A DNA stretch of 48,520 nt from a virus. A program made the position numbers and the translations under genes. The stretch lies in the IMG/VR virus record IMGVR_UViG_3300050821_005219, positions 1-48,520 of that record. One strand, given 5' to 3'. Shown here piece after piece: positions 1 through 48,520 of the stretch (position 1 is its first letter; each line of letters begins with the position of its first letter). The notes under the pieces are model-generated. The model saw only the letters and a program-made list of their open reading frames with translations, was not told where the DNA came from and did no database searches.

Positions 1-3000
1 GCTTGAATTCCAAAAAAGTTAGCCGCGGCAGCCGTCGCTTGGGAATAGGAGCCGTGGCAAACGAATGAATAATTGTGATTCGTAGCCGGTAGAGTCCAAG
101 TTAATCCGGTGATCGTCACTAGCGATGTGCTGGCTGTTGTGAAGTTTGAAGCTACTTGAACCGTGTTCCCGGTGCGAATGAAAGCTGAACTGTTTCCGGC
201 TGTCCCGTTGCCGACGTCCACGACGCCTGCGGCATCGCGCGAGAGTCCGGTATCCGCATTCCAGTTGTAGACGGTCCCACTGGCCAATTGCAGAGAATTG
301 GAAATCGTGATCGGATTTGTGGATGTACCGGCAACCGCTGGAGCCGTCAAGGTAGCAGAGCCGCTCGTCGAGCCGGCCAGCGCCAAAATTCCACTGCTCG
401 TGCCCGCTAAACCAACAGTGAGTGTGGGTGCCGAGAACTGTAATTGTGTCGTAATGCTTTCCGTCACAACTCCAGAAGAATTTGACCAAATAGGAAAACC
501 CGTGGCCGCCGCACCTGGCAAAGTCAACGAATAAGCGGTAACCGAAGTCGGAGCTTGCTCGATGATCGTATTGGCTGGAATGTTCGTATTCGCTGTAGTG
601 TTCGTCGAACCTTGCGTGAAGCCCACGAATCCGGCGGTAGTGCCCAACACGGATAGCACACCTGCCTTGCCTGCTGTTCCTGAACCACCGGTTCCCGGTG
701 TACCGGGTGTGACGATGATGCTTCCGCCGTTGGAATTGACACCCGTTCCGGCTCCAGCGCCACCATTACCTGCCGGCAGGAGAATATCTCCTCCAGCGCC
801 GCCCGTGCTCGCCGTGGCTCCGCTGGCAGCGCCGCCGGTACCGCCCGCAATGGAGGGCGTTGATCCCTTACCACCCGTGCCGCTCGCGTTCGTCGTCGCT
901 CCCCCGGTTACTCCCGGAACCACAAACACAGTAGGAGCGGCTGTTCCCGGTGTCGTGGCCACTGAAGCTGGAGCGAGAGCTTGAATAGTGACGGCGTGAG
1001 TCGTCGAGTCTGCATAGACGTCTTCAGAACTGAGAACAGGAGTGGGGGCGGCAATCTCCGCTAGTCCCAATCTACCTGCGAGGCCTAGATCTCCAGTGGA
1101 GGAGTGGCCTTCCGTGGCGGCGACGCCAGAGCGGAATAGCGTGTAGTTGGTTCCCGCTACTCCGGCTACCGTGCTGCTGTTGAATTGGAACTGCGCTACG
1201 TTCGCTCCCGCAGGATGGCCTCCGAGGTAGATGTTGCTGAGTCCGATACTGTAATTAGAGAGGTCAACGGTAGATACTCCGGCAGTAGGCACGCCATCGA
1301 ACACCACATTCGCAAGGCCGACGCCACCAGTCAAGGTGAAATAAGTTGTTGGCGTCGTAGAGGAATTCAATTGAAGGTCGAGATAGAGTAAGTTACCTGC
1401 TGTAGCCGAGGCGTTGTCGAAGAAGTTCGTTGCAACGCCACCAAATTCATAGCGGCCATTCGTAATGGATAGCGTGCTGGCACCTGTCACTTTCCCGACG
1501 AACGGGTTAAAGAATCCTGTAGTAAGAGGACTAAAAAACTTTGAATTGAGTATCTTGATGTTGATACCGTTTGCTGCCTGTATGTAAGGAGCAGTCGTCT
1601 CATTCCACTCGAAGTGTGCGCCGGAAATGTTCACGGAGGTTAGAGCGGCGGTCTGAGCCGGGTCACTAATCCCCAACAGATAATCGAACGAGCATCCGGT
1701 AAAGTAGAAGTCGTCTGCCGTCGCGGTGTTCCAACTTATGAGATAGCCAGGTGTGGCGAATCCCGTATCCTCGCCAAAGATGCAGCTATCGAACGTAAGG
1801 CTCTCGCCGAATCCCGTGGCTCCCGATAACACGCTGATTTGCGGGCCACCGTTGTTCAGCGTAAAGCAGTTCGTGATATGGACGCCGACTGACCGATAGC
1901 CGAACACGAACACTCCGCTAAGAAATCCTTGAACGCCGATGCCGTCGAGGGTCGATTCGGATGATGTGTATGCCGCACTCGTTCCACCGATAAGGAAAGC
2001 GAATGTCGTGTTCGCGGCATTCGTGTTGTGGAATTGGAAGTTGCCACGGAAGGGGACCGAGCGCGTCGAACCGATGCCAGTGGGATTAGGAGCAGGGGAA
2101 CCGTACTGGTCCGAGATGCTAACGAATGTTCCACTAGCCAGCGCCGTATTGAGGAATACCCTGCCAAGCGCGACGGCTGGAACGTAAGGTGACCACATTA
2201 GAGCCGATACGACTTTATAGTTAGCACTTGGGAAGATAACGGGTAAGACTTGCGTGGAAGCCGGTGCAATCGCCGCGACCTCTGATGCCTGAATCGCCGC
2301 CGTGTCGTCAGTGGAGTTATCTCCTTTCGCGCCCCACCATTGAGGGTAGAGGTTCGCCGTTTGGACACTGCCGCTGACCACCATCGGAATCTGTGTTGCC
2401 GTTCCGCTATCGGCGGTTGATGTAACGTTCGCGTGGGTGCAAGGGGAGACGAGGTTGGCCTCGAATTGTGAACCGGAAAGACCTGTCGCGATAACGATGA
2501 GGCCGCAACCGTTCAGATATGTTGCCGTAGTCAAGCCATTGACGTAGACGACCTCACCAGCGGTAAATGTGTTCGTTGCCAGGAACGTAACAACGTTCGA
2601 CGTGATGGCAAAGTTCGTGATGGTAGCGACTTGCGGTGTGTTCGAGATGATTTGAACGGGCGGGGCTACCAACCCGCCGTTGACCGTCAGCGTCACCGTG
2701 TTTGGAACCGAGAGGACGCCGCCGCTTTCGGAAATTAGGTTGACGCCCGCTGGAACCGTTGGATTCGCCGCCAGTGTGTATGTGCCGGGGTCGATGGCAA
2801 TACAACCTGGATTGCTGACCGCCGTAAGAGCTTGCGCGAACGATTGGAGCGCGTTGACGTGCTGGCAACCTTCAAGGGCGCTGGAGGAGAGCGTCGTGAA
2901 TGTCCCAACAGCCGGGGTCGTGCTGCCTATCGCTGGAGGGACAGCCCACGTGCTTCCAAGTAACTGCGACACATTCAGGTTGGGAACTACCGTCGTGCTA

Positions 3001-6000
3001 GTCACCGACAGTGGTGCCGTTCCAATGGCGATGTTGGATATAAGTTGCGTTGCCGTCAGGGTGCTCGGCAGTGACATTGCCCCGCCAGCACTCAGGATTG
3101 CTGTAGCTGAAGGCGTCTGGGGAGCCGCGCCAACACCACCACCAGTCATAATGGCATTCGCTGCCAAGAGAGCGGAAACTGATTCCACGGTCGTTGAGCT
3201 AAAATAAGGAATGGCTCCGGAGACTCCTCCAGTGACAGTTATAGGGAAGGCTGGCGTTCCGCCGCCACTGGAGGTCGTGCCGCAGGTGATTGTGTGCGCG
3301 GCTGTTGTGTAATTGAAATGATTCCCTCCTGAATCGGGACAGTTGGGAAGGGATATCCACTGGCCAACTGCGGAGGCGCTTGTGTTAATAATTTGGTCCG
3401 CAGCGGAGTTCACTGGAATAGAGGTTCCATTAATTTTAGTATTCGTCATCACTCCACCAGCGGTCATGGAGGAGTCGCCGGTGACAGGGAAAGGTGCGGG
3501 GAGGTTGCCAGCAGTACCTATCCAAATATCCGTATTGGCTAAGGTCGCGGCGATGGGTTGAGAGCTTGAATTGGAACCGACAACGGTTGCGGAAGCCGGG
3601 AAAGCGCCTCCGTTAATTTTTCCCACGACGTTCGCCGTGCTGATACCTGTTACGTCACCAGTTAGTTGGTTAACGTGTGTTCGGGACCAAACTCCCGACG
3701 ATGTATCCACAAGAGACGCAACGGCATACTGGACAGTAAGCGCGGGACTTAAAGTTGTCTGTCCATCAATGAGGTCCGTACTGGCGCGAGTCGGCGTACA
3801 GGCGTTGGCAGTGGAATCTATTTTCTTAAATGTTATTTGCCGACCACCTCCACTGGACGCGGGAAGGTTAATCACTACCGCACCACTTGTGGCGTCACAG
3901 GTGATGACCGTATCAGCGGCCAAGACGGTATAAGGTGAGGATGCGAAATTTATGGCCGTCTCGGTCCAGTGAGGTTGTTTGACGAGTGTCGCGCAGGAAC
4001 CTGCTGATGTTGTTACGTCACCTGTCAATGCTGGCAGTTGACCGCAAGTAGCAGACCCGGACAAGTTTGTGAATGCAGGCTGAGCGAGAGAAACGACACC
4101 CGCTGCCGAGATGGCTGTCACGAAATTGTTAGCCGAGCCTGTGTTGGCTACGACTGTTGTACCTATGGTTCCCGAGGCGTTTATATCGTGAAATCGTAAA
4201 TTGGTGGAGTCTTCATATAGCGTATCGAATCCAGCCGCAGGCGCAGCGGGAGCAACGATGGCCGTCAAAAGAGGATTGGTTCCATTTGACGTGAAATTTG
4301 TGATACCTCCGAGAGCGGTAGAGTTATTGTACTGAATTTGGGTATTGGACCCACCAGCGGAGGCCGAACCAGTGATGGACTGACAACCGAATCCGGTTGT
4401 GGTGGACCAACTTAATGCTTGAGTGGAGCTGCCGCAATTGGAACCGAACGCCGCAAAGGTAGGGAACTTAACTGTCCACCAGTGTCCCGGAGCTGAAGTT
4501 GAATCCTGATAGACAAAGGCGGCGAAATTTGGGATGAGTGTCCCGGACGCCGCACTGTCAATCAGGTCCGAGGCACCAACGTTTGGAGTCAATGTCAGTG
4601 TGGTCGAAGTGTTCTTAATGACGAATGGGAAGTTGGAGGCAAAATTTGTAGCTACCGCAGGTAAAGCCAACGCTGTCCCGCTTGTCCAGTTGAGGTAGTT
4701 CGCCCGGTCAGTGTATAGCAATGTAGCCGGGTTCGTCGCGTCCACTGGCACGCCCGGAAGGGAAAAAGTTTCAGCGGTAGCCGCGCCGCCGGAAACGTTT
4801 TCCGTGACCGTATATAAACCATTGACCGTGGGGCCAGCGAGACGTGTGGCGGCTCCTGCTGACCCTCCGTAAATCATGTCTCCCAAGGTCGTCATTGGAT
4901 TCGTAAAGGAATTGGCGAGCACGAAGGCATCGGTGGCGAGTTTAGTTGTATTATCTCCGGGAGATTGCGTCGTGGCTGTCGTGCCATTTGGAAGGGCGGG
5001 AGTGCCGGAAAGGTTGGCTGCGGTACCAGTCGTATTCTGATTCAGCGTCGCAACGTGACCGGCAGTTATAGTTCCGCTGACCTCACAGGGAATAACGTTG
5101 ATGGTCGAAACGAGTGTTGGCGTGCAGATGAGACCGGTAACGTTCGTTGTACTCGTTTGGAGGTTTAGTCCGGCACTGGATAGTGGAGTGCCGTTGATGG
5201 CTGGCGTGAATCCGCCGCCCGTGGCTGCGATGGTGGGTCCGAACTGTCCTCTGGTAATCGTGATATTGGACCCGGCAACGAATGGTGCATCATGGCATTC
5301 CGCGTCCCATTGCGTGGTGACGACGGTATCCACAGTGAGACGGCAGGACTGGCCTTGGGCGATAACTAAACTAGCCCCTCCTGGAGAGACGGTCCAAGTT
5401 GTGGGAGTGACGGTGACAGCGGTAGCCGAACCACTTGTGTTATTGACGAGACTGAGGACACAGTTGGGGAGAGCGAGAGTAGTGGCTGTAGGGAGAGTGA
5501 CGGCCACGGCCACGCTGCCTTGATATTCCACAACTTTAGGACTGCAATCGGCGGAAGCGATGGTATCGGTGGAAGTGGTTCCCGTGACCGGGCGAGTGAC
5601 CATACCAGGGAGAGCAAAGGCAGGAGTAGTCCCAACACCGCCAGAGGGAATGGAAACGAATGCCTGAGCGACACCATTAGGACCAGTGGGAGCGTTTACG
5701 CCGCTTAGGACGTTGGTGGTGCCCGCAGTGGAGTAGTAGGGAACGCTGAATTGGAGAGCGTTGTTGACGGTGCCACTCCCCCCGCCGCCCGCAGGCGTGG
5801 CCCATGTCCCATCACCGCGCCAGAAGGTCGTACCGGAAGCTCCTGTTCCACTGTTCATCTGCGAGACAGAGATATTCCCACTGAGTTGTGCGAAGCTGTA
5901 GTCGTTAGTAGCGGCGACTACGGCTCCAGTACGGCCAAAGACACTGGATACCGCTCCCCCTCCACCTGCCGCAGCCACACTGGAACTCTGAATCCACTTG

Positions 6001-6341
6001 GACGATAGGGAGTTATAGACGAATGAGATACTCTGATTCGCGGCACAGATGAAGTTACTCCCGCTGGCCATCACGATGTTGGCGTTGTTGGCGAAGGTCG
6101 TGTTGGTATCGCCGCAGAGGATGATGAGAAAGGGAGCGCCGAAGGGATTGAGAAAATTAGTGACAGTCGTGGGACTGCCGTTGGCGGTGATGAACACGTT
6201 TCCTTGGGAGACATCTGGCGTGGCTCCGGTCATCGTCAACGCGCCGGTGTTCGAGAATTGATTGGCGACAATCCGACCGTGTTGTGTCCCTTGGCCAAAT
6301 ACTGCCGAAGGCAGGATTAGAAACAGAAGGAGTCGTTTCAT
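1..6341 (-). CDS. giant tail fibre/tailspike protein, C-terminus beyond the left edge
   Basis: One reading frame is open from the ATG at 6341-6339 to the window edge (2113 codons, no stop seen), so the gene is partial. Residues 1-17 (MKRLLLFLILPSAVFGQ) look like a Sec signal peptide. Residues about 18-1330 are low-complexity Thr/Ser/Gly/Asn-rich beta repeats with TGDVT-type motifs typical of phage fibres. At about residue 1335 a WWGAKGDNSTDDTAAIQ motif marks a Pectate_lyase_3-type beta-helix, followed by beta-strand-rich sequence. Residues about 1815-1895 are Gly/Ala-rich, collagen-like in composition. The last visible residues (SFVCHGSYSQATAAANFFGI) begin a compact C-terminal domain, probably receptor binding. 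The start overlaps the upstream stop as TAATG, so the two fibre genes are likely translationally coupled. Role inferred: host adsorption or surface polysaccharide binding. The signal peptide is the odd point. Confidence 0.85.
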   Translation of the reverse strand, partial: MKRLLLFLILPSAVFGQGTQHGRIVANQFSNTGALTMTGATPDVSQGNVFITANGSPTTVTNFLNPFGAPFLIILCGDTNTTFANNANIVMASGSNFICAANQSISFVYNSLSSKWIQSSSVAAAGGGGAVSSVFGRTGAVVAATNDYSFAQLSGNISVSQMNSGTGASGTTFWRGDGTWATPAGGGGSGTVNNALQFSVPYYSTAGTTNVLSGVNAPTGPNGVAQAFVSIPSGGVGTTPAFALPGMVTRPVTGTTSTDTIASADCSPKVVEYQGSVAVAVTLPTATTLALPNCVLSLVNNTSGSATAVTVTPTTWTVSPGGASLVIAQGQSCRLTVDTVVTTQWDAECHDAPFVAGSNITITRGQFGPTIAATGGGFTPAINGTPLSSAGLNLQTSTTNVTGLICTPTLVSTINVIPCEVSGTITAGHVATLNQNTTGTAANLSGTPALPNGTTATTQSPGDNTTKLATDAFVLANSFTNPMTTLGDMIYGGSAGAATRLAGPTVNGLYTVTENVSGGAATAETFSLPGVPVDATNPATLLYTDRANYLNWTSGTALALPAVATNFASNFPFVIKNTSTTLTLTPNVGASDLIDSAASGTLIPNFAAFVYQDSTSAPGHWWTVKFPTFAAFGSNCGSSTQALSWSTTTGFGCQSITGSASAGGSNTQIQYNNSTALGGITNFTSNGTNPLLTAIVAPAAPAAGFDTLYEDSTNLRFHDINASGTIGTTVVANTGSANNFVTAISAAGVVSLAQPAFTNLSGSATCGQLPALTGDVTTSAGSCATLVKQPHWTETAINFASSPYTVLAADTVITCDATSGAVVINLPASSGGGRQITFKKIDSTANACTPTRASTDLIDGQTTLSPALTVQYAVASLVDTSSGVWSRTHVNQLTGDVTGISTANVVGKINGGAFPASATVVGSNSSSQPIAATLANTDIWIGTAGNLPAPFPVTGDSSMTAGGVMTNTKINGTSIPVNSAADQIINTSASAVGQWISLPNCPDSGGNHFNYTTAAHTITCGTTSSGGGTPAFPITVTGGVSGAIPYFSSTTVESVSALLAANAIMTGGGVGAAPQTPSATAILSAGGAMSLPSTLTATQLISNIAIGTAPLSVTSTTVVPNLNVSQLLGSTWAVPPAIGSTTPAVGTFTTLSSSALEGCQHVNALQSFAQALTAVSNPGCIAIDPGTYTLAANPTVPAGVNLISESGGVLSVPNTVTLTVNGGLVAPPVQIISNTPQVATITNFAITSNVVTFLATNTFTAGEVVYVNGLTTATYLNGCGLIVIATGLSGSQFEANLVSPCTHANVTSTADSGTATQIPMVVSGSVQTANLYPQWWGAKGDNSTDDTAAIQASEVAAIAPASTQVLPVIFPSANYKVVSALMWSPYVPAVALGRVFLNTALASGTFVSISDQYGSPAPNPTGIGSTRSVPFRGNFQFHNTNAANTTFAFLIGGTSAAYTSSESTLDGIGVQGFLSGVFVFGYRSVGVHITNCFTLNNGGPQISVLSGATGFGESLTFDSCIFGEDTGFATPGYLISWNTATADDFYFTGCSFDYLLGISDPAQTAALTSVNISGAHFEWNETTAPYIQAANGINIKILNSKFFSPLTTGFFNPFVGKVTGASTLSITNGRYEFGGVATNFFDNASATAGNLLYLDLQLNSSTTPTTYFTLTGGVGLANVVFDGVPTAGVSTVDLSNYSIGLSNIYLGGHPAGANVAQFQFNSSTVAGVAGTNYTLFRSGVAATEGHSSTGDLGLAGRLGLAEIAAPTPVLSSEDVYADSTTHAVTIQALAPASVATTPGTAAPTVFVVPGVTGGATTNASGTGGKGSTPSIAGGTGGAASGATASTGGAGGDILLPAGNGGAGAGTGVNSNGGSIIVTPGTPGTGGSGTAGKAGVLSVLGTTAGFVGFTQGSTNTTANTNIPANTIIEQAPTSVTAYSLTLPGAAATGFPIWSNSSGVVTESITTQLQFSAPTLTVGLAGTSSGILALAGSTSGSATLTAPAVAGTSTNPITISNSLQLASGTVYNWNADTGLSRDAAGVVDVGNGTAGNSSAFIRTGNTVQVASNFTTASTSLVTITGLTWTLPATNHNYSFVCHGSYSQATAAAANFFGIQ

Positions 6342-8581
6342 TAGTCGTGTACCGCCCAACAATCGACGGAAGGCCAAGCCGCCGCTACCGCCGTGATGGC
6401 CATATAATTTACAGTAATTGAACCGTTGGCTTTTGTGGCAACGTAGGGCGGCGAAGGCGAATTACTTGGAGTTCCTTCCGCTGAACATCCGGCACTATAA
6501 TTTGTATCGGGGAATGAAGTCGTCCATGTCACGGTTATTGGTGTAGCGCATATCCCGCCTATCGCCGCCGCTGTCGTACACCCGCTAGTGCCACGTTTGC
6601 TCTGGTAGAGACCGGTAGCGGCATTGAGATGCATGGCCAAAGCTGCGGGGCCTAGCGGGTCCCGGATAGCTATCTGCCGACTAGCCGCTGGATTAGCTGG
6701 ATTGAAAATGTAGGGATTGGAAGGGCCGGAAAATGATTGACCCATAATCCAGACAGATTCGGCATTCGCGCCGTTGAAGGTGTCGTTCAGGACCCGGACC
6801 ACGCTGCCTGTGAAACTGGTAGTCAACAAACCGGAGATATCAAGAAATCCAACGCCACTACGAATGAACACGTTGTTTTGAGCACCGACCGTTTTTAGCA
6901 GGGTTCCTGCGCTGCAAGGAGGCGTACATTCGGCTGTGACGTTGATGTTCCCGTCGAGAAAAGTGGAAGACCCGCCGGTATAGGTCAGTCCGGAGACGCT
7001 GCCGACAATGGCGGTCGTGCCGGTGCTGATGTTACCGGTAAAATCGAAAGCTGAAAGCCCGTTGTGGTTTCCGCCTTCAAACGAAAAAGCCGTCTGCCCG
7101 TCAAAGATACTGTATTTGTTAAAGGCATAATGGTTGTGGGCAAAACTGGAAGACAGCGCCGTGTTTGATGTGTTCGTCCACTTCCAATCCTTAGTGCAGC
7201 CATTCTGCTCGCCGGGAGCGAGTCCGGTATCAATGTGAGTGAACAGATTGCGTTCGCTGAACCCGTTGATGTTGTCGCCCCAGGAGCAAGCGGAATTTGC
7301 TCCTCGAAAATTATCAATGCCGATGTCGTCGAAGCGGGCATCAAGAATGTCTCCCCAATGCACGCCGACTGCGTTTGCATTGGCCGTACCTTGGCCAATA
7401 AGACTAAATCCTTCTATTTCCGTGCCGGTGAGATAGATAGTGAAGGGACTCATGTGGACGTTCATGCAATCCGCGTTCATCGTACAATTGATTTTGAGCG
7501 CGGCTTTGCCTGGTCCGTGAATATGCACGGGAGCGGTGACGGACATCGTGGTGGATACGTTAACCGGGGTGGAAGAAGGAGCAAGTATTACTTCCCCTCC
7601 GTTCGCGGCGGCAACGGCGGCGTTGAACCAGGCACCATAATCCGAGCCTGCCCAGCCTTGCGAGTTGGCCGCGTCAACGCAGGTTATATTCTCGAAACTC
7701 TTGCAAAGCAGCGTCGATATGCCGGTCGTGCCATTGGCTATGGTGGCTGTTCCCGCGTTCCCGGTGATGCTGCCGACAATTGGATTGGCTGCTGTCGTGG
7801 TCCCGTTCAGTTGTGTGGGACCGGAACTGGTAAAGCCTCCTGCGGCGGTGTCAAGGCCAGTGGTGGTAAATGGCTGTGAGACCGTTTGACTGCTGGAAGG
7901 ATTCGTGATGACGGCGTTTGGTTGATTTGTGGCAATGTTAAGGGAACCTGCGTGAATGATAGTTGTGGACCCCGCCTGTGGGGACAACCAAGTAATTGTT
8001 ACCGTATTCGCGTCTGTTCTGGTAAGGGTATCCGGAAAAATTCTAACGTTGCTGGAATTATACGGGTCACCAACCACAACGTAAGGGTCGTTTAGGTTAT
8101 GCGTACAAACCCACGTTAGGGAGGCGACAGGGATAGAACACAGGAAGCTTTGGGTGAGGATAGTAGCTGGACCCAATGGGATAGTGGAACTAAGTGGAGT
8201 CTGGGTATCGAGATTGAAGGGAGTGGAAGTAATGAGCCAATCGGCTCCCGATTGCTGGATATTATCCCAAACGTAAGAGATGTGCCAGAAGGTGCCGTTG
8301 GGGGCGATGAAGTCGTTGCGAATGAGAGGGACGGAGAAGGAGCCATCTACTGTAGAGACGGAGATACACCAGTTTGTCTGGCTAACTATGGTTCCGCTTC
8401 CGATAATCCTAGGAACGTTTGGTTTGTAATTTTGGAGACTCATGCAGACTTGTGCATTCGTGGGAGGACCGGCAGAGGGATAAATCAGGTGGCCAGTCAC
8501 GGTCGCCGTGGATTGTCCCATAGCTATATTAGTATATAATAGTATATACATTAATAGTAGTAATAGTCTGTGTACTCTCAT
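6341..8581 (-). CDS. tailspike/tail fibre with signal peptide and beta-helix domain
   Basis: 746 aa. Residues 1-22 (MRVHRLLLLLMYILLYTNIAMG) form a clear hydrophobic Sec-type leader, followed by QSTATVTGHLIYPSAG, which recalls carboxypeptidase-regulatory-like Ig domains. Residues about 150-290 are Thr/Asn/Gly-rich fibre-like repeats. From about residue 310 (YGAWFNAAVAAANGGEVIL) the pattern is that of a right-handed beta-helix tailspike (pectin-lyase-like). The last ~100 residues, starting near IAIRDPLGPAALAMHL, look like a separate receptor-binding or chaperone domain. It overlaps the ejection protein gene upstream by 4 bases and the giant fibre gene downstream by 1 base, so it belongs to the late operon. 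Family assignment rests on composition and motif; no catalytic residues were identified. Confidence 0.8.
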   Translation of the reverse strand: MRVHRLLLLLMYILLYTNIAMGQSTATVTGHLIYPSAGPPTNAQVCMSLQNYKPNVPRIIGSGTIVSQTNWCISVSTVDGSFSVPLIRNDFIAPNGTFWHISYVWDNIQQSGADWLITSTPFNLDTQTPLSSTIPLGPATILTQSFLCSIPVASLTWVCTHNLNDPYVVVGDPYNSSNVRIFPDTLTRTDANTVTITWLSPQAGSTTIIHAGSLNIATNQPNAVITNPSSSQTVSQPFTTTGLDTAAGGFTSSGPTQLNGTTTAANPIVGSITGNAGTATIANGTTGISTLLCKSFENITCVDAANSQGWAGSDYGAWFNAAVAAANGGEVILAPSSTPVNVSTTMSVTAPVHIHGPGKAALKINCTMNADCMNVHMSPFTIYLTGTEIEGFSLIGQGTANANAVGVHWGDILDARFDDIGIDNFRGANSACSWGDNINGFSERNLFTHIDTGLAPGEQNGCTKDWKWTNTSNTALSSSFAHNHYAFNKYSIFDGQTAFSFEGGNHNGLSAFDFTGNISTGTTAIVGSVSGLTYTGGSSTFLDGNINVTAECTPPCSAGTLLKTVGAQNNVFIRSGVGFLDISGLLTTSFTGSVVRVLNDTFNGANAESVWIMGQSFSGPSNPYIFNPANPAASRQIAIRDPLGPAALAMHLNAATGLYQSKRGTSGCTTAAAIGGICATPITVTWTTSFPDTNYSAGCSAEGTPSNSPSPPYVATKANGSITVNYMAITAVAAAWPSVDCWAVHD

Positions 8582-10866
8582 GGCGTCACCGGCAATGGGC
8601 CAATAGGCGGTACTCTTTGGTCCGCAGTCCCCGCAGGTGGACCTATATCTTTCACTCGTTGTCCACCTAGTTTTCTCATCTGTATTTCGGCGTTGGTCTT
8701 ATCAACAGCAGTAGCAGCCGGGTCATCTAGGACCTTCTGAAATGATACACGCTGTTCGCCTAAACGTTGAGTGTATGGTTTCAACTGTTGGTCCATTGTT
8801 CCTAGGGCTCGTTCGAGGGTGGGGGAGCCGGAGGGAGCACGAGTGTTGCCGCCACTACCAGTTCCGGTCTGAATACCTGTGGGCTCCGTGACTCCTATAC
8901 CAGTACCCGTCCGGAAACTAGCCGGAACAGGGGGCATAGTAGGCGGAGGCACATTCCCGGTATTTGCCGGAGTGGAACCGGCTGGTGTCTGAGACACCGT
9001 GGAAAGAGGTGCCCCTTTTGATGGTATATCAGGTTGGGGGGAAGGACCGGAGGAAAGTGATGGGGTGGTGGGAGGAGTGGAGGTGGGTAAGGGACCGCCT
9101 TGGGGAGTTACTTCAGCACGGGCACCGGGGGAATAGGAACCGGGACGGGGGACTGGTTGAGAGAGAGTGCTACGGAGGGCTGTAGGAAGGCGGCCTACTT
9201 GTTGGTCGGTTAATCCACCGGGCATGGGAGGGGGACCGGAAGTGGAGGGAGGACCGTAAGGATTGGGAGTGGGGATGGTGGAATTGGCGTCGGGGATGGG
9301 GGGAGGGTTACGTGTTGAACTCCAGTCGGGGACCTTGGGAGGCCAGTTGGGAATTTCACCTCCAGCGTGGGGGACGGAGGGATTCTGGCCAGAAGGAATA
9401 TCTGGAAAGACGGCTGGATTATTGCCGGGACCGGTGGTGGGAACTTGTTCAGCGGGACCGGGAGGGGTAAATGGTCTAGCGGGATTAGGTTCGGGGCCAA
9501 GAGGTTTGGGGGATAGGGTGGTACGGAAAGATGGCTTATCGGCTCCAGTTTGGAATCCCTGTTTGATATTTACATCTGTTGGCTTGCCGCTCCAAACAGG
9601 TTTACCCTGAGCCATGTCTTTAATTCCCTCGCCAACAGCGGGGAGAATTTGGCCAGGTTTGGTTACATCAAACTTTTTGGCTATGGTTCCTAATCCATAT
9701 CGTTGGGAGGGTTCAGAGAGAGTGTTACGTCCAGATGTCAGTCTATCAATCCCCTTCACAGCTCCCATCGTGTTCCGAATGGCATCAGGATTAATACCCT
9801 CCTGACGGAAGCGTTCATCTAGTGGAGCGGTGACAGCTTTCTCCTCCGCCATAAGGTCGGCTGGGGTCTTCCCTTCTTGGATAAGAGTTTGGAGAGTAGC
9901 GGGGTCCTTGGAACGAACTTTCTGGAGTTGAGCGGAGAGTTCCAGACGACGAGCTTCGAGTTTACTGTAAGTAGTGGGCTTACCGTCAGGTCCAACAGTC
10001 CTCTCTTCGCCAAACTTTTCTAGTCCCTTATTATATGGGTCCCAAATCTCCGTCTTGGCTCCTTTAATTTTAGCCTGTAAGTCGGCTTGGGACTCGGCAC
10101 CTTGGAGATACGCCCGTCCGCCCTGATTCATATCGCGTTGAAATTGTTGGGCACCTTTGGGCTTGGGTTTGAGAGCTTGTTGAGCGATGGCGTTTTGGCC
10201 AGTTTCACCTTCGATGGGAGGAGCCAGTGCACTACGTAACTTGCCCATCCCATAGTTGACACCCGCTTTGACAAAAGGGGCTCCGATGGCCGTGGCAATG
10301 GGGACGGCGGCTTGGGTGGCGACACCAGAGGTATCCCCTCTAGCAGCGGCATCTTCCATACCTTCAGCACTACCTCCAGCTAAGGGAGCCAGAACAGCAG
10401 CACCACGATAAAGAGCCTGACGAGTGGGACTGCCTCCTCTCGTGGTGACTCCGGGAAGGTCGGGAGGGAGGGGACGCGTTAAGTCGTGGTAGGCTGTACC
10501 GGGGCCGGTAGGGTCAAACTTTGTCTTATCTGTATTCAGCCAAAATTTAGGGTCTAGTGGAGAACGTCCCTCTGTGGGGTCCGGAGGAACCATACCCTTT
10601 AGAGCATTCCACACTCCACGAGGGCCTTCAGTTATATTCTTCTCAAATTGCGTCTTGGGAGTCGTCTGATATCCCTGTCTCGCATAATCAGCCATCTCTG
10701 CCTTAGAGACCATCCCACGGTTACCGTTCTTGTCGTACATGACTACGTGTTGCGTAGGCTTGTAGCCGTGGTTCAGTGCCTCCTCCCAATTCTCGGGAGC
10801 GACGTTCTGTCGAGCGCCAGTGGTCGGGGACTGGAACTCTATTCCGGTGGTGGAGTCGTTGGCCAT
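8578..10866 (-). CDS. putative internal virion/ejection protein, proline-rich
   Basis: 762 aa. The N-terminus has a repeat-like YDKNGNRGMVSKAEMADYARQ segment after PENWEEALNHGYKP, a layout I associate with large phage ejection or minor virion proteins. Residues 140-400 are mostly helical and charged (ARRLELSAQLQKVRS and similar); residues 440-690 are a long Pro/Gly/Ser/Thr-rich linker. The C-terminus (LEQALG-like helix, QQLKPYTQRLGEQRV) is helical again. It is the third of three genes between the tail nozzle and the fibres, the position of the internal core proteins in T7-like podoviruses, so an ejection role is inferred from synteny. No lytic transglycosylase motif was found. Confidence 0.6.
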   Translation of the reverse strand: MANDSTTGIEFQSPTTGARQNVAPENWEEALNHGYKPTQHVVMYDKNGNRGMVSKAEMADYARQGYQTTPKTQFEKNITEGPRGVWNALKGMVPPDPTEGRSPLDPKFWLNTDKTKFDPTGPGTAYHDLTRPLPPDLPGVTTRGGSPTRQALYRGAAVLAPLAGGSAEGMEDAAARGDTSGVATQAAVPIATAIGAPFVKAGVNYGMGKLRSALAPPIEGETGQNAIAQQALKPKPKGAQQFQRDMNQGGRAYLQGAESQADLQAKIKGAKTEIWDPYNKGLEKFGEERTVGPDGKPTTYSKLEARRLELSAQLQKVRSKDPATLQTLIQEGKTPADLMAEEKAVTAPLDERFRQEGINPDAIRNTMGAVKGIDRLTSGRNTLSEPSQRYGLGTIAKKFDVTKPGQILPAVGEGIKDMAQGKPVWSGKPTDVNIKQGFQTGADKPSFRTTLSPKPLGPEPNPARPFTPPGPAEQVPTTGPGNNPAVFPDIPSGQNPSVPHAGGEIPNWPPKVPDWSSTRNPPPIPDANSTIPTPNPYGPPSTSGPPPMPGGLTDQQVGRLPTALRSTLSQPVPRPGSYSPGARAEVTPQGGPLPTSTPPTTPSLSSGPSPQPDIPSKGAPLSTVSQTPAGSTPANTGNVPPPTMPPVPASFRTGTGIGVTEPTGIQTGTGSGGNTRAPSGSPTLERALGTMDQQLKPYTQRLGEQRVSFQKVLDDPAATAVDKTNAEIQMRKLGGQRVKDIGPPAGTADQRVPPIGPLPVTP

Positions 10867-10872
10867 TTAGAA

Positions 10873-12576
10873 TTAAAAGTGTTGAAACGTACTTCCTGAT
10901 TGGCCGCTAGGTATCTGAGCCCTATCAGTCATATAGTCAGCGATAGCCTTGGTACCCGCTTTCAAAGTGTGACCATCCATTTTCCCGGCATTCGCTAAGT
11001 CAAGAAAGTGTTGGAGCATGAGAGGGGAACGGCCACCGGAGGCTCCAAAGTGGGCCAGCATGGTGGCGGTATCGGCGAGCATATTCTTGTCCAGTAAGGT
11101 AGTAATACGTGGGTCGTCACCCAGTTGCGAGCCGACACCGGTGGTCATAAAGGAGTTCCAACGGGAGGCCAATATACCCAACTTACCGTCCTTATCCAAG
11201 GAGTCTATTAACTGTAAAGTACCTTGTGTCTCGGGCTTACTAGGGTCGCCTACTTTAGTCATCAGAGTTACAGCATGACGAGCGTTGGTGATATCACGTA
11301 CCTCTTGAGCGGGAACCTTGGCGGGATTCTTGCCGCCAGCTTGGGCAGCCATGGATGCGGGACCTGCGACCGTCCGGCCATCCTTATCCTGCCAACTTAC
11401 CCATTCGGTCTCCTTGGAACTATTGAGAACTGGCGAACCTGTTTTTACTCCTAGATTAGCACGGGGAGGAGTGGCTCCGGGAGCTTGAGGCGCTGCTGTT
11501 CGGGCTGCTCCTGCATTACCGGTTCCAGGAATAGGAGGATTTACAGGAGGTACCTGTGAATTAGGACCACCGGGAAATATTGGCGTCTTTGTGGAACTAT
11601 GAGGTAGGGATACTGGAACTTGGCCTTCGGGGGTATCCTTTAGGGAAGTATTTTGACCCGAAGTTTCACTGCCTACATATTGAGATGGCGCGGGGGCCTC
11701 TCCAGCACGACCACTCTCCATGCCCATTTGATTTCTCCACACATAATCCCAACCGGTAGAAGAGTTACCTGTGGTGCGTTCAATGTGGGGAGAGTTGGAG
11801 CCTTTTGGTGACGCCATCATTTGGGATTGTTGGGGGACTGTGGGCGGGAGTGGGGGCATGATAGGTGGAGGAGCCGAGGCTGCGGGGGAGGGAGTAGATA
11901 ATGGACCAAGAGGAGCAACGGGACCTTGGCCTCCGGGGACAGTTGTGGGAGGTTGGGCGTCCGAACGCATACCGGAGATGGTTCCGGCTTGAGCTGTCTG
12001 GGCTCCGATAGCTGGATTAGGAACTTGATTCGTCACCATCTTCGGACGCGTTACACGTTGTCCTGTGGATGGGTCATACACGTCTTGCATGTAGCCGTAT
12101 CCCTCACCCGGTCCAAGAGGAACGGCGGTATCCTTTTCGGGACCGTGGAGGTTCTTGACATCCTCAAGAGCACCGGCTTGAGTGACATTGGCAGCGGCAA
12201 TTTGTTCGGGAGTGCGGTAGTTGTCTAGTTGTTTCTGGGTCAATTGACGAGTGAGCGCCTGATTCTGCATCTCCGATTGGGCCAGTTGAGCGCGGGTGGC
12301 TTGGGCGTCCTGTTGGAGACGTAACTCTTTATCCTGATGGGCCAGCATCATGGGACGGTAGTTGCCACCGGCAGCCGCCAACTGGTTACCTATATCAGCT
12401 ATAGCTCCACTATTTTGTCTAAGGAAGGAACCGATATTTTGGAAAAAACCTTTCTTCTGGCTACCACCTCCACTACTATCACTCTGTTGGGAAGTATTTG
12501 GAGAGGGAGTTGGAGGAGGACCCTGTTGGCTCCCTTGCTGGGTCGGTTGTGGATTGAATCCGGGTGAGTTGCTCAT
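10873..12576 (-). CDS. putative internal virion/ejection protein
   Basis: 567 aa. The N-terminal ~40 residues are Gln/Pro/Ser-rich, then a helical coiled-coil segment (residues about 75-120, QDKELRLQQDAQATRAQLAQ). A Pro/Gly/Ser-rich middle is followed by a compact helical C-terminal domain of ~170 residues from EVRDITNARHAVTL to the end, containing LDKNMLADTATMLAHFG. Such helical proteins between the tail nozzle and the fibres are usually DNA-ejection proteins in podoviruses; this is synteny, not sequence recognition. It sits 2 bases after the stop of the 311-aa gene and 6 bases before the next. Confidence 0.6.
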   Translation of the reverse strand: MSNSPGFNPQPTQQGSQQGPPPTPSPNTSQQSDSSGGGSQKKGFFQNIGSFLRQNSGAIADIGNQLAAAGGNYRPMMLAHQDKELRLQQDAQATRAQLAQSEMQNQALTRQLTQKQLDNYRTPEQIAAANVTQAGALEDVKNLHGPEKDTAVPLGPGEGYGYMQDVYDPSTGQRVTRPKMVTNQVPNPAIGAQTAQAGTISGMRSDAQPPTTVPGGQGPVAPLGPLSTPSPAASAPPPIMPPLPPTVPQQSQMMASPKGSNSPHIERTTGNSSTGWDYVWRNQMGMESGRAGEAPAPSQYVGSETSGQNTSLKDTPEGQVPVSLPHSSTKTPIFPGGPNSQVPPVNPPIPGTGNAGAARTAAPQAPGATPPRANLGVKTGSPVLNSSKETEWVSWQDKDGRTVAGPASMAAQAGGKNPAKVPAQEVRDITNARHAVTLMTKVGDPSKPETQGTLQLIDSLDKDGKLGILASRWNSFMTTGVGSQLGDDPRITTLLDKNMLADTATMLAHFGASGGRSPLMLQHFLDLANAGKMDGHTLKAGTKAIADYMTDRAQIPSGQSGSTFQHF

Positions 12577-12578
12577 CG

Positions 12579-13514
12579 TTATCCACCGTAACTCCCGACT
12601 TGACCACCTTTAGTTTTGCCGATATTGGAGAATGGATTAGCCGCCGCGTTGGCCTGTGCGGCTCCGAGACCGGCCATGCTGGACATGGTAGCTTGGGATG
12701 TGGGAGCGGGAGTGGATGGCAAGAAAGCTGGGGCCGCTGCGGCGTCGGGAGTAACGGAAGGGGGAGTGAGTGTGCTGCCGGATGGGGCTGTGGAAGGAGT
12801 GGCATTGGGGCCACCGGGCGTGGGACCGAGACCGGCGGCGGCTATTTGAGGGGAACCACCACTGAAGGGGGAACTACTACCGGGGTTGGCCATTCCGAAA
12901 GCGGCCCCAGCGATACCAGCAGCGGTGGATAACCCCTGTCCGATGTCACCTAAAGTGGAACCCATCTGACTGCGGTCCATAGCAGCAGTGGTGGACTGCC
13001 CAATGTTACCAATGCCTAAGTTACCTTGTTGTCCACTCAATAACCCGGCTTCCTGAGTGCCAAAGTTCTGTTCATTCTGAGTGTTCACTTGTGCGTTGCG
13101 ATAAGCGGCTGTTCCAGCGTTGGCCTCACCTAAGTCAACTGCGTTCTCGGCAGTGGCCCCGAAACCTGACGGTGCGCTGCCCATACCTCGTTGACCGAGA
13201 GTCTGGAAAGCTGTCTGTCTAATCCCGTTATACGTGTTAGCAATATTATTTTTATCGGAGGCTAGTTGGGCTTGGGCGGCGGGAGTGAGGGAACCTGGCT
13301 GCGAGTCGGCCAAATTTTTGGCATTGGCATCGGCGGCGGACTGATATTGAGCTTGGGAGTTGGCGTTTTGTTGCTTGGCAGCGGCCCCAGCGTCGGCCAT
13401 GTTCTGCTCCACTTGACCCCGGCCTTTTTTGTGCTTATATCCACGGCCTTCCCATTCCTCCCTTTCCATCAGGAAGCCACTATCCACTAATTTCCATTCA
13501 ACTAGTTTGCCCAT
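12579..13514 (-). CDS. putative ejection/internal virion protein, Ala-Gly-rich
   Basis: 311 aa. After a basic N-terminus comes an alanine/asparagine/glutamine-rich helical region (QQNANSQAQYQSAADANAKN) and a segment TYNGIRQTAFQTLGQRGMGS followed by SGFGATAENAVDLGEANAG. I associate this mix with podoviral ejection proteins placed just after the tail genes, like T7 gp14 by position only. The C-terminal half is Ala/Gly/Pro/Ser-rich and probably flexible. The ATG at 13514 follows a CTGGAG ribosome-binding site by six bases, which supports the start. Confidence 0.6.
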   Translation of the reverse strand: MGKLVEWKLVDSGFLMEREEWEGRGYKHKKGRGQVEQNMADAGAAAKQQNANSQAQYQSAADANAKNLADSQPGSLTPAAQAQLASDKNNIANTYNGIRQTAFQTLGQRGMGSAPSGFGATAENAVDLGEANAGTAAYRNAQVNTQNEQNFGTQEAGLLSGQQGNLGIGNIGQSTTAAMDRSQMGSTLGDIGQGLSTAAGIAGAAFGMANPGSSSPFSGGSPQIAAAGLGPTPGGPNATPSTAPSGSTLTPPSVTPDAAAAPAFLPSTPAPTSQATMSSMAGLGAAQANAAANPFSNIGKTKGGQVGSYGG

Positions 13515-13550
13515 TGGGAACTCCAGTTAATTCTACCATGTTAAAAATCG

Positions 13551-13967
13551 TCATCTGAAACTATGACGGTACAAGGAACAGTGTTGGGCTGTGGGCTCGA
13601 ATCCACATTTGACGACCAACTCTTGATAGTTTGGCAGCAGATTAGGTACGGCGATGAAGGATGCCGCTGCCCCATTCAATGCCGCCTGATACTCCAGAGC
13701 ACGGGTGAGCGCAAATAGACCAGCGAGTGTCTCAGTGCGGCCACTGTCGGGATTTCTGATAAGTGGGTCCAGAGAAACGGCTAATATAATGGACGCCGTG
13801 AGGGAGCCAATTAACTTACCTTCCTTCGTTTTGGCGACAGCGGTAGCCACTCCATCGCTGACATAGTTCTCAGGCAGCTCTAGGTCAGCGGTAGCAAACT
13901 CCTTTCGCCATTTCTCCAGTTGGATGATATCGGTGTCACTGGGGGGAGTTATTTGGGTGGAGAACAC
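13551..13967 (-). CDS. GNAT-like fold protein in the tail module
   Basis: 138 aa. The centre (EGKLIGSLTASIILAV) and end (LVVKCGFEPTAQHCSLYRHS) have the spacing of a small GNAT acetyltransferase: a core strand followed by a C-terminal strand-turn with the K-x-GF element. The usual acetyl-CoA pyrophosphate loop (Q/RxxGxG/A) is not obvious, so enzymatic activity is doubtful. Lying between the FnIII-like protein and the ejection protein genes it may be a virion component. GNAT-like genes at this location are known in several podoviruses (recalled, not searched). Confidence 0.5.
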   Translation of the reverse strand: MFSTQITPPSDTDIIQLEKWRKEFATADLELPENYVSDGVATAVAKTKEGKLIGSLTASIILAVSLDPLIRNPDSGRTETLAGLFALTRALEYQAALNGAAASFIAVPNLLPNYQELVVKCGFEPTAQHCSLYRHSFR

Positions 13968-13977
13968 TTATACTCCT

Positions 13978-14481
13978 TTACTTAAAGATGTGACTCCTAC
14001 TGCCGAATCCAGCATTCACGTTATTGTTCCATCCATTTGTCCCGCTAGAGTTACTTACTTGGTCGTATACGGTTGTCCCACTGCCTGAACTAGCGGAGAT
14101 AGGGGAAGTCCAGACACCTTGGACGGATTGGGGGTTACTGAGAGTGCCGGAGGTGGAACGTATACGGTAATATTTCTTGACTCCCGTAACCACCGTGTTG
14201 TCAAAGAAACTGGTAGCGGAGATGGAAGAGAGAGTGGCAACGATAGGTGCAGTAGAGAAATCACCAGTAGTAGAAGATTGAATTTGGTATCCATCGGCTC
14301 CGGAGACTTGTTCCCAGTTGAGGGTGATACCTATGGCACCAGCGGCTCCTCCAGTGGCGTGGAAGTTGAAGGGGGAACGGGGGATAGGGGGAGTGGAGAT
14401 GACGGGATTGAGGGTCTGTTGCCAAATCTTTAGGGCAGGTAATAGCTCCTCTAAACTATTTATCTGTGGAAGAGTGTTCAT
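13978..14481 (-). CDS. small fibronectin-type-III-like virion protein
   Basis: 167 aa. Residues about 55-125 have a single FnIII-like domain: LNWEQVSGADGYQIQSS matches the B and C strands and VKKYYRIRSTSGTLSN the F and G strands. The N-terminal ~40 residues are helical and could anchor it to the tail. The last ~30 residues are Asn/Ser/Gly-rich. Such domains decorate tails and capsids and are thought to help surface adhesion. It lies between the nozzle gene and the GNAT-like gene in tight operon spacing (10 bases on each side). Confidence 0.6.
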   Translation of the reverse strand: MNTLPQINSLEELLPALKIWQQTLNPVISTPPIPRSPFNFHATGGAAGAIGITLNWEQVSGADGYQIQSSTTGDFSTAPIVATLSSISATSFFDNTVVTGVKKYYRIRSTSGTLSNPQSVQGVWTSPISASSGSGTTVYDQVSNSSGTNGWNNNVNAGFGSRSHIFK

Positions 14482-14490
14482 TTTCCATTC

Positions 14491-16824
14491 CTAGAGTACA
14501 GGCTCCACAATCATCTTCTCGGCTTCGACGGTGAAGCCATGGAGAGTACCGGCTATGGGACCCGCAGCCACGGCGAACTCAATTAACATACGCTGGCAGG
14601 AAGCCCCGGTGTCGGAGTTGGGGCGTCCTAGACTGGTGTTGGCACCAAGGGTGGTCTCGGACATTATAACTGGGATACCAACGCCGGGATTCTCTGGATT
14701 AATGGGGTCCAGCCAGATGGTCACGTCCACTTCCATATTTTGGTCGGATTTCTCGTATTCGACGGAGTGGATGATGAAGGAAGCGTTAGGGTCACCAAAG
14801 TCGAGGAGGACGTGGAAGTAGCCAACTGGATAATTCGTGTTGACGGGGATGGGATAGTTACCTGTACGGTCGTCTATCACTACTATGTGGTTGTCGGTGG
14901 TGGCGGCGACAAGGGAACGACGCCCGAGAGTCATCTCGAAGACGTATACGGCTGTATATCCCTGTTGGAGTTGGAACCAACCTTTAGTCTCGAAGTCGAA
15001 GACCCAAGTGGCGAAGGTTAGGTCGGTTCGACGGTAATTTAGGACGAGCCAATTACGACGACCCCAATTATAGAAGGTTAGGGAGGCATTTTGATAGTCG
15101 GAACCGTCGATATTCTCGAATTCAGGCCGCATGGGACGGCCTAACTCGACTAAAGCGGTGGTGGAGTCCACTCCAAAGGAATATTGAGAAGGATAGAGGT
15201 AAACTTTGGTGTCGTAGGAGACGAAAGCGAGGCCAAAGGGGGTGGATACACTTAGTTTACGTCCGGCGAACCCGACAGCAAACGCTTGGCTGTTGGATAA
15301 TTGGAAATCAGCTAGGGATTCACCATATAAGGGGATAACATTTAGTTCTGTACCTATGAATAACGCCGCACCGTGGGCTTTCATGCTGGTAATAGTGGAA
15401 GATTGGTCGGGGTAACTGGTTTCGTTGATTTGGCCAGGGGAGACAGTGTTGGGGTCGTCTCCGGGAACGCATTCTGATGGCGTACCGGCTTGTTCGGCTA
15501 ATATTTCCTCGTTACCTGTATAGGAGAAAAAATTAGGGAACTTAGGTACCACTCTCCATATCCTATTTTGGTAGACTTCCATGATTGGCGAGGGTAAAGG
15601 AGGGTCGTTGAGCAAGGGACGCTGGACATTTCTGAAGTAGCTACCTACAGTGCCGTCCATGGGGGAGAAATCGAAGTAATAGAAGAAATTTATAGGAATG
15701 GAAGCAAGATAGTTCCCGACTTTATCCTCTTCCGACGAGGAAGCGTAGAGATTCCAGTGCGTGGCGCGAATTGGGGCGATATTGTAGGGTCCAACTGCGG
15801 AATAGAGGGAACCGGCAGCGAGGGTAAGATGTTGGGCATCTTGGACACTTAGAATAATTCCAGCTCTACCGCCTCCTGGGACCCATAGGGCCTTTCCGAT
15901 GTCCCTCTGGTCGAAATTGGTCCCCACGCCCACGACAGCGGCGTTGCCAAGAGCGACGGTTAAGGTCCCCGGCATCACGAAGACCTGAAATTGCATGTTA
16001 GTTTGCGGGCCGGTGCCGAGGGAGATGGGAGAGGACGAGGATTCATGGGGATGCGTGAGCGATTGGTCGGAATAAGTGGTCCAATAGTAGCGATTGGAGA
16101 GGATGGTGACACCTGTGGCGTTGACGGTACCGGCTCCACTGGCGGAATCGGGGAAGGGAGCGACAAGTTTGTAGGTGAAGGTAGTAGGAGAGGGGACAGT
16201 TAGGATAGTTACAATGGAATCGAAGGTGGGGTCGGTGACAGCGGCGACCACGGCCACTTGACCGGCGAATAGACCATGAGGAGTAGTAGTGGTGATAGTC
16301 ACCACACCGTTCACACGTACGGCACCGGTGGGGGAAGCAGCGATAGTTAGGCCAACAGGAGCAATGACGGCGAAATGAGGAGGGTTGAAGGGGATAGCGA
16401 GGCCATCTATATTGAATCCCAATCCGTCATATATCCAGCTATTTATACCATCACTGATATGCATGGTGTTGTTGATGTTGACGGCGACAGGGAAGCCTTG
16501 GAGAGTAAGGACGGGTTGCCATATTTGAGTAGGGAAAGCGCCGGTTAACAGATACAACTCGGTAGCGGTAGCGCAGAATTGGTAGGTGACAATTATTCCA
16601 TTATTATTACGCTTGAACTGATGGAAGAAAGCGATACGGGAGGCAAAGGGAGCGTCGGCAGTGAAGGGGACGGTGGGGCGTTCGCGTTCGAGGTAGCCAG
16701 CTAATGAGGGAATGAGGGATTGGAGCTTGCGGGCGTCGTTTTCATTTACACTGGCAGGAGAACTGTAGATATTTTGGCCGCCTGTAAGTGAGTAGCGTTT
16801 TACAATAGAATTTGGTGCTGGCAT
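14491..16824 (-). CDS. tail nozzle / tail tubular protein B-like
   Basis: 777 aa. The opening (IVKRYSLTGGQNIYSSPASV, then NENDARKLQSLIPSLAGYLE) matches the start of podoviral nozzle and tail tubular B-type proteins, which commonly read 'G(L/V)N...sp..l...ea..l.N..P...G.l..R'. Repeated beta-strand segments through the protein (WNLYASSSEEDKVG, FYNWGRRNWLVLNYR, VWVFDFETKGWFQL) fit a beta-propeller nozzle. It follows the adaptor gene by 11 bases. Role inferred: the hexameric tip of the short tail through which DNA leaves. The length is typical of T7 gp12-like proteins. Confidence 0.75.
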   Translation of the reverse strand: MPAPNSIVKRYSLTGGQNIYSSPASVNENDARKLQSLIPSLAGYLERERPTVPFTADAPFASRIAFFHQFKRNNNGIIVTYQFCATATELYLLTGAFPTQIWQPVLTLQGFPVAVNINNTMHISDGINSWIYDGLGFNIDGLAIPFNPPHFAVIAPVGLTIAASPTGAVRVNGVVTITTTTPHGLFAGQVAVVAAVTDPTFDSIVTILTVPSPTTFTYKLVAPFPDSASGAGTVNATGVTILSNRYYWTTYSDQSLTHPHESSSSPISLGTGPQTNMQFQVFVMPGTLTVALGNAAVVGVGTNFDQRDIGKALWVPGGGRAGIILSVQDAQHLTLAAGSLYSAVGPYNIAPIRATHWNLYASSSEEDKVGNYLASIPINFFYYFDFSPMDGTVGSYFRNVQRPLLNDPPLPSPIMEVYQNRIWRVVPKFPNFFSYTGNEEILAEQAGTPSECVPGDDPNTVSPGQINETSYPDQSSTITSMKAHGAALFIGTELNVIPLYGESLADFQLSNSQAFAVGFAGRKLSVSTPFGLAFVSYDTKVYLYPSQYSFGVDSTTALVELGRPMRPEFENIDGSDYQNASLTFYNWGRRNWLVLNYRRTDLTFATWVFDFETKGWFQLQQGYTAVYVFEMTLGRRSLVAATTDNHIVVIDDRTGNYPIPVNTNYPVGYFHVLLDFGDPNASFIIHSVEYEKSDQNMEVDVTIWLDPINPENPGVGIPVIMSETTLGANTSLGRPNSDTGASCQRMLIEFAVAAGPIAGTLHGFTVEAEKMIVEPVL

Positions 16825-16835
16825 CCCTCATCCTG

Positions 16836-17552
16836 TCATCCCAAAAAATCGTAAATATAACTGGCTCCCGTACTCTCTCTGGCCCCCACGGTCATCGCCA
16901 ACATCCTCACGGAATCCATCCATTCGTTTTTCCATCCTTGGGCCATATCGAGATTACGAGTGGAGAGGATGGCCTTCTTAGCCGCGTAATCGACTATCTT
17001 CTTATTAAATGGAAACAATATCTCAGGAAAGGTATCAATGGTCACCTCGTCGATGGATTTGATGTACCATATCTTTAACTTGAGTACGTCCTCAGGGAAC
17101 TGGGCTAACATAAACTGGACGCCGAAGATGGTGTAGTAATAACAACCTTGGCCAGTGGAGATGCCACCCACACCGGGACTGCCTAATCCAGTAGCTTCTC
17201 GTCTGGCGGTCATAAACTCAGGGTCATCAAACTTGCGGTATTGAAATACGCGGTCGGTGTAACTAGGGGAAATACACTCAATGGCTCTAATCTCCCTACA
17301 GTTGAGGGGAAGGTTGTATTCCCTTACCGTAGTGGAGAGGTCAATCATGTAATCATCTTGGGTCGCGTCGGTGTCTTGGGAACTGTCAGCGAAGTAGTCC
17401 AAATCCAACACACGTATGACCCCCCACGTTTCGCTGACGCCTAGATTAATAAAGTAGAGATACTGGTCAGGAGTGAAGGCGTTACTTAGACCACCTAGAG
17501 CAATACGGAGTTCATCAATTAAATCTTGTCCCGACAGCTTAGGGTTGGCCAT
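16836..17552 (-). CDS. head-tail adaptor (tail tubular A-like)
   Basis: 238 aa. The start (LSGQDLIDELRIALGGLSNAF) and the pattern of helices followed by a beta region (EYNLPLNCREIRAIECISPS, then Y-rich strands) resemble podoviral adaptor proteins between the portal and nozzle. C-terminal helices (KKIVDYAAKKAILSTRNLDM, then NEWMDSVRMLAM) fit the helical bundle that embraces the portal. It overlaps the upstream gene by 14 bases and is followed at once by the nozzle gene, the expected order. Confidence 0.7.
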   Translation of the reverse strand: MANPKLSGQDLIDELRIALGGLSNAFTPDQYLYFINLGVSETWGVIRVLDLDYFADSSQDTDATQDDYMIDLSTTVREYNLPLNCREIRAIECISPSYTDRVFQYRKFDDPEFMTARREATGLGSPGVGGISTGQGCYYYTIFGVQFMLAQFPEDVLKLKIWYIKSIDEVTIDTFPEILFPFNKKIVDYAAKKAILSTRNLDMAQGWKNEWMDSVRMLAMTVGARESTGASYIYDFLG

Positions 17553-18156
17553 TCGTCACCATAGGCTTACCAAATTGGTCAAGTAGAGAAGGTAAAGGTG
17601 GTGGCATGGGAGGTCCAATAGAATATTTACGTGTCCCTACGGGAGCTTCTTTATGAAACGCTTCCGCTACCAGTTTAGGAGCCTTACCGTGGTCTACCTC
17701 GGTCGAGTGTTTACGGTTAGCCCATCCCATGATGTCCACTACTTCCTTCCCAAGTGGCTCATAGGCTTCATACCTATCCTTTTTCTTCTTGGCGGAGATG
17801 CGTTTCGAGCGTTCGACGGCGTGTTGAAGGTTACCAGTGGCCTGGAGGTCGGTTAACTTGAGTGCGTCAAACACACGATTATCCAGTTGCTTGGTATAGA
17901 TAACCACACGTTTACTGTGGTTGGCACTATAGCTTTCCTCACACGCTTTCTGTAGCATGTAGCGTTGGGATTCGCTTAGTTCGGGACGGTGGATAAGATT
18001 GAGGGCCTTAGTTTTACCATCAGCTAGGGTAGCCACCAGTTCCGGTGGCACGTTACACTTCCGCTCGATACACCAGCACTTGACCGTGGGACCCCAGCGT
18101 AGGGAGAGAGCCGCGTCGTAGTTACGGAGATTATTTTCAAATAACTCTGGGAGCAT
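17539..18156 (-). CDS. hypothetical head/tail-module protein
   Basis: 205 aa, not recognised. The N-terminal half is helical with a short Cys pair (VKCWCIERKCNV), the middle is basic (ISAKKKKDRYEAYEPLG) and the C-terminus is proline-rich (GPPMPPPLPSLLDQFGKP). It lies between the zinc-finger protein and the adaptor, overlapping both (20 and 14 bases), so its expression is coupled to virion genes. Basic character suggests nucleic-acid contact or packaging, but that is a guess. Confidence 0.6.
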   Translation of the reverse strand: MLPELFENNLRNYDAALSLRWGPTVKCWCIERKCNVPPELVATLADGKTKALNLIHRPELSESQRYMLQKACEESYSANHSKRVVIYTKQLDNRVFDALKLTDLQATGNLQHAVERSKRISAKKKKDRYEAYEPLGKEVVDIMGWANRKHSTEVDHGKAPKLVAEAFHKEAPVGTRKYSIGPPMPPPLPSLLDQFGKPMVTNGQP

Positions 18157-18622
18157 CTTTGGGCGTCCCCTTATCCTTGGCCACGACGGGAGCGACAGTG
18201 GCTACCTTGGCCTCGACAGGTGAGTCGGGGACAGTTACGGGTAGGGACTTGAGAGCCTCCGGGTCCACTAACATGGCGTCGTAGGTACGAATAACCTTGA
18301 GGATGCGGTACATTTCGTCGGATTTGATGAGCTTACGTCCCTTGCAGTTGAGACAGATTCCCGCGACTGTACTGCCTTGCCCCTTACAATGCGGACAAGG
18401 GTGGTCGAGGAAGGTATGGCTGCTGTTCTCCAGTCCCTTGCCCACTTCCTCGGGGAACGTACGGGGCTCACCGACGTAGAAGTTGATGAACTTACCGTCG
18501 AATTGGGCGGTGTAATACTCCTTATCCCGTTGCTTATCCATGTGGAGGAGGGTCATGCGACGGAGACGGTCGAGGACATCTTTGTTTTCGGTGAGGACGA
18601 CTACTGAGTGTGTGTAATCCAA
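18137..18622 (-). CDS. hypothetical protein with DnaJ-type CxxC zinc motif, TTG start
   Basis: 161 aa from a TTG at 18622, chosen because AGAGGAG lies seven bases upstream; a GTG at 18667 in the same frame lies inside the hairpin that follows the capsid gene and has no such site. Two CxxC pairs (CPHCKGQG and CLNCKGRK, ten residues between the pairs) form a rubredoxin-knuckle zinc site resembling the DnaJ cysteine-rich domain. The N-terminus is beta/alpha (VVVLTENKDVLDRLRRMTLL) and the C-terminus Ala/Val/Pro/Lys-rich. Function unknown; it is the first gene after the major capsid. Confidence 0.6.
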   Translation of the reverse strand: MDYTHSVVVLTENKDVLDRLRRMTLLHMDKQRDKEYYTAQFDGKFINFYVGEPRTFPEEVGKGLENSSHTFLDHPCPHCKGQGSTVAGICLNCKGRKLIKSDEMYRILKVIRTYDAMLVDPEALKSLPVTVPDSPVEAKVATVAPVVAKDKGTPKDAPRVI

Positions 18623-18647
18623 TTTATTACTCCTCTGGATGCTAACA

Positions 18648-18672
18648 GGAGAGTGGAAGTAGTCCACTCTCC
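18648..18672 (-). terminator. hairpin directly after the major capsid gene
   Basis: Ten perfectly paired bases, 18648-18657 with 18663-18672 (GGAGAGTGGA / TCCACTCTCC), around a five-base loop. It sits 30 bases after the capsid stop and 26 bases before the TTG start of the next gene. There is no run of T after it, so it may be a weak terminator, an mRNA-stabilising end or a processing site setting capsid expression above the downstream genes. Confidence 0.6.
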
Positions 18673-18701
18673 CTCAGCTGTTAACTAATTGATTAAGGAC
18701 C

Positions 18702-20000
18702 TCAATCGGCCACAATACCGGAATCGACGGTCACACTGCAACCATCCGCCCTGAAATGAACATTTCCTCGGTCTGTGTAGGCGTTGAGGAACATATAGAA
18801 CACACCTTCATACCCCGTTTGGTCCGGTACGAACCTTAGTAACTCTGGCGCATCCCCATCCATCCCAAACGAATCCCAGCTTCCTTCGTTGAGGTAGATG
18901 ACGAACAAATTATCAGATGCACACGCAATTAGCGTTCCGTATGGGGCGTCTTTATCCGCGACCCACTCAGCTACGTGGCCGAACATAGGCTTGGCGTCCA
19001 TGTCCACACCGGCGTCGGGGTTGTTGAGGTCGGCTCCCTGATATCGTCTATCGGCTTGAGTGAGTTTGTAATATTCACGCTCAAGGGATGGGTGGCAGAA
19101 GAAAGTGTCCACTTTGACTCCGCTAACGTCAATCCATTGATTGTGGATTTTACGGTAGAGGAAGTCTTCGGAGATTTGGCCAACAGCCGTGTAGACACCA
19201 GACCAGAAGAACTGGTTAGCGGCAGAACCACGGTTGAGGCCGAAGATGGTGGAGACGTAGGTGGTCTGGTCCACTAGACCAAGTAGACCCATCATTTCTA
19301 GGTTATAGGAGCCGACTCCACCAGAACCAGCAGTGATGGTACCGAGGGCTACTAGGTCGTTGGTGGTGGTGGTGACGGAGGTACCTAGAGTGATGGTCCC
19401 GGTGGCGTTGTTGAACGCGGTAACGGTGGCTACTCCACGGATGGTGACGCCAGTGGGGTCGGTGAAGATGACGTTCATGCCGACTTTGATGAACCGGGCG
19501 GTATTGATGGTCCCGGCGACTCCACCGGGATTGATGAGAGTTTGGGTAGTGGAAGCGGCACCTGGGCTGACGATGGCTAGTGTTCCCTGTCCGAATCCAA
19601 ATAGTTGTCTATTCAACTGTCTCTCAATATCCTCCGTGAGACCTTCCATTTCTCGGGTGAGCGCGGGTGCGGCGGCTCCCTTTAGACCCTTGTTGGAGGC
19701 TTCAATGACTTCACGGGTGATGCCAAAGCGGCCCTTGATGTCACGGATGGGGATAGTGAGACCAGCGTAGGATTGGTTACCGGCGACTCCCAATGCGTTA
19801 CCTTCACCGGTGGACTTGACACCGGCATAGTTACGGCTGGAGTGCAGGTGGACGAAGACGGCGTTGCCTTGCCAGGTTACTTCGTCCTTGTTCTGTTTGC
19901 GGAACTTTCGAACAATATGGTTAAGGTTCAATTGTTCCCTGATTTTTTCCTCATACACGGTTCTCATAGCAGCCGAGTAGAGAGAGGTTGTTAGAGGCAT
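18702..20000 (-). CDS. major capsid protein
   Basis: 432 aa. Starts MPLTTSLYSAAMRTVYEEKI, then HIVRKFRKQNKDEVTWQGNA, RFGITREVIEASN and ALTREMEGLTEDIERQLNR, the layout of podoviral HK97-fold capsid proteins with N-arm, long helix and P-domain. The C-terminal part (FVIYLNEGSWDSFGMDGDAP, then GVFYMFLNAYTDRGN) fits the A-domain. Its place immediately after the scaffold and before a hairpin and the head-tail adaptor block supports the call. An AAGGAG lies 15 bases before the ATG, longer than usual. Confidence 0.85.
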   Translation of the reverse strand: MPLTTSLYSAAMRTVYEEKIREQLNLNHIVRKFRKQNKDEVTWQGNAVFVHLHSSRNYAGVKSTGEGNALGVAGNQSYAGLTIPIRDIKGRFGITREVIEASNKGLKGAAAPALTREMEGLTEDIERQLNRQLFGFGQGTLAIVSPGAASTTQTLINPGGVAGTINTARFIKVGMNVIFTDPTGVTIRGVATVTAFNNATGTITLGTSVTTTTNDLVALGTITAGSGGVGSYNLEMMGLLGLVDQTTYVSTIFGLNRGSAANQFFWSGVYTAVGQISEDFLYRKIHNQWIDVSGVKVDTFFCHPSLEREYYKLTQADRRYQGADLNNPDAGVDMDAKPMFGHVAEWVADKDAPYGTLIACASDNLFVIYLNEGSWDSFGMDGDAPELLRFVPDQTGYEGVFYMFLNAYTDRGNVHFRADGCSVTVDSGIVAD

Positions 20001-20048
20001 ATCAGTATATCTATTCTCCTTATAACGTCCTCTTCAGGGAACACGTGA

Positions 20049-20990
20049 CTACGATAATCCTCCACCACCACGACGGGCTAACTCAGCTTCCATAACGGCC
20101 TGAACGGACTTGTTCAGGTTGGGGTCACGGAAGCCCTTGCCGGGAGTGGGGGTAGTTGGTACCGGAGACGAATTCGGCGGAAGAGAACGTGAATTGGCCG
20201 CTTGGGCGGCGGCTTTCTGGTCTACTAAAGTGGATGTCTTACGTTGAGCGTAAGCGTCACCGAACTTATTGAACCAGTCGAAATTTTCCTTGATGATACG
20301 GGTGCGTTCACTGGCGTCCCCACGGATAAAACGGTCTTCGGGGGAGTTGGGGATTATGTTACCGTTGCCGTCCCTAGAGTTTCTTACAATAGCGTCCTCT
20401 ATGGAATCGGCTATGCGGCGGGAACCGGCCTCGTCTATCTGGACGCCGCTATCCTTAATTATTCCATTAAGAATAGCTTCTCCACTAGAACGTGCGCCTT
20501 CGATACGAGCGGCGTGTTCGCCTTGGATGGAGTTGCCGACTTGTTCCAGTTGGGTACGGAGAGCTTTCAACTCGTCTTGGGTAGTAAATATTCCCTGTGA
20601 CTTCAGGAATTCTAGATGGGCCTTCCACTCGGGACTAAGTTGGGGACCAGCAGCGGCAGCTTGACGGGCGGCTTCGGCGGCTTTGTCTGCCCTCACTTGG
20701 GCTAACTCGTCTAGATATTGTTGAACCTGTTGGGGAGTGAAGCCTTCCTTTGCGAGGGCTTCCCAGGGGGAGAGTTCGGCTATACGGTTGCCTGCTTCCG
20801 TATATGCACGGATAGCTTCCTCTCTTGTCTTGTATACCTGCCTTCCGTTATTCAAATCCAAAAACGGTGTATCCGCAGTAGACGGAGGGGCCGCTGGTGG
20901 AGTTGCTGACGGTGTAGAGCTAGGAGCCGGAGTACCCGACCCGTCGCCCGATGGAATCGGAGTAGCCGCTCCATTTGGTTCTTCAATCAT
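20049..20990 (-). CDS. scaffolding protein
   Basis: 313 aa. A Pro/Ser/Thr-rich N-terminal tail (about 45 residues) leads into an acidic, helical centre (EEAIRAYTEAGNRIAELSPW, then QYLDELAQVRADKAAEAARQ) predicted to form coiled coil, and a short basic/Gly-rich C-terminus (AELARRGGGGLS). This composition directly upstream of the capsid gene is the classic podoviral scaffold: it guides procapsid assembly and leaves before maturation. ATG preceded by AAAGGA. The long helical core and high charge support the call more than any single motif. Confidence 0.75.
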   Translation of the reverse strand: MIEEPNGAATPIPSGDGSGTPAPSSTPSATPPAAPPSTADTPFLDLNNGRQVYKTREEAIRAYTEAGNRIAELSPWEALAKEGFTPQQVQQYLDELAQVRADKAAEAARQAAAAGPQLSPEWKAHLEFLKSQGIFTTQDELKALRTQLEQVGNSIQGEHAARIEGARSSGEAILNGIIKDSGVQIDEAGSRRIADSIEDAIVRNSRDGNGNIIPNSPEDRFIRGDASERTRIIKENFDWFNKFGDAYAQRKTSTLVDQKAAAQAANSRSLPPNSSPVPTTPTPGKGFRDPNLNKSVQAVMEAELARRGGGGLS

Positions 20991-21002
20991 ATTTTCCTTT
21001 CA

Positions 21003-21033
21003 CTAGGTATACTAAAGTAATTAGTATAACTAG
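21003..21033 (-). promoter_or_regulatory. 31-bp palindrome upstream of the scaffold gene
   Basis: Nested inverted repeat: CTAG (21003-21006) and TATACTAA (21008-21015) pair with TTAGTATA (21021-21028) and CTAG (21030-21033). On the minus strand the five-base loop reads TTACT, like the type-B loops of the early region. It ends 12 bases before the scaffold start, just upstream of the AAAGGA site, so it could act on scaffold/capsid translation or as an operator or late promoter. Confidence 0.45.
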
Positions 21034-21048
21034 AGTACTACTACAAAA

Positions 21049-21498
21049 TTATTCAGCCTGTATGTCCACAGTTCCAAATTGAGTGGCTGCGCTGACACCG
21101 GAATATTTAGGCCGCTGAAGTAACACAGCGAGACCAAGGTCAGCGGGAGCCGGAGCAGAACCAACCTGGGTAACCACGAAACGTAGCATGTCACCCTTAT
21201 TAAAAGTTACAAGAGGATTAGTTAAAGCCCCAAAAGTTGGCGTTTGGGAAGAAATGGCAAAGTTTATTTTAGTGGCTCCTGAGAAAACAGAGGCGAAAGC
21301 ACCCCCAGCGGCGGCCTTTTGAATATCAACGATAGTAGCCTGAGTACCTCCGGCAGTGTTGAGAAAGGCGTAGACACCCTTCAGAACTAAGGCAAATGGG
21401 GCCAAAATATTGGTGGGTAAAGTAATAGCAGTGACGGCCCCCGCTATCCCCAAATCGAATGATTCTGTTTCCGCGTGTTCTTTAAGTCTGATTCCCAT
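21049..21498 (-). CDS. hypothetical virion protein (decoration-like)
   Basis: 149 aa from an ATG at 21498 preceded by AAGGAG with seven bases spacing. A TTG 75 bases upstream overlaps the preceding stop but has no better site. The sequence is beta-rich (AITLPTNILAPFALVLKGVY, TGGTQATIVDIQKA) and ends in QAE. It resembles small capsid decoration or head fibre proteins that sit next to scaffold and capsid genes in other phages. I do not recognise a named family. Confidence 0.6.
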   Translation of the reverse strand: MGIRLKEHAETESFDLGIAGAVTAITLPTNILAPFALVLKGVYAFLNTAGGTQATIVDIQKAAAGGAFASVFSGATKINFAISSQTPTFGALTNPLVTFNKGDMLRFVVTQVGSAPAPADLGLAVLLQRPKYSGVSAATQFGTVDIQAE

Positions 21499-21569
21499 GA
21501 TTCTGCTCCTTCCACCCTTATTACCGTTGTGGTGGATGTAGTCGATGAACGGCCCATCGTTGGTTCCTG

Positions 21570-22226
21570 TCAAACTCTGCGATTCGCCTGTGGAAGTGGA
21601 CGAGTATCCACGGCTCCATGTCTACGTTCGGTACCGGAATAGGCTACCTTAGTCGAGGAGGCGGCTTTCTCGGCAGCCAACTTGTCTGCGGCCTCTTTAC
21701 CTCGGAGGTCAATGGGAGCGTATCTACGTTCCACAAAGGGTAACGGGCGGAGGTCGGGTTTACCCACTCTACGATTAACAGGGCCAACGGGGGCAACTTT
21801 AGGAGGTAGTGGCTTCAGTTTGATGTCGTACTTTGCTTCCAGTTCGGCGGCGGTGAGATAGGTCTTGGTGGCGGGAGCCGGTGGGAGGGGGATAAAGCAC
21901 ACGGGGATACCAAGGTCATCACCAACAAGAGCTACGTCTAGTTGAATTGTAGTGACAAATTTGCTGCCACGAGCAGCAACGTTAACAAGAACTGTCCCTG
22001 TCCTACCTGACCCGTTGGGCTTCAGAGTCATAGCTGTGGGGTCGTAGGTACAAATGTCGCTGGTGTCTACCACCTCGATGGTGTAGAGAGGAGGGACGGG
22101 TGGGGCTTCGAGTGGCTTATAGGGACCTCCACCATGCGGCCCAAAACGCGCATCGTCTCCATGGGAACCAAGGGAAGTGGCTCCTACGTTGATTCGGACT
22201 CCGGAACTGGCTACGTTGATTCTCAT
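21570..22226 (-). CDS. hypothetical structural protein with Ig-like segment
   Basis: 218 aa. Starts MRINVASSGVRINV. Residues about 48-110 (YTIEVVDTSDICTYDPTAMT, then VLVNVAARGSKFVTTIQLDV) look like an Ig-like beta sandwich; residues 115-218 are basic and proline-rich and contain four repeats ending in RR (VNRRVGK, VERRYAP, TERRHGA, ANRRV), each followed by a D-x-RPLP-like piece. The repeats could be a binding tail. It lies in the head module between a small basic protein and the decoration-like protein. Function unknown. Confidence 0.6.
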   Translation of the reverse strand: MRINVASSGVRINVGATSLGSHGDDARFGPHGGGPYKPLEAPPVPPLYTIEVVDTSDICTYDPTAMTLKPNGSGRTGTVLVNVAARGSKFVTTIQLDVALVGDDLGIPVCFIPLPPAPATKTYLTAAELEAKYDIKLKPLPPKVAPVGPVNRRVGKPDLRPLPFVERRYAPIDLRGKEAADKLAAEKAASSTKVAYSGTERRHGAVDTRPLPQANRRV

Positions 22227-22247
22227 GGTGTGTCTCCTTTTAATTGT

Positions 22248-22442
22248 TTACGAGTTACCTATCTTACCGAATACTTTATTCGACTTCGTTTTGATACGGG
22301 CTTTGGTGGCTGGAGAGGCAAATTTGGAAAGCATGTTGGCGGCGCGGGCGTGAGCAGCGTCCGGAATCGGGAAACTGCGATGGGGGCCAGCGAAGTCACT
22401 GGCGGGCAGCGCGTTTCTTTGAGCTGTAGTGAGACGAGCCAC
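22248..22442 (-). CDS. small basic protein, DUF6582-like
   Basis: 64 aa. The phrase LTTAQRNALPASDFAGPHRS followed by FPIPDAAHARAANMLSKF is the signature of a small domain (DUF6582-like, from memory) found in phage head genes and prohead protease-linked contexts: 'L..a.RkaLp.s.Fa.p..r.yPI.D..Harnal.r'. The C-terminus is lysine-rich. It starts 2 bases after the upstream gene stop. Role unknown; it may be a head component. Confidence 0.7.
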   Translation of the reverse strand: MARLTTAQRNALPASDFAGPHRSFPIPDAAHARAANMLSKFASPATKARIKTKSNKVFGKIGNS

Positions 22443-22444
22443 AA

Positions 22445-22630
22445 TTACCTTTCAGGACCCACAATCCCAATCTTACTAAATGCACCTTTGCTGCCCTTGT
22501 TGTACATAGCCTTCTTACGGTCCTCTTGGGACATATCGGCGTGGTGGGAGCGGGCGTCGGGGAGTTGGAGACGGGTGGTCTTGTTGGGGGGAAGGCCACT
22601 TTCACGGCTAGAGTCGAATTTGGATGCCAT
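22445..22630 (-). CDS. small hypothetical protein
   Basis: 61 aa. Mostly hydrophilic (MASKFDSSRESGLPPNKTTR) with a basic C-terminal end (KKAMYNKGSKGAFSKIG). Not recognised. The ending FSKIGIVG resembles the FGKIGNS ending of the 64-aa neighbour and the FGRIGKKSGG ending of the 70-aa protein at 25416-25628, hinting at a shared short C-terminal motif FxxIG. Confidence 0.6.
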   Translation of the reverse strand: MASKFDSSRESGLPPNKTTRLQLPDARSHHADMSQEDRKKAMYNKGSKGAFSKIGIVGPER

Positions 22631-22667
22631 AGCAACCTCATCATAACATGGAATTTTTACCTACCGA

Positions 22668-23096
22668 TTAATGATGCAAAATAGCGATGTTGGATAAATC
22701 CACCTTAGTTGTCTCTTTCCAGTCTGCTGGTTTGTTGAGTCCACCGTGCCACTGGTAGGCTCCCCACCCAAGTTGCGCCGCGCTACTGCCGTAAGCGATA
22801 GAGTTTCCTCCCTTGCCGCCAAGTTCGTGGCCGACGAGCACGCCAACGAGATTGAGGCCGACTGTCACGCCGTAGCTGCCCCACGCCGCGCCATAGTGGG
22901 CGTCGCAGTTTTCCACGTTGACGATGCGACATTCGTGAAGACCGTAGGCGTGAACGCCGGATGCTACGCCCGCGAAGATAAGCTGCGTCCGCAGTGGATG
23001 GTCGCGGAATTGGTGCTTCATGAAGTCGACAGGCCCGGCCTGCGCCGCGAGCGGGAAAAGCAGAAATAGAGCGAGGCGTTTTATCGCGTTGTACAT
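22668..23096 (-). CDS. exported small protein with signal peptide and glycine-rich hydrophobic core
   Basis: 142 aa from an ATG at 23096, preferred to a start 129 bases upstream because it gives a textbook leader: MYNAIKRLALFLLFPLAAQA then GPVDFM. The body contains RTQLIFAGVASGVHAYGLHE and GVTVGLNLVGVLVGHELGGK, hydrophobic and glycine-rich, probably membrane associated. Two cysteines (HEC, ENC) could form a disulfide outside the cytoplasm. It overlaps the end of the tailspike-like gene by 16 bases. Function unknown; surface exclusion or outer membrane action is possible but unsupported. Confidence 0.65.
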   Translation of the reverse strand: MYNAIKRLALFLLFPLAAQAGPVDFMKHQFRDHPLRTQLIFAGVASGVHAYGLHECRIVNVENCDAHYGAAWGSYGVTVGLNLVGVLVGHELGGKGGNSIAYGSSAAQLGWGAYQWHGGLNKPADWKETTKVDLSNIAILHH

Positions 23097-24943
23097 GAAT
23101 AATCTATCCGGTAAGGCGAAGATACCGTCAAAGCCGTCGCCACAACGGAATTGACGTTGAACCAAGCGACTACCGGAGCCGTTGTGCTCTGCGTGCTGAC
23201 TTGCGTTCCGGCTTCGTTGCCCCAAGCGGTGCCTGAATTATCGACGTTGTAGACGCAAGCGGGAGCCGCGCCAGTCGCGCCAGTGTATGTCCCTGCGAAT
23301 GTCAGCGTAACGGTCCCCGCCGAACCGGGGGAACCTGTCCCCGTCGAGGCGATGATGACGCCCTTCTCATTTGTGCTGCCTGCTTGTAGGGTGCAGGAGG
23401 GAGTCGTTCCTCCACCAGTAGAAAAGGTGCACGTAGGCACAAGTCCGGTCATGTTCGCGTAGGTGCTTGTGGAATTGGTGAGATAGCGCCCGGTGGCTCC
23501 TACGGTGAAAGTTCCGGTACTTGAGAATACGTTACCGCCCCCGTCTATAAACGTCGAAGCGCCATTTACATTGATTGCTGTCGTGGATGAAGTTAGCGAA
23601 GTTTTCGAGAGGACGACCTTACCAGGGGCAAGTGGTTCAATGCCGGTCGTACAGGTACCGTTTCCTCCTATGGTCGCCCCGTCAATGTATGCCACTGACG
23701 CTGAACCAACGTTAATAAATATACAAAGGCTGTTTGCGCCATAGAAATAGTCTCCATAAGAATACCATTGCCCTGCACCGGAATCGGCCAGGATAAGTTC
23801 ATTAGCTCCGGGTGCCACCGTGCCGAAGGTCACCCCGTAAGTATTAATAGGCGCGCCCGGAGATACAAGCAGTTGCGCCGATGGCCCGTAACAATTGCCA
23901 TAGACACCTTGAGTAAAAACCGTGTTCCCAGACGCAGTCATGCAGTTCTTGCCAAACTGTGCAACCTGAACAGTAGTGAAAAAAGAGAAAGCATTTGCAT
24001 GGAGCCCAACAGACGTTCCATCGCCGCCTGCGAAGCCAACAAACGAATCATTTGAGAACACCGCATTCAGGTTTGGATTAATGAGTGAATAGGAATGGCC
24101 GCCGCCGTTGGGGACTAAATTCCATCCCCCATTTATCCCTAAGTTCCAAACATTTGCTCCCTGCATAGAGAAAAAGCAGCCATTGGAGTTGACTCCGAAA
24201 GTGCATGATACCGAGTTCGGAAAAGTCGAATCGAGGTACATCACTGAATTGTTTTGCCCCCACCCGACAAAAGAGGCAGCAGACTCTCGCAGCCCCCCAA
24301 TTCCACCCCCGTCGAGGTTTACGCATTGCGGATTTGGCGTGTTGAAGTGTGGGTTCTTTACGAGAAAAGGAGTGGGGGGGAAAAGCAGCGCCGAGCAGAC
24401 AGGTGCATTCTGATAAGCAGTGTCCGCCACCGTCACTGCCGCATCATCATCCGTTGCCCACCAAGCGTAGAGGGTACTCGCTCCGTTTTGCGTCACAGTG
24501 GCATTTTGCGAAAGGATAATCGACGTAGCGCTCTGGACGGATAGAATCGTCGTATTGTTGGGTACAACTTGATCATTTAGTGCAGAGCCGGACGGCGAAA
24601 GATTGCAGCAGCCACTCGTTGCATTGAAAAGCTTTCCTACGTCACTCGTCTGCCCAGCCGGGCACCCTACTGTTGACCCATTGCAGAAATTGGCTCCCGT
24701 GCATGTGAACGTAGGGCTGCTAATCGTCAGCACCCCTTGTGTTCCTACGCAAGTTCGCAAGTCCGCTTTCATCCCGAAAATTGGGTTCATCATGTCAATA
24801 ATATTGGTGAGCGTTGAGACCGTGCTCCCCCCGCCTGAGCCGCCACCTGTTGCCGGACTTACATATCCACCTGATGGGGTTTGTGCGGGTGTGGTCCCGG
24901 TAAGGGTAAGGGACAGTAGTAAAATAGGGAAGTATTTCCGCAT
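23081..24943 (-). CDS. tailspike-like beta-helix protein with signal peptide
   Basis: 620 aa. Leader MRKYFPILLLSLTLTGTTPA followed by a Gly/Ser linker. The body has DDDAAVTVADTAYQNAPVCS, LLFPPTPFLVKNP and then repeated short beta turns, as in pectate-lyase-like tailspikes (the D-D-aa-v...A motif opens the fold). The final ~100 residues (TGSPGSAGTVTLTFAGTYTG, then VVAWFNVNSVVATALTVSSP) form a C-terminal beta domain similar in wording to ends of other phage fibres. It lies in the head module, far from the other two fibres, and its codon use resembles theirs, suggesting an inserted third receptor-binding protein. Confidence 0.7.
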   Translation of the reverse strand: MRKYFPILLLSLTLTGTTPAQTPSGGYVSPATGGGSGGGSTVSTLTNIIDMMNPIFGMKADLRTCVGTQGVLTISSPTFTCTGANFCNGSTVGCPAGQTSDVGKLFNATSGCCNLSPSGSALNDQVVPNNTTILSVQSATSIILSQNATVTQNGASTLYAWWATDDDAAVTVADTAYQNAPVCSALLFPPTPFLVKNPHFNTPNPQCVNLDGGGIGGLRESAASFVGWGQNNSVMYLDSTFPNSVSCTFGVNSNGCFFSMQGANVWNLGINGGWNLVPNGGGHSYSLINPNLNAVFSNDSFVGFAGGDGTSVGLHANAFSFFTTVQVAQFGKNCMTASGNTVFTQGVYGNCYGPSAQLLVSPGAPINTYGVTFGTVAPGANELILADSGAGQWYSYGDYFYGANSLCIFINVGSASVAYIDGATIGGNGTCTTGIEPLAPGKVVLSKTSLTSSTTAINVNGASTFIDGGGNVFSSTGTFTVGATGRYLTNSTSTYANMTGLVPTCTFSTGGGTTPSCTLQAGSTNEKGVIIASTGTGSPGSAGTVTLTFAGTYTGATGAAPACVYNVDNSGTAWGNEAGTQVSTQSTTAPVVAWFNVNSVVATALTVSSPYRIDYSCTTR

Positions 24944-25419
24944 TATCCACCTGTTACCGTGGCAGTAATACTTACAGAGTTGGTACGAGACCGCATTAAT
25001 AATCTGGCATATTTGGCCACTACCGAAGGGGCGTCCAAATGGAAAGTATTGTTGGTAGCGTCCACGGTGGTAATTGCCCCACCCGATATTGTTTGGTAGT
25101 TAGTATCAGCGTCCACGGCGGCTACTTGGACATCTATTTCAAATGCACCGGGGGCTCCGCTGAACTTACCATCCATGCTGAAAGGAGTGCCGGTTTGGTC
25201 GGGGGAAGCGGGTAAACCGACTTGTTGAGAAGCCGATACGCCGCCGTTACCGGGAGTGGGGGTTTCCGCGTTCCAAAGGACGACGACGTTACCTTTGGCG
25301 AGGGAGATTGCGTTACCTGCGGAGTAGACGGGTGTAGGGACAGCGGGGGAGACGAATAGAAGGAGGAAGGTGAGGGTTAGAATGGAAGTGATGAATATAG
25401 TGGAAGCGCGTTTAGTCAT
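24943..25419 (-). CDS. hypothetical virion or exported protein with N-terminal hydrophobic segment
   Basis: 158 aa. The first ~35 residues (MTKRASTIFITSILTLTFLL, then LFVSPAVPTPVYSAG) form a signal peptide or membrane anchor. The remainder is beta-rich (GNVVVLWNAETPTPGNGG, AFEIDVQVAAVDADTNYQTI, VVAKYARLLMRSRTNSVSIT), resembling small head decoration domains that end in 'r..s.....v...i'. Start and stop overlap the neighbours (ATGA with upstream, TAATG with the tailspike), so expression is coupled to the tailspike-like gene. Confidence 0.6.
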   Translation of the reverse strand: MTKRASTIFITSILTLTFLLLFVSPAVPTPVYSAGNAISLAKGNVVVLWNAETPTPGNGGVSASQQVGLPASPDQTGTPFSMDGKFSGAPGAFEIDVQVAAVDADTNYQTISGGAITTVDATNNTFHLDAPSVVAKYARLLMRSRTNSVSITATVTGG

Positions 25420-25628
25420 TGTCCGAATCCTCCAGATTTTTTGCCTATACGCCCAAAACGTTTCCCACCAGTAGCGGGAAATTTACGAGGATTGTTGCTG
25501 GAACCTTGTGGGGGAGGGGAGGAGGGGATAGGAGCGGCGGTGATGGGTTTGACGGCTGCCCCTCGTGACTGTTGGTCCTGAGAATAGCGTTCCATCAACG
25601 AAGGATTTAAGGGGAATTGATTGGTCAT
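25416..25628 (-). CDS. small hypothetical protein
   Basis: 70 aa, not recognised. Proline/serine-rich centre (AAPIPSSPPPQGSSNNPRKF) and a basic Gly-rich end (GKRFGRIGKKSGGFGQ). It overlaps the upstream and downstream genes by 4 bases each. It may be a short virion accessory peptide. Confidence 0.6.
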   Translation of the reverse strand: MTNQFPLNPSLMERYSQDQQSRGAAVKPITAAPIPSSPPPQGSSNNPRKFPATGGKRFGRIGKKSGGFGQ

Positions 25629-25798
25629 TGTTTACTTCCTATCTTGTGAAAAGGTAAGTTCTTGCGAGGAGTGGAGGCGAAGTCATGTAGGTCACTTTTC
25701 TTCATTTTAAGTAGGCCCCTATTGGCGGAATTCAACTTGCTAGGATTATGGAGAGCAATCGCCATGGCTTCCTGTTGGGCACCACTCACGCTTGGCAT
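25625..25798 (-). CDS. small hypothetical protein in the head operon
   Basis: 57 aa, read by hand: starts MPSVSGAQQEAMAIALHNPS, contains KMKKSDLHDFASTP and ends in FHKIGSKQ. The stop overlaps the next start (ATGA at 25625-25628) and the start follows the upstream stop by 2 bases, so it fits the operon exactly. The words KKSDLHDFAST resemble small phage head proteins of the 'kLt..d..dfa.t' type (from memory). Without it there would be a 170-base gap in an otherwise gap-free block. Confidence 0.7.
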   Translation of the reverse strand: MPSVSGAQQEAMAIALHNPSKLNSANRGLLKMKKSDLHDFASTPRKNLPFHKIGSKQ

Positions 25799-25800
25799 AA

Positions 25801-25992
25801 TTATTTCCCCGCGTAGGACGTAGGCATCTGACCTTTACCAGTCTTCTCCCAAGAGGCAGCCCCCAGACGGTCGAAAGGGGACCTTCTGCGTTTGGATGTA
25901 GGTAACATTCCCGAAAGGGAAGAGGAATAACTAGTCGTCGCGGGCAAATCACTACTATTTGGCTTAGATTGTTGCTGAGATTGGTCGGCCAT
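25801..25992 (-). CDS. small hypothetical protein
   Basis: 63 aa. Gln/Ser-rich start (MADQSQQQSKPNSSDLPATT), then a basic stretch (TSKRRRSPFDRLGAASWEKT). Not recognised. It is placed just after the portal gene, 34 bases downstream of it, in the same transcript. Confidence 0.5.
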   Translation of the reverse strand: MADQSQQQSKPNSSDLPATTSYSSSLSGMLPTSKRRRSPFDRLGAASWEKTGKGQMPTSYAGK

Positions 25993-26026
25993 ATCGCGTC
26001 ACCTTATTGTTACTCTACCACGAAAT

Positions 26027-28678
26027 TTACCTACCTATATTCTTGATAGCCGGTGGAGGACCGGCGTCGGCATCCGCTGCCGACTTACCTTTCTGGACAG
26101 ACGCAGGTTCCTTGGGGATACCGTTGCCACCAGCGGCTCCCTTTTGGGACCCGTGTTGGGAGCCGGGTTGAGTGTGACCGTGTGGACCAGAGGGTGGAGG
26201 GCCACCGGGAGCTGGTTGACCACCACCACCAGCTGCCTCTTGGGCCATAGCTTGCTGGGCCATAATGTCCATCATGGTGGCTTGGATGTGGGCGTCCCAG
26301 AGGGCTTGTTTGTCGGGAGGTAAATTCTCATATTCCTGAGATTGAGCGTCCTTCTTGTGTTGAATCAAGTGGAGAGGGGAGTTTTGGACGATGGGCTTTA
26401 GTTGAGGGGGGATATTCTGGTTGAGGAAACGGTCCCATTCGCGTTGAGCCTGAGAGAAGGCACCATTCGTCAAGTTTTTAAGTTTCGTCTCGCCAAAGGC
26501 TTCCAGGACAAGGAAGTCAGTATCCGGGTCACCCGGTTGGAGGACGGCCATTTGATAGAGTTGCATAATGGTAGCTCTCTCAGTAGCTTGGGACTTCGGG
26601 AATAGGGCCTGATAATCAACACGGACATTAACACTCCCGGCTAGGTCGGCTTGCTTGAACTTTTGGAATTCCCATGTTTTGTTTTGGCCCAGTACTGATA
26701 ATGTCCTTCCGTCTACCCAGTTAGTTCTGGCCAACTCCAGTGCATATTGATAACACTGACTCCATGACTCAGCCCAATGTTCCTTAACTGGAGCTACAGC
26801 CTGATGACTCTTCTCACCCAAATAAGACAAGGCCGACGCAGCAGTAACACCAGCCGGTGCGTCACCACCTGTCAGGAAGAATGTCCCCGCAATAGCTTCC
26901 ATGTCACTATCAATATTCTTGATGAGTTCAGTTAGTGGGGCTACGTTGCCTAACGCAGCTTCTAAATATTCAGGTTTAATACCAGTTCCACTAGCGAGGG
27001 AGATGGGATTGTAGGTGAGTAACTGTCCAGCCTCACCGGTCACATTTTTGACCTTACATCCTTCGGGAGTGAGTAATTTTGGGGCACCGGTTCGTTGGGC
27101 TGTCAACTGAAGTGAGGATTCGATAATGTTGCGTCTAAATTGCAGGGGAATTAAGTAATCCGCACGAGGCTTCCCCCACGCACTGCCCACATCACTCATA
27201 GTAAATTGGACTCTAGGGAGCCACGGTTGGCCTTTTTTGGCTCCGGCAGACCAAACCGTCTTGAGTGGAGTAGCTTCCACAATGAAATCCCCTATTTGTA
27301 CAGCCCTAAGACCATCAGGAAAGTCCGGTGTGGGTAACTCGTTGAGTTCCCAGACGTTAATCTGGCGTCTCATCGACTCCTTACTCACACTATCCCCATA
27401 TCCGTAGTCACTGGAAATGGAACCGGCGTAAGCGATAGCCAGTAAGTAATTTCTGGACATTGGAAACGCCTCTTGCATTCCCTCCACTATCTTGTCAGCG
27501 AAGGGGACCCAATTTTGTTTAGCCACGTCAATATCAGTACGTTTAAATCGTAGGTACCAACGTTGGCCGTCAGAGCCACTGGGGATAGTGTTGTCTTGGT
27601 AGACTTCAAAAGGTGAGGCCACGTCGAAACAGATAGCGCCTATGGGGATGTCTTTAGTTTGGGGATTCCCGTCAGGTCCCATAGCTGGAGTGAAATTAGG
27701 TATGGGTTGAGGTGGAGGCGGTACTGGAGGTGCCCCGCCCCCAGCCGCCACACCCCCCAGCCCTGTTGGTTGTGGAGGTGGAGGAGGAGCACCACCAGTA
27801 TCGTCTAGACCTTCACCTTGGAGGTAGTCGGGAGTAGTGGGTGGGGGTGGAGGGGAGGGGGAGGATGTGGGTGGTTGGCCGGGGGTAGGGGGGACGGGAG
27901 CGGGGACAGGGGGAGTGGGGCCACCGGGGGAGGGTGGGGGAGTGCCGATACCGGAGAGGGGTGGGGGACCTAGACTGGCTAAAGGACCCGGTGGAGGTGG
28001 AGGGGGGACGGCGGGCATAGAGGTTGGTGGAGCGCCACAAGTGGGACAAGGTTTGGTGGCGTCCATTACTTGAGTCTGCTGGCCCATGGCGCTACAGGCA
28101 GCACAGTTATATATGGGGACAGGGATGGTACCGTGTTCAGGGCCGTAGTCGTAGTAGGGGAAGATGAATCCGTTACCTGTATAGGTGAACCAGAAACCTA
28201 GTAATCGTTTGCGTTCCTTAGCTCTGGTCTCCTCGTCGATGACCTCATGTAACCTGTCACTTACCTCGGCCACGCCTAAATCCTTGGGGTCGTCGGTGCC
28301 GGGCATGTAGTTGAATTGGATATCTCCAGATATAATACTATTTAGTAAATCATCGTTGACCTTGGCGTATTTGTTGGTGACGGCACGGGGGAAGCCTAAG
28401 GGGAGCTTCATGTTGACGACTTTTTGTCCTCTAGGGTCAACTCTCGTCCACTGACTACCCATGGCCCACAATATGTTGAGTAACCACCTACACTCAAAGG
28501 TCCATCGTCTATAGGTACCTACCTTGTATCTATCCTTAATACGTTGTTTAATTTTCTCCACTTGGGGAGTGTCGGGAGTGTTGAGGACGCTTATCTGGTA
28601 GGGATTAGGGAGGGGTCCCTTGGACTTGTCACTCGTACTACCACCGGGACTGTTGGAACCGCCAAAGGGGGAGGACAT
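26027..28678 (-). CDS. portal protein with zinc-ribbon and proline-rich insertion
   Basis: 883 aa. N-terminal EKIKQRIKDRYKVGTYRRWT and WLLNILWAMGSQW, then VTNKYAKVNDDLLNSIISGD, are characteristic of large podoviral portals, as are the later helical regions (NIIESSLQLTAQRTGAPKLL; GVTAASALSYLGEKSHQAVA). Between residues about 190 and 330 is an insertion: a CxxC...CxxC pair (C192, C195, C211, C214) and then about 108 residues dominated by runs of proline and glycine. The C-terminal ~60 residues are also Gly/Pro/Gln-rich. It forms the dodecameric DNA gateway and docks the terminase, encoded by the second gene upstream. The insertion would lie outside the conserved wing/stem and might be surface exposed. 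Confidence 0.85.
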   Translation of the reverse strand: MSSPFGGSNSPGGSTSDKSKGPLPNPYQISVLNTPDTPQVEKIKQRIKDRYKVGTYRRWTFECRWLLNILWAMGSQWTRVDPRGQKVVNMKLPLGFPRAVTNKYAKVNDDLLNSIISGDIQFNYMPGTDDPKDLGVAEVSDRLHEVIDEETRAKERKRLLGFWFTYTGNGFIFPYYDYGPEHGTIPVPIYNCAACSAMGQQTQVMDATKPCPTCGAPPTSMPAVPPPPPPGPLASLGPPPLSGIGTPPPSPGGPTPPVPAPVPPTPGQPPTSSPSPPPPPTTPDYLQGEGLDDTGGAPPPPPQPTGLGGVAAGGGAPPVPPPPQPIPNFTPAMGPDGNPQTKDIPIGAICFDVASPFEVYQDNTIPSGSDGQRWYLRFKRTDIDVAKQNWVPFADKIVEGMQEAFPMSRNYLLAIAYAGSISSDYGYGDSVSKESMRRQINVWELNELPTPDFPDGLRAVQIGDFIVEATPLKTVWSAGAKKGQPWLPRVQFTMSDVGSAWGKPRADYLIPLQFRRNIIESSLQLTAQRTGAPKLLTPEGCKVKNVTGEAGQLLTYNPISLASGTGIKPEYLEAALGNVAPLTELIKNIDSDMEAIAGTFFLTGGDAPAGVTAASALSYLGEKSHQAVAPVKEHWAESWSQCYQYALELARTNWVDGRTLSVLGQNKTWEFQKFKQADLAGSVNVRVDYQALFPKSQATERATIMQLYQMAVLQPGDPDTDFLVLEAFGETKLKNLTNGAFSQAQREWDRFLNQNIPPQLKPIVQNSPLHLIQHKKDAQSQEYENLPPDKQALWDAHIQATMMDIMAQQAMAQEAAGGGGQPAPGGPPPSGPHGHTQPGSQHGSQKGAAGGNGIPKEPASVQKGKSAADADAGPPPAIKNIGR

Positions 28679-28680
28679 AA

Positions 28681-29004
28681 TTAATTCTTAGCTGTAGTCT
28701 CGTTCCTACTGACTATCTCATCAGCAATGGCTTCGATTTCCTCGTCCAGGCCGCCGCCGAAGGGGTCGTCGATATGTTGTTCGCGTTGATATTCCTCGAC
28801 GGCGGCTTTATTCTCAGCTCGTACTTGGGGGGCAGCAGGTTCGTATCCAAATCTAATGATAGTCTCATCGTAGAGACGGTCACCACGAGTACGATACTCG
28901 TCACGCTCCGCTTGAACTCTGGCTAACTGTTCCTCTAATAGAGTATAGGCCCGTTTTGAGACTAGGGGCCAACTCCAATTCACTCGAACTATTTTGATGT
29001 TCAT
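28681..29004 (-). CDS. hypothetical protein between terminase and portal
   Basis: 107 aa. A short beta start (MNIKIVRVNWSWPLV) is followed by a charged helix (YTLLEEQLARVQAERDEYRT) and an acidic C-terminus (DEEIEAIADEIVSRNETTAK). Not recognised. Small helical proteins between terminase and portal are frequent and often help packaging or portal assembly. Spacing is 3 bases on both sides. Confidence 0.6.
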   Translation of the reverse strand: MNIKIVRVNWSWPLVSKRAYTLLEEQLARVQAERDEYRTRGDRLYDETIIRFGYEPAAPQVRAENKAAVEEYQREQHIDDPFGGGLDEEIEAIADEIVSRNETTAKN

Positions 29005-29007
29005 GTT

Positions 29008-30627
29008 TTAGATACCGTAATCCACTATAAAATCCACGTTGTTATCCCCACCGCTGTCCCCGCCATATGGGTCCACTTCTGCCAACTCCCTCGCCTGTAA
29101 TCTCCTGTGACGCTCCAACTCCTTATCCACTCTAGCATTATGTCCCGCCGATACGGGGTCAAACTTTCGCATGGAGCGGTAGGGGTCGATTATGGTAGGC
29201 GTGGCAGCCAAAGGTTTACTAGCCAGCCAATATCTAGTTTGGTCACAATGATGGTCCTGTTGGACATCCTTAGGCTCATTTTTCTTATTGGGGTCCCAGA
29301 TGTAGTTATCGTGTTCCTTCATCCAACATTTGTTAGTGTTGAAACTAAATACCCTTGGTGACCCTAAATCCTTAAACTTTTCGTATCTAACTTTAGGTTG
29401 TGTGGCCTCGTACCAAGGAGGTAATTTGATACCAGGATTCACGAACATCTCGTTGATGGCACCGTTTAATCCCACCTTCTTATCCTTCATCGCCGCTTCA
29501 CAGTAGATACCGGCTTCCTGGAAGATAATCATCACCGGGACGTTTTGGTAATCGACGATATACTTACAGTTATCTACTGGAGTGTGTTTTTTGAGCCAGT
29601 TGACGACGTGGTTGGGATTGATACGGGGGGCGTAGAGCTGTTGGGCGTCGTCTACGAGTATCTTGTTTCCATCCTCGTCCATTCTCCACACGCCAACGCC
29701 CCAAGGGACAGAGCCACCAGGGTCAATACAACATCCCCATGGCCAGTGGTCAGGTATAACAAATGGCTCGATATTGTGGACGCTGTGGATGTTGTAATCG
29801 GCGTAGATTTTGCCGCTGAAATCGTCGAAGGACCCGTCCATGTAACGGGCCACGAACTCTGGGGGATTGGACCTACGTTGGCTGGCAAAATATTCGTCGG
29901 GAGAGAAGCCGCCATTACTGATGGCATTCTCCTCACTGCGGACGATGATACCAAAACGAGCGGAATCCTTGGATTCACCGGTTAGTTTGGGGAGGGTGGT
30001 ATGAACGGATTTCCAGAAGCGTTTAGGCTCATTCTTGAGGTCAAATATGTAATCGCCACTCTCGTAGAAGTCCTCGAATATCCAGTCGTGGCCCTGCTGG
30101 TTACCCACTCCCAAGGCGTGAGTCTTAATGGGAATACGGCGACCAGTCTTCCAGTCTTTGGTCATCCGGCGTAGACGGCCCTTTAACTTGACCCAATCCG
30201 GACGGTTGATTTCCTCCACTTGGTCCACGCCGAACCATCCCCAATTACCGCCAGCAAGGTGGGAACGACCGGTAACCCTATCTATGATGTAGTCAAAATA
30301 GACCTGACTGGTGGCACCGGGGAATTGGTTAGGGTCACATTTGATAGTCACCAGTAATCCAGACTGACCTACACGTTTGGGCTTACCGACGATATATTCA
30401 GGAGGACAAATTTCGTCGAAGAAAGTTTTGATAGTGGTAGTGTGGAGGTCCTTACCACTGGCTCTACCTATGAATCCAAAGTTATCGGGGACGTAGTGGG
30501 AGAGGAGGAAGCCAGCTAGACAGAGAGTTCTGGTCTTACCTACCCCCCATCCCCCCATCAACATTCTCTCCTGTTCGGTGGCGTATATCCACTCACGCTG
30601 GCTTGGGAGGAGTTGAGGGGTGAGCAT
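29008..30627 (-). CDS. terL: terminase large subunit
   Basis: 539 aa. Walker A GGWGVGKT at residues 25-32; Walker B with catalytic glutamate in FGVDQVEEI (D135, E138/E139). The RuvC-type nuclease domain begins with CCIDPGGSVPWGVGVWR (first acidic residue D302), with further acidic residues downstream (DDAQQLY; DHHCDQTRYWL). The packaging ATPase pumps DNA through the portal, and the nuclease cuts genome ends. The phrase ARYMDGSFDDFSGKIYADYN is typical of the family. No strong ribosome-binding site precedes the ATG, so coupling to the upstream gene is likely. Confidence 0.9.
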   Translation of the reverse strand: MLTPQLLPSQREWIYATEQERMLMGGWGVGKTRTLCLAGFLLSHYVPDNFGFIGRASGKDLHTTTIKTFFDEICPPEYIVGKPKRVGQSGLLVTIKCDPNQFPGATSQVYFDYIIDRVTGRSHLAGGNWGWFGVDQVEEINRPDWVKLKGRLRRMTKDWKTGRRIPIKTHALGVGNQQGHDWIFEDFYESGDYIFDLKNEPKRFWKSVHTTLPKLTGESKDSARFGIIVRSEENAISNGGFSPDEYFASQRRSNPPEFVARYMDGSFDDFSGKIYADYNIHSVHNIEPFVIPDHWPWGCCIDPGGSVPWGVGVWRMDEDGNKILVDDAQQLYAPRINPNHVVNWLKKHTPVDNCKYIVDYQNVPVMIIFQEAGIYCEAAMKDKKVGLNGAINEMFVNPGIKLPPWYEATQPKVRYEKFKDLGSPRVFSFNTNKCWMKEHDNYIWDPNKKNEPKDVQQDHHCDQTRYWLASKPLAATPTIIDPYRSMRKFDPVSAGHNARVDKELERHRRLQARELAEVDPYGGDSGGDNNVDFIVDYGI

Positions 30628-30641
30628 ATTATTCGTGGGTA

Positions 30642-30938
30642 CTATAACATGGGTGTACTGATGGGATTAGTCGCTCTGGGATTGCCAATATGAGAGAAAG
30701 GACGTTGCGGAGTAAGTACACCAGAGTTAGTAAGAGGACCACCCTCATGCATAATGGGGCCGCCGCCCATGGGACCGGGGTGGAGGGTACCACGGTTGGG
30801 GGGTATACCGCCCATAGTTGGACCAGGTGCGGGAGTGGGTGCTGCGGGAGGTGGAGGAGGTAAAGTTCCCTGCATTGGCTGGCGGAGAATGGGACCACCA
30901 CCCATTCCTCCGGGCATCGGTGGGGGCATTGGCATCAT
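30642..30938 (-). CDS. proline/glycine-rich small protein
   Basis: 98 aa, very rich in Pro, Gly and Met (MMPMPPPMPGGMGGGPILRQ). No globular domain is evident. It starts shortly after the 50-aa gene and ends 15 bases before the terminase. The composition is similar to the low-complexity insert of the portal, so part of it may reflect the C-rich coding strand of this module. Real coding is supported by position and lack of other reading frames with starts. Confidence 0.5.
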   Translation of the reverse strand: MMPMPPPMPGGMGGGPILRQPMQGTLPPPPPAAPTPAPGPTMGGIPPNRGTLHPGPMGGGPIMHEGGPLTNSGVLTPQRPFSHIGNPRATNPISTPML

Positions 30939-30944
30939 TGTTGG

Positions 30945-31097
30945 TTACCTCTTACTTACTGTTACTTTAATCTGCGGGCCGAGTGGACGTGCGCCGATTT
31001 GGACTACTAACTCTTGCATCATTTTCCACCCGATATCGGAATATTGACGAATCTCGAAGCCGAATAGTTTGCCTAAGAGATGGAAGGAGAGGGCCAT
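30945..31097 (-). CDS. small hypothetical protein upstream of terminase
   Basis: 50 aa, read by hand: starts MALSFHLLGKLFGFEIRQYS, contains WKMMQELVVQIGARPLGP and ends KVTVSKR. Its ATG (31097-31095) overlaps the stop of the upstream 129-aa gene as TAATG, and AAGGAG-like bases lie upstream. It fills an otherwise empty 158-base gap. Not recognised. Confidence 0.6.
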   Translation of the reverse strand: MALSFHLLGKLFGFEIRQYSDIGWKMMQELVVQIGARPLGPQIKVTVSKR

Positions 31098-31486
31098 TAC
31101 ATTGGCTCTTTCTGGTTAACCGGCATCCCCGTCAAATTAGCCATCCCCTCTTCCATCCCATCCACCACGAGAGTCTTGGGAGCGGGGGGTTCGTCCTTCC
31201 TCTTAGCGATGAATAACGCGGTTAGACACTTAGCTGCGAGCATCCTTAATTGATGGTCCTGATTGGACACCACACGATGACGGTAAGTGTTACCATCCTT
31301 ATCCTTGGACTCGACGATGGTACCGAGATTATGAGCCCAACTGGAGAGGAGCTTGCGGAAGTTAATTTCCGTGAGGTCCACGTCATGGTCGCCAGCCATG
31401 GCCTGTTTGACGAGAGCGAAGTCCGCTTCGGTAAGACCAGCACCGGGAGCGAAGTAACCTGCCTTTTCGGCATCAGTCTTGGCCAT
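31097..31486 (-). CDS. hypothetical protein, possible small terminase by position
   Basis: 129 aa. Helical throughout: GLTEADFALVKQAMAGDHDV, then FRKLLSSWAHNLGTIVESKD and LRMLAAKCLTALFIAKRKDE. It is the first gene of the leftward virion operon, two genes before the large terminase, where small terminases usually lie. No helix-turn-helix is clear, so the call rests on position. It starts next to the divergent promoter region. Confidence 0.45.
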   Translation of the reverse strand: MAKTDAEKAGYFAPGAGLTEADFALVKQAMAGDHDVDLTEINFRKLLSSWAHNLGTIVESKDKDGNTYRHRVVSNQDHQLRMLAAKCLTALFIAKRKDEPPAPKTLVVDGMEEGMANLTGMPVNQKEPM

Positions 31487-31570
31487 AATTTATCTCACTT
31501 TCCTGTTGACAGTATAACGCTAAAATTGGACTATACCATTGTTCTTGACGGGAACCCAAGGAGAGTGGAT
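31487..31570. promoter_or_regulatory. divergent intergenic region, probable promoters
   Basis: This 84-base gap separates the leftward virion operon from the first rightward gene, so at least one promoter each way is expected. TTGACA at 31506-31511 is a good -35 for rightward transcription; ACTATA/TATACC at 31530-31537 could be the -10, at 18-20 bases. On the minus strand TATACT lies at 31510-31515. None is a perfect pair. Confidence 0.4.
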
Positions 31571-31906
31571 ATGTACGGTGAACTCAGTAGAGCAGGTCAG
31601 GTTGGTGGCACCGCGGGTAGTGGCTTAGGCAGTCCCCAAAACATGCCAACAGAACGCAGTCCCCTCGTAACCGAGGCCATGTTGGCTCACGAGGCGTTGA
31701 TGCAGGATTTGGATAATGCCGTGAATCAGCTCGAACGGAGATTGGCTCCGGCATTGCGGCCCACTCAACCATCCCCAAGTAATCCAGGAGCGGATAAACA
31801 ACAGGAGCATCCAGTGCATTTAGTGGCTGTGGTCCATAGGAATTCCAACCGTCTACAATTCCAGATTAACCGTATTGGTGACCTGCTGGACCGTCTAGAA
31901 ATCTGA
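31571..31906 (+). CDS. hypothetical coiled-coil protein
   Basis: 111 aa from an ATG at 31571 preceded by AAGGAGAG seven bases upstream; longer readings in this frame lack such a site. A Gly-rich start is followed by two heptad-like helices: EAMLAHEALMQDLDNAVNQL and NRLQFQINRIGDLLDRLEI, separated by a Pro-rich linker. Not recognised; possibly a regulator or structural oligomer. It lies head to head with the virion operon. Confidence 0.65.
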   Translation: MYGELSRAGQVGGTAGSGLGSPQNMPTERSPLVTEAMLAHEALMQDLDNAVNQLERRLAPALRPTQPSPSNPGADKQQEHPVHLVAVVHRNSNRLQFQINRIGDLLDRLEI

Positions 31907-32118
31907 TGGTCGATGAGGTCATCCCCAAGGACCCTAATGAAACTTGGGAAACTTGTCCTCTTTCCACCCTCCTCAACCGTATCCAACGTCTCACTCACGC
32001 TTTGAGATTCTGCCGTGGACGAGCGGCTGACCTCTATCCACATACGTTCCTTGAGCGTTCTCGGCTAATAGATATCTACACCCGTCGCATCATCAAACGT
32101 GACTATCCAAGTGAATAG
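31906..32118 (+). CDS. small hypothetical protein
   Basis: 70 aa. Its ATG overlaps the upstream stop (TGATG), so the two are coupled. Helical and basic in the second half (RIQRLTHALRFCRGRAADLY, RSRLIDIYTRRIIKRDYPSE). Not recognised; the basic helices could contact nucleic acid or a protein partner. Confidence 0.6.
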   Translation: MVDEVIPKDPNETWETCPLSTLLNRIQRLTHALRFCRGRAADLYPHTFLERSRLIDIYTRRIIKRDYPSE

Positions 32119-32298
32119 TACTATTACCGCTGATGGAAATATTCGTAGTTACACTAATTTTAGGGGAAAAATTACTTGGAGGAGACTGTTCCTGTCTCGA
32201 CCCCTACCTGGCTTATGTACCCCTACACTGAGGGCGGCTGAGGGTGACAGGACAGGTGATGGTGAGATTAACTAAAGTATAAACTAACGTTAGTGATA

Positions 32299-32442
32299 GT
32301 ACTGTAGGTACTGTGAGTACCGATAGTTAGTGTACTACTAAGAGTAACGAGCGTACTAGCTAGTACTAATGGTACTGATGGTCCTGTGAGTTCTGAACGT
32401 ACTGAGGGTAGTGCATCTAGTACTATGAGTACTGTGAATACT
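32299..32442. repeat. degenerate 9-bp tandem repeat tract
   Basis: GTACTGnnn-type nonamers follow each other with drift, for example GTACTAATG, GTACTGATG, GTCCTGTGA, GTTCTGAAC, GTACTGAGG from about 32364, and GTACTATGA, GTACTGTGA near the end. About a dozen units are visible, some 9 and some 10-12 bases long. No open frame spans the tract on either strand. Iteron-like or protein-binding array is possible. Confidence 0.6.
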
Positions 32443-32666
32443 AAACTCTCAATTAGAGGCGCTACAGCAAAACTTTAGACGTTGTTAAACTAATGAGTAA
32501 CTCCAATCGAATCAATAACTTGACAATTGCTACCTATCCCAGTGCAAGGTTTCTGTAAGTCACTGATAACAATGGACGTGTGAGAGTGTGGATAATCGTT
32601 AGAATATCGTTATTCTTGAGAGTAGATATTACAGTCACTATGTAAATTCGCTATAGTAATGAAGTG

Positions 32667-32804
32667 TATTAGAATCAGTAGGTTAGACGCTAGTGGGAGT
32701 TAACTCGTTTAGATTGCTATGGCGATTTTACCTAGTGAGTGTCGGGCATACCTATTAGAATCAGCAAGTTAACTGTGGATAGTGTCTTGCTACATGCCAT
32801 AGCA
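32667..32804. repeat. 19-bp direct repeat and long-range stem
   Basis: TATTAGAATCAGTAGGTTA (32667-32685) recurs at 32753-32771 with two changes, 86 bases away. The second copy lies inside a region closed by a perfect 9-bp stem, TGCTATGGC (32715-32723) with GCCATAGCA (32796-32804), which also encloses the hairpin AGCAAG (32763-32768) / CTTGCT (32786-32791). Confidence 0.5.
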
Positions 32805-33054
32805 GTAGTTTGGCCTTGTGAGAGTATCGTCCCGGATGCAATCCGCGTTCCGAGCAGGTCATGGGATAGCGGGCAGGGATGGGGTAGTTAGGTTCTCAGT
32901 CTGAGAATGCAGTCTCCCGAAGCAACCTGCTAGTCAATGGATAAGGGACCGTAGGGTAGCACGCCAAACTGAGCGCTAGGCTAAAGGTAGTCATAAATGC
33001 CCTAGTGATAATTGAGCGCAACAGATACTCGTATGGTCCGATGTAGTCTCCGGC

Positions 33055-33111
33055 CTAGTGGCAGTCTGTCACTAGCATTCGGGGGGACAAGGCGTCCGTA
33101 GCAAAACGGAC
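33055..33111 (+). ncRNA. two adjacent hairpins
   Basis: CTAGTG (33055-33060) pairs with CACTAG (33070-33075); GTCCGT (33094-33099) pairs with ACGGAC (33106-33111) around AGCAAA. No T-run follows, so they are not typical terminators. They precede the first gene of the small-gene block. Confidence 0.4.
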
Positions 33112-33282
33112 TAAACCATGCAGAATGAAAAGACGGTTGCCGCATCCTTCGCGTGCATTGACAGTATCGTCCCTATTGTGGGACGGCGAAAGGCTAGTAA
33201 GACGCGGCGCAAACAGATAGCTCAATTCAAGTTTTGGCGGCATGGGACGGGGGAGTTAAATCCTGTTAAGGGAGACCATTCC

Positions 33283-33498
33283 ATGCAAGCAATTCTGGTA
33301 CTGAGTCAAGAGAGTAAGGCTATTCTTGAGGATGCTGTCAGTATGTTGCGCGGCATTCGGCAAGGGAAGACTTACAATCCGGTATATTTCGTTGGGGTAA
33401 CGATGGCCGCTGAGCAAGTTTTGCTTGGCGACGGTCATATGGCCGATGTTTTCAGTAGGACAGCGAAGGAATACCGGGAAGAGTTACACGCGAGTTAA
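33283..33498 (+). CDS. small hypothetical protein
   Basis: 71 aa from an ATG at 33283 preceded by AAGGGAG at eight bases; an in-frame ATG at 33118 lacks this and would read a basic, atypical N-terminus. Mostly helical (MQAILVLSQESKAILEDAVS, AAEQVLLGDGHMADVFSRTA). Not recognised. First gene of the structured-RNA block; a perfect hairpin overlaps its stop. Confidence 0.6.
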   Translation: MQAILVLSQESKAILEDAVSMLRGIRQGKTYNPVYFVGVTMAAEQVLLGDGHMADVFSRTAKEYREELHAS

Positions 33499-33507
33499 CT
33501 CTCGCGT
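33488..33507 (+). terminator. hairpin at the end of the 71-aa gene
   Basis: ACGCGAG (33488-33494) pairs with CTCGCGT (33501-33507), loop TTAACT, overlapping the stop codon. Seven G/C-rich pairs, no T-run after it. Could end or stabilise the transcript. Confidence 0.45.
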
Positions 33508-33594
33508 CGCATGCCGCACAAACATAATTCCACACTCTCTAAGTAGGATTAACCGAGTCCATTGGATAACGGTTATACCGAATATGGGAGTGTG

Positions 33595-33765
33595 GGAGTG
33601 TGTTCTGTTAACTGGATAGCAAACTGTACTGATAGGTGAAGATTGCCTGTATTGACGCTAACAAGCTCTACAGGCCAGTACAGCAAAAGTCTAAGAGTCC
33701 ATAGCTATTAGGGTAGACAGCTTAATGGATGTTTGGCGAGTTATCCAGTTTACAGGACACACTCC
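33595..33765 (+). ncRNA. 171-nt structured RNA element
   Basis: 33595-33618 pairs with 33742-33765 over 24 positions: 22 Watson-Crick, one G-U, one T-T mismatch. Inside are a second arm, CTGTACTG (33624-33631) with CAGTACAG (33676-33683) continued by GCCTGTA (33645-33651) with TACAGGC (33669-33675), and a third arm, GTCCAT (33697-33702) with ATGGAT (33725-33730) capped by AGCT/AGCT. The third-arm loop holds TAGAC (33714-33718), complementary to GTCTA (33689-33693) outside the arm, a possible pseudoknot. Upstream, CCACACTC (33530-33537) can pair with GAGTGTGG (33588-33595), competing at the edge of the closing helix. No gene lies in it. The strand is taken from neighbouring genes. Could be a trans-acting RNA, a cis-regulator of the gene at 33812, or DNA cruciform. 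Confidence 0.65.
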
Positions 33766-33782
33766 ATTAGAAGTATGTTCTG

Positions 33783-34037
33783 TTAAGGGATTGCATGGGA
33801 GGAACTAGACCATGTATACCGTAGAGAACTATAAAACAAAGAAGCAATTTCGTTTGGCTGTCGAGTCTGGAGCGAAGGTTAGGTTGTACGCACCGGGTTT
33901 GGGCAGTCCGAAGGATAATGGGATTGAATACGTGGAAGGTCCGCATTATCCAGCACCGCACACGTGGTACGCTCAGGCGACCATGGAAAACGGTGTGGTA
34001 ATCAAGGTCAAGTAGTTTCTCATAGGCAATCCCTTAA
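33783..34037. repeat. 12-bp perfect inverted repeat enclosing one gene
   Basis: TTAAGGGATTGC (33783-33794) and GCAATCCCTTAA (34026-34037) are exact complements and bracket the gene 33812-34015. As RNA they would close a 230-base loop containing the whole message. As DNA they would be a composite-element-like boundary, but no transposase is present. Confidence 0.6.
33812..34015 (+). CDS. small conserved phage protein of unknown function
   Basis: 67 aa. MYTVENYKTKKQFRLAVESG, then VRLYAPGLGSP, and YVEGPHYPAPHTWYAQATME ending VVIKVK. This wording (FkTKKalkeAv..G..v.vyqPG...P..G...vEGPHYPepH.WYA...v..G.v.kVk) belongs to a widespread small phage protein family that I recognise but cannot name; function unknown. 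GGGAGG precedes the ATG. It is the only gene here flanked by a perfect inverted repeat. Confidence 0.75.
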   Translation: MYTVENYKTKKQFRLAVESGAKVRLYAPGLGSPKDNGIEYVEGPHYPAPHTWYAQATMENGVVIKVK

Positions 34038-34070
34038 TAGAGCGTACTCAAGTGAGTATCCTCTGTTAGC

Positions 34071-34140
34071 GGAGTTAGTGGGAATAGGATTGTGAGTTTA
34101 CCAGTTCTGTATTATTTCATTCTAGTTAGACATTAACTCC
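34071..34140 (+). ncRNA. 70-nt stem-loop
   Basis: GGAGTTAGTG (34071-34080) pairs with CATTAACTCC (34131-34140) through ten positions including one G-U. A small TTAG-loop hairpin (CTCTG/CGGAG) lies just upstream and AGAGC/GCTCT (34148-34165) just downstream. Precedes a 30-aa membrane peptide gene. Confidence 0.45.
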
Positions 34141-34176
34141 TCTAATAGAGCGTATTCTTGCTCTGAGGTAAATCCA

Positions 34177-34269
34177 ATGTTGAATATCGTGATACTCCTC
34201 TACATCACGTTGATAGTTTTGGGAGGAGTAGGTTGGGTGTTGGGAGGGTGTAGGAATGATGAACAGTAA
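34177..34269 (+). CDS. 30-aa single-span membrane peptide
   Basis: MLNIVILLYITLIVLGGVGW then VLGGCRNDEQ: one hydrophobic helix from residue 3 to 24 and a short polar tail. TGAGG lies upstream. Overlaps the next miniprotein by 11 bases. Function unknown; phage membrane miniproteins act in lysis, exclusion or host takeover. Confidence 0.5.
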   Translation: MLNIVILLYITLIVLGGVGWVLGGCRNDEQ

Positions 34270-34372
34270 AGTATTGTCCATACTCGTTTTCGTTATGGTG
34301 ATATTACTGGCTATGGGGAAAGCGTTTACGAAAATGGGGTTTGGGTATTGGACGAAGTTACGCACACGGTGA
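34259..34372 (+). CDS. 37-aa single-span membrane peptide
   Basis: MNSKVLSILVFVMVILLAMG then KAFTKMGFGYWTKLRTR: a hydrophobic helix and a basic tail, so the tail should stay cytoplasmic. GGGAGGGTGTAGG precedes the ATG. Overlaps the 30-aa gene in another frame. Confidence 0.5.
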   Translation: MNSKVLSILVFVMVILLAMGKAFTKMGFGYWTKLRTR

Positions 34373-34384
34373 ATATGCCGTGCA

Positions 34385-34475
34385 TCCGTTACAGTGGTCT
34401 GTCGGTATTCTGCTAGTCGAGTACCGAATGGGGAATGAATCTTACTAGGGATTCACAGATTACGACTGTAACGGA
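34385..34475 (+). ncRNA. three-way-junction element enclosing an A-type and a B-type hairpin
   Basis: TCCGTTACAGT (34385-34395) pairs exactly with ACTGTAACGGA (34465-34475). Inside, TCGGTA (34402-34407) pairs with TACCGA (34422-34427), loop TTC...GAG as in type A; GAATC (34437-34441) pairs with GATTC (34450-34454), loop TTACTAGG as in type B. A further hairpin, AGAGCA/TGCTCT (34479-34501), follows and then GGGAG and the ATG at 34517. Confidence 0.6.
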
Positions 34476-34516
34476 CGCAGAGCATATTCGTTGGTTGCTC
34501 TGGGAGAGTGGATACT

Positions 34517-34594
34517 ATGACAACGTTTGTAGTTATTAGTTTCCTCTTCCTCATGTTGATTACTAGTGAGTTAATGAGGAGGGAGGATAACTAA
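34517..34594 (+). CDS. 25-aa membrane peptide
   Basis: MTTFVVISFLFLMLITSELM then RREDN: hydrophobic helix with a charged end. GGGAGAG lies eight bases upstream. Two bases before the next gene. Real coding is inferred from the ribosome site and the hydrophobic pattern shared with other miniproteins here. Confidence 0.5.
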   Translation: MTTFVVISFLFLMLITSELMRREDN

Positions 34595-34596
34595 TT

Positions 34597-34911
34597 ATGA
34601 CATGGGAGCCTAATACACGTACGGTGGCCGATGAAGCTCAGGAATGCCTTAACGTGCAAGATGGCGTTAATGTCTCTGGGATTGTTGGGAGTCTTAACCG
34701 TGCGCTGTCTACTCTGTGGAATGAGGCGCACAGAATAGGTGAGAGTACTACATGGGTTAACACTCATCCAATCGTCGCGCTTTATCTCCATAAACTGACT
34801 CAATGTTGCGGGAGTGATAGGGATTACTCTCGTGATTACGCTGAGGTTAGGATGCTGGCTGGACATGGGGAACCTAGTCTAATGGACACTATTGAGCCAA
34901 ACGTAAGTTGA
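34597..34911 (+). CDS. hypothetical protein
   Basis: 104 aa, helical (LNVQDGVNVSGIVGSLNRAL, then SRDYAEVRMLAGHG). It reads like small proteins recording resource counts in phages but I do not recognise a family. The start follows AGGAGGGAGGATAA, partly inside the end of the 25-aa gene, suggesting coupling. Confidence 0.65.
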   Translation: MTWEPNTRTVADEAQECLNVQDGVNVSGIVGSLNRALSTLWNEAHRIGESTTWVNTHPIVALYLHKLTQCCGSDRDYSRDYAEVRMLAGHGEPSLMDTIEPNVS

Positions 34912-34923
34912 ATCCAAGTAGAT

Positions 34924-34971
34924 GCGAGAGTCATCACATTATTCATAGTTACGGGTAATGTGATGCATCGC
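34924..34971 (+). ncRNA. hairpin upstream of the 44-aa gene
   Basis: CATCACATTA (34932-34941) pairs perfectly with TAATGTGATG (34956-34965), loop TTCATAGTTACGGG; GCGA (34924-34927) and TCGC (34968-34971) extend the helix across a small internal loop. Confidence 0.5.
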
Positions 34972-35010
34972 GCACCTAGTTAGGATAGTTGGGGACGCGG
35001 GGAGACAACC

Positions 35011-35145
35011 ATGAGAGTGGGCGATAGTGACACACTCTCGTTAGTGTTCTTCCTTGAGACAGTGGGGAGAGTAGCGATGGGAACAGTTTTGTTCCTATTG
35101 TTGGTCTACTTACTGCCATTCAAGGAGAGAACAAAGGGAGAGTGA
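35011..35145 (+). CDS. 44-aa single-span membrane peptide
   Basis: Starts MRVGDSDTLSLVFFLETVGR and continues into a hydrophobic segment VAMGTVLFLLLVYLLPFKER. One membrane helix with basic C-terminal tail. GGGGAG upstream. Ends one base before the 89-aa gene, whose ribosome site lies inside its last codons. Confidence 0.55.
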   Translation: MRVGDSDTLSLVFFLETVGRVAMGTVLFLLLVYLLPFKERTKGE

Positions 35146-35146
35146 T

Positions 35147-35416
35147 ATGGCGAGACAAGTAAGCAAACTCCCTCAGATATTCAAACCCTATGACACCGTA
35201 GGTCAGATTATGGCCTATGAGAGTGGGGAATTGGATGAGGATGCGATTGTCACGTTATTCCAGCATCTTGTGGATACTGGGATGGTGTGGCAATTGCAGG
35301 GGAGTTACGGTAGGACGGCTGTCCGGTTAATGCGGGATGGGTTGATTAAAGCGCCGCAAAATGGACAGGGGAAAGTGCAGAGGGGAAGTAGGAATCCTCA
35401 CCACGTTAGCGATTAA
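35147..35416 (+). CDS. DUF7417-like small phage protein
   Basis: 89 aa. IMAYESGELDEDAIVTLFQH then LVDTGMVWQLQGSYGRTAVR: the phrases 'm.yE.GeL...e.i.LFq.LvdtG..WqLQG.YGR.A..Li..G.i' mark a small family widespread in phages (DUF7417 from memory). Function unknown. C-terminal ~20 residues are basic/Gln-rich. Coupled to the preceding membrane peptide. Confidence 0.65.
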   Translation: MARQVSKLPQIFKPYDTVGQIMAYESGELDEDAIVTLFQHLVDTGMVWQLQGSYGRTAVRLMRDGLIKAPQNGQGKVQRGSRNPHHVSD

Positions 35417-35441
35417 GTTTCCACTGATACCCATTTAACTC

Positions 35442-35496
35442 GCCGGGTTCTAGCCAGTTATACCCGGCAACGTGGAGGTGAGCGTCACCTAACTGG
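35442..35496 (+). ncRNA. candidate H-type pseudoknot
   Basis: GCCGGGT (35442-35448) pairs with ACCCGGC (35462-35468). The loop contains CCAGTTA (35454-35460), which is the exact complement of TAACTGG (35490-35496) downstream, and AGGTGA (35476-35481) pairs with TCACCT (35485-35490) in between. Crossing pairings of seven bases each suggest a pseudoknot or a switch between two folds. Confidence 0.5.
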
Positions 35497-35517
35497 TATG
35501 GGAATAGTGGACAGTGG

Positions 35518-35548
35518 GTGTCCCATTTGGGGTCCGAAAGTGGGACAC
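35518..35548 (+). ncRNA. type-A hairpin
   Basis: GTGTCCCA (35518-35525) pairs with TGGGACAC (35541-35548); loop TTTGGGGTCCGAAAG. Has the type-A rule: closing CA/TG, loop beginning TT and ending AG. Confidence 0.6.
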
Positions 35549-35591
35549 ACAATGTTCATTAGGCAATGTGGACAGAGTGAGTGGAGACACT

Positions 35592-35759
35592 ATGACAAAG
35601 ACTCGCAAGCATACCACGGCTCAGGCAGCGAAAGCGGCTCAGGGAGCACACGCGGAGACGCAACCGACGCCGGAACAGCAGGCGCAGTTTAACGATGCGC
35701 TAAATCGGTACCTGAGTGACCCGGACAATGGGACGGATGAGGACCCTCTCGGGGAGTAA
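35592..35759 (+). CDS. small hypothetical protein
   Basis: 55 aa from ATG 35592, preceded by GTGGAG; a frame-extending ATG at 35514 falls in the hairpin region. Ala/Gln/Thr-rich helix (TTAQAAKAAQGAHAETQPTP) and acidic end (DPDNGTDEDPLGE). Not recognised. Confidence 0.5.
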   Translation: MTKTRKHTTAQAAKAAQGAHAETQPTPEQQAQFNDALNRYLSDPDNGTDEDPLGE

Positions 35760-35776
35760 GAGAGAGTGATTAGTGG

Positions 35777-35825
35777 GATGCCCATTAGAGATAGTGGGCA
35801 TCACGATACTTACTCTATAAGTATC
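35777..35825 (+). ncRNA. type-A plus type-B hairpin pair
   Basis: A: GATGCCCA (35777-35784) with TGGGCATC (35795-35802), loop TTAGAGATAG. B: GATACTTA (35805-35812) with TAAGTATC (35818-35825). AAGGAG follows directly and the ATG is at 35836. The clearest copy of the module, with perfect stems. Confidence 0.7.
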
Positions 35826-35835
35826 AAGGAGAATT

Positions 35836-36057
35836 ATGGAAACGAAGACAGCAACGACGGAGAAATTGGAGCAATTGCAGTCGGCGGGAGTTGTGGCCGC
35901 GTTGAAGGAATTATCAGAGCGGCCTGTTCCGAAGATTGCGGAGGATGTGAGATATCAAGAAACCGTGAGTTGTGACAATCACAACTGGCGGCGGGAGATT
36001 CTTCCCGGTGCGGGGAAGTTTGGACCGTGGGAAGATTTGGGACCGCGCAAGAGGTAA
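35836..36057 (+). CDS. small hypothetical protein
   Basis: 73 aa. Helical start (TEKLEQLQSAGVVAALKELS), then a segment with CDNHNWRREILPGAGKF. Not recognised. Start supported by AAGGAG seven bases upstream. Confidence 0.6.
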   Translation: METKTATTEKLEQLQSAGVVAALKELSERPVPKIAEDVRYQETVSCDNHNWRREILPGAGKFGPWEDLGPRKR

Positions 36058-36070
36058 GTTATTCCAGTAG

Positions 36071-36116
36071 GGCACTGGAGACAGTGCCTCTCTGAAATCA
36101 CTTACGTTAGGGTGAT
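36071..36116 (+). ncRNA. GAGA-tetraloop hairpin plus type-B hairpin
   Basis: GGCACTG (36071-36077) with CAGTGCC (36082-36088) closes a GAGA (GNRA-class) tetraloop. ATCAC (36097-36101) with GTGAT (36112-36116) closes loop TTACGTTAGG (type B). GGGAGG follows and the start codon is 36129. Confidence 0.6.
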
Positions 36117-36128
36117 GGGAGGTGAGTA

Positions 36129-36401
36129 GTGGAAGGAATGAGACAGGCGACGTTAGAGGAGTTATTAGCGTGTCGCCGGGAGTATAGGAAGGTTAAGTCT
36201 CTAACCTTGGATAAGGTGGCTTGGAAGAGGGATAAGATTGCCCTTAACTTGGCTATCGAACATGCTAAACAAGGGAAGCCAGTGTATATCCAAGAGAGTT
36301 TAGGGGATGGGGAGAGGTATTACTATCTTCTGGCAAACGAGGGTGACGCTACAACGGAGTTACATGCTCCAGTATGTGCGAGTTATATTGCGAATAAGTG
36401 A
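36129..36401 (+). CDS. hypothetical protein
   Basis: 90 aa. GTG start after GGGAGGTG; an ATG at 36138 has its purine run too close. Basic helical start (LEELLACRREYRKVKSLTLD), then beta (YYYLLANEGDATTELHAPVC). Not recognised. Confidence 0.6.
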   Translation: MEGMRQATLEELLACRREYRKVKSLTLDKVAWKRDKIALNLAIEHAKQGKPVYIQESLGDGERYYYLLANEGDATTELHAPVCASYIANK

Positions 36402-36408
36402 TTCGCTC

Positions 36409-36453
36409 GTGGGCATTCGGGGAGAGTGCTCACTGTGGGACTTACTTAGTCTC
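36409..36453 (+). ncRNA. type-A plus type-B hairpin pair
   Basis: A: GTGGGCA (36409-36415) with TGCTCAC (36427-36433), one G-U, loop TTCGGGGAGAG. B: GGGAC (36437-36441) with GTCTC (36449-36453), loop TTACTTA. Ribosome site GGGAG follows; ATG at 36466. Confidence 0.65.
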
Positions 36454-36465
36454 GGGAGAGTGATT

Positions 36466-36780
36466 ATGCAAATGATTACCAAGGAGATTGAGAGTAAGTT
36501 ACTCAAGTCTCCGCTGTATTCCACTGAGAAGGTGAATCCTGTCCCAGTGATAGTTAAATTCTTCACACCGTGGAGTTATTGGACGTGGTACGCGGTGGAG
36601 GGGAATAAGGTCAATGGGGATTGGGAGTTCTTTGGATTGGTGGAAGGACACGAAAAGGAACTGGGGAACTTTCTGCTGTCTGAATTGGAGTCAGTGAGGG
36701 GACCTGGGGGACTCAAGATTGAACGTGACCGTTACTTTGAAGGTCACACTCTGGATAAATTGACGAATACGGTTAAGTAA
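36466..36780 (+). CDS. DUF2958-like protein
   Basis: 104 aa from ATG 36466. ITKEIESKLLKSPLYSTEKV, then VKFFTPWSYWTWYAVEGNKV and DWEFFGLVEGHEKELGNFLL followed by SELESVRGP match the DUF2958 signature (kvvvKfFtPwsnWTWYa.Egek...D..FFGlV.G.E.ElGyFsLsELe.vrgp.Gl.iERD). These proteins occur on plasmids and phages; function unknown. Preceded by a complete A/B hairpin pair. Confidence 0.8.
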   Translation: MQMITKEIESKLLKSPLYSTEKVNPVPVIVKFFTPWSYWTWYAVEGNKVNGDWEFFGLVEGHEKELGNFLLSELESVRGPGGLKIERDRYFEGHTLDKLTNTVK

Positions 36781-36787
36781 TCCGCAG

Positions 36788-36842
36788 ACTGCCCATTAGA
36801 AATTAGTGGGTAGTATGAGTGTTACTTATATTTCGTGGTGAC
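36788..36842 (+). ncRNA. type-A plus type-B hairpin pair
   Basis: A: ACTGCCCA (36788-36795) with TGGGTAGT (36807-36814), one G-U, loop TTAGAAATTAG. B: GTTAC (36821-36825) with GTGAC (36838-36842), one G-U, loop TTATATTTCGTG. GGGAG and ATG 36857 follow. Confidence 0.6.
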
Positions 36843-36856
36843 ATTCGGGAGAGTAT

Positions 36857-36994
36857 ATGCCAACATGGATAGTCTCCATATTGGAGGGTAGCGCGTTGCT
36901 GGTACTGGGAGGAATAGCGGTATCGGTGATAGGCGTGATTCTCATGTATGGAACGGAAGGGATTGAGGTCTATGAGTTATACGGAAGCAAGTAA
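36857..36994 (+). CDS. 45-aa single-span membrane peptide
   Basis: MPTWIVSILEGSALLVLGGI then AVSVIGVILMYGTEGIEVYE: a long hydrophobic segment and a polar tail. GGGAGAG precedes. Overlaps the start of the next gene in another frame. Confidence 0.55.
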   Translation: MPTWIVSILEGSALLVLGGIAVSVIGVILMYGTEGIEVYELYGSK

Positions 36995-37130
36995 GGGGTG
37001 GTGGGAGAGAGTGATTGAGAGATTACGCTCTGCTAGACCGGACCCGGATGACGATGGGAGTGGGGACGTGGAGGACGTGGACGATGCGGTGGATTACCGC
37101 GACGCCTATAGGGATAACTTTCACAGTTAA
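36972..37130 (+). CDS. small acidic protein
   Basis: 52 aa from ATG 36972 (GAGG just upstream); an ATG 24 bases earlier is possible. MSYTEASKGWWERVIERLRS then an Asp-rich tail DPDDDGSGDVEDVDDAVDYR. The acidic tail could mimic DNA or bind a basic partner, but no family is recognised. Confidence 0.5.
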   Translation: MSYTEASKGWWERVIERLRSARPDPDDDGSGDVEDVDDAVDYRDAYRDNFHS

Positions 37131-37142
37131 AGTGATTCGCTA

Positions 37143-37266
37143 CACGTCCCTTCTCTTGGATGGCCATATCAGTGAGCGCTAGTAATAACGGGACGATTAT
37201 TCATGCCGTCGCCTGTATGGCTGTCCAAGTGAGGGGACGTGGGGAGACTCGCTTTGTAGGGAGTCT
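37143..37266 (+). ncRNA. 99-nt element closed by a 26-position helix, plus hairpin
   Basis: 37143-37168 pairs with 37216-37241 through 26 positions: 22 Watson-Crick, three G-U, one T-T mismatch. An inner hairpin AATAA/TTATT (37184-37201) lies in the loop. A second hairpin AGACTC (37245-37250) with GAGTCT (37261-37266) follows, then AGGGAG and the ATG at 37281. Placed like the A/B modules but far longer. Confidence 0.65.
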
Positions 37267-37280
37267 AGAGGGAGATAGAT

Positions 37281-37619
37281 ATGGAAACTAGTTTGAAGCT
37301 GGCTATCGAGTCGGCGTTGATTGAGGCTGGGAAGGCTCATCATAACCTTGTGGAGAACATGAAGGCTGAGGGACGTTCAGTGGATGAGATTAATAGGGAG
37401 AATGTCTCGTGGCCGGAGTTCTACGCGGAGTTTGTGGCGAGACGATTGTATCCAACGATTGTAGGGATGCAAGCGGCGTGTCCAGTTCATCAGGTGACAC
37501 ATGAGGTTAACCATGGTTGGGTGAATCCTAGTGATTCGCCTAAACGGGATTATCCTAGTCCGGCTTATGTGGGGACGGAATGGATAGGGAGGAATTGCCA
37601 TGACGACGGAACGTGCTGA
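37281..37619 (+). CDS. hypothetical protein
   Basis: 112 aa. METSLKLAIESALIEAGKAH and VSWPEFYAEFVARRLYPTIV, then CPVHQVTHEVNHGWV and a Cys-rich end. The N-terminal half is helical; several Cys/His in the C-terminal half could bind zinc. Not recognised. AGGGAG lies upstream. Confidence 0.6.
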   Translation: METSLKLAIESALIEAGKAHHNLVENMKAEGRSVDEINRENVSWPEFYAEFVARRLYPTIVGMQAACPVHQVTHEVNHGWVNPSDSPKRDYPSPAYVGTEWIGRNCHDDGTC

Positions 37620-37695
37620 GTCTATTTTGAAACGAGTGTTTTGGTGGTTAGTCGCTGGGTACGCTGCGTTGGCGTATTACCGGATATATATGTGA
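37600..37695 (+). CDS. 31-aa membrane peptide
   Basis: MTTERAESILKRVFWWLVAG then YAALAYYRIYM. Amphipathic start with a Trp/Tyr-rich hydrophobic helix. Start preceded by AGGGAGGAA and lies inside the end of the 112-aa gene. Confidence 0.5.
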   Translation: MTTERAESILKRVFWWLVAGYAALAYYRIYM

Positions 37696-37702
37696 TTCAC
37701 AG

Positions 37703-37750
37703 ATAGTACATTCAGTGCGAGTGTACTATATGAGACTTACATTATGTCTC
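37703..37750 (+). ncRNA. type-A plus type-B hairpin pair
   Basis: A: ATAGTACA (37703-37710) with TGTACTAT (37722-37729), loop TTCAGTGCGAG. B: GAGAC (37732-37736) with GTCTC (37746-37750), loop TTACATTAT, extendable by one pair. GGGAG and ATG 37763 follow. Confidence 0.7.
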
Positions 37751-37762
37751 AGGGAGATAGTT

Positions 37763-38179
37763 ATGGAACAAATAGCTTTAATCAAGGTGTTCCTGGACAA
37801 AGATGCGGGTAAGGGAGATGGAAGCTCTTACACGCATTGGCAGACGGACAGTAACACATTTGAGATTTATCTGCGGCCTAACGCTGACAAGGCGTTTGGT
37901 AGTGCAGGGAAGGATACCGAAGACATATTCGCACACGAGTTGGGGCATGTTGTGGCGCATTTGTTCAGGACGCCTATCTCTGAACGGAGTGGATTGCCCA
38001 CTACCACGTTAGGTCAGCAATATGCTGCGGAGAAAGAGGCGTGGGGATTCTCGGAGAAGATTGTACCGGGGATTGTCAAGAGGCCGGTGTATACCGAACC
38101 CATGAATGACTTTCTGGAGGGGATGAAGGAATGGGGAGCGGATGCGTTGATGGAAGACGCGAGTGATAATTTTAAGTGA
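37763..38179 (+). CDS. HExxH metallopeptidase-like protein
   Basis: 138 aa from ATG 37763 after GGGAG. IFAHELGHVVAHLF gives a zinc-binding HExxH (H58, E59, H62), and AAEKEAWGFSEKIVPG offers a glutamate (E92) as third ligand, as in gluzincin/ImmA-like minimal peptidases. The N-terminal part is beta (TFEIYLRPNADKAF). The target is unknown; phages use small proteases to cut host repressors or stress proteins. The next gene is a paralogue. Confidence 0.7.
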   Translation: MEQIALIKVFLDKDAGKGDGSSYTHWQTDSNTFEIYLRPNADKAFGSAGKDTEDIFAHELGHVVAHLFRTPISERSGLPTTTLGQQYAAEKEAWGFSEKIVPGIVKRPVYTEPMNDFLEGMKEWGADALMEDASDNFK

Positions 38180-38186
38180 CCCGCTG

Positions 38187-38218
38187 TAGGGACATTGGTT
38201 TGGATAACAGTGTCTCTA
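38187..38218 (+). ncRNA. type-A hairpin
   Basis: TAGGGACA (38187-38194) pairs with TGTCTCTA (38211-38218), one G-U, loop TTGGTTTGGATAACAG (starts TT, ends AG). A weaker structure (CCTA/TAGG at about 38229-38242) follows in the place of type B, then AGGGAG and ATG 38264. Confidence 0.55.
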
Positions 38219-38263
38219 AGGAGAGTCGCCTAGAGGAATAGGGAGTCTCAAGGGAGAATATGG

Positions 38264-38671
38264 ATGAGGAAATTGGGAACGTTGGAAGTGTGGATAGACG
38301 AGGATTCCACTAAGTCTAGCTTCACAAAAAGGGACAATGTGACGGGAGATTACAAGATTGTCCTGAATCCCAAAGGGGATAAGGAGAGGTCGGGAGAGGA
38401 TAATACTCCCGCTGTCCTTGCTCACGAGTTGGGGCATTTTGTGGGAAGGATACTAGAGACCCCGGCGGCGATGAATAGCGGGAGATATCATTCCTCAGCG
38501 AATGACACGTTGGTAGCGGAGAAAGAAGCGTGGAAATTCGCGGATGAGATAGTGCCGGGGATATCGGAGTCCACGATAGCTAAGAAGGCGATAGGGAATT
38601 ATAGCAATATCGCTAAGAACGCCGGTCACATGCCGATGGGATTATTGATGGATTTGGGATTCATTCGTTAG
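38264..38671 (+). CDS. HExxH metallopeptidase-like protein (paralogue)
   Basis: 135 aa. VLAHELGHFVGRIL gives HExxH (H54, E55, H58) and LVAEKEAWKFADEIVPG the candidate third ligand (E88). The order of motifs, the AEKEAW words and the VPGI ending match the preceding gene, so the two arose by duplication. The N-terminal beta part (YKIVLNPKGD) also aligns with its partner (FEIYLRPNAD). The C-terminus is different: MGLLMDLGFIR instead of an acidic tail. Confidence 0.7.
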   Translation: MRKLGTLEVWIDEDSTKSSFTKRDNVTGDYKIVLNPKGDKERSGEDNTPAVLAHELGHFVGRILETPAAMNSGRYHSSANDTLVAEKEAWKFADEIVPGISESTIAKKAIGNYSNIAKNAGHMPMGLLMDLGFIR

Positions 38672-38678
38672 ACCGCTG

Positions 38679-38735
38679 TAATCTCATTCGTTGAGAGTGA
38701 GATTAAGGAGTTCTAACTCATGGATAGTGGAACTC
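38679..38735 (+). ncRNA. type-A hairpin and second stem
   Basis: A: TAATCTCA (38679-38686) with TGAGATTA (38698-38705), loop TTCGTTGAGAG. Second: GAGTTC (38708-38713) with GAACTC (38730-38735). GGGAG follows. Confidence 0.65.
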
Positions 38736-38748
38736 GGGAGAGAGATGG

Positions 38749-38991
38749 ATGGAACAGCAATTTTTGAGGCTAGAGATTATAGGACGGTTGCCCATACTGT
38801 TCCCTCTGGCCAATACAACGTGGAGGACGGAAGCGGATACGTTAATCATTACGTGTATTGATACCCAATTGGGACATTCGATGGGGTATGAGCAGCACAC
38901 GGTCTACTACGTTCCTAACGTTAATCTCAAGTATTTTGGGCCGCATGTGGAGAGGTCGAGTAGGACGGTAACAGTTCCCCAGACAGTTTAG
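38749..38991 (+). CDS. small hypothetical protein, start frame uncertain
   Basis: 80 aa from ATG 38749 (GGGAG eight bases before). An ATG at 38745 in another frame encodes a plausible 38-aa peptide (MDGTAIFEARDYRTVAHTVP...), closer to the site. The C-terminal part from MGYEQHTVYYVPNVNLKYFG looks better coding than the N-terminus, so a frameshift between the two frames is possible. Not recognised. Confidence 0.5.
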   Translation: MEQQFLRLEIIGRLPILFPLANTTWRTEADTLIITCIDTQLGHSMGYEQHTVYYVPNVNLKYFGPHVERSSRTVTVPQTV

Positions 38992-39002
38992 GGTTCAGCT
39001 TC

Positions 39003-39089
39003 ACACGGTTAGGGACGTGAATCTTAACCGTGTCGGGATGCATCCTATGTGGATTATTCATAGGTACATCAATGTAACAAAAGGTTACA
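39003..39089 (+). ncRNA. three hairpins in series
   Basis: ACACGGTTA (39003-39011) with TAACCGTGT (39025-39033); CCTATG (39044-39049) with CATAGG (39059-39064); TGTAAC (39073-39078) with GTTACA (39084-39089). AAGGAGG follows and the ATG is at 39102. Outside the A/B loop rules. Confidence 0.5.
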
Positions 39090-39101
39090 AGGAGGAATAA
39101 A

Positions 39102-39302
39102 ATGGAACAAGTGAAGTCGCACTTTGAGACACGGCAGCATATTCAGACACGAACTATCGTAGGTCCGAATGACAGTGTGTATTTGGACGTGGTAGACACA
39201 CGCGATAGCAGTATGGTTTGGAATACGACCGTGCCTATTGGAGACGTGAGGAATGCTCAGTTGGAGCAGGCCAAACGTGCCCTAATCGCAAGGAGCCGGT
39301 GA
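39102..39302 (+). CDS. small hypothetical protein
   Basis: 66 aa. MEQVKSHFETRQHIQTRTIV, then beta (SVYLDVVDTRDSSMVWNTTV) and a basic helix (RNAQLEQAKRALIARSR). AAGGAGG lies eight bases upstream. Not recognised. Confidence 0.6.
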   Translation: MEQVKSHFETRQHIQTRTIVGPNDSVYLDVVDTRDSSMVWNTTVPIGDVRNAQLEQAKRALIARSR

Positions 39303-39306
39303 GCCT

Positions 39307-39384
39307 ATGCCGATGGATATGTTAGTGATAGTGACGGTTATCTTTTTTGGGTTGGCGGTCACTATGAGGAGGGTGAAATGGTAA
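39307..39384 (+). CDS. 25-aa membrane peptide
   Basis: MPMDMLVIVTVIFFGLAVTM then RRVKW: one hydrophobic helix and a basic end. GGAGCCGGTGAGCC precedes, a modest site. Overlaps the start of the next gene by 7 bases. Confidence 0.45.
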   Translation: MPMDMLVIVTVIFFGLAVTMRRVKW

Positions 39385-39608
39385 ACGAATATGTCGTCTA
39401 CCGTTGGGCACGTAACGTGGTCAATGGTCATCCACATGAGAGTGGACACTTTCTGAGAGCGTTTGCGGACGCTTTCTTGAGGGCGGACCATGAGAATGTG
39501 GCGATTATGTTGCCGCCTGCCAGTCGGCTATTTGAAAAGTACCCGACATGGGACGTAGAGGAGCCCATACCGAAGGGAGGGAAACATGTGGCTATTGGAC
39601 ATGAATGA
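39378..39608 (+). CDS. small hypothetical protein
   Basis: 76 aa. YVVYRWARNVVNGHPHESGH, then FLRAFADAFLRADHENVAIM: helical with aromatic residues; the wording 'FlrafadaflrADheN..il.Pa...f..KYP' is like small phage proteins that I recall only vaguely. AGGAGGG precedes inside the 25-aa gene. Confidence 0.6.
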   Translation: MVNEYVVYRWARNVVNGHPHESGHFLRAFADAFLRADHENVAIMLPPASRLFEKYPTWDVEEPIPKGGKHVAIGHE

Positions 39609-39756
39609 AGGAATACCGGGGCTACTGGAAGAACTGGTATCGAGGATAACGGTGATTGCTATGGTTGTGGGAGAGATAGTGTTCACCATTTCGACTCTCG
39701 TGGAGAGGGAGAGAGGTAAAAGGGAGAATGGGGACAAAGTTCAAGGCAAAGTATAA
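39586..39756 (+). CDS. 56-aa membrane peptide
   Basis: MWLLDMNEGIPGLLEELVSR then ITVIAMVVGEIVFTISTLVE and a charged tail. AAGGGAGGGAAAC precedes. Overlaps both neighbours in other frames. Confidence 0.5.
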   Translation: MWLLDMNEGIPGLLEELVSRITVIAMVVGEIVFTISTLVERERGKRENGDKVQGKV

Positions 39757-39961
39757 AGTCATTAGAATGAACAAGAAACTGTACCGTTTCTGGTTGCGGT
39801 ACTTCGTTCTTGCGGCGGCGGTAGTGGCTGGGACCGCTTTGATGAAGGTCCTTATCCATTTTGGTGTGGGGATAGGGGAGTCCATTATCTCAGGTGGCGG
39901 GATTGCGAGGGCCATTGAGTTGATGGGAGAAGCGGGGGCGGATGCGGTTGACGATTATTGA
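39728..39961 (+). CDS. 77-aa membrane protein
   Basis: Basic start (MGTKFKAKYKVIRMNKKLYR) leads into FVLAAAVVAGTALMKVLIHF and a Gly-rich end. Positive-inside rule puts the N-terminus in the cytoplasm. AAAGGGAG precedes. Could be holin-like, but one helix and no partner endolysin are seen. Confidence 0.55.
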   Translation: MGTKFKAKYKVIRMNKKLYRFWLRYFVLAAAVVAGTALMKVLIHFGVGIGESIISGGGIARAIELMGEAGADAVDDY

Positions 39962-40011
39962 TAAGGAGGATGAGGACGTGGAGAGGTGGGAGAACGAGGG
40001 GGGAAGGTAAA

Positions 40012-40143
40012 GTGAATCCTACTGTGGGTATCCTCGTGGTTGAGGGTATCCAAGGGAGTGTTCACGAGTTGAATCGTGTGGATACTTTGGAGCATCTGTA
40101 TATTCGTATTGACAAAAGAGAGGTAAATATCTTATATGAGTAG
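40012..40143 (+). CDS. small hypothetical protein, GTG start
   Basis: 43 aa from GTG 40012, preceded by GGGGGAAGG; an ATG at 39970 in frame follows an AAGGAGG too closely. VNPTVGILVVEGIQGSVHEL: beta strand, then helix. A ten-codon frame with its own AAGGAGG (39978-40010) could be a leader. Not recognised. Confidence 0.45.
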   Translation: MNPTVGILVVEGIQGSVHELNRVDTLEHLYIRIDKREVNILYE

Positions 40144-40324
40144 ACCACGAATAAAGTACGAGGTCATTGCCGATGATGGGACCGTGGAACAGGTTAAAAA
40201 GGGTGAGGTCGTGACACGGCTAGGTCAGAAATTCCTTCGGTATGAGTTAGCCGACGGAACAATTGGCCTGAAACGTCCCGGTACTTGGCGGAAGAAGGAG
40301 GAGCTAAAGGATGCAATCTTATAA
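40136..40324 (+). CDS. small hypothetical protein
   Basis: 62 aa. SRPRIKYEVIADDGTVEQVK, RYELADGTIGLKRPGTWRKK: a small beta domain with basic end. AAAAGAGAGG upstream. Overlaps both neighbours slightly. Confidence 0.6.
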   Translation: MSRPRIKYEVIADDGTVEQVKKGEVVTRLGQKFLRYELADGTIGLKRPGTWRKKEELKDAIL

Positions 40325-40520
40325 CTTAATTGAGGTGGGGAGGGATAAATACAGTGGCCGGGTGAGGGTGATTGACGAGAGGTCATTGTTGAAGGAAGTA
40401 AAGAAACACTTGAGGTCCAGTATTGTGGATATCCATTGGAATGGGGATATCGGTACTGTAGTTGTAGGGCCATTCGATAGGGAAGTTGGGTTAGTGACCA
40501 GAGATGGAGGGGTGAGTTGA
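40311..40520 (+). CDS. small hypothetical protein
   Basis: 69 aa. SYNLIEVGRDKYSGRVRVID then LLKEVKKHLRSSIVDIHWNG: beta-helix-beta, reminiscent of small phage regulatory folds but not recognised. AAGAAGGAGGAG upstream inside the previous gene. Confidence 0.6.
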   Translation: MQSYNLIEVGRDKYSGRVRVIDERSLLKEVKKHLRSSIVDIHWNGDIGTVVVGPFDREVGLVTRDGGVS

Positions 40521-40651
40521 GCGAACGGGAACAGAGATTGTCAGTATTAAATGGAACTATAGCTATATCTACTATAGTAGTAATAGGTATAGTTAGTATA
40601 GTATTGGTAGCTATGGGTATCCATTGGGCATCATCGGCTGTCCGGCCATAG
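40517..40651 (+). CDS. 44-aa membrane peptide, TTG start
   Basis: TTG at 40517 overlaps the upstream stop (TTGA) after GGAGGGGTGAG. Starts SEREQRLSVLNG, then a long Ile/Val-rich helix (TIAISTIVVIGIVSIVLVAM). Single membrane span. The AT-rich run of ATA/GTA codons stands out from the neighbours. Confidence 0.5.
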   Translation: MSEREQRLSVLNGTIAISTIVVIGIVSIVLVAMGIHWASSAVRP

Positions 40652-40661
40652 GGAGGAAAGA

Positions 40662-40877
40662 ATGACAAAGAAAGTGTTAATAGCTCTGGCGGATGCGATT
40701 CGAGAGTTCAATCGCAAAACTAGTCACCCTAACCGCGCACATGAGGCACTGACACCAGCAGCGATAGAGATGCTGGCTGACTTCTGTAAGAGTCAGAACA
40801 GTGCGTTTAAGTATGACAGGTGGCTGGGATATATCGCGGGGACAAATGGGAAGAATGGAGGGAAGGTAGGACGATGA
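40662..40877 (+). CDS. small hypothetical protein
   Basis: 71 aa. Helical (KVLIALADAIREFNRKTSHP, TPAAIEMLADFCKSQNSAFK, then YDRWLGYIAG), in the style of small phage proteins with a 'v...la..lr......' start that I recall from actinobacterial and other phages. GGGAGG precedes. Function unknown. Confidence 0.65.
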   Translation: MTKKVLIALADAIREFNRKTSHPNRAHEALTPAAIEMLADFCKSQNSAFKYDRWLGYIAGTNGKNGGKVGR

Positions 40878-41155
40878 AGAGACAGATAGCACGAGTAATC
40901 TACCCGGATGGGACGGATACTCTAGTGAATCCCAAAGACGGTAAGAAGTTTAGTTTGAAGGAGTTACAGGGGTTAGTGGAGGGGTATATTGAGTTGATTT
41001 ATCTCCCGCCGGGGAATGGTCATAATCAGGCTTATGTAAATGAGGAAGGGAAGTTGAAGGGGCTACCCTTGAACCGGAAGGCTACCGAGATATATGGACG
41101 GTGGCCAGCGGATGGGATAGTGGGGAATTTGGTGATAGTGACGAGGGAGAGGTAA
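40874..41155 (+). CDS. DUF3846-like protein
   Basis: 93 aa from ATG 40874 (overlaps the upstream stop by 4). FSLKELQGLVEGYIELIYLP, then AYVNEEGKLKGLPLNRKATE and IVGNLVIV match DUF3846: 'leelq..VgGyie.v.l...d.....NEeGkl.glp.N..A......d.IvGdvlv'. These occur in phages and plasmids with unknown role. Confidence 0.7.
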   Translation: MKRQIARVIYPDGTDTLVNPKDGKKFSLKELQGLVEGYIELIYLPPGNGHNQAYVNEEGKLKGLPLNRKATEIYGRWPADGIVGNLVIVTRER

Positions 41156-41157
41156 AC

Positions 41158-41301
41158 ATGTGGAGAGTGGTGAGGGTACAAAGGAAGAGAATACCACTGA
41201 CAAAGTGGCTACCCAAGAGAAGTGTGGCCGTATTCGTTAGGGATACGGTTAGTAGGGCATTTAAGGAGAACAGGTACGAGGTGGAGAGAAGGAAGAGATG
41301 A
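41158..41301 (+). CDS. small basic protein
   Basis: 47 aa from ATG 41158 after GAGAGG. MWRVVRVQRKRIPLTKWLPK and a C-terminal FKENRYEVERRKR. Very basic; nucleic acid or acidic partner binding is possible. Its stop overlaps the next start (ATGA). Confidence 0.5.
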   Translation: MWRVVRVQRKRIPLTKWLPKRSVAVFVRDTVSRAFKENRYEVERRKR

Positions 41302-41537
41302 CTGACACAAAGTTAACGCCATGTAGCGTGTGTACCTGGCTATACCCGGAGGAGTTGGTGAGTCCGATAGTGAGTAGTAGCGGGGATAAGGCGGACGTGT
41401 GCGGGATATGTGCGCTGGAGATATCGAATAGGGTGAGTGGAGTAAAGAGGAAGAAATTTGATGGGCCGCAAGCGGAGGGGTTGAGACTGGCGGCTATTAA
41501 ATGGAGGAAAGGGAGAAACCATGGGAATGATGAATAA
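41298..41537 (+). CDS. CxxC zinc-binding small protein
   Basis: 79 aa. CSVC (residues 9-12) and CGIC (35-38) form a likely zinc site, followed by LEISNRVSG and a basic helix. Similar CxxC...CGICAL phrases occur in phage proteins of the 'CxxC-x(20-25)-CgiCale' type. Function unknown. Confidence 0.6.
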   Translation: MTDTKLTPCSVCTWLYPEELVSPIVSSSGDKADVCGICALEISNRVSGVKRKKFDGPQAEGLRLAAIKWRKGRNHGNDE

Positions 41538-41784
41538 ATATATTCTGAAGGGCCACAAGCCAGTAGTGGAGAAGGATTTGCTGACTTGGGGGAGATGGTT
41601 TGAGGATGGGGATAAGAGGAGAGTGGCGCTTACTAAGGTTGGCAAGTGGACGGTGAGTACCGTGTTCTTGGGATTGGACCATTCGGAAGAGGCTTGGGCG
41701 TTTGCTGAGAGGATGAGACCGATTAATCAGAGGGATAAGGAGAGTCATCTGGATAGTTATCGTGGATGGAATGAATCGAAATGA
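41521..41784 (+). CDS. conserved phage protein of unknown function
   Basis: 87 aa. KYILKGHKPVVEKDLLTWGR, WFEDGDKRRVALTKVGKWTV and STVFLGLDHSEEAWAFAERM: the words 'dLltWarWfE..drrVa.t......VSTVFLGlDH' mark a family found in many phages. Function unknown. The start overlaps the upstream gene by 17 bases after GAGAAACC. Confidence 0.7.
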   Translation: MGMMNKYILKGHKPVVEKDLLTWGRWFEDGDKRRVALTKVGKWTVSTVFLGLDHSEEAWAFAERMRPINQRDKESHLDSYRGWNESK

Positions 41785-41787
41785 GTG

Positions 41788-41816
41788 TTGACAGCATCTA
41801 GTAACTGTGATATTTG
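41788..41816 (+). promoter_or_regulatory. sigma70-like promoter
   Basis: TTGACA (41788-41793), 17-base spacer, TATTTG (41811-41816). It lies in one of the few gaps of this stretch, immediately ahead of the 166-aa gene at 41838. Confidence 0.5.
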
Positions 41817-41837
41817 TAGGGGTAAGGGAGAGTAATA

Positions 41838-42338
41838 ATGAAAATGATGGTCAACATAGAGGGATTGGACAAGGCGAGTGTGTTGGCTGCCTTATACAAT
41901 GCTGCACGTCCACAAGGGATGGGATTCCTCCAGTATGACCCAAATAATATGGAGGAGAAGGAGGCTAGGGAACTGTTACTGAAGGGAGCATACTTTGATT
42001 ACCTCAAGGGTAGAGTGATGAAAGTGGACCTGACGAGTGATGTGAGTTTCGATGCCACTTGGTATAACCGCGATAATGGATATGACGCGGCTCAGATAGT
42101 GGTGGATATGGTGAGACGTGTGGGGATTACGGAGGGTGGGCCGATTGAGGCGTTGCATGAGTTGGGGAAGATGGAAGCGGCGGCTCATGCGTTGGAACTG
42201 GCTGATACTAAGACAGTTACAAGGACGGAGGGAGGGTTCACTAGTATTACCCTTGGGGCTGATGACGCTGGAGAATTACTTAAGGAAAAGGTAAAACGGG
42301 CCATTGGTGAGGAAGATAACCTAAAGGAGAATGGATAA
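41838..42338 (+). CDS. conserved phage protein of unknown function
   Basis: 166 aa. The N-terminal ~90 residues (VLAALYNAARPQGMGFLQYD, YFDYLKGRVMKVDLTSDVSF, YNRDNGYDAAQIVV) match a small domain common in phages and some bacteria; the remaining 75 residues are helical and acidic. AAGGGAG precedes. Role unknown; it ends one base into the next gene (TAATG). Confidence 0.7.
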   Translation: MKMMVNIEGLDKASVLAALYNAARPQGMGFLQYDPNNMEEKEARELLLKGAYFDYLKGRVMKVDLTSDVSFDATWYNRDNGYDAAQIVVDMVRRVGITEGGPIEALHELGKMEAAAHALELADTKTVTRTEGGFTSITLGADDAGELLKEKVKRAIGEEDNLKENG

Positions 42339-42826
42339 TGTCTAAACGTAAGGTGAGAAAGAATGGTATCGGGAGGATAGCATTGGGAGTCATCCGGAAG
42401 TTTGTCCCTGGAGTAACGAGTGTTAGGGACGCGGACGATGATTTAATTGTCACTGTGACGGATAGGGACGAGAAGGTAAGTAAAAAGAAGGACCATAACG
42501 AGTGTGCCATGGCGACGGCGGTGAAGAGACAGGAACACGCGACGAGTGTAATCATATCGGCCAGTACGGCTTATGTGATTAAGGGGGCGGAGGCTGTGAG
42601 GTATAAGGTCCCTGAGGCTGTCAGTAGGGAAGTCGTGTCCTTTGACCGTGGAAGTATGTTTGAACCTGGGGAGTATAAGTTGAAGGCGCAACCGAAGTGC
42701 TCACGACTCGGGACGTGGAGGGGGAAGGCCACTAAACCGGATAACTCCCATAGCGGTGGGATGGTGAAGAGGTTTGTCCACCAGACGGCTAATATACGGA
42801 CTGGGTTACATCGACGTGACGCCTAA
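42338..42826 (+). CDS. hypothetical protein
   Basis: 162 aa, strongly basic (MSKRKVRKNGIGRIALGVIR, EKVSKKKDHNECAMATAVKR). Contains CAMATAVKRQEHATSVIISA and AVRYKVPEAVSREVVSFDRG. The middle words resemble proteins that place a basic 'D.r.C.lA.A.kR' and 'aYvi.g..a.Ryk.P......i.sFDrg..Fepg.y.L' in other phages (recalled). Function unknown. Confidence 0.65.
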   Translation: MSKRKVRKNGIGRIALGVIRKFVPGVTSVRDADDDLIVTVTDRDEKVSKKKDHNECAMATAVKRQEHATSVIISASTAYVIKGAEAVRYKVPEAVSREVVSFDRGSMFEPGEYKLKAQPKCSRLGTWRGKATKPDNSHSGGMVKRFVHQTANIRTGLHRRDA

Positions 42827-42872
42827 AGGGACAGGGAGAGGTCGTAAACGTGGGGCCAGTAAAGGGAGAAAA

Positions 42873-42989
42873 ATGGTAGATGGATTCTCCCGGCCTTGTT
42901 TGTTTGGGAAACATAGACAGTGTTTCTCCCTAAACTGTGTGTGTGCGTGCCATCATCCAGTGGAGATACCGCCGGGATATGGGGCGTGA
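42873..42989 (+). CDS. cysteine-rich small protein
   Basis: 38 aa from ATG 42873 after AAAGGGAG; a TTG at 42774 would give 71 aa overlapping upstream. MVDGFSRPCLFGKHRQCFSL then NCVCACHHP: four Cys and two His close together, a probable zinc knuckle. Not recognised. Confidence 0.45.
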   Translation: MVDGFSRPCLFGKHRQCFSLNCVCACHHPVEIPPGYGA

Positions 42990-42991
42990 CC

Positions 42992-43177
42992 ATGCCCTTT
43001 GATATCCACTGTCCAAATTGTGGAGAGTTTCAGGACAGGAAGAACGTGAGCAAGGGATGCCCCAGGTGTGGAAATAGACAGGCAATTAGTTTGTGGCACC
43101 GGGAGGATATCGACGAGAGGTTTAAGTTGGAACGGGAGGGATGTACGAAGGAGTGGAAATGGGGACAAGGGAGGTAA
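42992..43177 (+). CDS. zinc-ribbon protein
   Basis: 61 aa from ATG 42992, two bases after the upstream stop. MPFDIHCPNCGEFQDRKNVS, then KGCPRCGNRQAI: CPNC and CPRC make a classic zinc ribbon. The rest is charged. Function unknown. Confidence 0.6.
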   Translation: MPFDIHCPNCGEFQDRKNVSKGCPRCGNRQAISLWHREDIDERFKLEREGCTKEWKWGQGR

Positions 43178-43180
43178 CAA

Positions 43181-43513
43181 ATGGACGTAACAGGACTGAC
43201 CGGGGAACGTTTGGCCGCTATGTACGCTAAATTCAGTGAAATTAGTGGGAGTACGGTCTCCAAGGAAAAGGTGTCCTTTGGTGAGTCGAGGATGGTCAAG
43301 ATGTCCGCGACCATACCCGAGATATTGGTGGGATTGGGAGTGGTGAAGGACGAGAGGGAAGGGGATATGTTCCTCAAGATATTGGTGACAGGGACCTTGA
43401 TGGGGCATAACAAGGGGATTATGGGGATGGAGGATACGTTGTTCAATTTGGTTAAGTTGGGTTACGTCATCGGACTCGCGGCGAATAAGGTGACGGCTAA
43501 GGGGGAGAACTAA
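43181..43513 (+). CDS. hypothetical protein
   Basis: 110 aa, helical. MDVTGLTGERLAAMYAKFSE, then IPEILVGLGVVKDEREGDMF and MEDTLFNLVKLGYVIGLAAN. Not recognised. AGGGAGG precedes; the stop is followed directly by the NADAR start. Confidence 0.6.
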   Translation: MDVTGLTGERLAAMYAKFSEISGSTVSKEKVSFGESRMVKMSATIPEILVGLGVVKDEREGDMFLKILVTGTLMGHNKGIMGMEDTLFNLVKLGYVIGLAANKVTAKGEN

Positions 43514-43948
43514 GTGATTGGCGAACTAACAGGGAAATTCCGATTCCTCTCCAACTTCTGGTCCTGTTACGTCTACTGGCATGGAGTTCCTTATCCATCC
43601 GTGGAGAACGCCTATCAGGCAGCGAAGTGTGCGGATATCCATGACTGTATCAGATTCGAGAATATTAAGGCGTCCGAGGCTAAACGGTTGGGTAGGATAG
43701 TCAAAATGAGACCGGATTGGGAGAAGGAGAAACTTAGGGTAATGGAGAGTTTGGTACTCCAAAAGTTCTCTAGTGAACCATTACGTGGGATGCTTTTGGA
43801 TACTGGAGATGAGGAGATACAGGAAGGTAACTGGTGGGGGGATGCATTCTGGGGGACGGTGAATGGGATAGGGCAGAATCATCTAGGGAAGATTTTGATG
43901 AGAGTGAGGGAGGAGATTAGGGATTTGGTGGTTGGGGAGCCTCACTAA
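43514..43948 (+). CDS. NADAR domain protein (YbiA-like)
   Basis: 144 aa, GTG start after GGGGAG. FRFLSNFWSCYVYWHGVPYP, then VENAYQAAKCAD, ASEAKRLGRIVKMRPDWE, KLRVMESLVLQKFSSEPLRG, MLLDTGDEEIQEGNWWGDAF and WGTVNGIGQNHLGKILMRV cover all parts of the fold. NADAR proteins act on ADP-ribose-linked substrates (N-glycosidase on riboflavin intermediates in YbiA; removal of ADP-ribose from guanine in DNA for some members). In a phage it may counter host ADP-ribosylating defence or recycle NAD. Full length. Confidence 0.9.
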   Translation: MIGELTGKFRFLSNFWSCYVYWHGVPYPSVENAYQAAKCADIHDCIRFENIKASEAKRLGRIVKMRPDWEKEKLRVMESLVLQKFSSEPLRGMLLDTGDEEIQEGNWWGDAFWGTVNGIGQNHLGKILMRVREEIRDLVVGEPH

Positions 43949-44009
43949 TACCCCATTCTTGGCCCTAGCCCTGTGGCTGAGAGGCATTCTGGCGCTGGGA
44001 AGGTAAAAT

Positions 44010-44222
44010 ATGGTCATCCGGGCTAGGAGGACGGCTGTAGGGGCTAGAAAGCCACTGGGAGTGGCATCCAGAGAGGATACCTGCCACTTCTGCGGTACTC
44101 CGGACGCTCAATATGGCCGCCGGGAGGATAACGTCCCTCGTGGGGAGTACAAACCGGCGTGTTTTAAGTGTGCTGGGAGGCCGTATCCAGTGCCAAAACA
44201 GTTTAGGGAGAAAAGGAAGTAA
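44010..44222 (+). CDS. zinc-finger small basic protein
   Basis: 70 aa, start after GGGAAGG. VIRARRTAVGARKPLGVASR is basic; CHFCGTPDAQYGRREDNVPR and CFKCAGRP give a CxxC...CxxC zinc site. Role unknown. The 61-base gap before it shows only weak short inverted repeats (GCC/GGC). Confidence 0.55.
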   Translation: MVIRARRTAVGARKPLGVASREDTCHFCGTPDAQYGRREDNVPRGEYKPACFKCAGRPYPVPKQFREKRK

Positions 44223-44235
44223 AGGGAGAAATATC

Positions 44236-44535
44236 GTGAAAACTACAGTAGAGGTACCTCTAACACAATATCTGCGTCCAGACGGTAGGCGTAGGGCCAT
44301 CACGGCTGACGTGGATATCAAGTTGGGGCCTAAGGTTAGGGCCATTTTAGACAAGGGCTACAGGTTCACGGCTGAGGAATTGAGTGGACTGGGCGTCTCC
44401 CTCTGTATCGAGAACGACGAGGAGGATTTGGCGGTGGAGGTGGCGGAGAATGGACCTGGGAGTAATAGTCCACGTGTGGCTTTGGAGAGACTGATTTCCA
44501 AATTCAAACTGGAGGATAACAATGGACAAGATTAA
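44236..44535 (+). CDS. conserved phage protein of unknown function, GTG start
   Basis: 99 aa from GTG 44236 (AAAGGGAG upstream). VEVPLTQYLRPDGRRRAITA, ILDKGYRFTAEELSGLGVSL, EDLAVEVAENGPG. These words (tvevplTqYLrPdGrrr....dvd......a..il..G..fe.E.L..G.vslti...e.D.aie...NGP.v..av..lI..f) belong to a known phage family; function unknown. Confidence 0.7.
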   Translation: MKTTVEVPLTQYLRPDGRRRAITADVDIKLGPKVRAILDKGYRFTAEELSGLGVSLCIENDEEDLAVEVAENGPGSNSPRVALERLISKFKLEDNNGQD

Positions 44536-44905
44536 GGAAGTCAGATTTCTCGTGTGTGTGCCATGGAAGACTATTCCTTTGTTGGTAAGGGACAGACAAG
44601 GAGCCCTCAAACGGGAATGTTTCGTGTGTCATGGGAATATCGCCATCAATCCCCTTACCTTTGAGAAAGATGTTCCTAAGGATTGTCTGCCCGTTTGTGG
44701 CGCGTGTGCTCTGGACCTCGTGGATGGCGGGGAGACACTAAACTGTCAGTTGACTGACTCGCAGCAACGTGAGCCCGTATTACGAGCCATCACAGCCATG
44801 AAAGACTGGTCACAAATGGTGATGGAACATATTCGGGAGTACAAGAGTGAGTATGATGCTAGACCAAATGAGAGAAAGGAAGGACAACATGAAGGAAACA
44901 ACTAG
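44522..44905 (+). CDS. CxxC zinc-binding protein
   Basis: 127 aa. RECFVCHGNIAINPLTFEKD and VCGACALDLVDGGETLNCQL: CFVC (33-36) and CGAC (59-62) form a likely zinc site like that in the 79-aa protein at 41298. The C-terminal third is a charged helix. Overlaps both neighbours (14 and 17 bases). Confidence 0.65.
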   Translation: MDKIKEVRFLVCVPWKTIPLLVRDRQGALKRECFVCHGNIAINPLTFEKDVPKDCLPVCGACALDLVDGGETLNCQLTDSQQREPVLRAITAMKDWSQMVMEHIREYKSEYDARPNERKEGQHEGNN

Positions 44906-45344
44906 AGAAGATTTCATCAACGGTCTTATAGAACTAGCCGAGTTCTATCGTGAGCGTCCTGAACTGGAGCTACCCTACCGGGCGGAACTCAATATCTTCG
45001 CCCGTAAGGCCGAGGACCTCCCACGTATAGCCAAACTCTTCGGTACGTGTAAGAAGGAAGTGTTAGGGGATAGTTACTTCGTCCTCTCCAGGAAATTTGG
45101 ACTACTGACACTGGAGGCTCTCTGGGGTAGAGAACAGGTATGTGAACGTGTGGTGGTAGGACAGGAAACCGTGGAGGAGGAGGTGCCGGTGGTCTATGAG
45201 AAACGTACTGTCACCCGTGACCGGATTAGATGGGACTGCCCAAAGGGAGTGTTAGCCCCCGAGACGCCTAAAGTGGACGCTGGTACTCCCACTCCCCTAC
45301 CTGAGAGTGTGAGTGATGCGACCGGGCATTCGGGGGACGACTGA
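44889..45344 (+). CDS. conserved phage protein of unknown function
   Basis: 151 aa from ATG 44889 after AAGGAAGG. DFINGLIELAEFYRERPELE, EDLPRIAKLFGTCKKEVLGD, REQVCERVVVGQETVEEEVP and TRDRIRWDCPKGVL match a family widely seen in actinobacterial and other phages (recalled). It ends in a Thr/Pro-rich tail. Function unknown. Confidence 0.75.
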   Translation: MKETTREDFINGLIELAEFYRERPELELPYRAELNIFARKAEDLPRIAKLFGTCKKEVLGDSYFVLSRKFGLLTLEALWGREQVCERVVVGQETVEEEVPVVYEKRTVTRDRIRWDCPKGVLAPETPKVDAGTPTPLPESVSDATGHSGDD

Positions 45345-45345
45345 G

Positions 45346-45570
45346 ATGGATATCGACTGGCTTTCTCAAAAAGTTGTAGAGGAAGTTTCGTCCTATGGAT
45401 TGGAGCCTGTTGCCGTGGTGTTCTGGGACGGAGAAGACGCTGTGACACTAGTTGTCGAACCCGGAATGCCGGAGGAGTACAAGCACAAACTCGCAGATAA
45501 GTTATCCTCTCTGCCGGTTAACATTCCCAAGGAAACCCTGAGAGAGTTTTTGGACAAGAAAAAGGGATAG
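45346..45570 (+). CDS. small hypothetical protein
   Basis: 74 aa from ATG 45346, one base after the upstream stop. MDIDWLSQKVVEEVSSYGLE, AVVFWDGEDAVTLVVEPGMP: helix, strand, strand, helix. Last plus-strand gene before the repeat cluster. Not recognised. Confidence 0.6.
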   Translation: MDIDWLSQKVVEEVSSYGLEPVAVVFWDGEDAVTLVVEPGMPEEYKHKLADKLSSLPVNIPKETLREFLDKKKG

Positions 45571-45590
45571 CAGAAACAAAGGACTTATTT

Positions 45591-45845
45591 CAGTCTCATG
45601 GGGGTCCTCCCATGGAGGGGGGCGGCGATGAGACTGACACCACTTATCCCTTACATTCTACTGTACTTACACACAGTCTCATCCAAAGTCTCATCCCCCT
45701 ATGAGACCACATGAGACTGACATGAGACTGGTCTCAAGAGACTATAAACTATACATATGTAAGGGTTTATAAGCACGTACTCTTCCAAAGTCTCATCCAC
45801 CCACCCCCTATGGGGGGAGTGCATACGCTGGCTCCGATGAGACTG
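45591..45845. repeat. iteron-like inverted repeat cluster, candidate origin
   Basis: AGTCTCAT occurs at 45592, 45675, 45687 and 45789; its complement ATGAGACT at 45628, 45711, 45722 and 45837; near copies lie at 45701 (ATGAGACC) and 45731 (GTCTCAAGAGAC). They form inverted pairs: 45592/45628 encloses the palindrome CCTCCCATGGAGG (45607-45619), and 45789/45837 encloses CCCCCTATGGGGG (45805-45817). The gap is 279 bases between converging genes. Proximity to the helicase-like gene suggests an origin or regulator binding site; bidirectional termination is the alternative. Confidence 0.7.
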
Positions 45846-45849
45846 AGGT

Positions 45850-46782
45850 TTAGTTTACGTCAAATGTTAGGGTGAGCGGGGTTCTGGAGGAAGATTCCTT
45901 GAGGGTTGTATACTCACCTTTCCCTACACGTTCAATGAATCCTTTTCGTTGAAGGTCACCAAGGATGCGGAAGGTTTGGGCACGACTTATTTTACCCAAT
46001 CCTACTACCTCCTCATAGGTGAAAACGGAACCTTGGGGGAGATTGAGAATATAGGAACGGGCTCTGATACCTGGCTCGTCGGGAGGGAGGGATTCAACAG
46101 GGTGGATTTCACCCTTATCGTTGAATTCATAATCGAACTGTTCTGCGGCTCCGGTGCGGGAAAGGATGTAGAGACGGCGGCGTTTGGTGGTGGTCTCTTC
46201 CACATCTATGGGGCGAAGGACGATAATAGCATCCGCAAACCCAGCGAAGGCCGTGGAGCCGATAATTTGCTCCCGTGGATTCAGGTAAGCCTCACCTTCC
46301 TTGGTCTTGGTGGTATGGACGATACCTATGATGGTGATGTGGAGACGTTTACAGAGACGATTGAGGTCCTTTAGCCAGTTGGAAACAACACCGTAGTCGT
46401 TGATTTTGCCGCCGGGAAGGAGAGATATAAAACCGTCGATGAAGATGACTTCGGTAGTAGGCTGGAGAGTGCGAATTTTGTTGATGATGCACTCTAAATT
46501 GTTCAGCTTATCGTCTACATCGGAGAACATGGGGAAGGAATCGAGGGGGATACTGAGGTTATCCAGTGTGCGTTTCACGGAATCAAGGGAACGGTCACAG
46601 GAGACGTAGGCGAAGGGCATGGGATGACAGTCATGTTTATGGAAAGGTTCCCCTCTGGACCATTTTAGGATGAGTTGGAAGATGAATCGTGTCTTACCTG
46701 AACCTGAGGGACCGCCGATGAGGTGTACTTCTTCTGCGGGCCATACGTTGTTGATGAGAAATCGTTGATGTGGAAGGGACAT
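45850..46782 (-). CDS. RepA/RecA-type hexameric helicase-like ATPase with C-terminal winged helix-like region
   Basis: 310 aa. Walker A GGPSGSGKT (residues 23-31), Walker B VIFIDG (112-117), then IIGIVHTTKTKEGEAYLNPR and EQIIGSTAFAGFADAIIVLR, matching the AAA_25/RepA-like helicase group (RSF1010 RepA, phage replication ATPases). From about residue 235 the protein has a helix-turn-helix pattern (VFTYEEVVGLGKISRAQTFR, ILGDLQRKGFIERVGKGEYT) like a winged helix for DNA binding. Likely role: replication helicase or initiator/regulator. It is the only minus-strand gene in this part and lies between the repeat cluster and a structured leader. Confidence 0.8.
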   Translation of the reverse strand: MSLPHQRFLINNVWPAEEVHLIGGPSGSGKTRFIFQLILKWSRGEPFHKHDCHPMPFAYVSCDRSLDSVKRTLDNLSIPLDSFPMFSDVDDKLNNLECIINKIRTLQPTTEVIFIDGFISLLPGGKINDYGVVSNWLKDLNRLCKRLHITIIGIVHTTKTKEGEAYLNPREQIIGSTAFAGFADAIIVLRPIDVEETTTKRRRLYILSRTGAAEQFDYEFNDKGEIHPVESLPPDEPGIRARSYILNLPQGSVFTYEEVVGLGKISRAQTFRILGDLQRKGFIERVGKGEYTTLKESSSRTPLTLTFDVN

Positions 46783-46787
46783 TTAGT

Positions 46788-46838
46788 GCTCCAAGGTAGA
46801 CATCGGGCAGCCCCTTGGAGCGGCGACTGCCCGTGTCT
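46788..46838 (-). promoter_or_regulatory. ribosome-site-sequestering pseudoknot in the leader of the helicase-like gene
   Basis: In minus-strand RNA order: GACACGGGCAG (46837-46827) pairs with CTGCCCGATGTC (46810-46799) by 11 pairs with one bulge, and GCTCCAAGG (46821-46813) pairs by nine pairs with CCTTGGAGC (46796-46788). The segments alternate, giving an H-type pseudoknot. The last segment contains TTGGAG, the only ribosome-site-like sequence before the ATG at 46782, six bases on. Two further hairpins precede it: CCGT-A-CCGT / ACGG-G-ACGG (46844-46863) and GCCGC/GCGGC (46864-46879). Confidence 0.7.
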
Positions 46839-46947
46839 CAAATCCGTACCGTTGACGGGACGGGCCGCTGGCCTGCGGCGACACCAGACTATCATACTCC
46901 CCATTTCTAGTGTTACAGGAGAATTAAAAGTGACTGATGGAATCCAC

Positions 46948-46977
46948 TTGACAAATATTCGTAGGTTAGGGTAACAT
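46948..46977 (+). promoter_or_regulatory. sigma70-like promoter
   Basis: TTGACA (46948-46953), 18-base spacer, TAACAT (46972-46977), followed by GGAGGGAGAG and the ATG at 47001. It would drive the rightmost plus-strand genes away from the divergent helicase-like gene. Confidence 0.6.
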
Positions 46978-47000
46978 CCATCAAGTTGGAGGGAGAGAAC

Positions 47001-47316
47001 ATGAGTAAGTTACTGTATAAACGCGAAGCCATGGGAAACCGCACTCCCGGATGACACGACACTATTCCTTATCCGTGATTCCGTAGCTAAACGCCGAGAA
47101 TTAATCTTTGGCAAGCTCCACAAGAATGGCCAACACTGCGCCATGGGAGCCTTTTGGGCCGATAATCCCGGCGCGGTGGTAAACGATGCCCTGCTGGATG
47201 AAGTTGCTAGGGTAAACGACTCCATCCCCGAGACCGCTACTCCCCACGAACGCTGGAAGAAAGTGAATAGTTGGTTGAGGTTTAAGATTAAATCGCTGAC
47301 AGCAAAGGGGAGATAG
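47001..47316 (+). CDS. conserved-looking protein split by a +1 frameshift
   Basis: ATG 47001 after GGAGGGAGAG opens MSKLLYKREAMGN and stops at 47054. The next frame, open from 47005, reads KPWETALPDDTTLFLIRDSV, LIFGKLHKNGQHCAMGAFWA, DNPGAVVNDALLDEVARVND and ends KVNSWLRFKIKSLTAKGR at 47316; it has no good start of its own. Joining them near 47020-47035 gives about 104 aa in one sensible protein (MSKLLYKR...AKPWETALPDDT...). Either programmed shift, real mutation or a base error. I recall similar phage proteins with 'lpWetaLPd.t....' near the N-terminus. Confidence 0.55.
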
Positions 47317-47460
47317 ATGAGCATACGGGACTGGATTGGACCTTGTGAGGATAAAAACTGTTTCTACTGTAAATTTGTGTGGAAATTCTTCTTTCCGTTC
47401 CAAGCAGCCATATTTCTGTTCATTCTGGTAATCAAATTATGGGAGACGGTAGGGAAATAG
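47317..47460 (+). CDS. 47-aa membrane peptide with cysteine cluster
   Basis: MSIRDWIGPCEDKNCFYCKF then VWKFFFPFQAAIFLFILVIK. Three Cys (C10, C15, C18) precede one membrane helix. Start follows the stop of the upstream gene (TAGATG) after GGGGAG. Function unknown. Confidence 0.5.
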   Translation: MSIRDWIGPCEDKNCFYCKFVWKFFFPFQAAIFLFILVIKLWETVGK

Positions 47461-47775
47461 ATGGCCACCAAACGCTACAACGAGCTATTGTCGGCTGGAT
47501 TAGGTACAGCTCTGCGGGAATCCAACACCGGCTCCTGTCCCGGTTTCCATACCCACTGGCTCGACAAGGGTTACAAGCCGAATGGGTGTCCTAATTGTGG
47601 TAAACGTGGAAGGTTAGCCAGTGAAGGGCCAATATTTACCAATCGAGGTGACAGCGGGCGTAAACCCTGCTTAATAGGTTATGGTCCCGCTAAACTTAAC
47701 TTAGGCCACTGGCATTGTCTCACCTGCGACCTCTCTTTCAAATGGAAGGATGGGAAGAGTTATGATTGTGTATGA
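47461..47775 (+). CDS. zinc-ribbon protein
   Basis: 104 aa. ATKRYNELLSAGLGTALRES, PNGCPNCGKRGRLASEGPIF and LGHWHCLTCDLSFKWKDGKS: CPNC and CLTC form a likely zinc ribbon. Start is directly after the upstream stop. Not recognised further. Confidence 0.55.
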   Translation: MATKRYNELLSAGLGTALRESNTGSCPGFHTHWLDKGYKPNGCPNCGKRGRLASEGPIFTNRGDSGRKPCLIGYGPAKLNLGHWHCLTCDLSFKWKDGKSYDCV

Positions 47776-47808
47776 TATAGTTAATCCGCGAGTGGTGGAG
47801 CGCAAGCG

Positions 47809-47982
47809 ATGAGCGGCCCAATTTGTCCGAAATGTTTACAACGAATGGTTCCCGATTGTACAGGCGAGTGGCTTTCCTGTCCGAATCGGCATTATCTGGA
47901 TGTGGCAGCGGAAGATTGCTTTTATCTTGGCGGCTTCAAAGTCGATACTCCGCCAGCGAAAGTTAAGCAGGTGAAATTGTGA
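47809..47982 (+). CDS. CxxC small protein
   Basis: 57 aa. MSGPICPKCLQRMVPDCTGE, then LSCPNRHYLDVAAEDCFYLG. CPKC and a further C...C fit a small zinc finger. Codon use is more GC-rich and balanced than in the neighbouring block, like the tail fibre genes. The stop overlaps the next start (GTGA). Confidence 0.5.
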   Translation: MSGPICPKCLQRMVPDCTGEWLSCPNRHYLDVAAEDCFYLGGFKVDTPPAKVKQVKL

Positions 47983-48458
47983 CTCCGACTCCTCTCACTG
48001 AGCGACTAGCGGAGCGCCTAAAGGCTCTGATTGCGAAGTGGCAGTCATACATCGAAAAGATGCGAATTGGCAGTGTGAATTTGGTTCACCAATCAACGAA
48101 AGACGTTGTGCAGGACTACATCGAGCACGCCGATCATTTCATCACTGATTTGCAAACGCTTGAGCCGCTCGTCTCCGGCCTCGACTCCTTGCTGACGGCT
48201 GAGGGCGATAAGATTACATGCCATCTCACACGCGAACAATTTGACTTGCTGTGGACTAGCAAGCTGAATCCCTCAGTTTCTCTAGCCGCCGCCCGTCGTG
48301 CCGGGATGGAGGAAGCATGTGTTCAAATATGCGGTGCCTGTATGCGCTTCGGGCCGCAATCGTCGCAATTAGTCGCAGGGGAATGGATGCACGGTCTTCC
48401 TCCTTGCACGGAGCTGTGTAAAGCAGCCGCGATTCGCAAAGCGATGGAGGAGAAATGA
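47979..48458 (+). CDS. hypothetical protein, GTG start
   Basis: 159 aa. Helical N-terminal half (TPLTERLAERLKALIAKWQS, VVQDYIEHADHFITDLQTLE), then CGACMRFGPQSS and a cysteine-containing helical end (GLPPCTELCKAAAIRKAMEE). The CGAC/PC..LC residues could bind zinc. Codon use unlike the block before 47.3 kb. Overlaps both neighbours by 4 bases. Confidence 0.55.
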   Translation: MTPTPLTERLAERLKALIAKWQSYIEKMRIGSVNLVHQSTKDVVQDYIEHADHFITDLQTLEPLVSGLDSLLTAEGDKITCHLTREQFDLLWTSKLNPSVSLAAARRAGMEEACVQICGACMRFGPQSSQLVAGEWMHGLPPCTELCKAAAIRKAMEEK

Positions 48459-48520
48459 GCATGGGCGTCGAACGAGCCGATTACGGCAGATACGAAGTAA
48501 ATTGCCCTCATTGCAAAGAG
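48455..48520 (+). CDS. zinc-ribbon-like protein, truncated by the right edge
   Basis: 22 codons visible: MSMGVERADYGRYEVNCPHC then KE. The CPHC suggests a zinc ribbon. Starts inside the upstream stop (ATGA) after GGAGGAGAA. Confidence 0.45.
   Translation, partial: MSMGVERADYGRYEVNCPHCKE

Follow-up and report, generated by a model that had tools for sequence, protein, structure and literature searches.

The T7-type RNase III signals belong to textbook knowledge and are described from T7-like phages. Members of the R1.1 class (R0.3, R0.5, R1.1, R1.3, R4.7, R6.5, and R18.5 in T7) and their counterparts in T7-like phages occur in several copies per genome, each as a long imperfect hairpin situated between a stop codon and the next ribosome site, with an upper stem of the form C(A/G)(U/C)U..AGUG, an internal loop or mismatches beneath it and a GUGAU-type lower stem, and these features are shared by the elements analyzed here. 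R1.1 itself, a hairpin of 60 nt, has a 4/5 internal loop and a single cut (PMC6121014; PMC4858673). The cut is at nt 5887 (PMC8708148), which in the T7 sequence is TTTAT^GATT, directly below CATTCGCAAGAGTG.

The window, which is the whole 48,520-nucleotide stretch of IMG/VR record IMGVR_UViG_3300050821_005219 (positions 1–48,520), contains a small-gene stretch at 34,385–38,735 in which very probably a dense set of RNase III processing signals of the T7 R1.1 class is found, with a mismatch layout of its own. The initial annotation described two kinds of recurrent hairpin there, types A and B. A scan of both strands for CATT..AGTG closure (stem at least 6, loop at most 20) recovered type A at all seven positions given for it, 35518, 35777, 36409, 36788, 37703, 38187, and 38679, with stems of 7–8 bp, all on the + strand and spanning 35.5–38.7 kb. 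The comparison with minus-strand and shuffled sequence, which had been named as a possible refutation, came out in favor of type A, in that the same scan found no CATT..AGTG hairpin on the − strand, and the 15-kb early region, when shuffled 100 times with its dinucleotides preserved, gave 0.11 on average and never more than 2. Two further + strand matches are both weak, a GU-rich overlapping one at 35553 and another at 10985, and the copy at 34402 is closed by TA/TA with TT..AG retained. Generic long-hairpin counts do not distinguish the early region from coding sequence, and the case therefore rests on the specific motif, covariation, and the match to T7.

The type A element makes up the upper half of a longer imperfect hairpin of 52–58 nt. 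Its TT..AG, previously taken for the ends of the loop, is in fact base paired (U.G and U-A): pairing of TT/AG and of the adjacent X/X′ holds in 8/8 copies, the U.G is at one fixed position, and the true loop has 4–10 nt. Outward of type A there are G.A mismatches and then a lower stem, the 5′ strand of which is the stop-codon region of the upstream gene (GTGA, GTAA, GTTAGA, and so on) while the 3′ strand is TTAC, GTTAC, TCTAAC, and the like. The seven main hairpins have 22–27 bp, or about two helical turns, and fold z values of −3.2 to −6.5, and they and the site at 36048 are situated between annotated ORFs with the lower stem beginning at or just past the stop codon. The sites are as follows (R1–R3 are the models introduced below).

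34386..34474, + strand: variant site, read from the sequence, in which a 10-bp stem CCGTTACAGT/ACTGTAACGG encloses a type A hairpin (34402–34427) and a type B hairpin (34436–34455); the gap 34373–34517 folds at −56.9 kcal/mol.
35502..35564, + strand: RNase III-type site, 25 bp, upper stem 35518–35548, lower stem AGTGGACA/TGTTCATT, fold z −5.5, included in A9/R3; predicted cut at about 35551^35552.
35763..35816, + strand: RNase III-type site, 22 bp, upper stem 35777–35802, lower stem AGAGTGA/TTACTCT, fold z −6.5; predicted cut at about 35805^35806.
36048..36111, + strand: variant site, lower stem GTAAGT/ACTTAC, upper stem with a GAGA loop and without CATT..AGTG, fold z −5.9; weak R3 match (11.7 bits).
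36392..36451, + strand: RNase III-type site nearest to T7 R1.1, upper stem 36409–36433, lower stem AAGUGAUUC/GACUUACUU, GCUC/UGUGG 4/5 internal loop, matched by R1, R2, and R3; predicted cut at about 36436^36437.
36774..36828, + strand: RNase III-type site, 22 bp, upper stem 36788–36814, lower stem TAAGTAAT/GTTACTTA, fold z −6.0; predicted cut at about 36817^36818.
37683..37748, + strand: RNase III-type site, 27 bp, upper stem 37703–37729, lower stem ATGTGA/TTACAT, R1 and R2 matches, fold z −4.4; predicted cut at about 37732^37733.
38171..38234, + strand: RNase III-type site, 23 bp, upper stem 38187–38218, lower stem GTGAC/GTCGC, fold z −3.2, R1 score 10.2 bits only; predicted cut at about 38221^38222.
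38661..38723, + strand: RNase III-type site, 24 bp, upper stem 38679–38705, lower stem GTTAGA/TCTAAC, fold z −5.4; predicted cut at about 38708^38709.

The mismatches follow a common layout, such that position −1 is a G.A in 6/7 sites, position −4 is unpaired in 7/7, and positions −2, −3, and −5 are paired. When six window sites are aligned, 96.8% of cells are paired vs. 66.9% in shuffles, both sides have changed in 16 of 21 pairs (covariation 0.93 vs. 0.27), and sliding the registers lowers pairing to 33–50%; moreover, the 5′ and 3′ flanks of a site pair better with each other than with flanks exchanged among sites (p 0.0004–0.002). The compensatory change previously put forward as a sign of selected RNA structure is thus borne out. 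It had also been noted that no T-runs follow the hairpins, hence that they are not ordinary terminators, and this holds: the sequence shows no T-run after any of them, and the six terminator-like sites (GC-rich hairpin plus T-run) are all elsewhere and include none of the listed hairpins. A terminator scan of the region showed no excess.

The route to T7 was a pattern search that led to two metagenomic phages and, by BLAST, to T7-like phages at the RNase III sites of T7. Three models were used: R1, built from 21 non-window sites including four sequences found with the window-derived pattern; R2, built from 14 T7-type sites only, without sequences from that pattern; and R3, built from six window sites only. 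The two best R1 matches in the window are type A sites, 36395–36448 (38.4 bits, E 1.6e-7) and 37689–37743 (21.0 bits, E 0.009), although the non-window model matches 2/8 sites only and the others are tied to T7 via the window's own model. With R2 the best match is 36396–36447 (27.4 bits, E 3.7e-4) and the second is the 37703 site (E 0.81). In the reverse direction, the best eight R3 matches in 480 kb were the metagenomic contig G004, phages TacPo2 and STSR3, T7 R1.1, R0.5, and R18.5, contig G003, and T7 R6.5; Vibrio ICP3 was scored by this window-only model at 28.7 bits, and 36392..36451, left out of R3, was still recovered (27.4 bits, E 1.3e-5). The elements of ICP3, PSK8, and TacPo2 are likewise past a stop codon and ahead of the next gene. 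The initial annotation knew of no described family with this pattern; the R1.1-class signals of T7 are such a family, with a match in sequence, structure, position, and both directions of model search.

The window phage is unrelated to T7, from which it differs in its terminase, portal, and head genes and to which it has no DNA match, and its sites are denser (about nine copies in 4.4 kb). The 4/5 loop is present at 36409 only, whereas G.A-marked mismatches replace it at the other six main sites, which have spaced 1x1 mismatches, mostly G.A, and a more symmetric middle; T7 sites R3.8 and R13 also lack a 4/5 loop. Cutting in the window is a prediction. Among non-T7 phages, Pantoea phage TacPo2, Escherichia phage PJNS034, Salmonella phage STSR3, and contigs G003 and G004 have the hairpin in the same location as in the window, but mostly with an ACUC-type internal loop, a GAAUCA/AUAUCA lower strand, and fewer copies; in G004 three R1.1-type copies are in tandem.

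All six type B hairpins listed previously are present, compared with 1.1 expected per 15 kb, and their fold is barely more stable than that of shuffles (Stouffer z −2.1, eight leaders).

35805..35825, + strand: type B, an alternative fold of the lower-stem 3′ strand that abuts the ribosome site (hairpin scan, fold).
36097..36116, + strand: type B, alternative fold (hairpin scan).
36436..36454, + strand: type B, alternative fold that ends at the start of the ribosome site GGGAGAG (hairpin scan, fold).
36820..36840, + strand: type B, alternative fold (hairpin scan, fold).
37731..37751, + strand: type B, alternative fold, TGAGAC/GTCTCA (hairpin scan).

As drawn, A and B are 1–5 nt apart at most sites, and the lower stem of A and the stem of B compete for one strand. 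The type B signal is mostly the 3′ half of the lower stem of A, or its alternative fold. Hence both kinds of hairpin exist as listed, but B does not stand as a separate type, since its conserved TTAC belongs to the lower stem of a single long hairpin.

No RNase III gene is encoded in the record. In the mechanism proposed, the polycistronic transcript of the + strand operon of small genes would fold into a 52–58-nt imperfect hairpin at each junction. From the loop outward this would comprise an 11-bp upper stem with invariant C-G, A-U, U.G, and U-A pairs near the loop, then a G.A mismatch, 2 bp, a second purine.A mismatch, 1–2 bp, and another mismatch, and finally a 5–9-bp lower stem with the upstream stop-codon region in its 5′ strand. 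Host RNase III would bind the duplex and cleave it once, as at T7 R1.1, with the break in the 3′ strand of the mismatch region and ~3 nt from the base of the upper stem. The upstream mRNA would keep a protective 3′ hairpin, while the downstream mRNA would have a short 5′ leader directly ahead of the next ribosome site, and the freed 3′ strand of the lower stem could refold as the type B hairpin at the new 5′ end, leaving the ribosome site free. A bolder version, which we offer tentatively and regard as rather doubtful, is that the RNase III signal occurs here in a dense, self-refolding form with a distinct G.A-marked layout. One strand would pair with the stop-codon region upstream until the cut is made and would form type B downstream, beside the ribosome site, thereafter, so that each cleavage would not only part two mRNAs but also activate or shield the leader that follows.

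The fixed C-G, A-U, U.G, and U-A pairs and the G.A mismatches are also potential protein contacts, and the TTAC strand is just ahead of the ribosome site, as might be expected if the uncut hairpins were operator-like sites through which an RNA-binding protein of the phage or the host controls how each gene is translated. This is unlikely, however, because an element with identical fixed positions is a known RNase III substrate in T7, with which the match is reciprocal, and no candidate binding protein was identified. It is similarly improbable that the hairpins, which are within ~20 nt past stop codons, are passive mRNA stabilizers, not cut at a specific point and acting only as a barrier to 3′ exonucleases. 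Fixed mismatches and a fixed U.G would be superfluous in a simple barrier, and the lower stem extends beyond the hairpin toward the next ribosome site and covaries.

The put sites of HK022 consist of two adjacent stem-loops that act on RNA polymerase and confer resistance to terminators. The closely spaced A and B stem-loops resemble such antiterminator RNAs as drawn, but their competition for the same strand, the fact that a processive antiterminator does not need some nine copies in 4.4 kb, and the specificity of the T7 match make this very improbable, with put compared by its functional definition. The initial annotation suggested, besides an RNA-binding protein, a processing enzyme or a hairpin-dependent promoter system as the reader of these elements. 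The former fits the T7 RNase III match; the latter, for which DNA hairpin promoters such as those of the N4 virion RNA polymerase would be the model, has in its favor that the hairpins precede genes, yet it is scarcely credible given that the invariant T.G, which is a pair in RNA, and the conserved G.A positions are mismatches in DNA, that loops vary from 4 to 10 nt and stems vary freely, and that a promoter scan of the region showed no excess (10 found vs. 17.5 expected).

A hairpin array was absent from 880 kb of other phage DNA reached via protein relatives (terminase loci, 4 and then 5 with alignment; DUF2958 loci, 80), and the head protein and metallopeptidase pair used as a query for relatives returned none. 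The nearest structural relative, G001 (TerL 54% and head protein 65% identity), lacks both a homologous early region and any window-model site. A pattern scan of the genome collection gave 23 chance matches and no true sites, and the window model found no sites in 247 Acidobacteriota-group genomes, picked on a weak host guess. No Rfam family reached its gathering score on the window and none matched the T7 genome, from which it follows that Rfam has no model that detects the T7 sites.

Other phages have repeated elements ahead of genes. The SAS/ESAS of cluster K mycobacteriophages are situated ahead of small genes, some with inverted repeats, and comprise a conserved 13-bp repeat, GGGATAGGAGCCC, 3–7 bp ahead of starts and 17-bp inverted repeats (PMC3203893). 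They conserve sequence, whereas in the window the stems vary and pairing alone is kept, and direct reading of the window leaders did not identify them as SAS or ESAS. Brevundimonas phage Bajun (Dolichocephalovirinae) likewise has a hairpin ahead of the ribosome site in almost all of its ~61-nt gaps, but with a conserved CGTTAAGACC..ATCAACC sequence and no window-model match. The mobile promoter/stem-loop cassettes of T4 were also considered and set aside.

T7-type signals would now extend to phages unrelated to T7, among them the window record, two contigs from metagenomes, and isolated phages (TacPo2 and STSR3, for example), where they are located at gene junctions and lack an Rfam model. If the cutting is true, division of a long early transcript into single-gene mRNAs by a host enzyme would be a strategy common to unrelated phages, and stems that vary around fixed pairs and mismatches would provide a natural set for deciphering RNase III recognition.

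Four other long intergenic hairpins are present in and around the same stretch.

34019..34082, + strand: imperfect hairpin, 26 bp, without the A motif, z −4.3; possible processing site.
34919..34978, + strand: imperfect hairpin, 22 bp, z −5.3; possible processing site.
38989..39047, + strand: imperfect hairpin, 23 bp, z −4.0; possible processing site.
37143..37241, + strand: very long hairpin, ACGTCCC..GGGACGT, with a AAAGTGATTCGC motif just before it; the gap folds at −68.5 kcal/mol.

The CA/TG-closed TT..AG hairpins (type A) that the initial annotation had put at seven to eight are all present, with upper stems starting at 35518, 35777, 36409, 36788, 37703, 38187 and 38679 and a looser relative at 34402, as are its six type B hairpins with TTAC/TTAT loops (six strong copies vs 1.1 expected). 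A scan of both strands of the whole window detected seven CATT..AGTG hairpins with 7-8-bp stems, all on the + strand between 35.5 and 38.7 kb, with none on the - strand and a mean of 0.11 in the shuffled 15-kb region. In this virus contig of 48,520 bases, the array lies in a + strand operon of small genes, whose products include one DUF7417 protein, one DUF2958 protein and two metallopeptidase-like paralogues; opposite it, the genes for tail, head, portal and terminase form a block on the - strand. The paralogues adjoin one another (37763-38179 and 38264-38671), are 32% identical, and have AHELGH metallopeptidase motifs and weak matches to Peptidase_M91/Reprolysin.

The TT and AG had been taken as loop ends but are instead paired in 8/8 copies, as U.G, then U-A, then a further pair. 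Type A is thus an upper stem carrying an invariant U.G wobble, and therefore the relevant form is RNA rather than DNA. Once the end points are corrected, a single long hairpin of common layout forms at six of the seven main sites, namely an 11-bp upper stem, a 1x1 mismatch, 2 bp, a second 1x1 mismatch and 1-2 bp, in most cases followed by another 1x1 mismatch, and then a lower stem of 5-9 bp. At the remaining main site, 36409, the upper stem is 10 bp long and is followed by a 4/5 loop like that of T7; this site also forms one hairpin when the fold limits are slightly widened. Counting outward from the upper stem on the 5' side, the -1 mismatch is G.A in 6/7 main sites and -4 is unpaired in all seven (G.A five times, A.A, G.G), while -2, -3 and -5 are paired in 7/7, 6/7 and 7/7, respectively. 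The 5' strand of the lower stem is the stop-codon region of the upstream gene (GTGATT, GTAAT, GTGACCC, GTTAGA, AGTGGACA) and its 3' strand lies downstream (ACTTAC, GTTAC, GAGTCGC, TCTAAC, TGTTCATT). The TTAC of type B is this 3' strand, which the B fold uses in an alternative way, with a stability of its own only slightly above chance.

In the six-site alignment 96.8% of cells are paired (66.9% when shuffled), both sides have changed in 16 of 21 pairs, and pairing is destroyed when the register is slid. Exchanging 5' and 3' flanks between sites lowers the pairing energy (p 0.0004 to 0.002), and the lower stem is therefore more than consensus complementarity.

Searches via proteins brought up nothing closely related to the early region. 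A pattern of GTGATTCRC, CATT and AGTG with gaps gave 35 matches across viral contigs, two of which had perfect 7-bp stems, not required by the pattern, with a stop codon 5' and a ribosome site 3'. One of these, the metagenomic phage contig G004, has three such leaders. By BLAST, the G004 leader weakly matched (E ~0.9) gene junctions of two phages, TacPo2 of Pantoea and STSR3 of Salmonella. The TacPo2 leader matched 1,133 phage records, T7-like for the most part, many genomes having 3-6 such places, located at the 14/15, 18/18.5 and SAM-hydrolase junctions, and the T7 counterparts of these matches are RNase III sites. The T7 R1.1 cut is published at nt 5887 (PMC8708148). This position is TTTAT^GATT, immediately below CTCAAGGTCATTCGCAAGAGTGGCC. 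The other nine T7 positions used in the site comparison are those reportedly given by Dunn and Studier 1983. Putative R1.1-type RNase III sites also occur in phages without an obvious likeness to T7:

TacPo2 (L180), 1569-1621 and 3236-3288, R1.1-type sites
PJNS034 (L185), R1.1-type site
STSR3 (L138), around 6003-6030, R1.1-type site
G004 (L136), 602-2030, R1.1-type sites
G003 (metagenomic phage contig, L135), 9866-9918, R1.1-type site

A sequence-structure model of 21 non-window sites (model R1) best matched the window at 36395-36448 (38.4 bits, E 1.6e-7) and then at 37689-37743 (21.0 bits, E 0.009). The T7 sites R1 and R6.5, held out of this model, scored 21.9 and 45.3 bits, and therefore the window scores are within the range of real T7 sites. 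Model R1 is partly circular, four member sequences having come via the window-derived pattern, and for this reason model R2 was restricted to 14 sites, all from T7 or T7-like phages; it ranks the same two places top, the better at E 3.7e-4 and the other not significant. Conversely, the eight best matches in 480 kb of model R3, built from six window sites, were in G004, TacPo2, STSR3, T7 R1.1, R0.5 and R18.5, G003 and T7 R6.5. Model R3 also scored a Vibrio ICP3 site at 28.7 bits and recovered 36409, excluded from its building, at 27.4 bits. A further R3 match (23.9 bits, E 1.6e-4) at 37504-37556, within coding sequence 37281-37619 and with GTGATTCGC in its 3' half, is possibly an intragenic site or a remnant.

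The array shares position, overall structure and profile match with the T7 class. T7 R1.1, a hairpin of 60 nt, has an internal loop of the 4/5 kind and is cut once (PMC6121014; PMC4858673). In the window 36409 has such a loop and spaced mismatches replace it at six sites, and the array is therefore called a new variant. The layout is recognizably different and the density unusual. No matching Rfam family was found in the window, because no Rfam model detects even the T7 RNase III sites. The hairpins as first observed are real and deserved to be pointed out: of the new selected RNA pattern originally claimed, the selected structure stands (covariation score 0.93 vs 0.27) but the idea of an unknown family does not, as T7 sites match reciprocally. 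It gives way to what is probably a function already known, in a phage where it was not expected.

The best reading is that the hairpins would serve as host RNase III signals. No recognizable RNase III gene is encoded in the record, and therefore the host enzyme would act, as in T7. By analogy with R1.1, the predicted cut would fall on the 3' side, ~3 nt below the upper stem and adjoining the -4/+4 mismatch, giving an upstream mRNA with a protective 3' hairpin and a short leader directly 5' of the next ribosome site. Once released, the lower-stem 3' strand could take up the type B fold, a step that has modest support; most of the eight folds leave the ribosome site single-stranded.

Upstream of the 35518 site, at 35440-35495, a GCCGGGT/ACCCGGC hairpin has a loop, CCAGTTA, complementary to TAACTGG ~30 nt downstream, a possible H-type pseudoknot. 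About 1 kb at 32100-33110 is without a convincing gene and GTACT/AGTACT repeats are abundant there (32270-32430). ATGAGAC occurs 17 times in the whole window (6.1 expected), including nine copies packed into 250 bases (45593-45843), with both orientations represented, where + and - gene blocks meet; the arrangement resembles an iteron cluster of an origin or regulatory region. Brevundimonas phage Bajun has a recurrent hairpin system of a separate kind, in which nearly every ~61-nt intergenic gap has GTTAAGACC, a variable hairpin, ATCAACC and a ribosome site.
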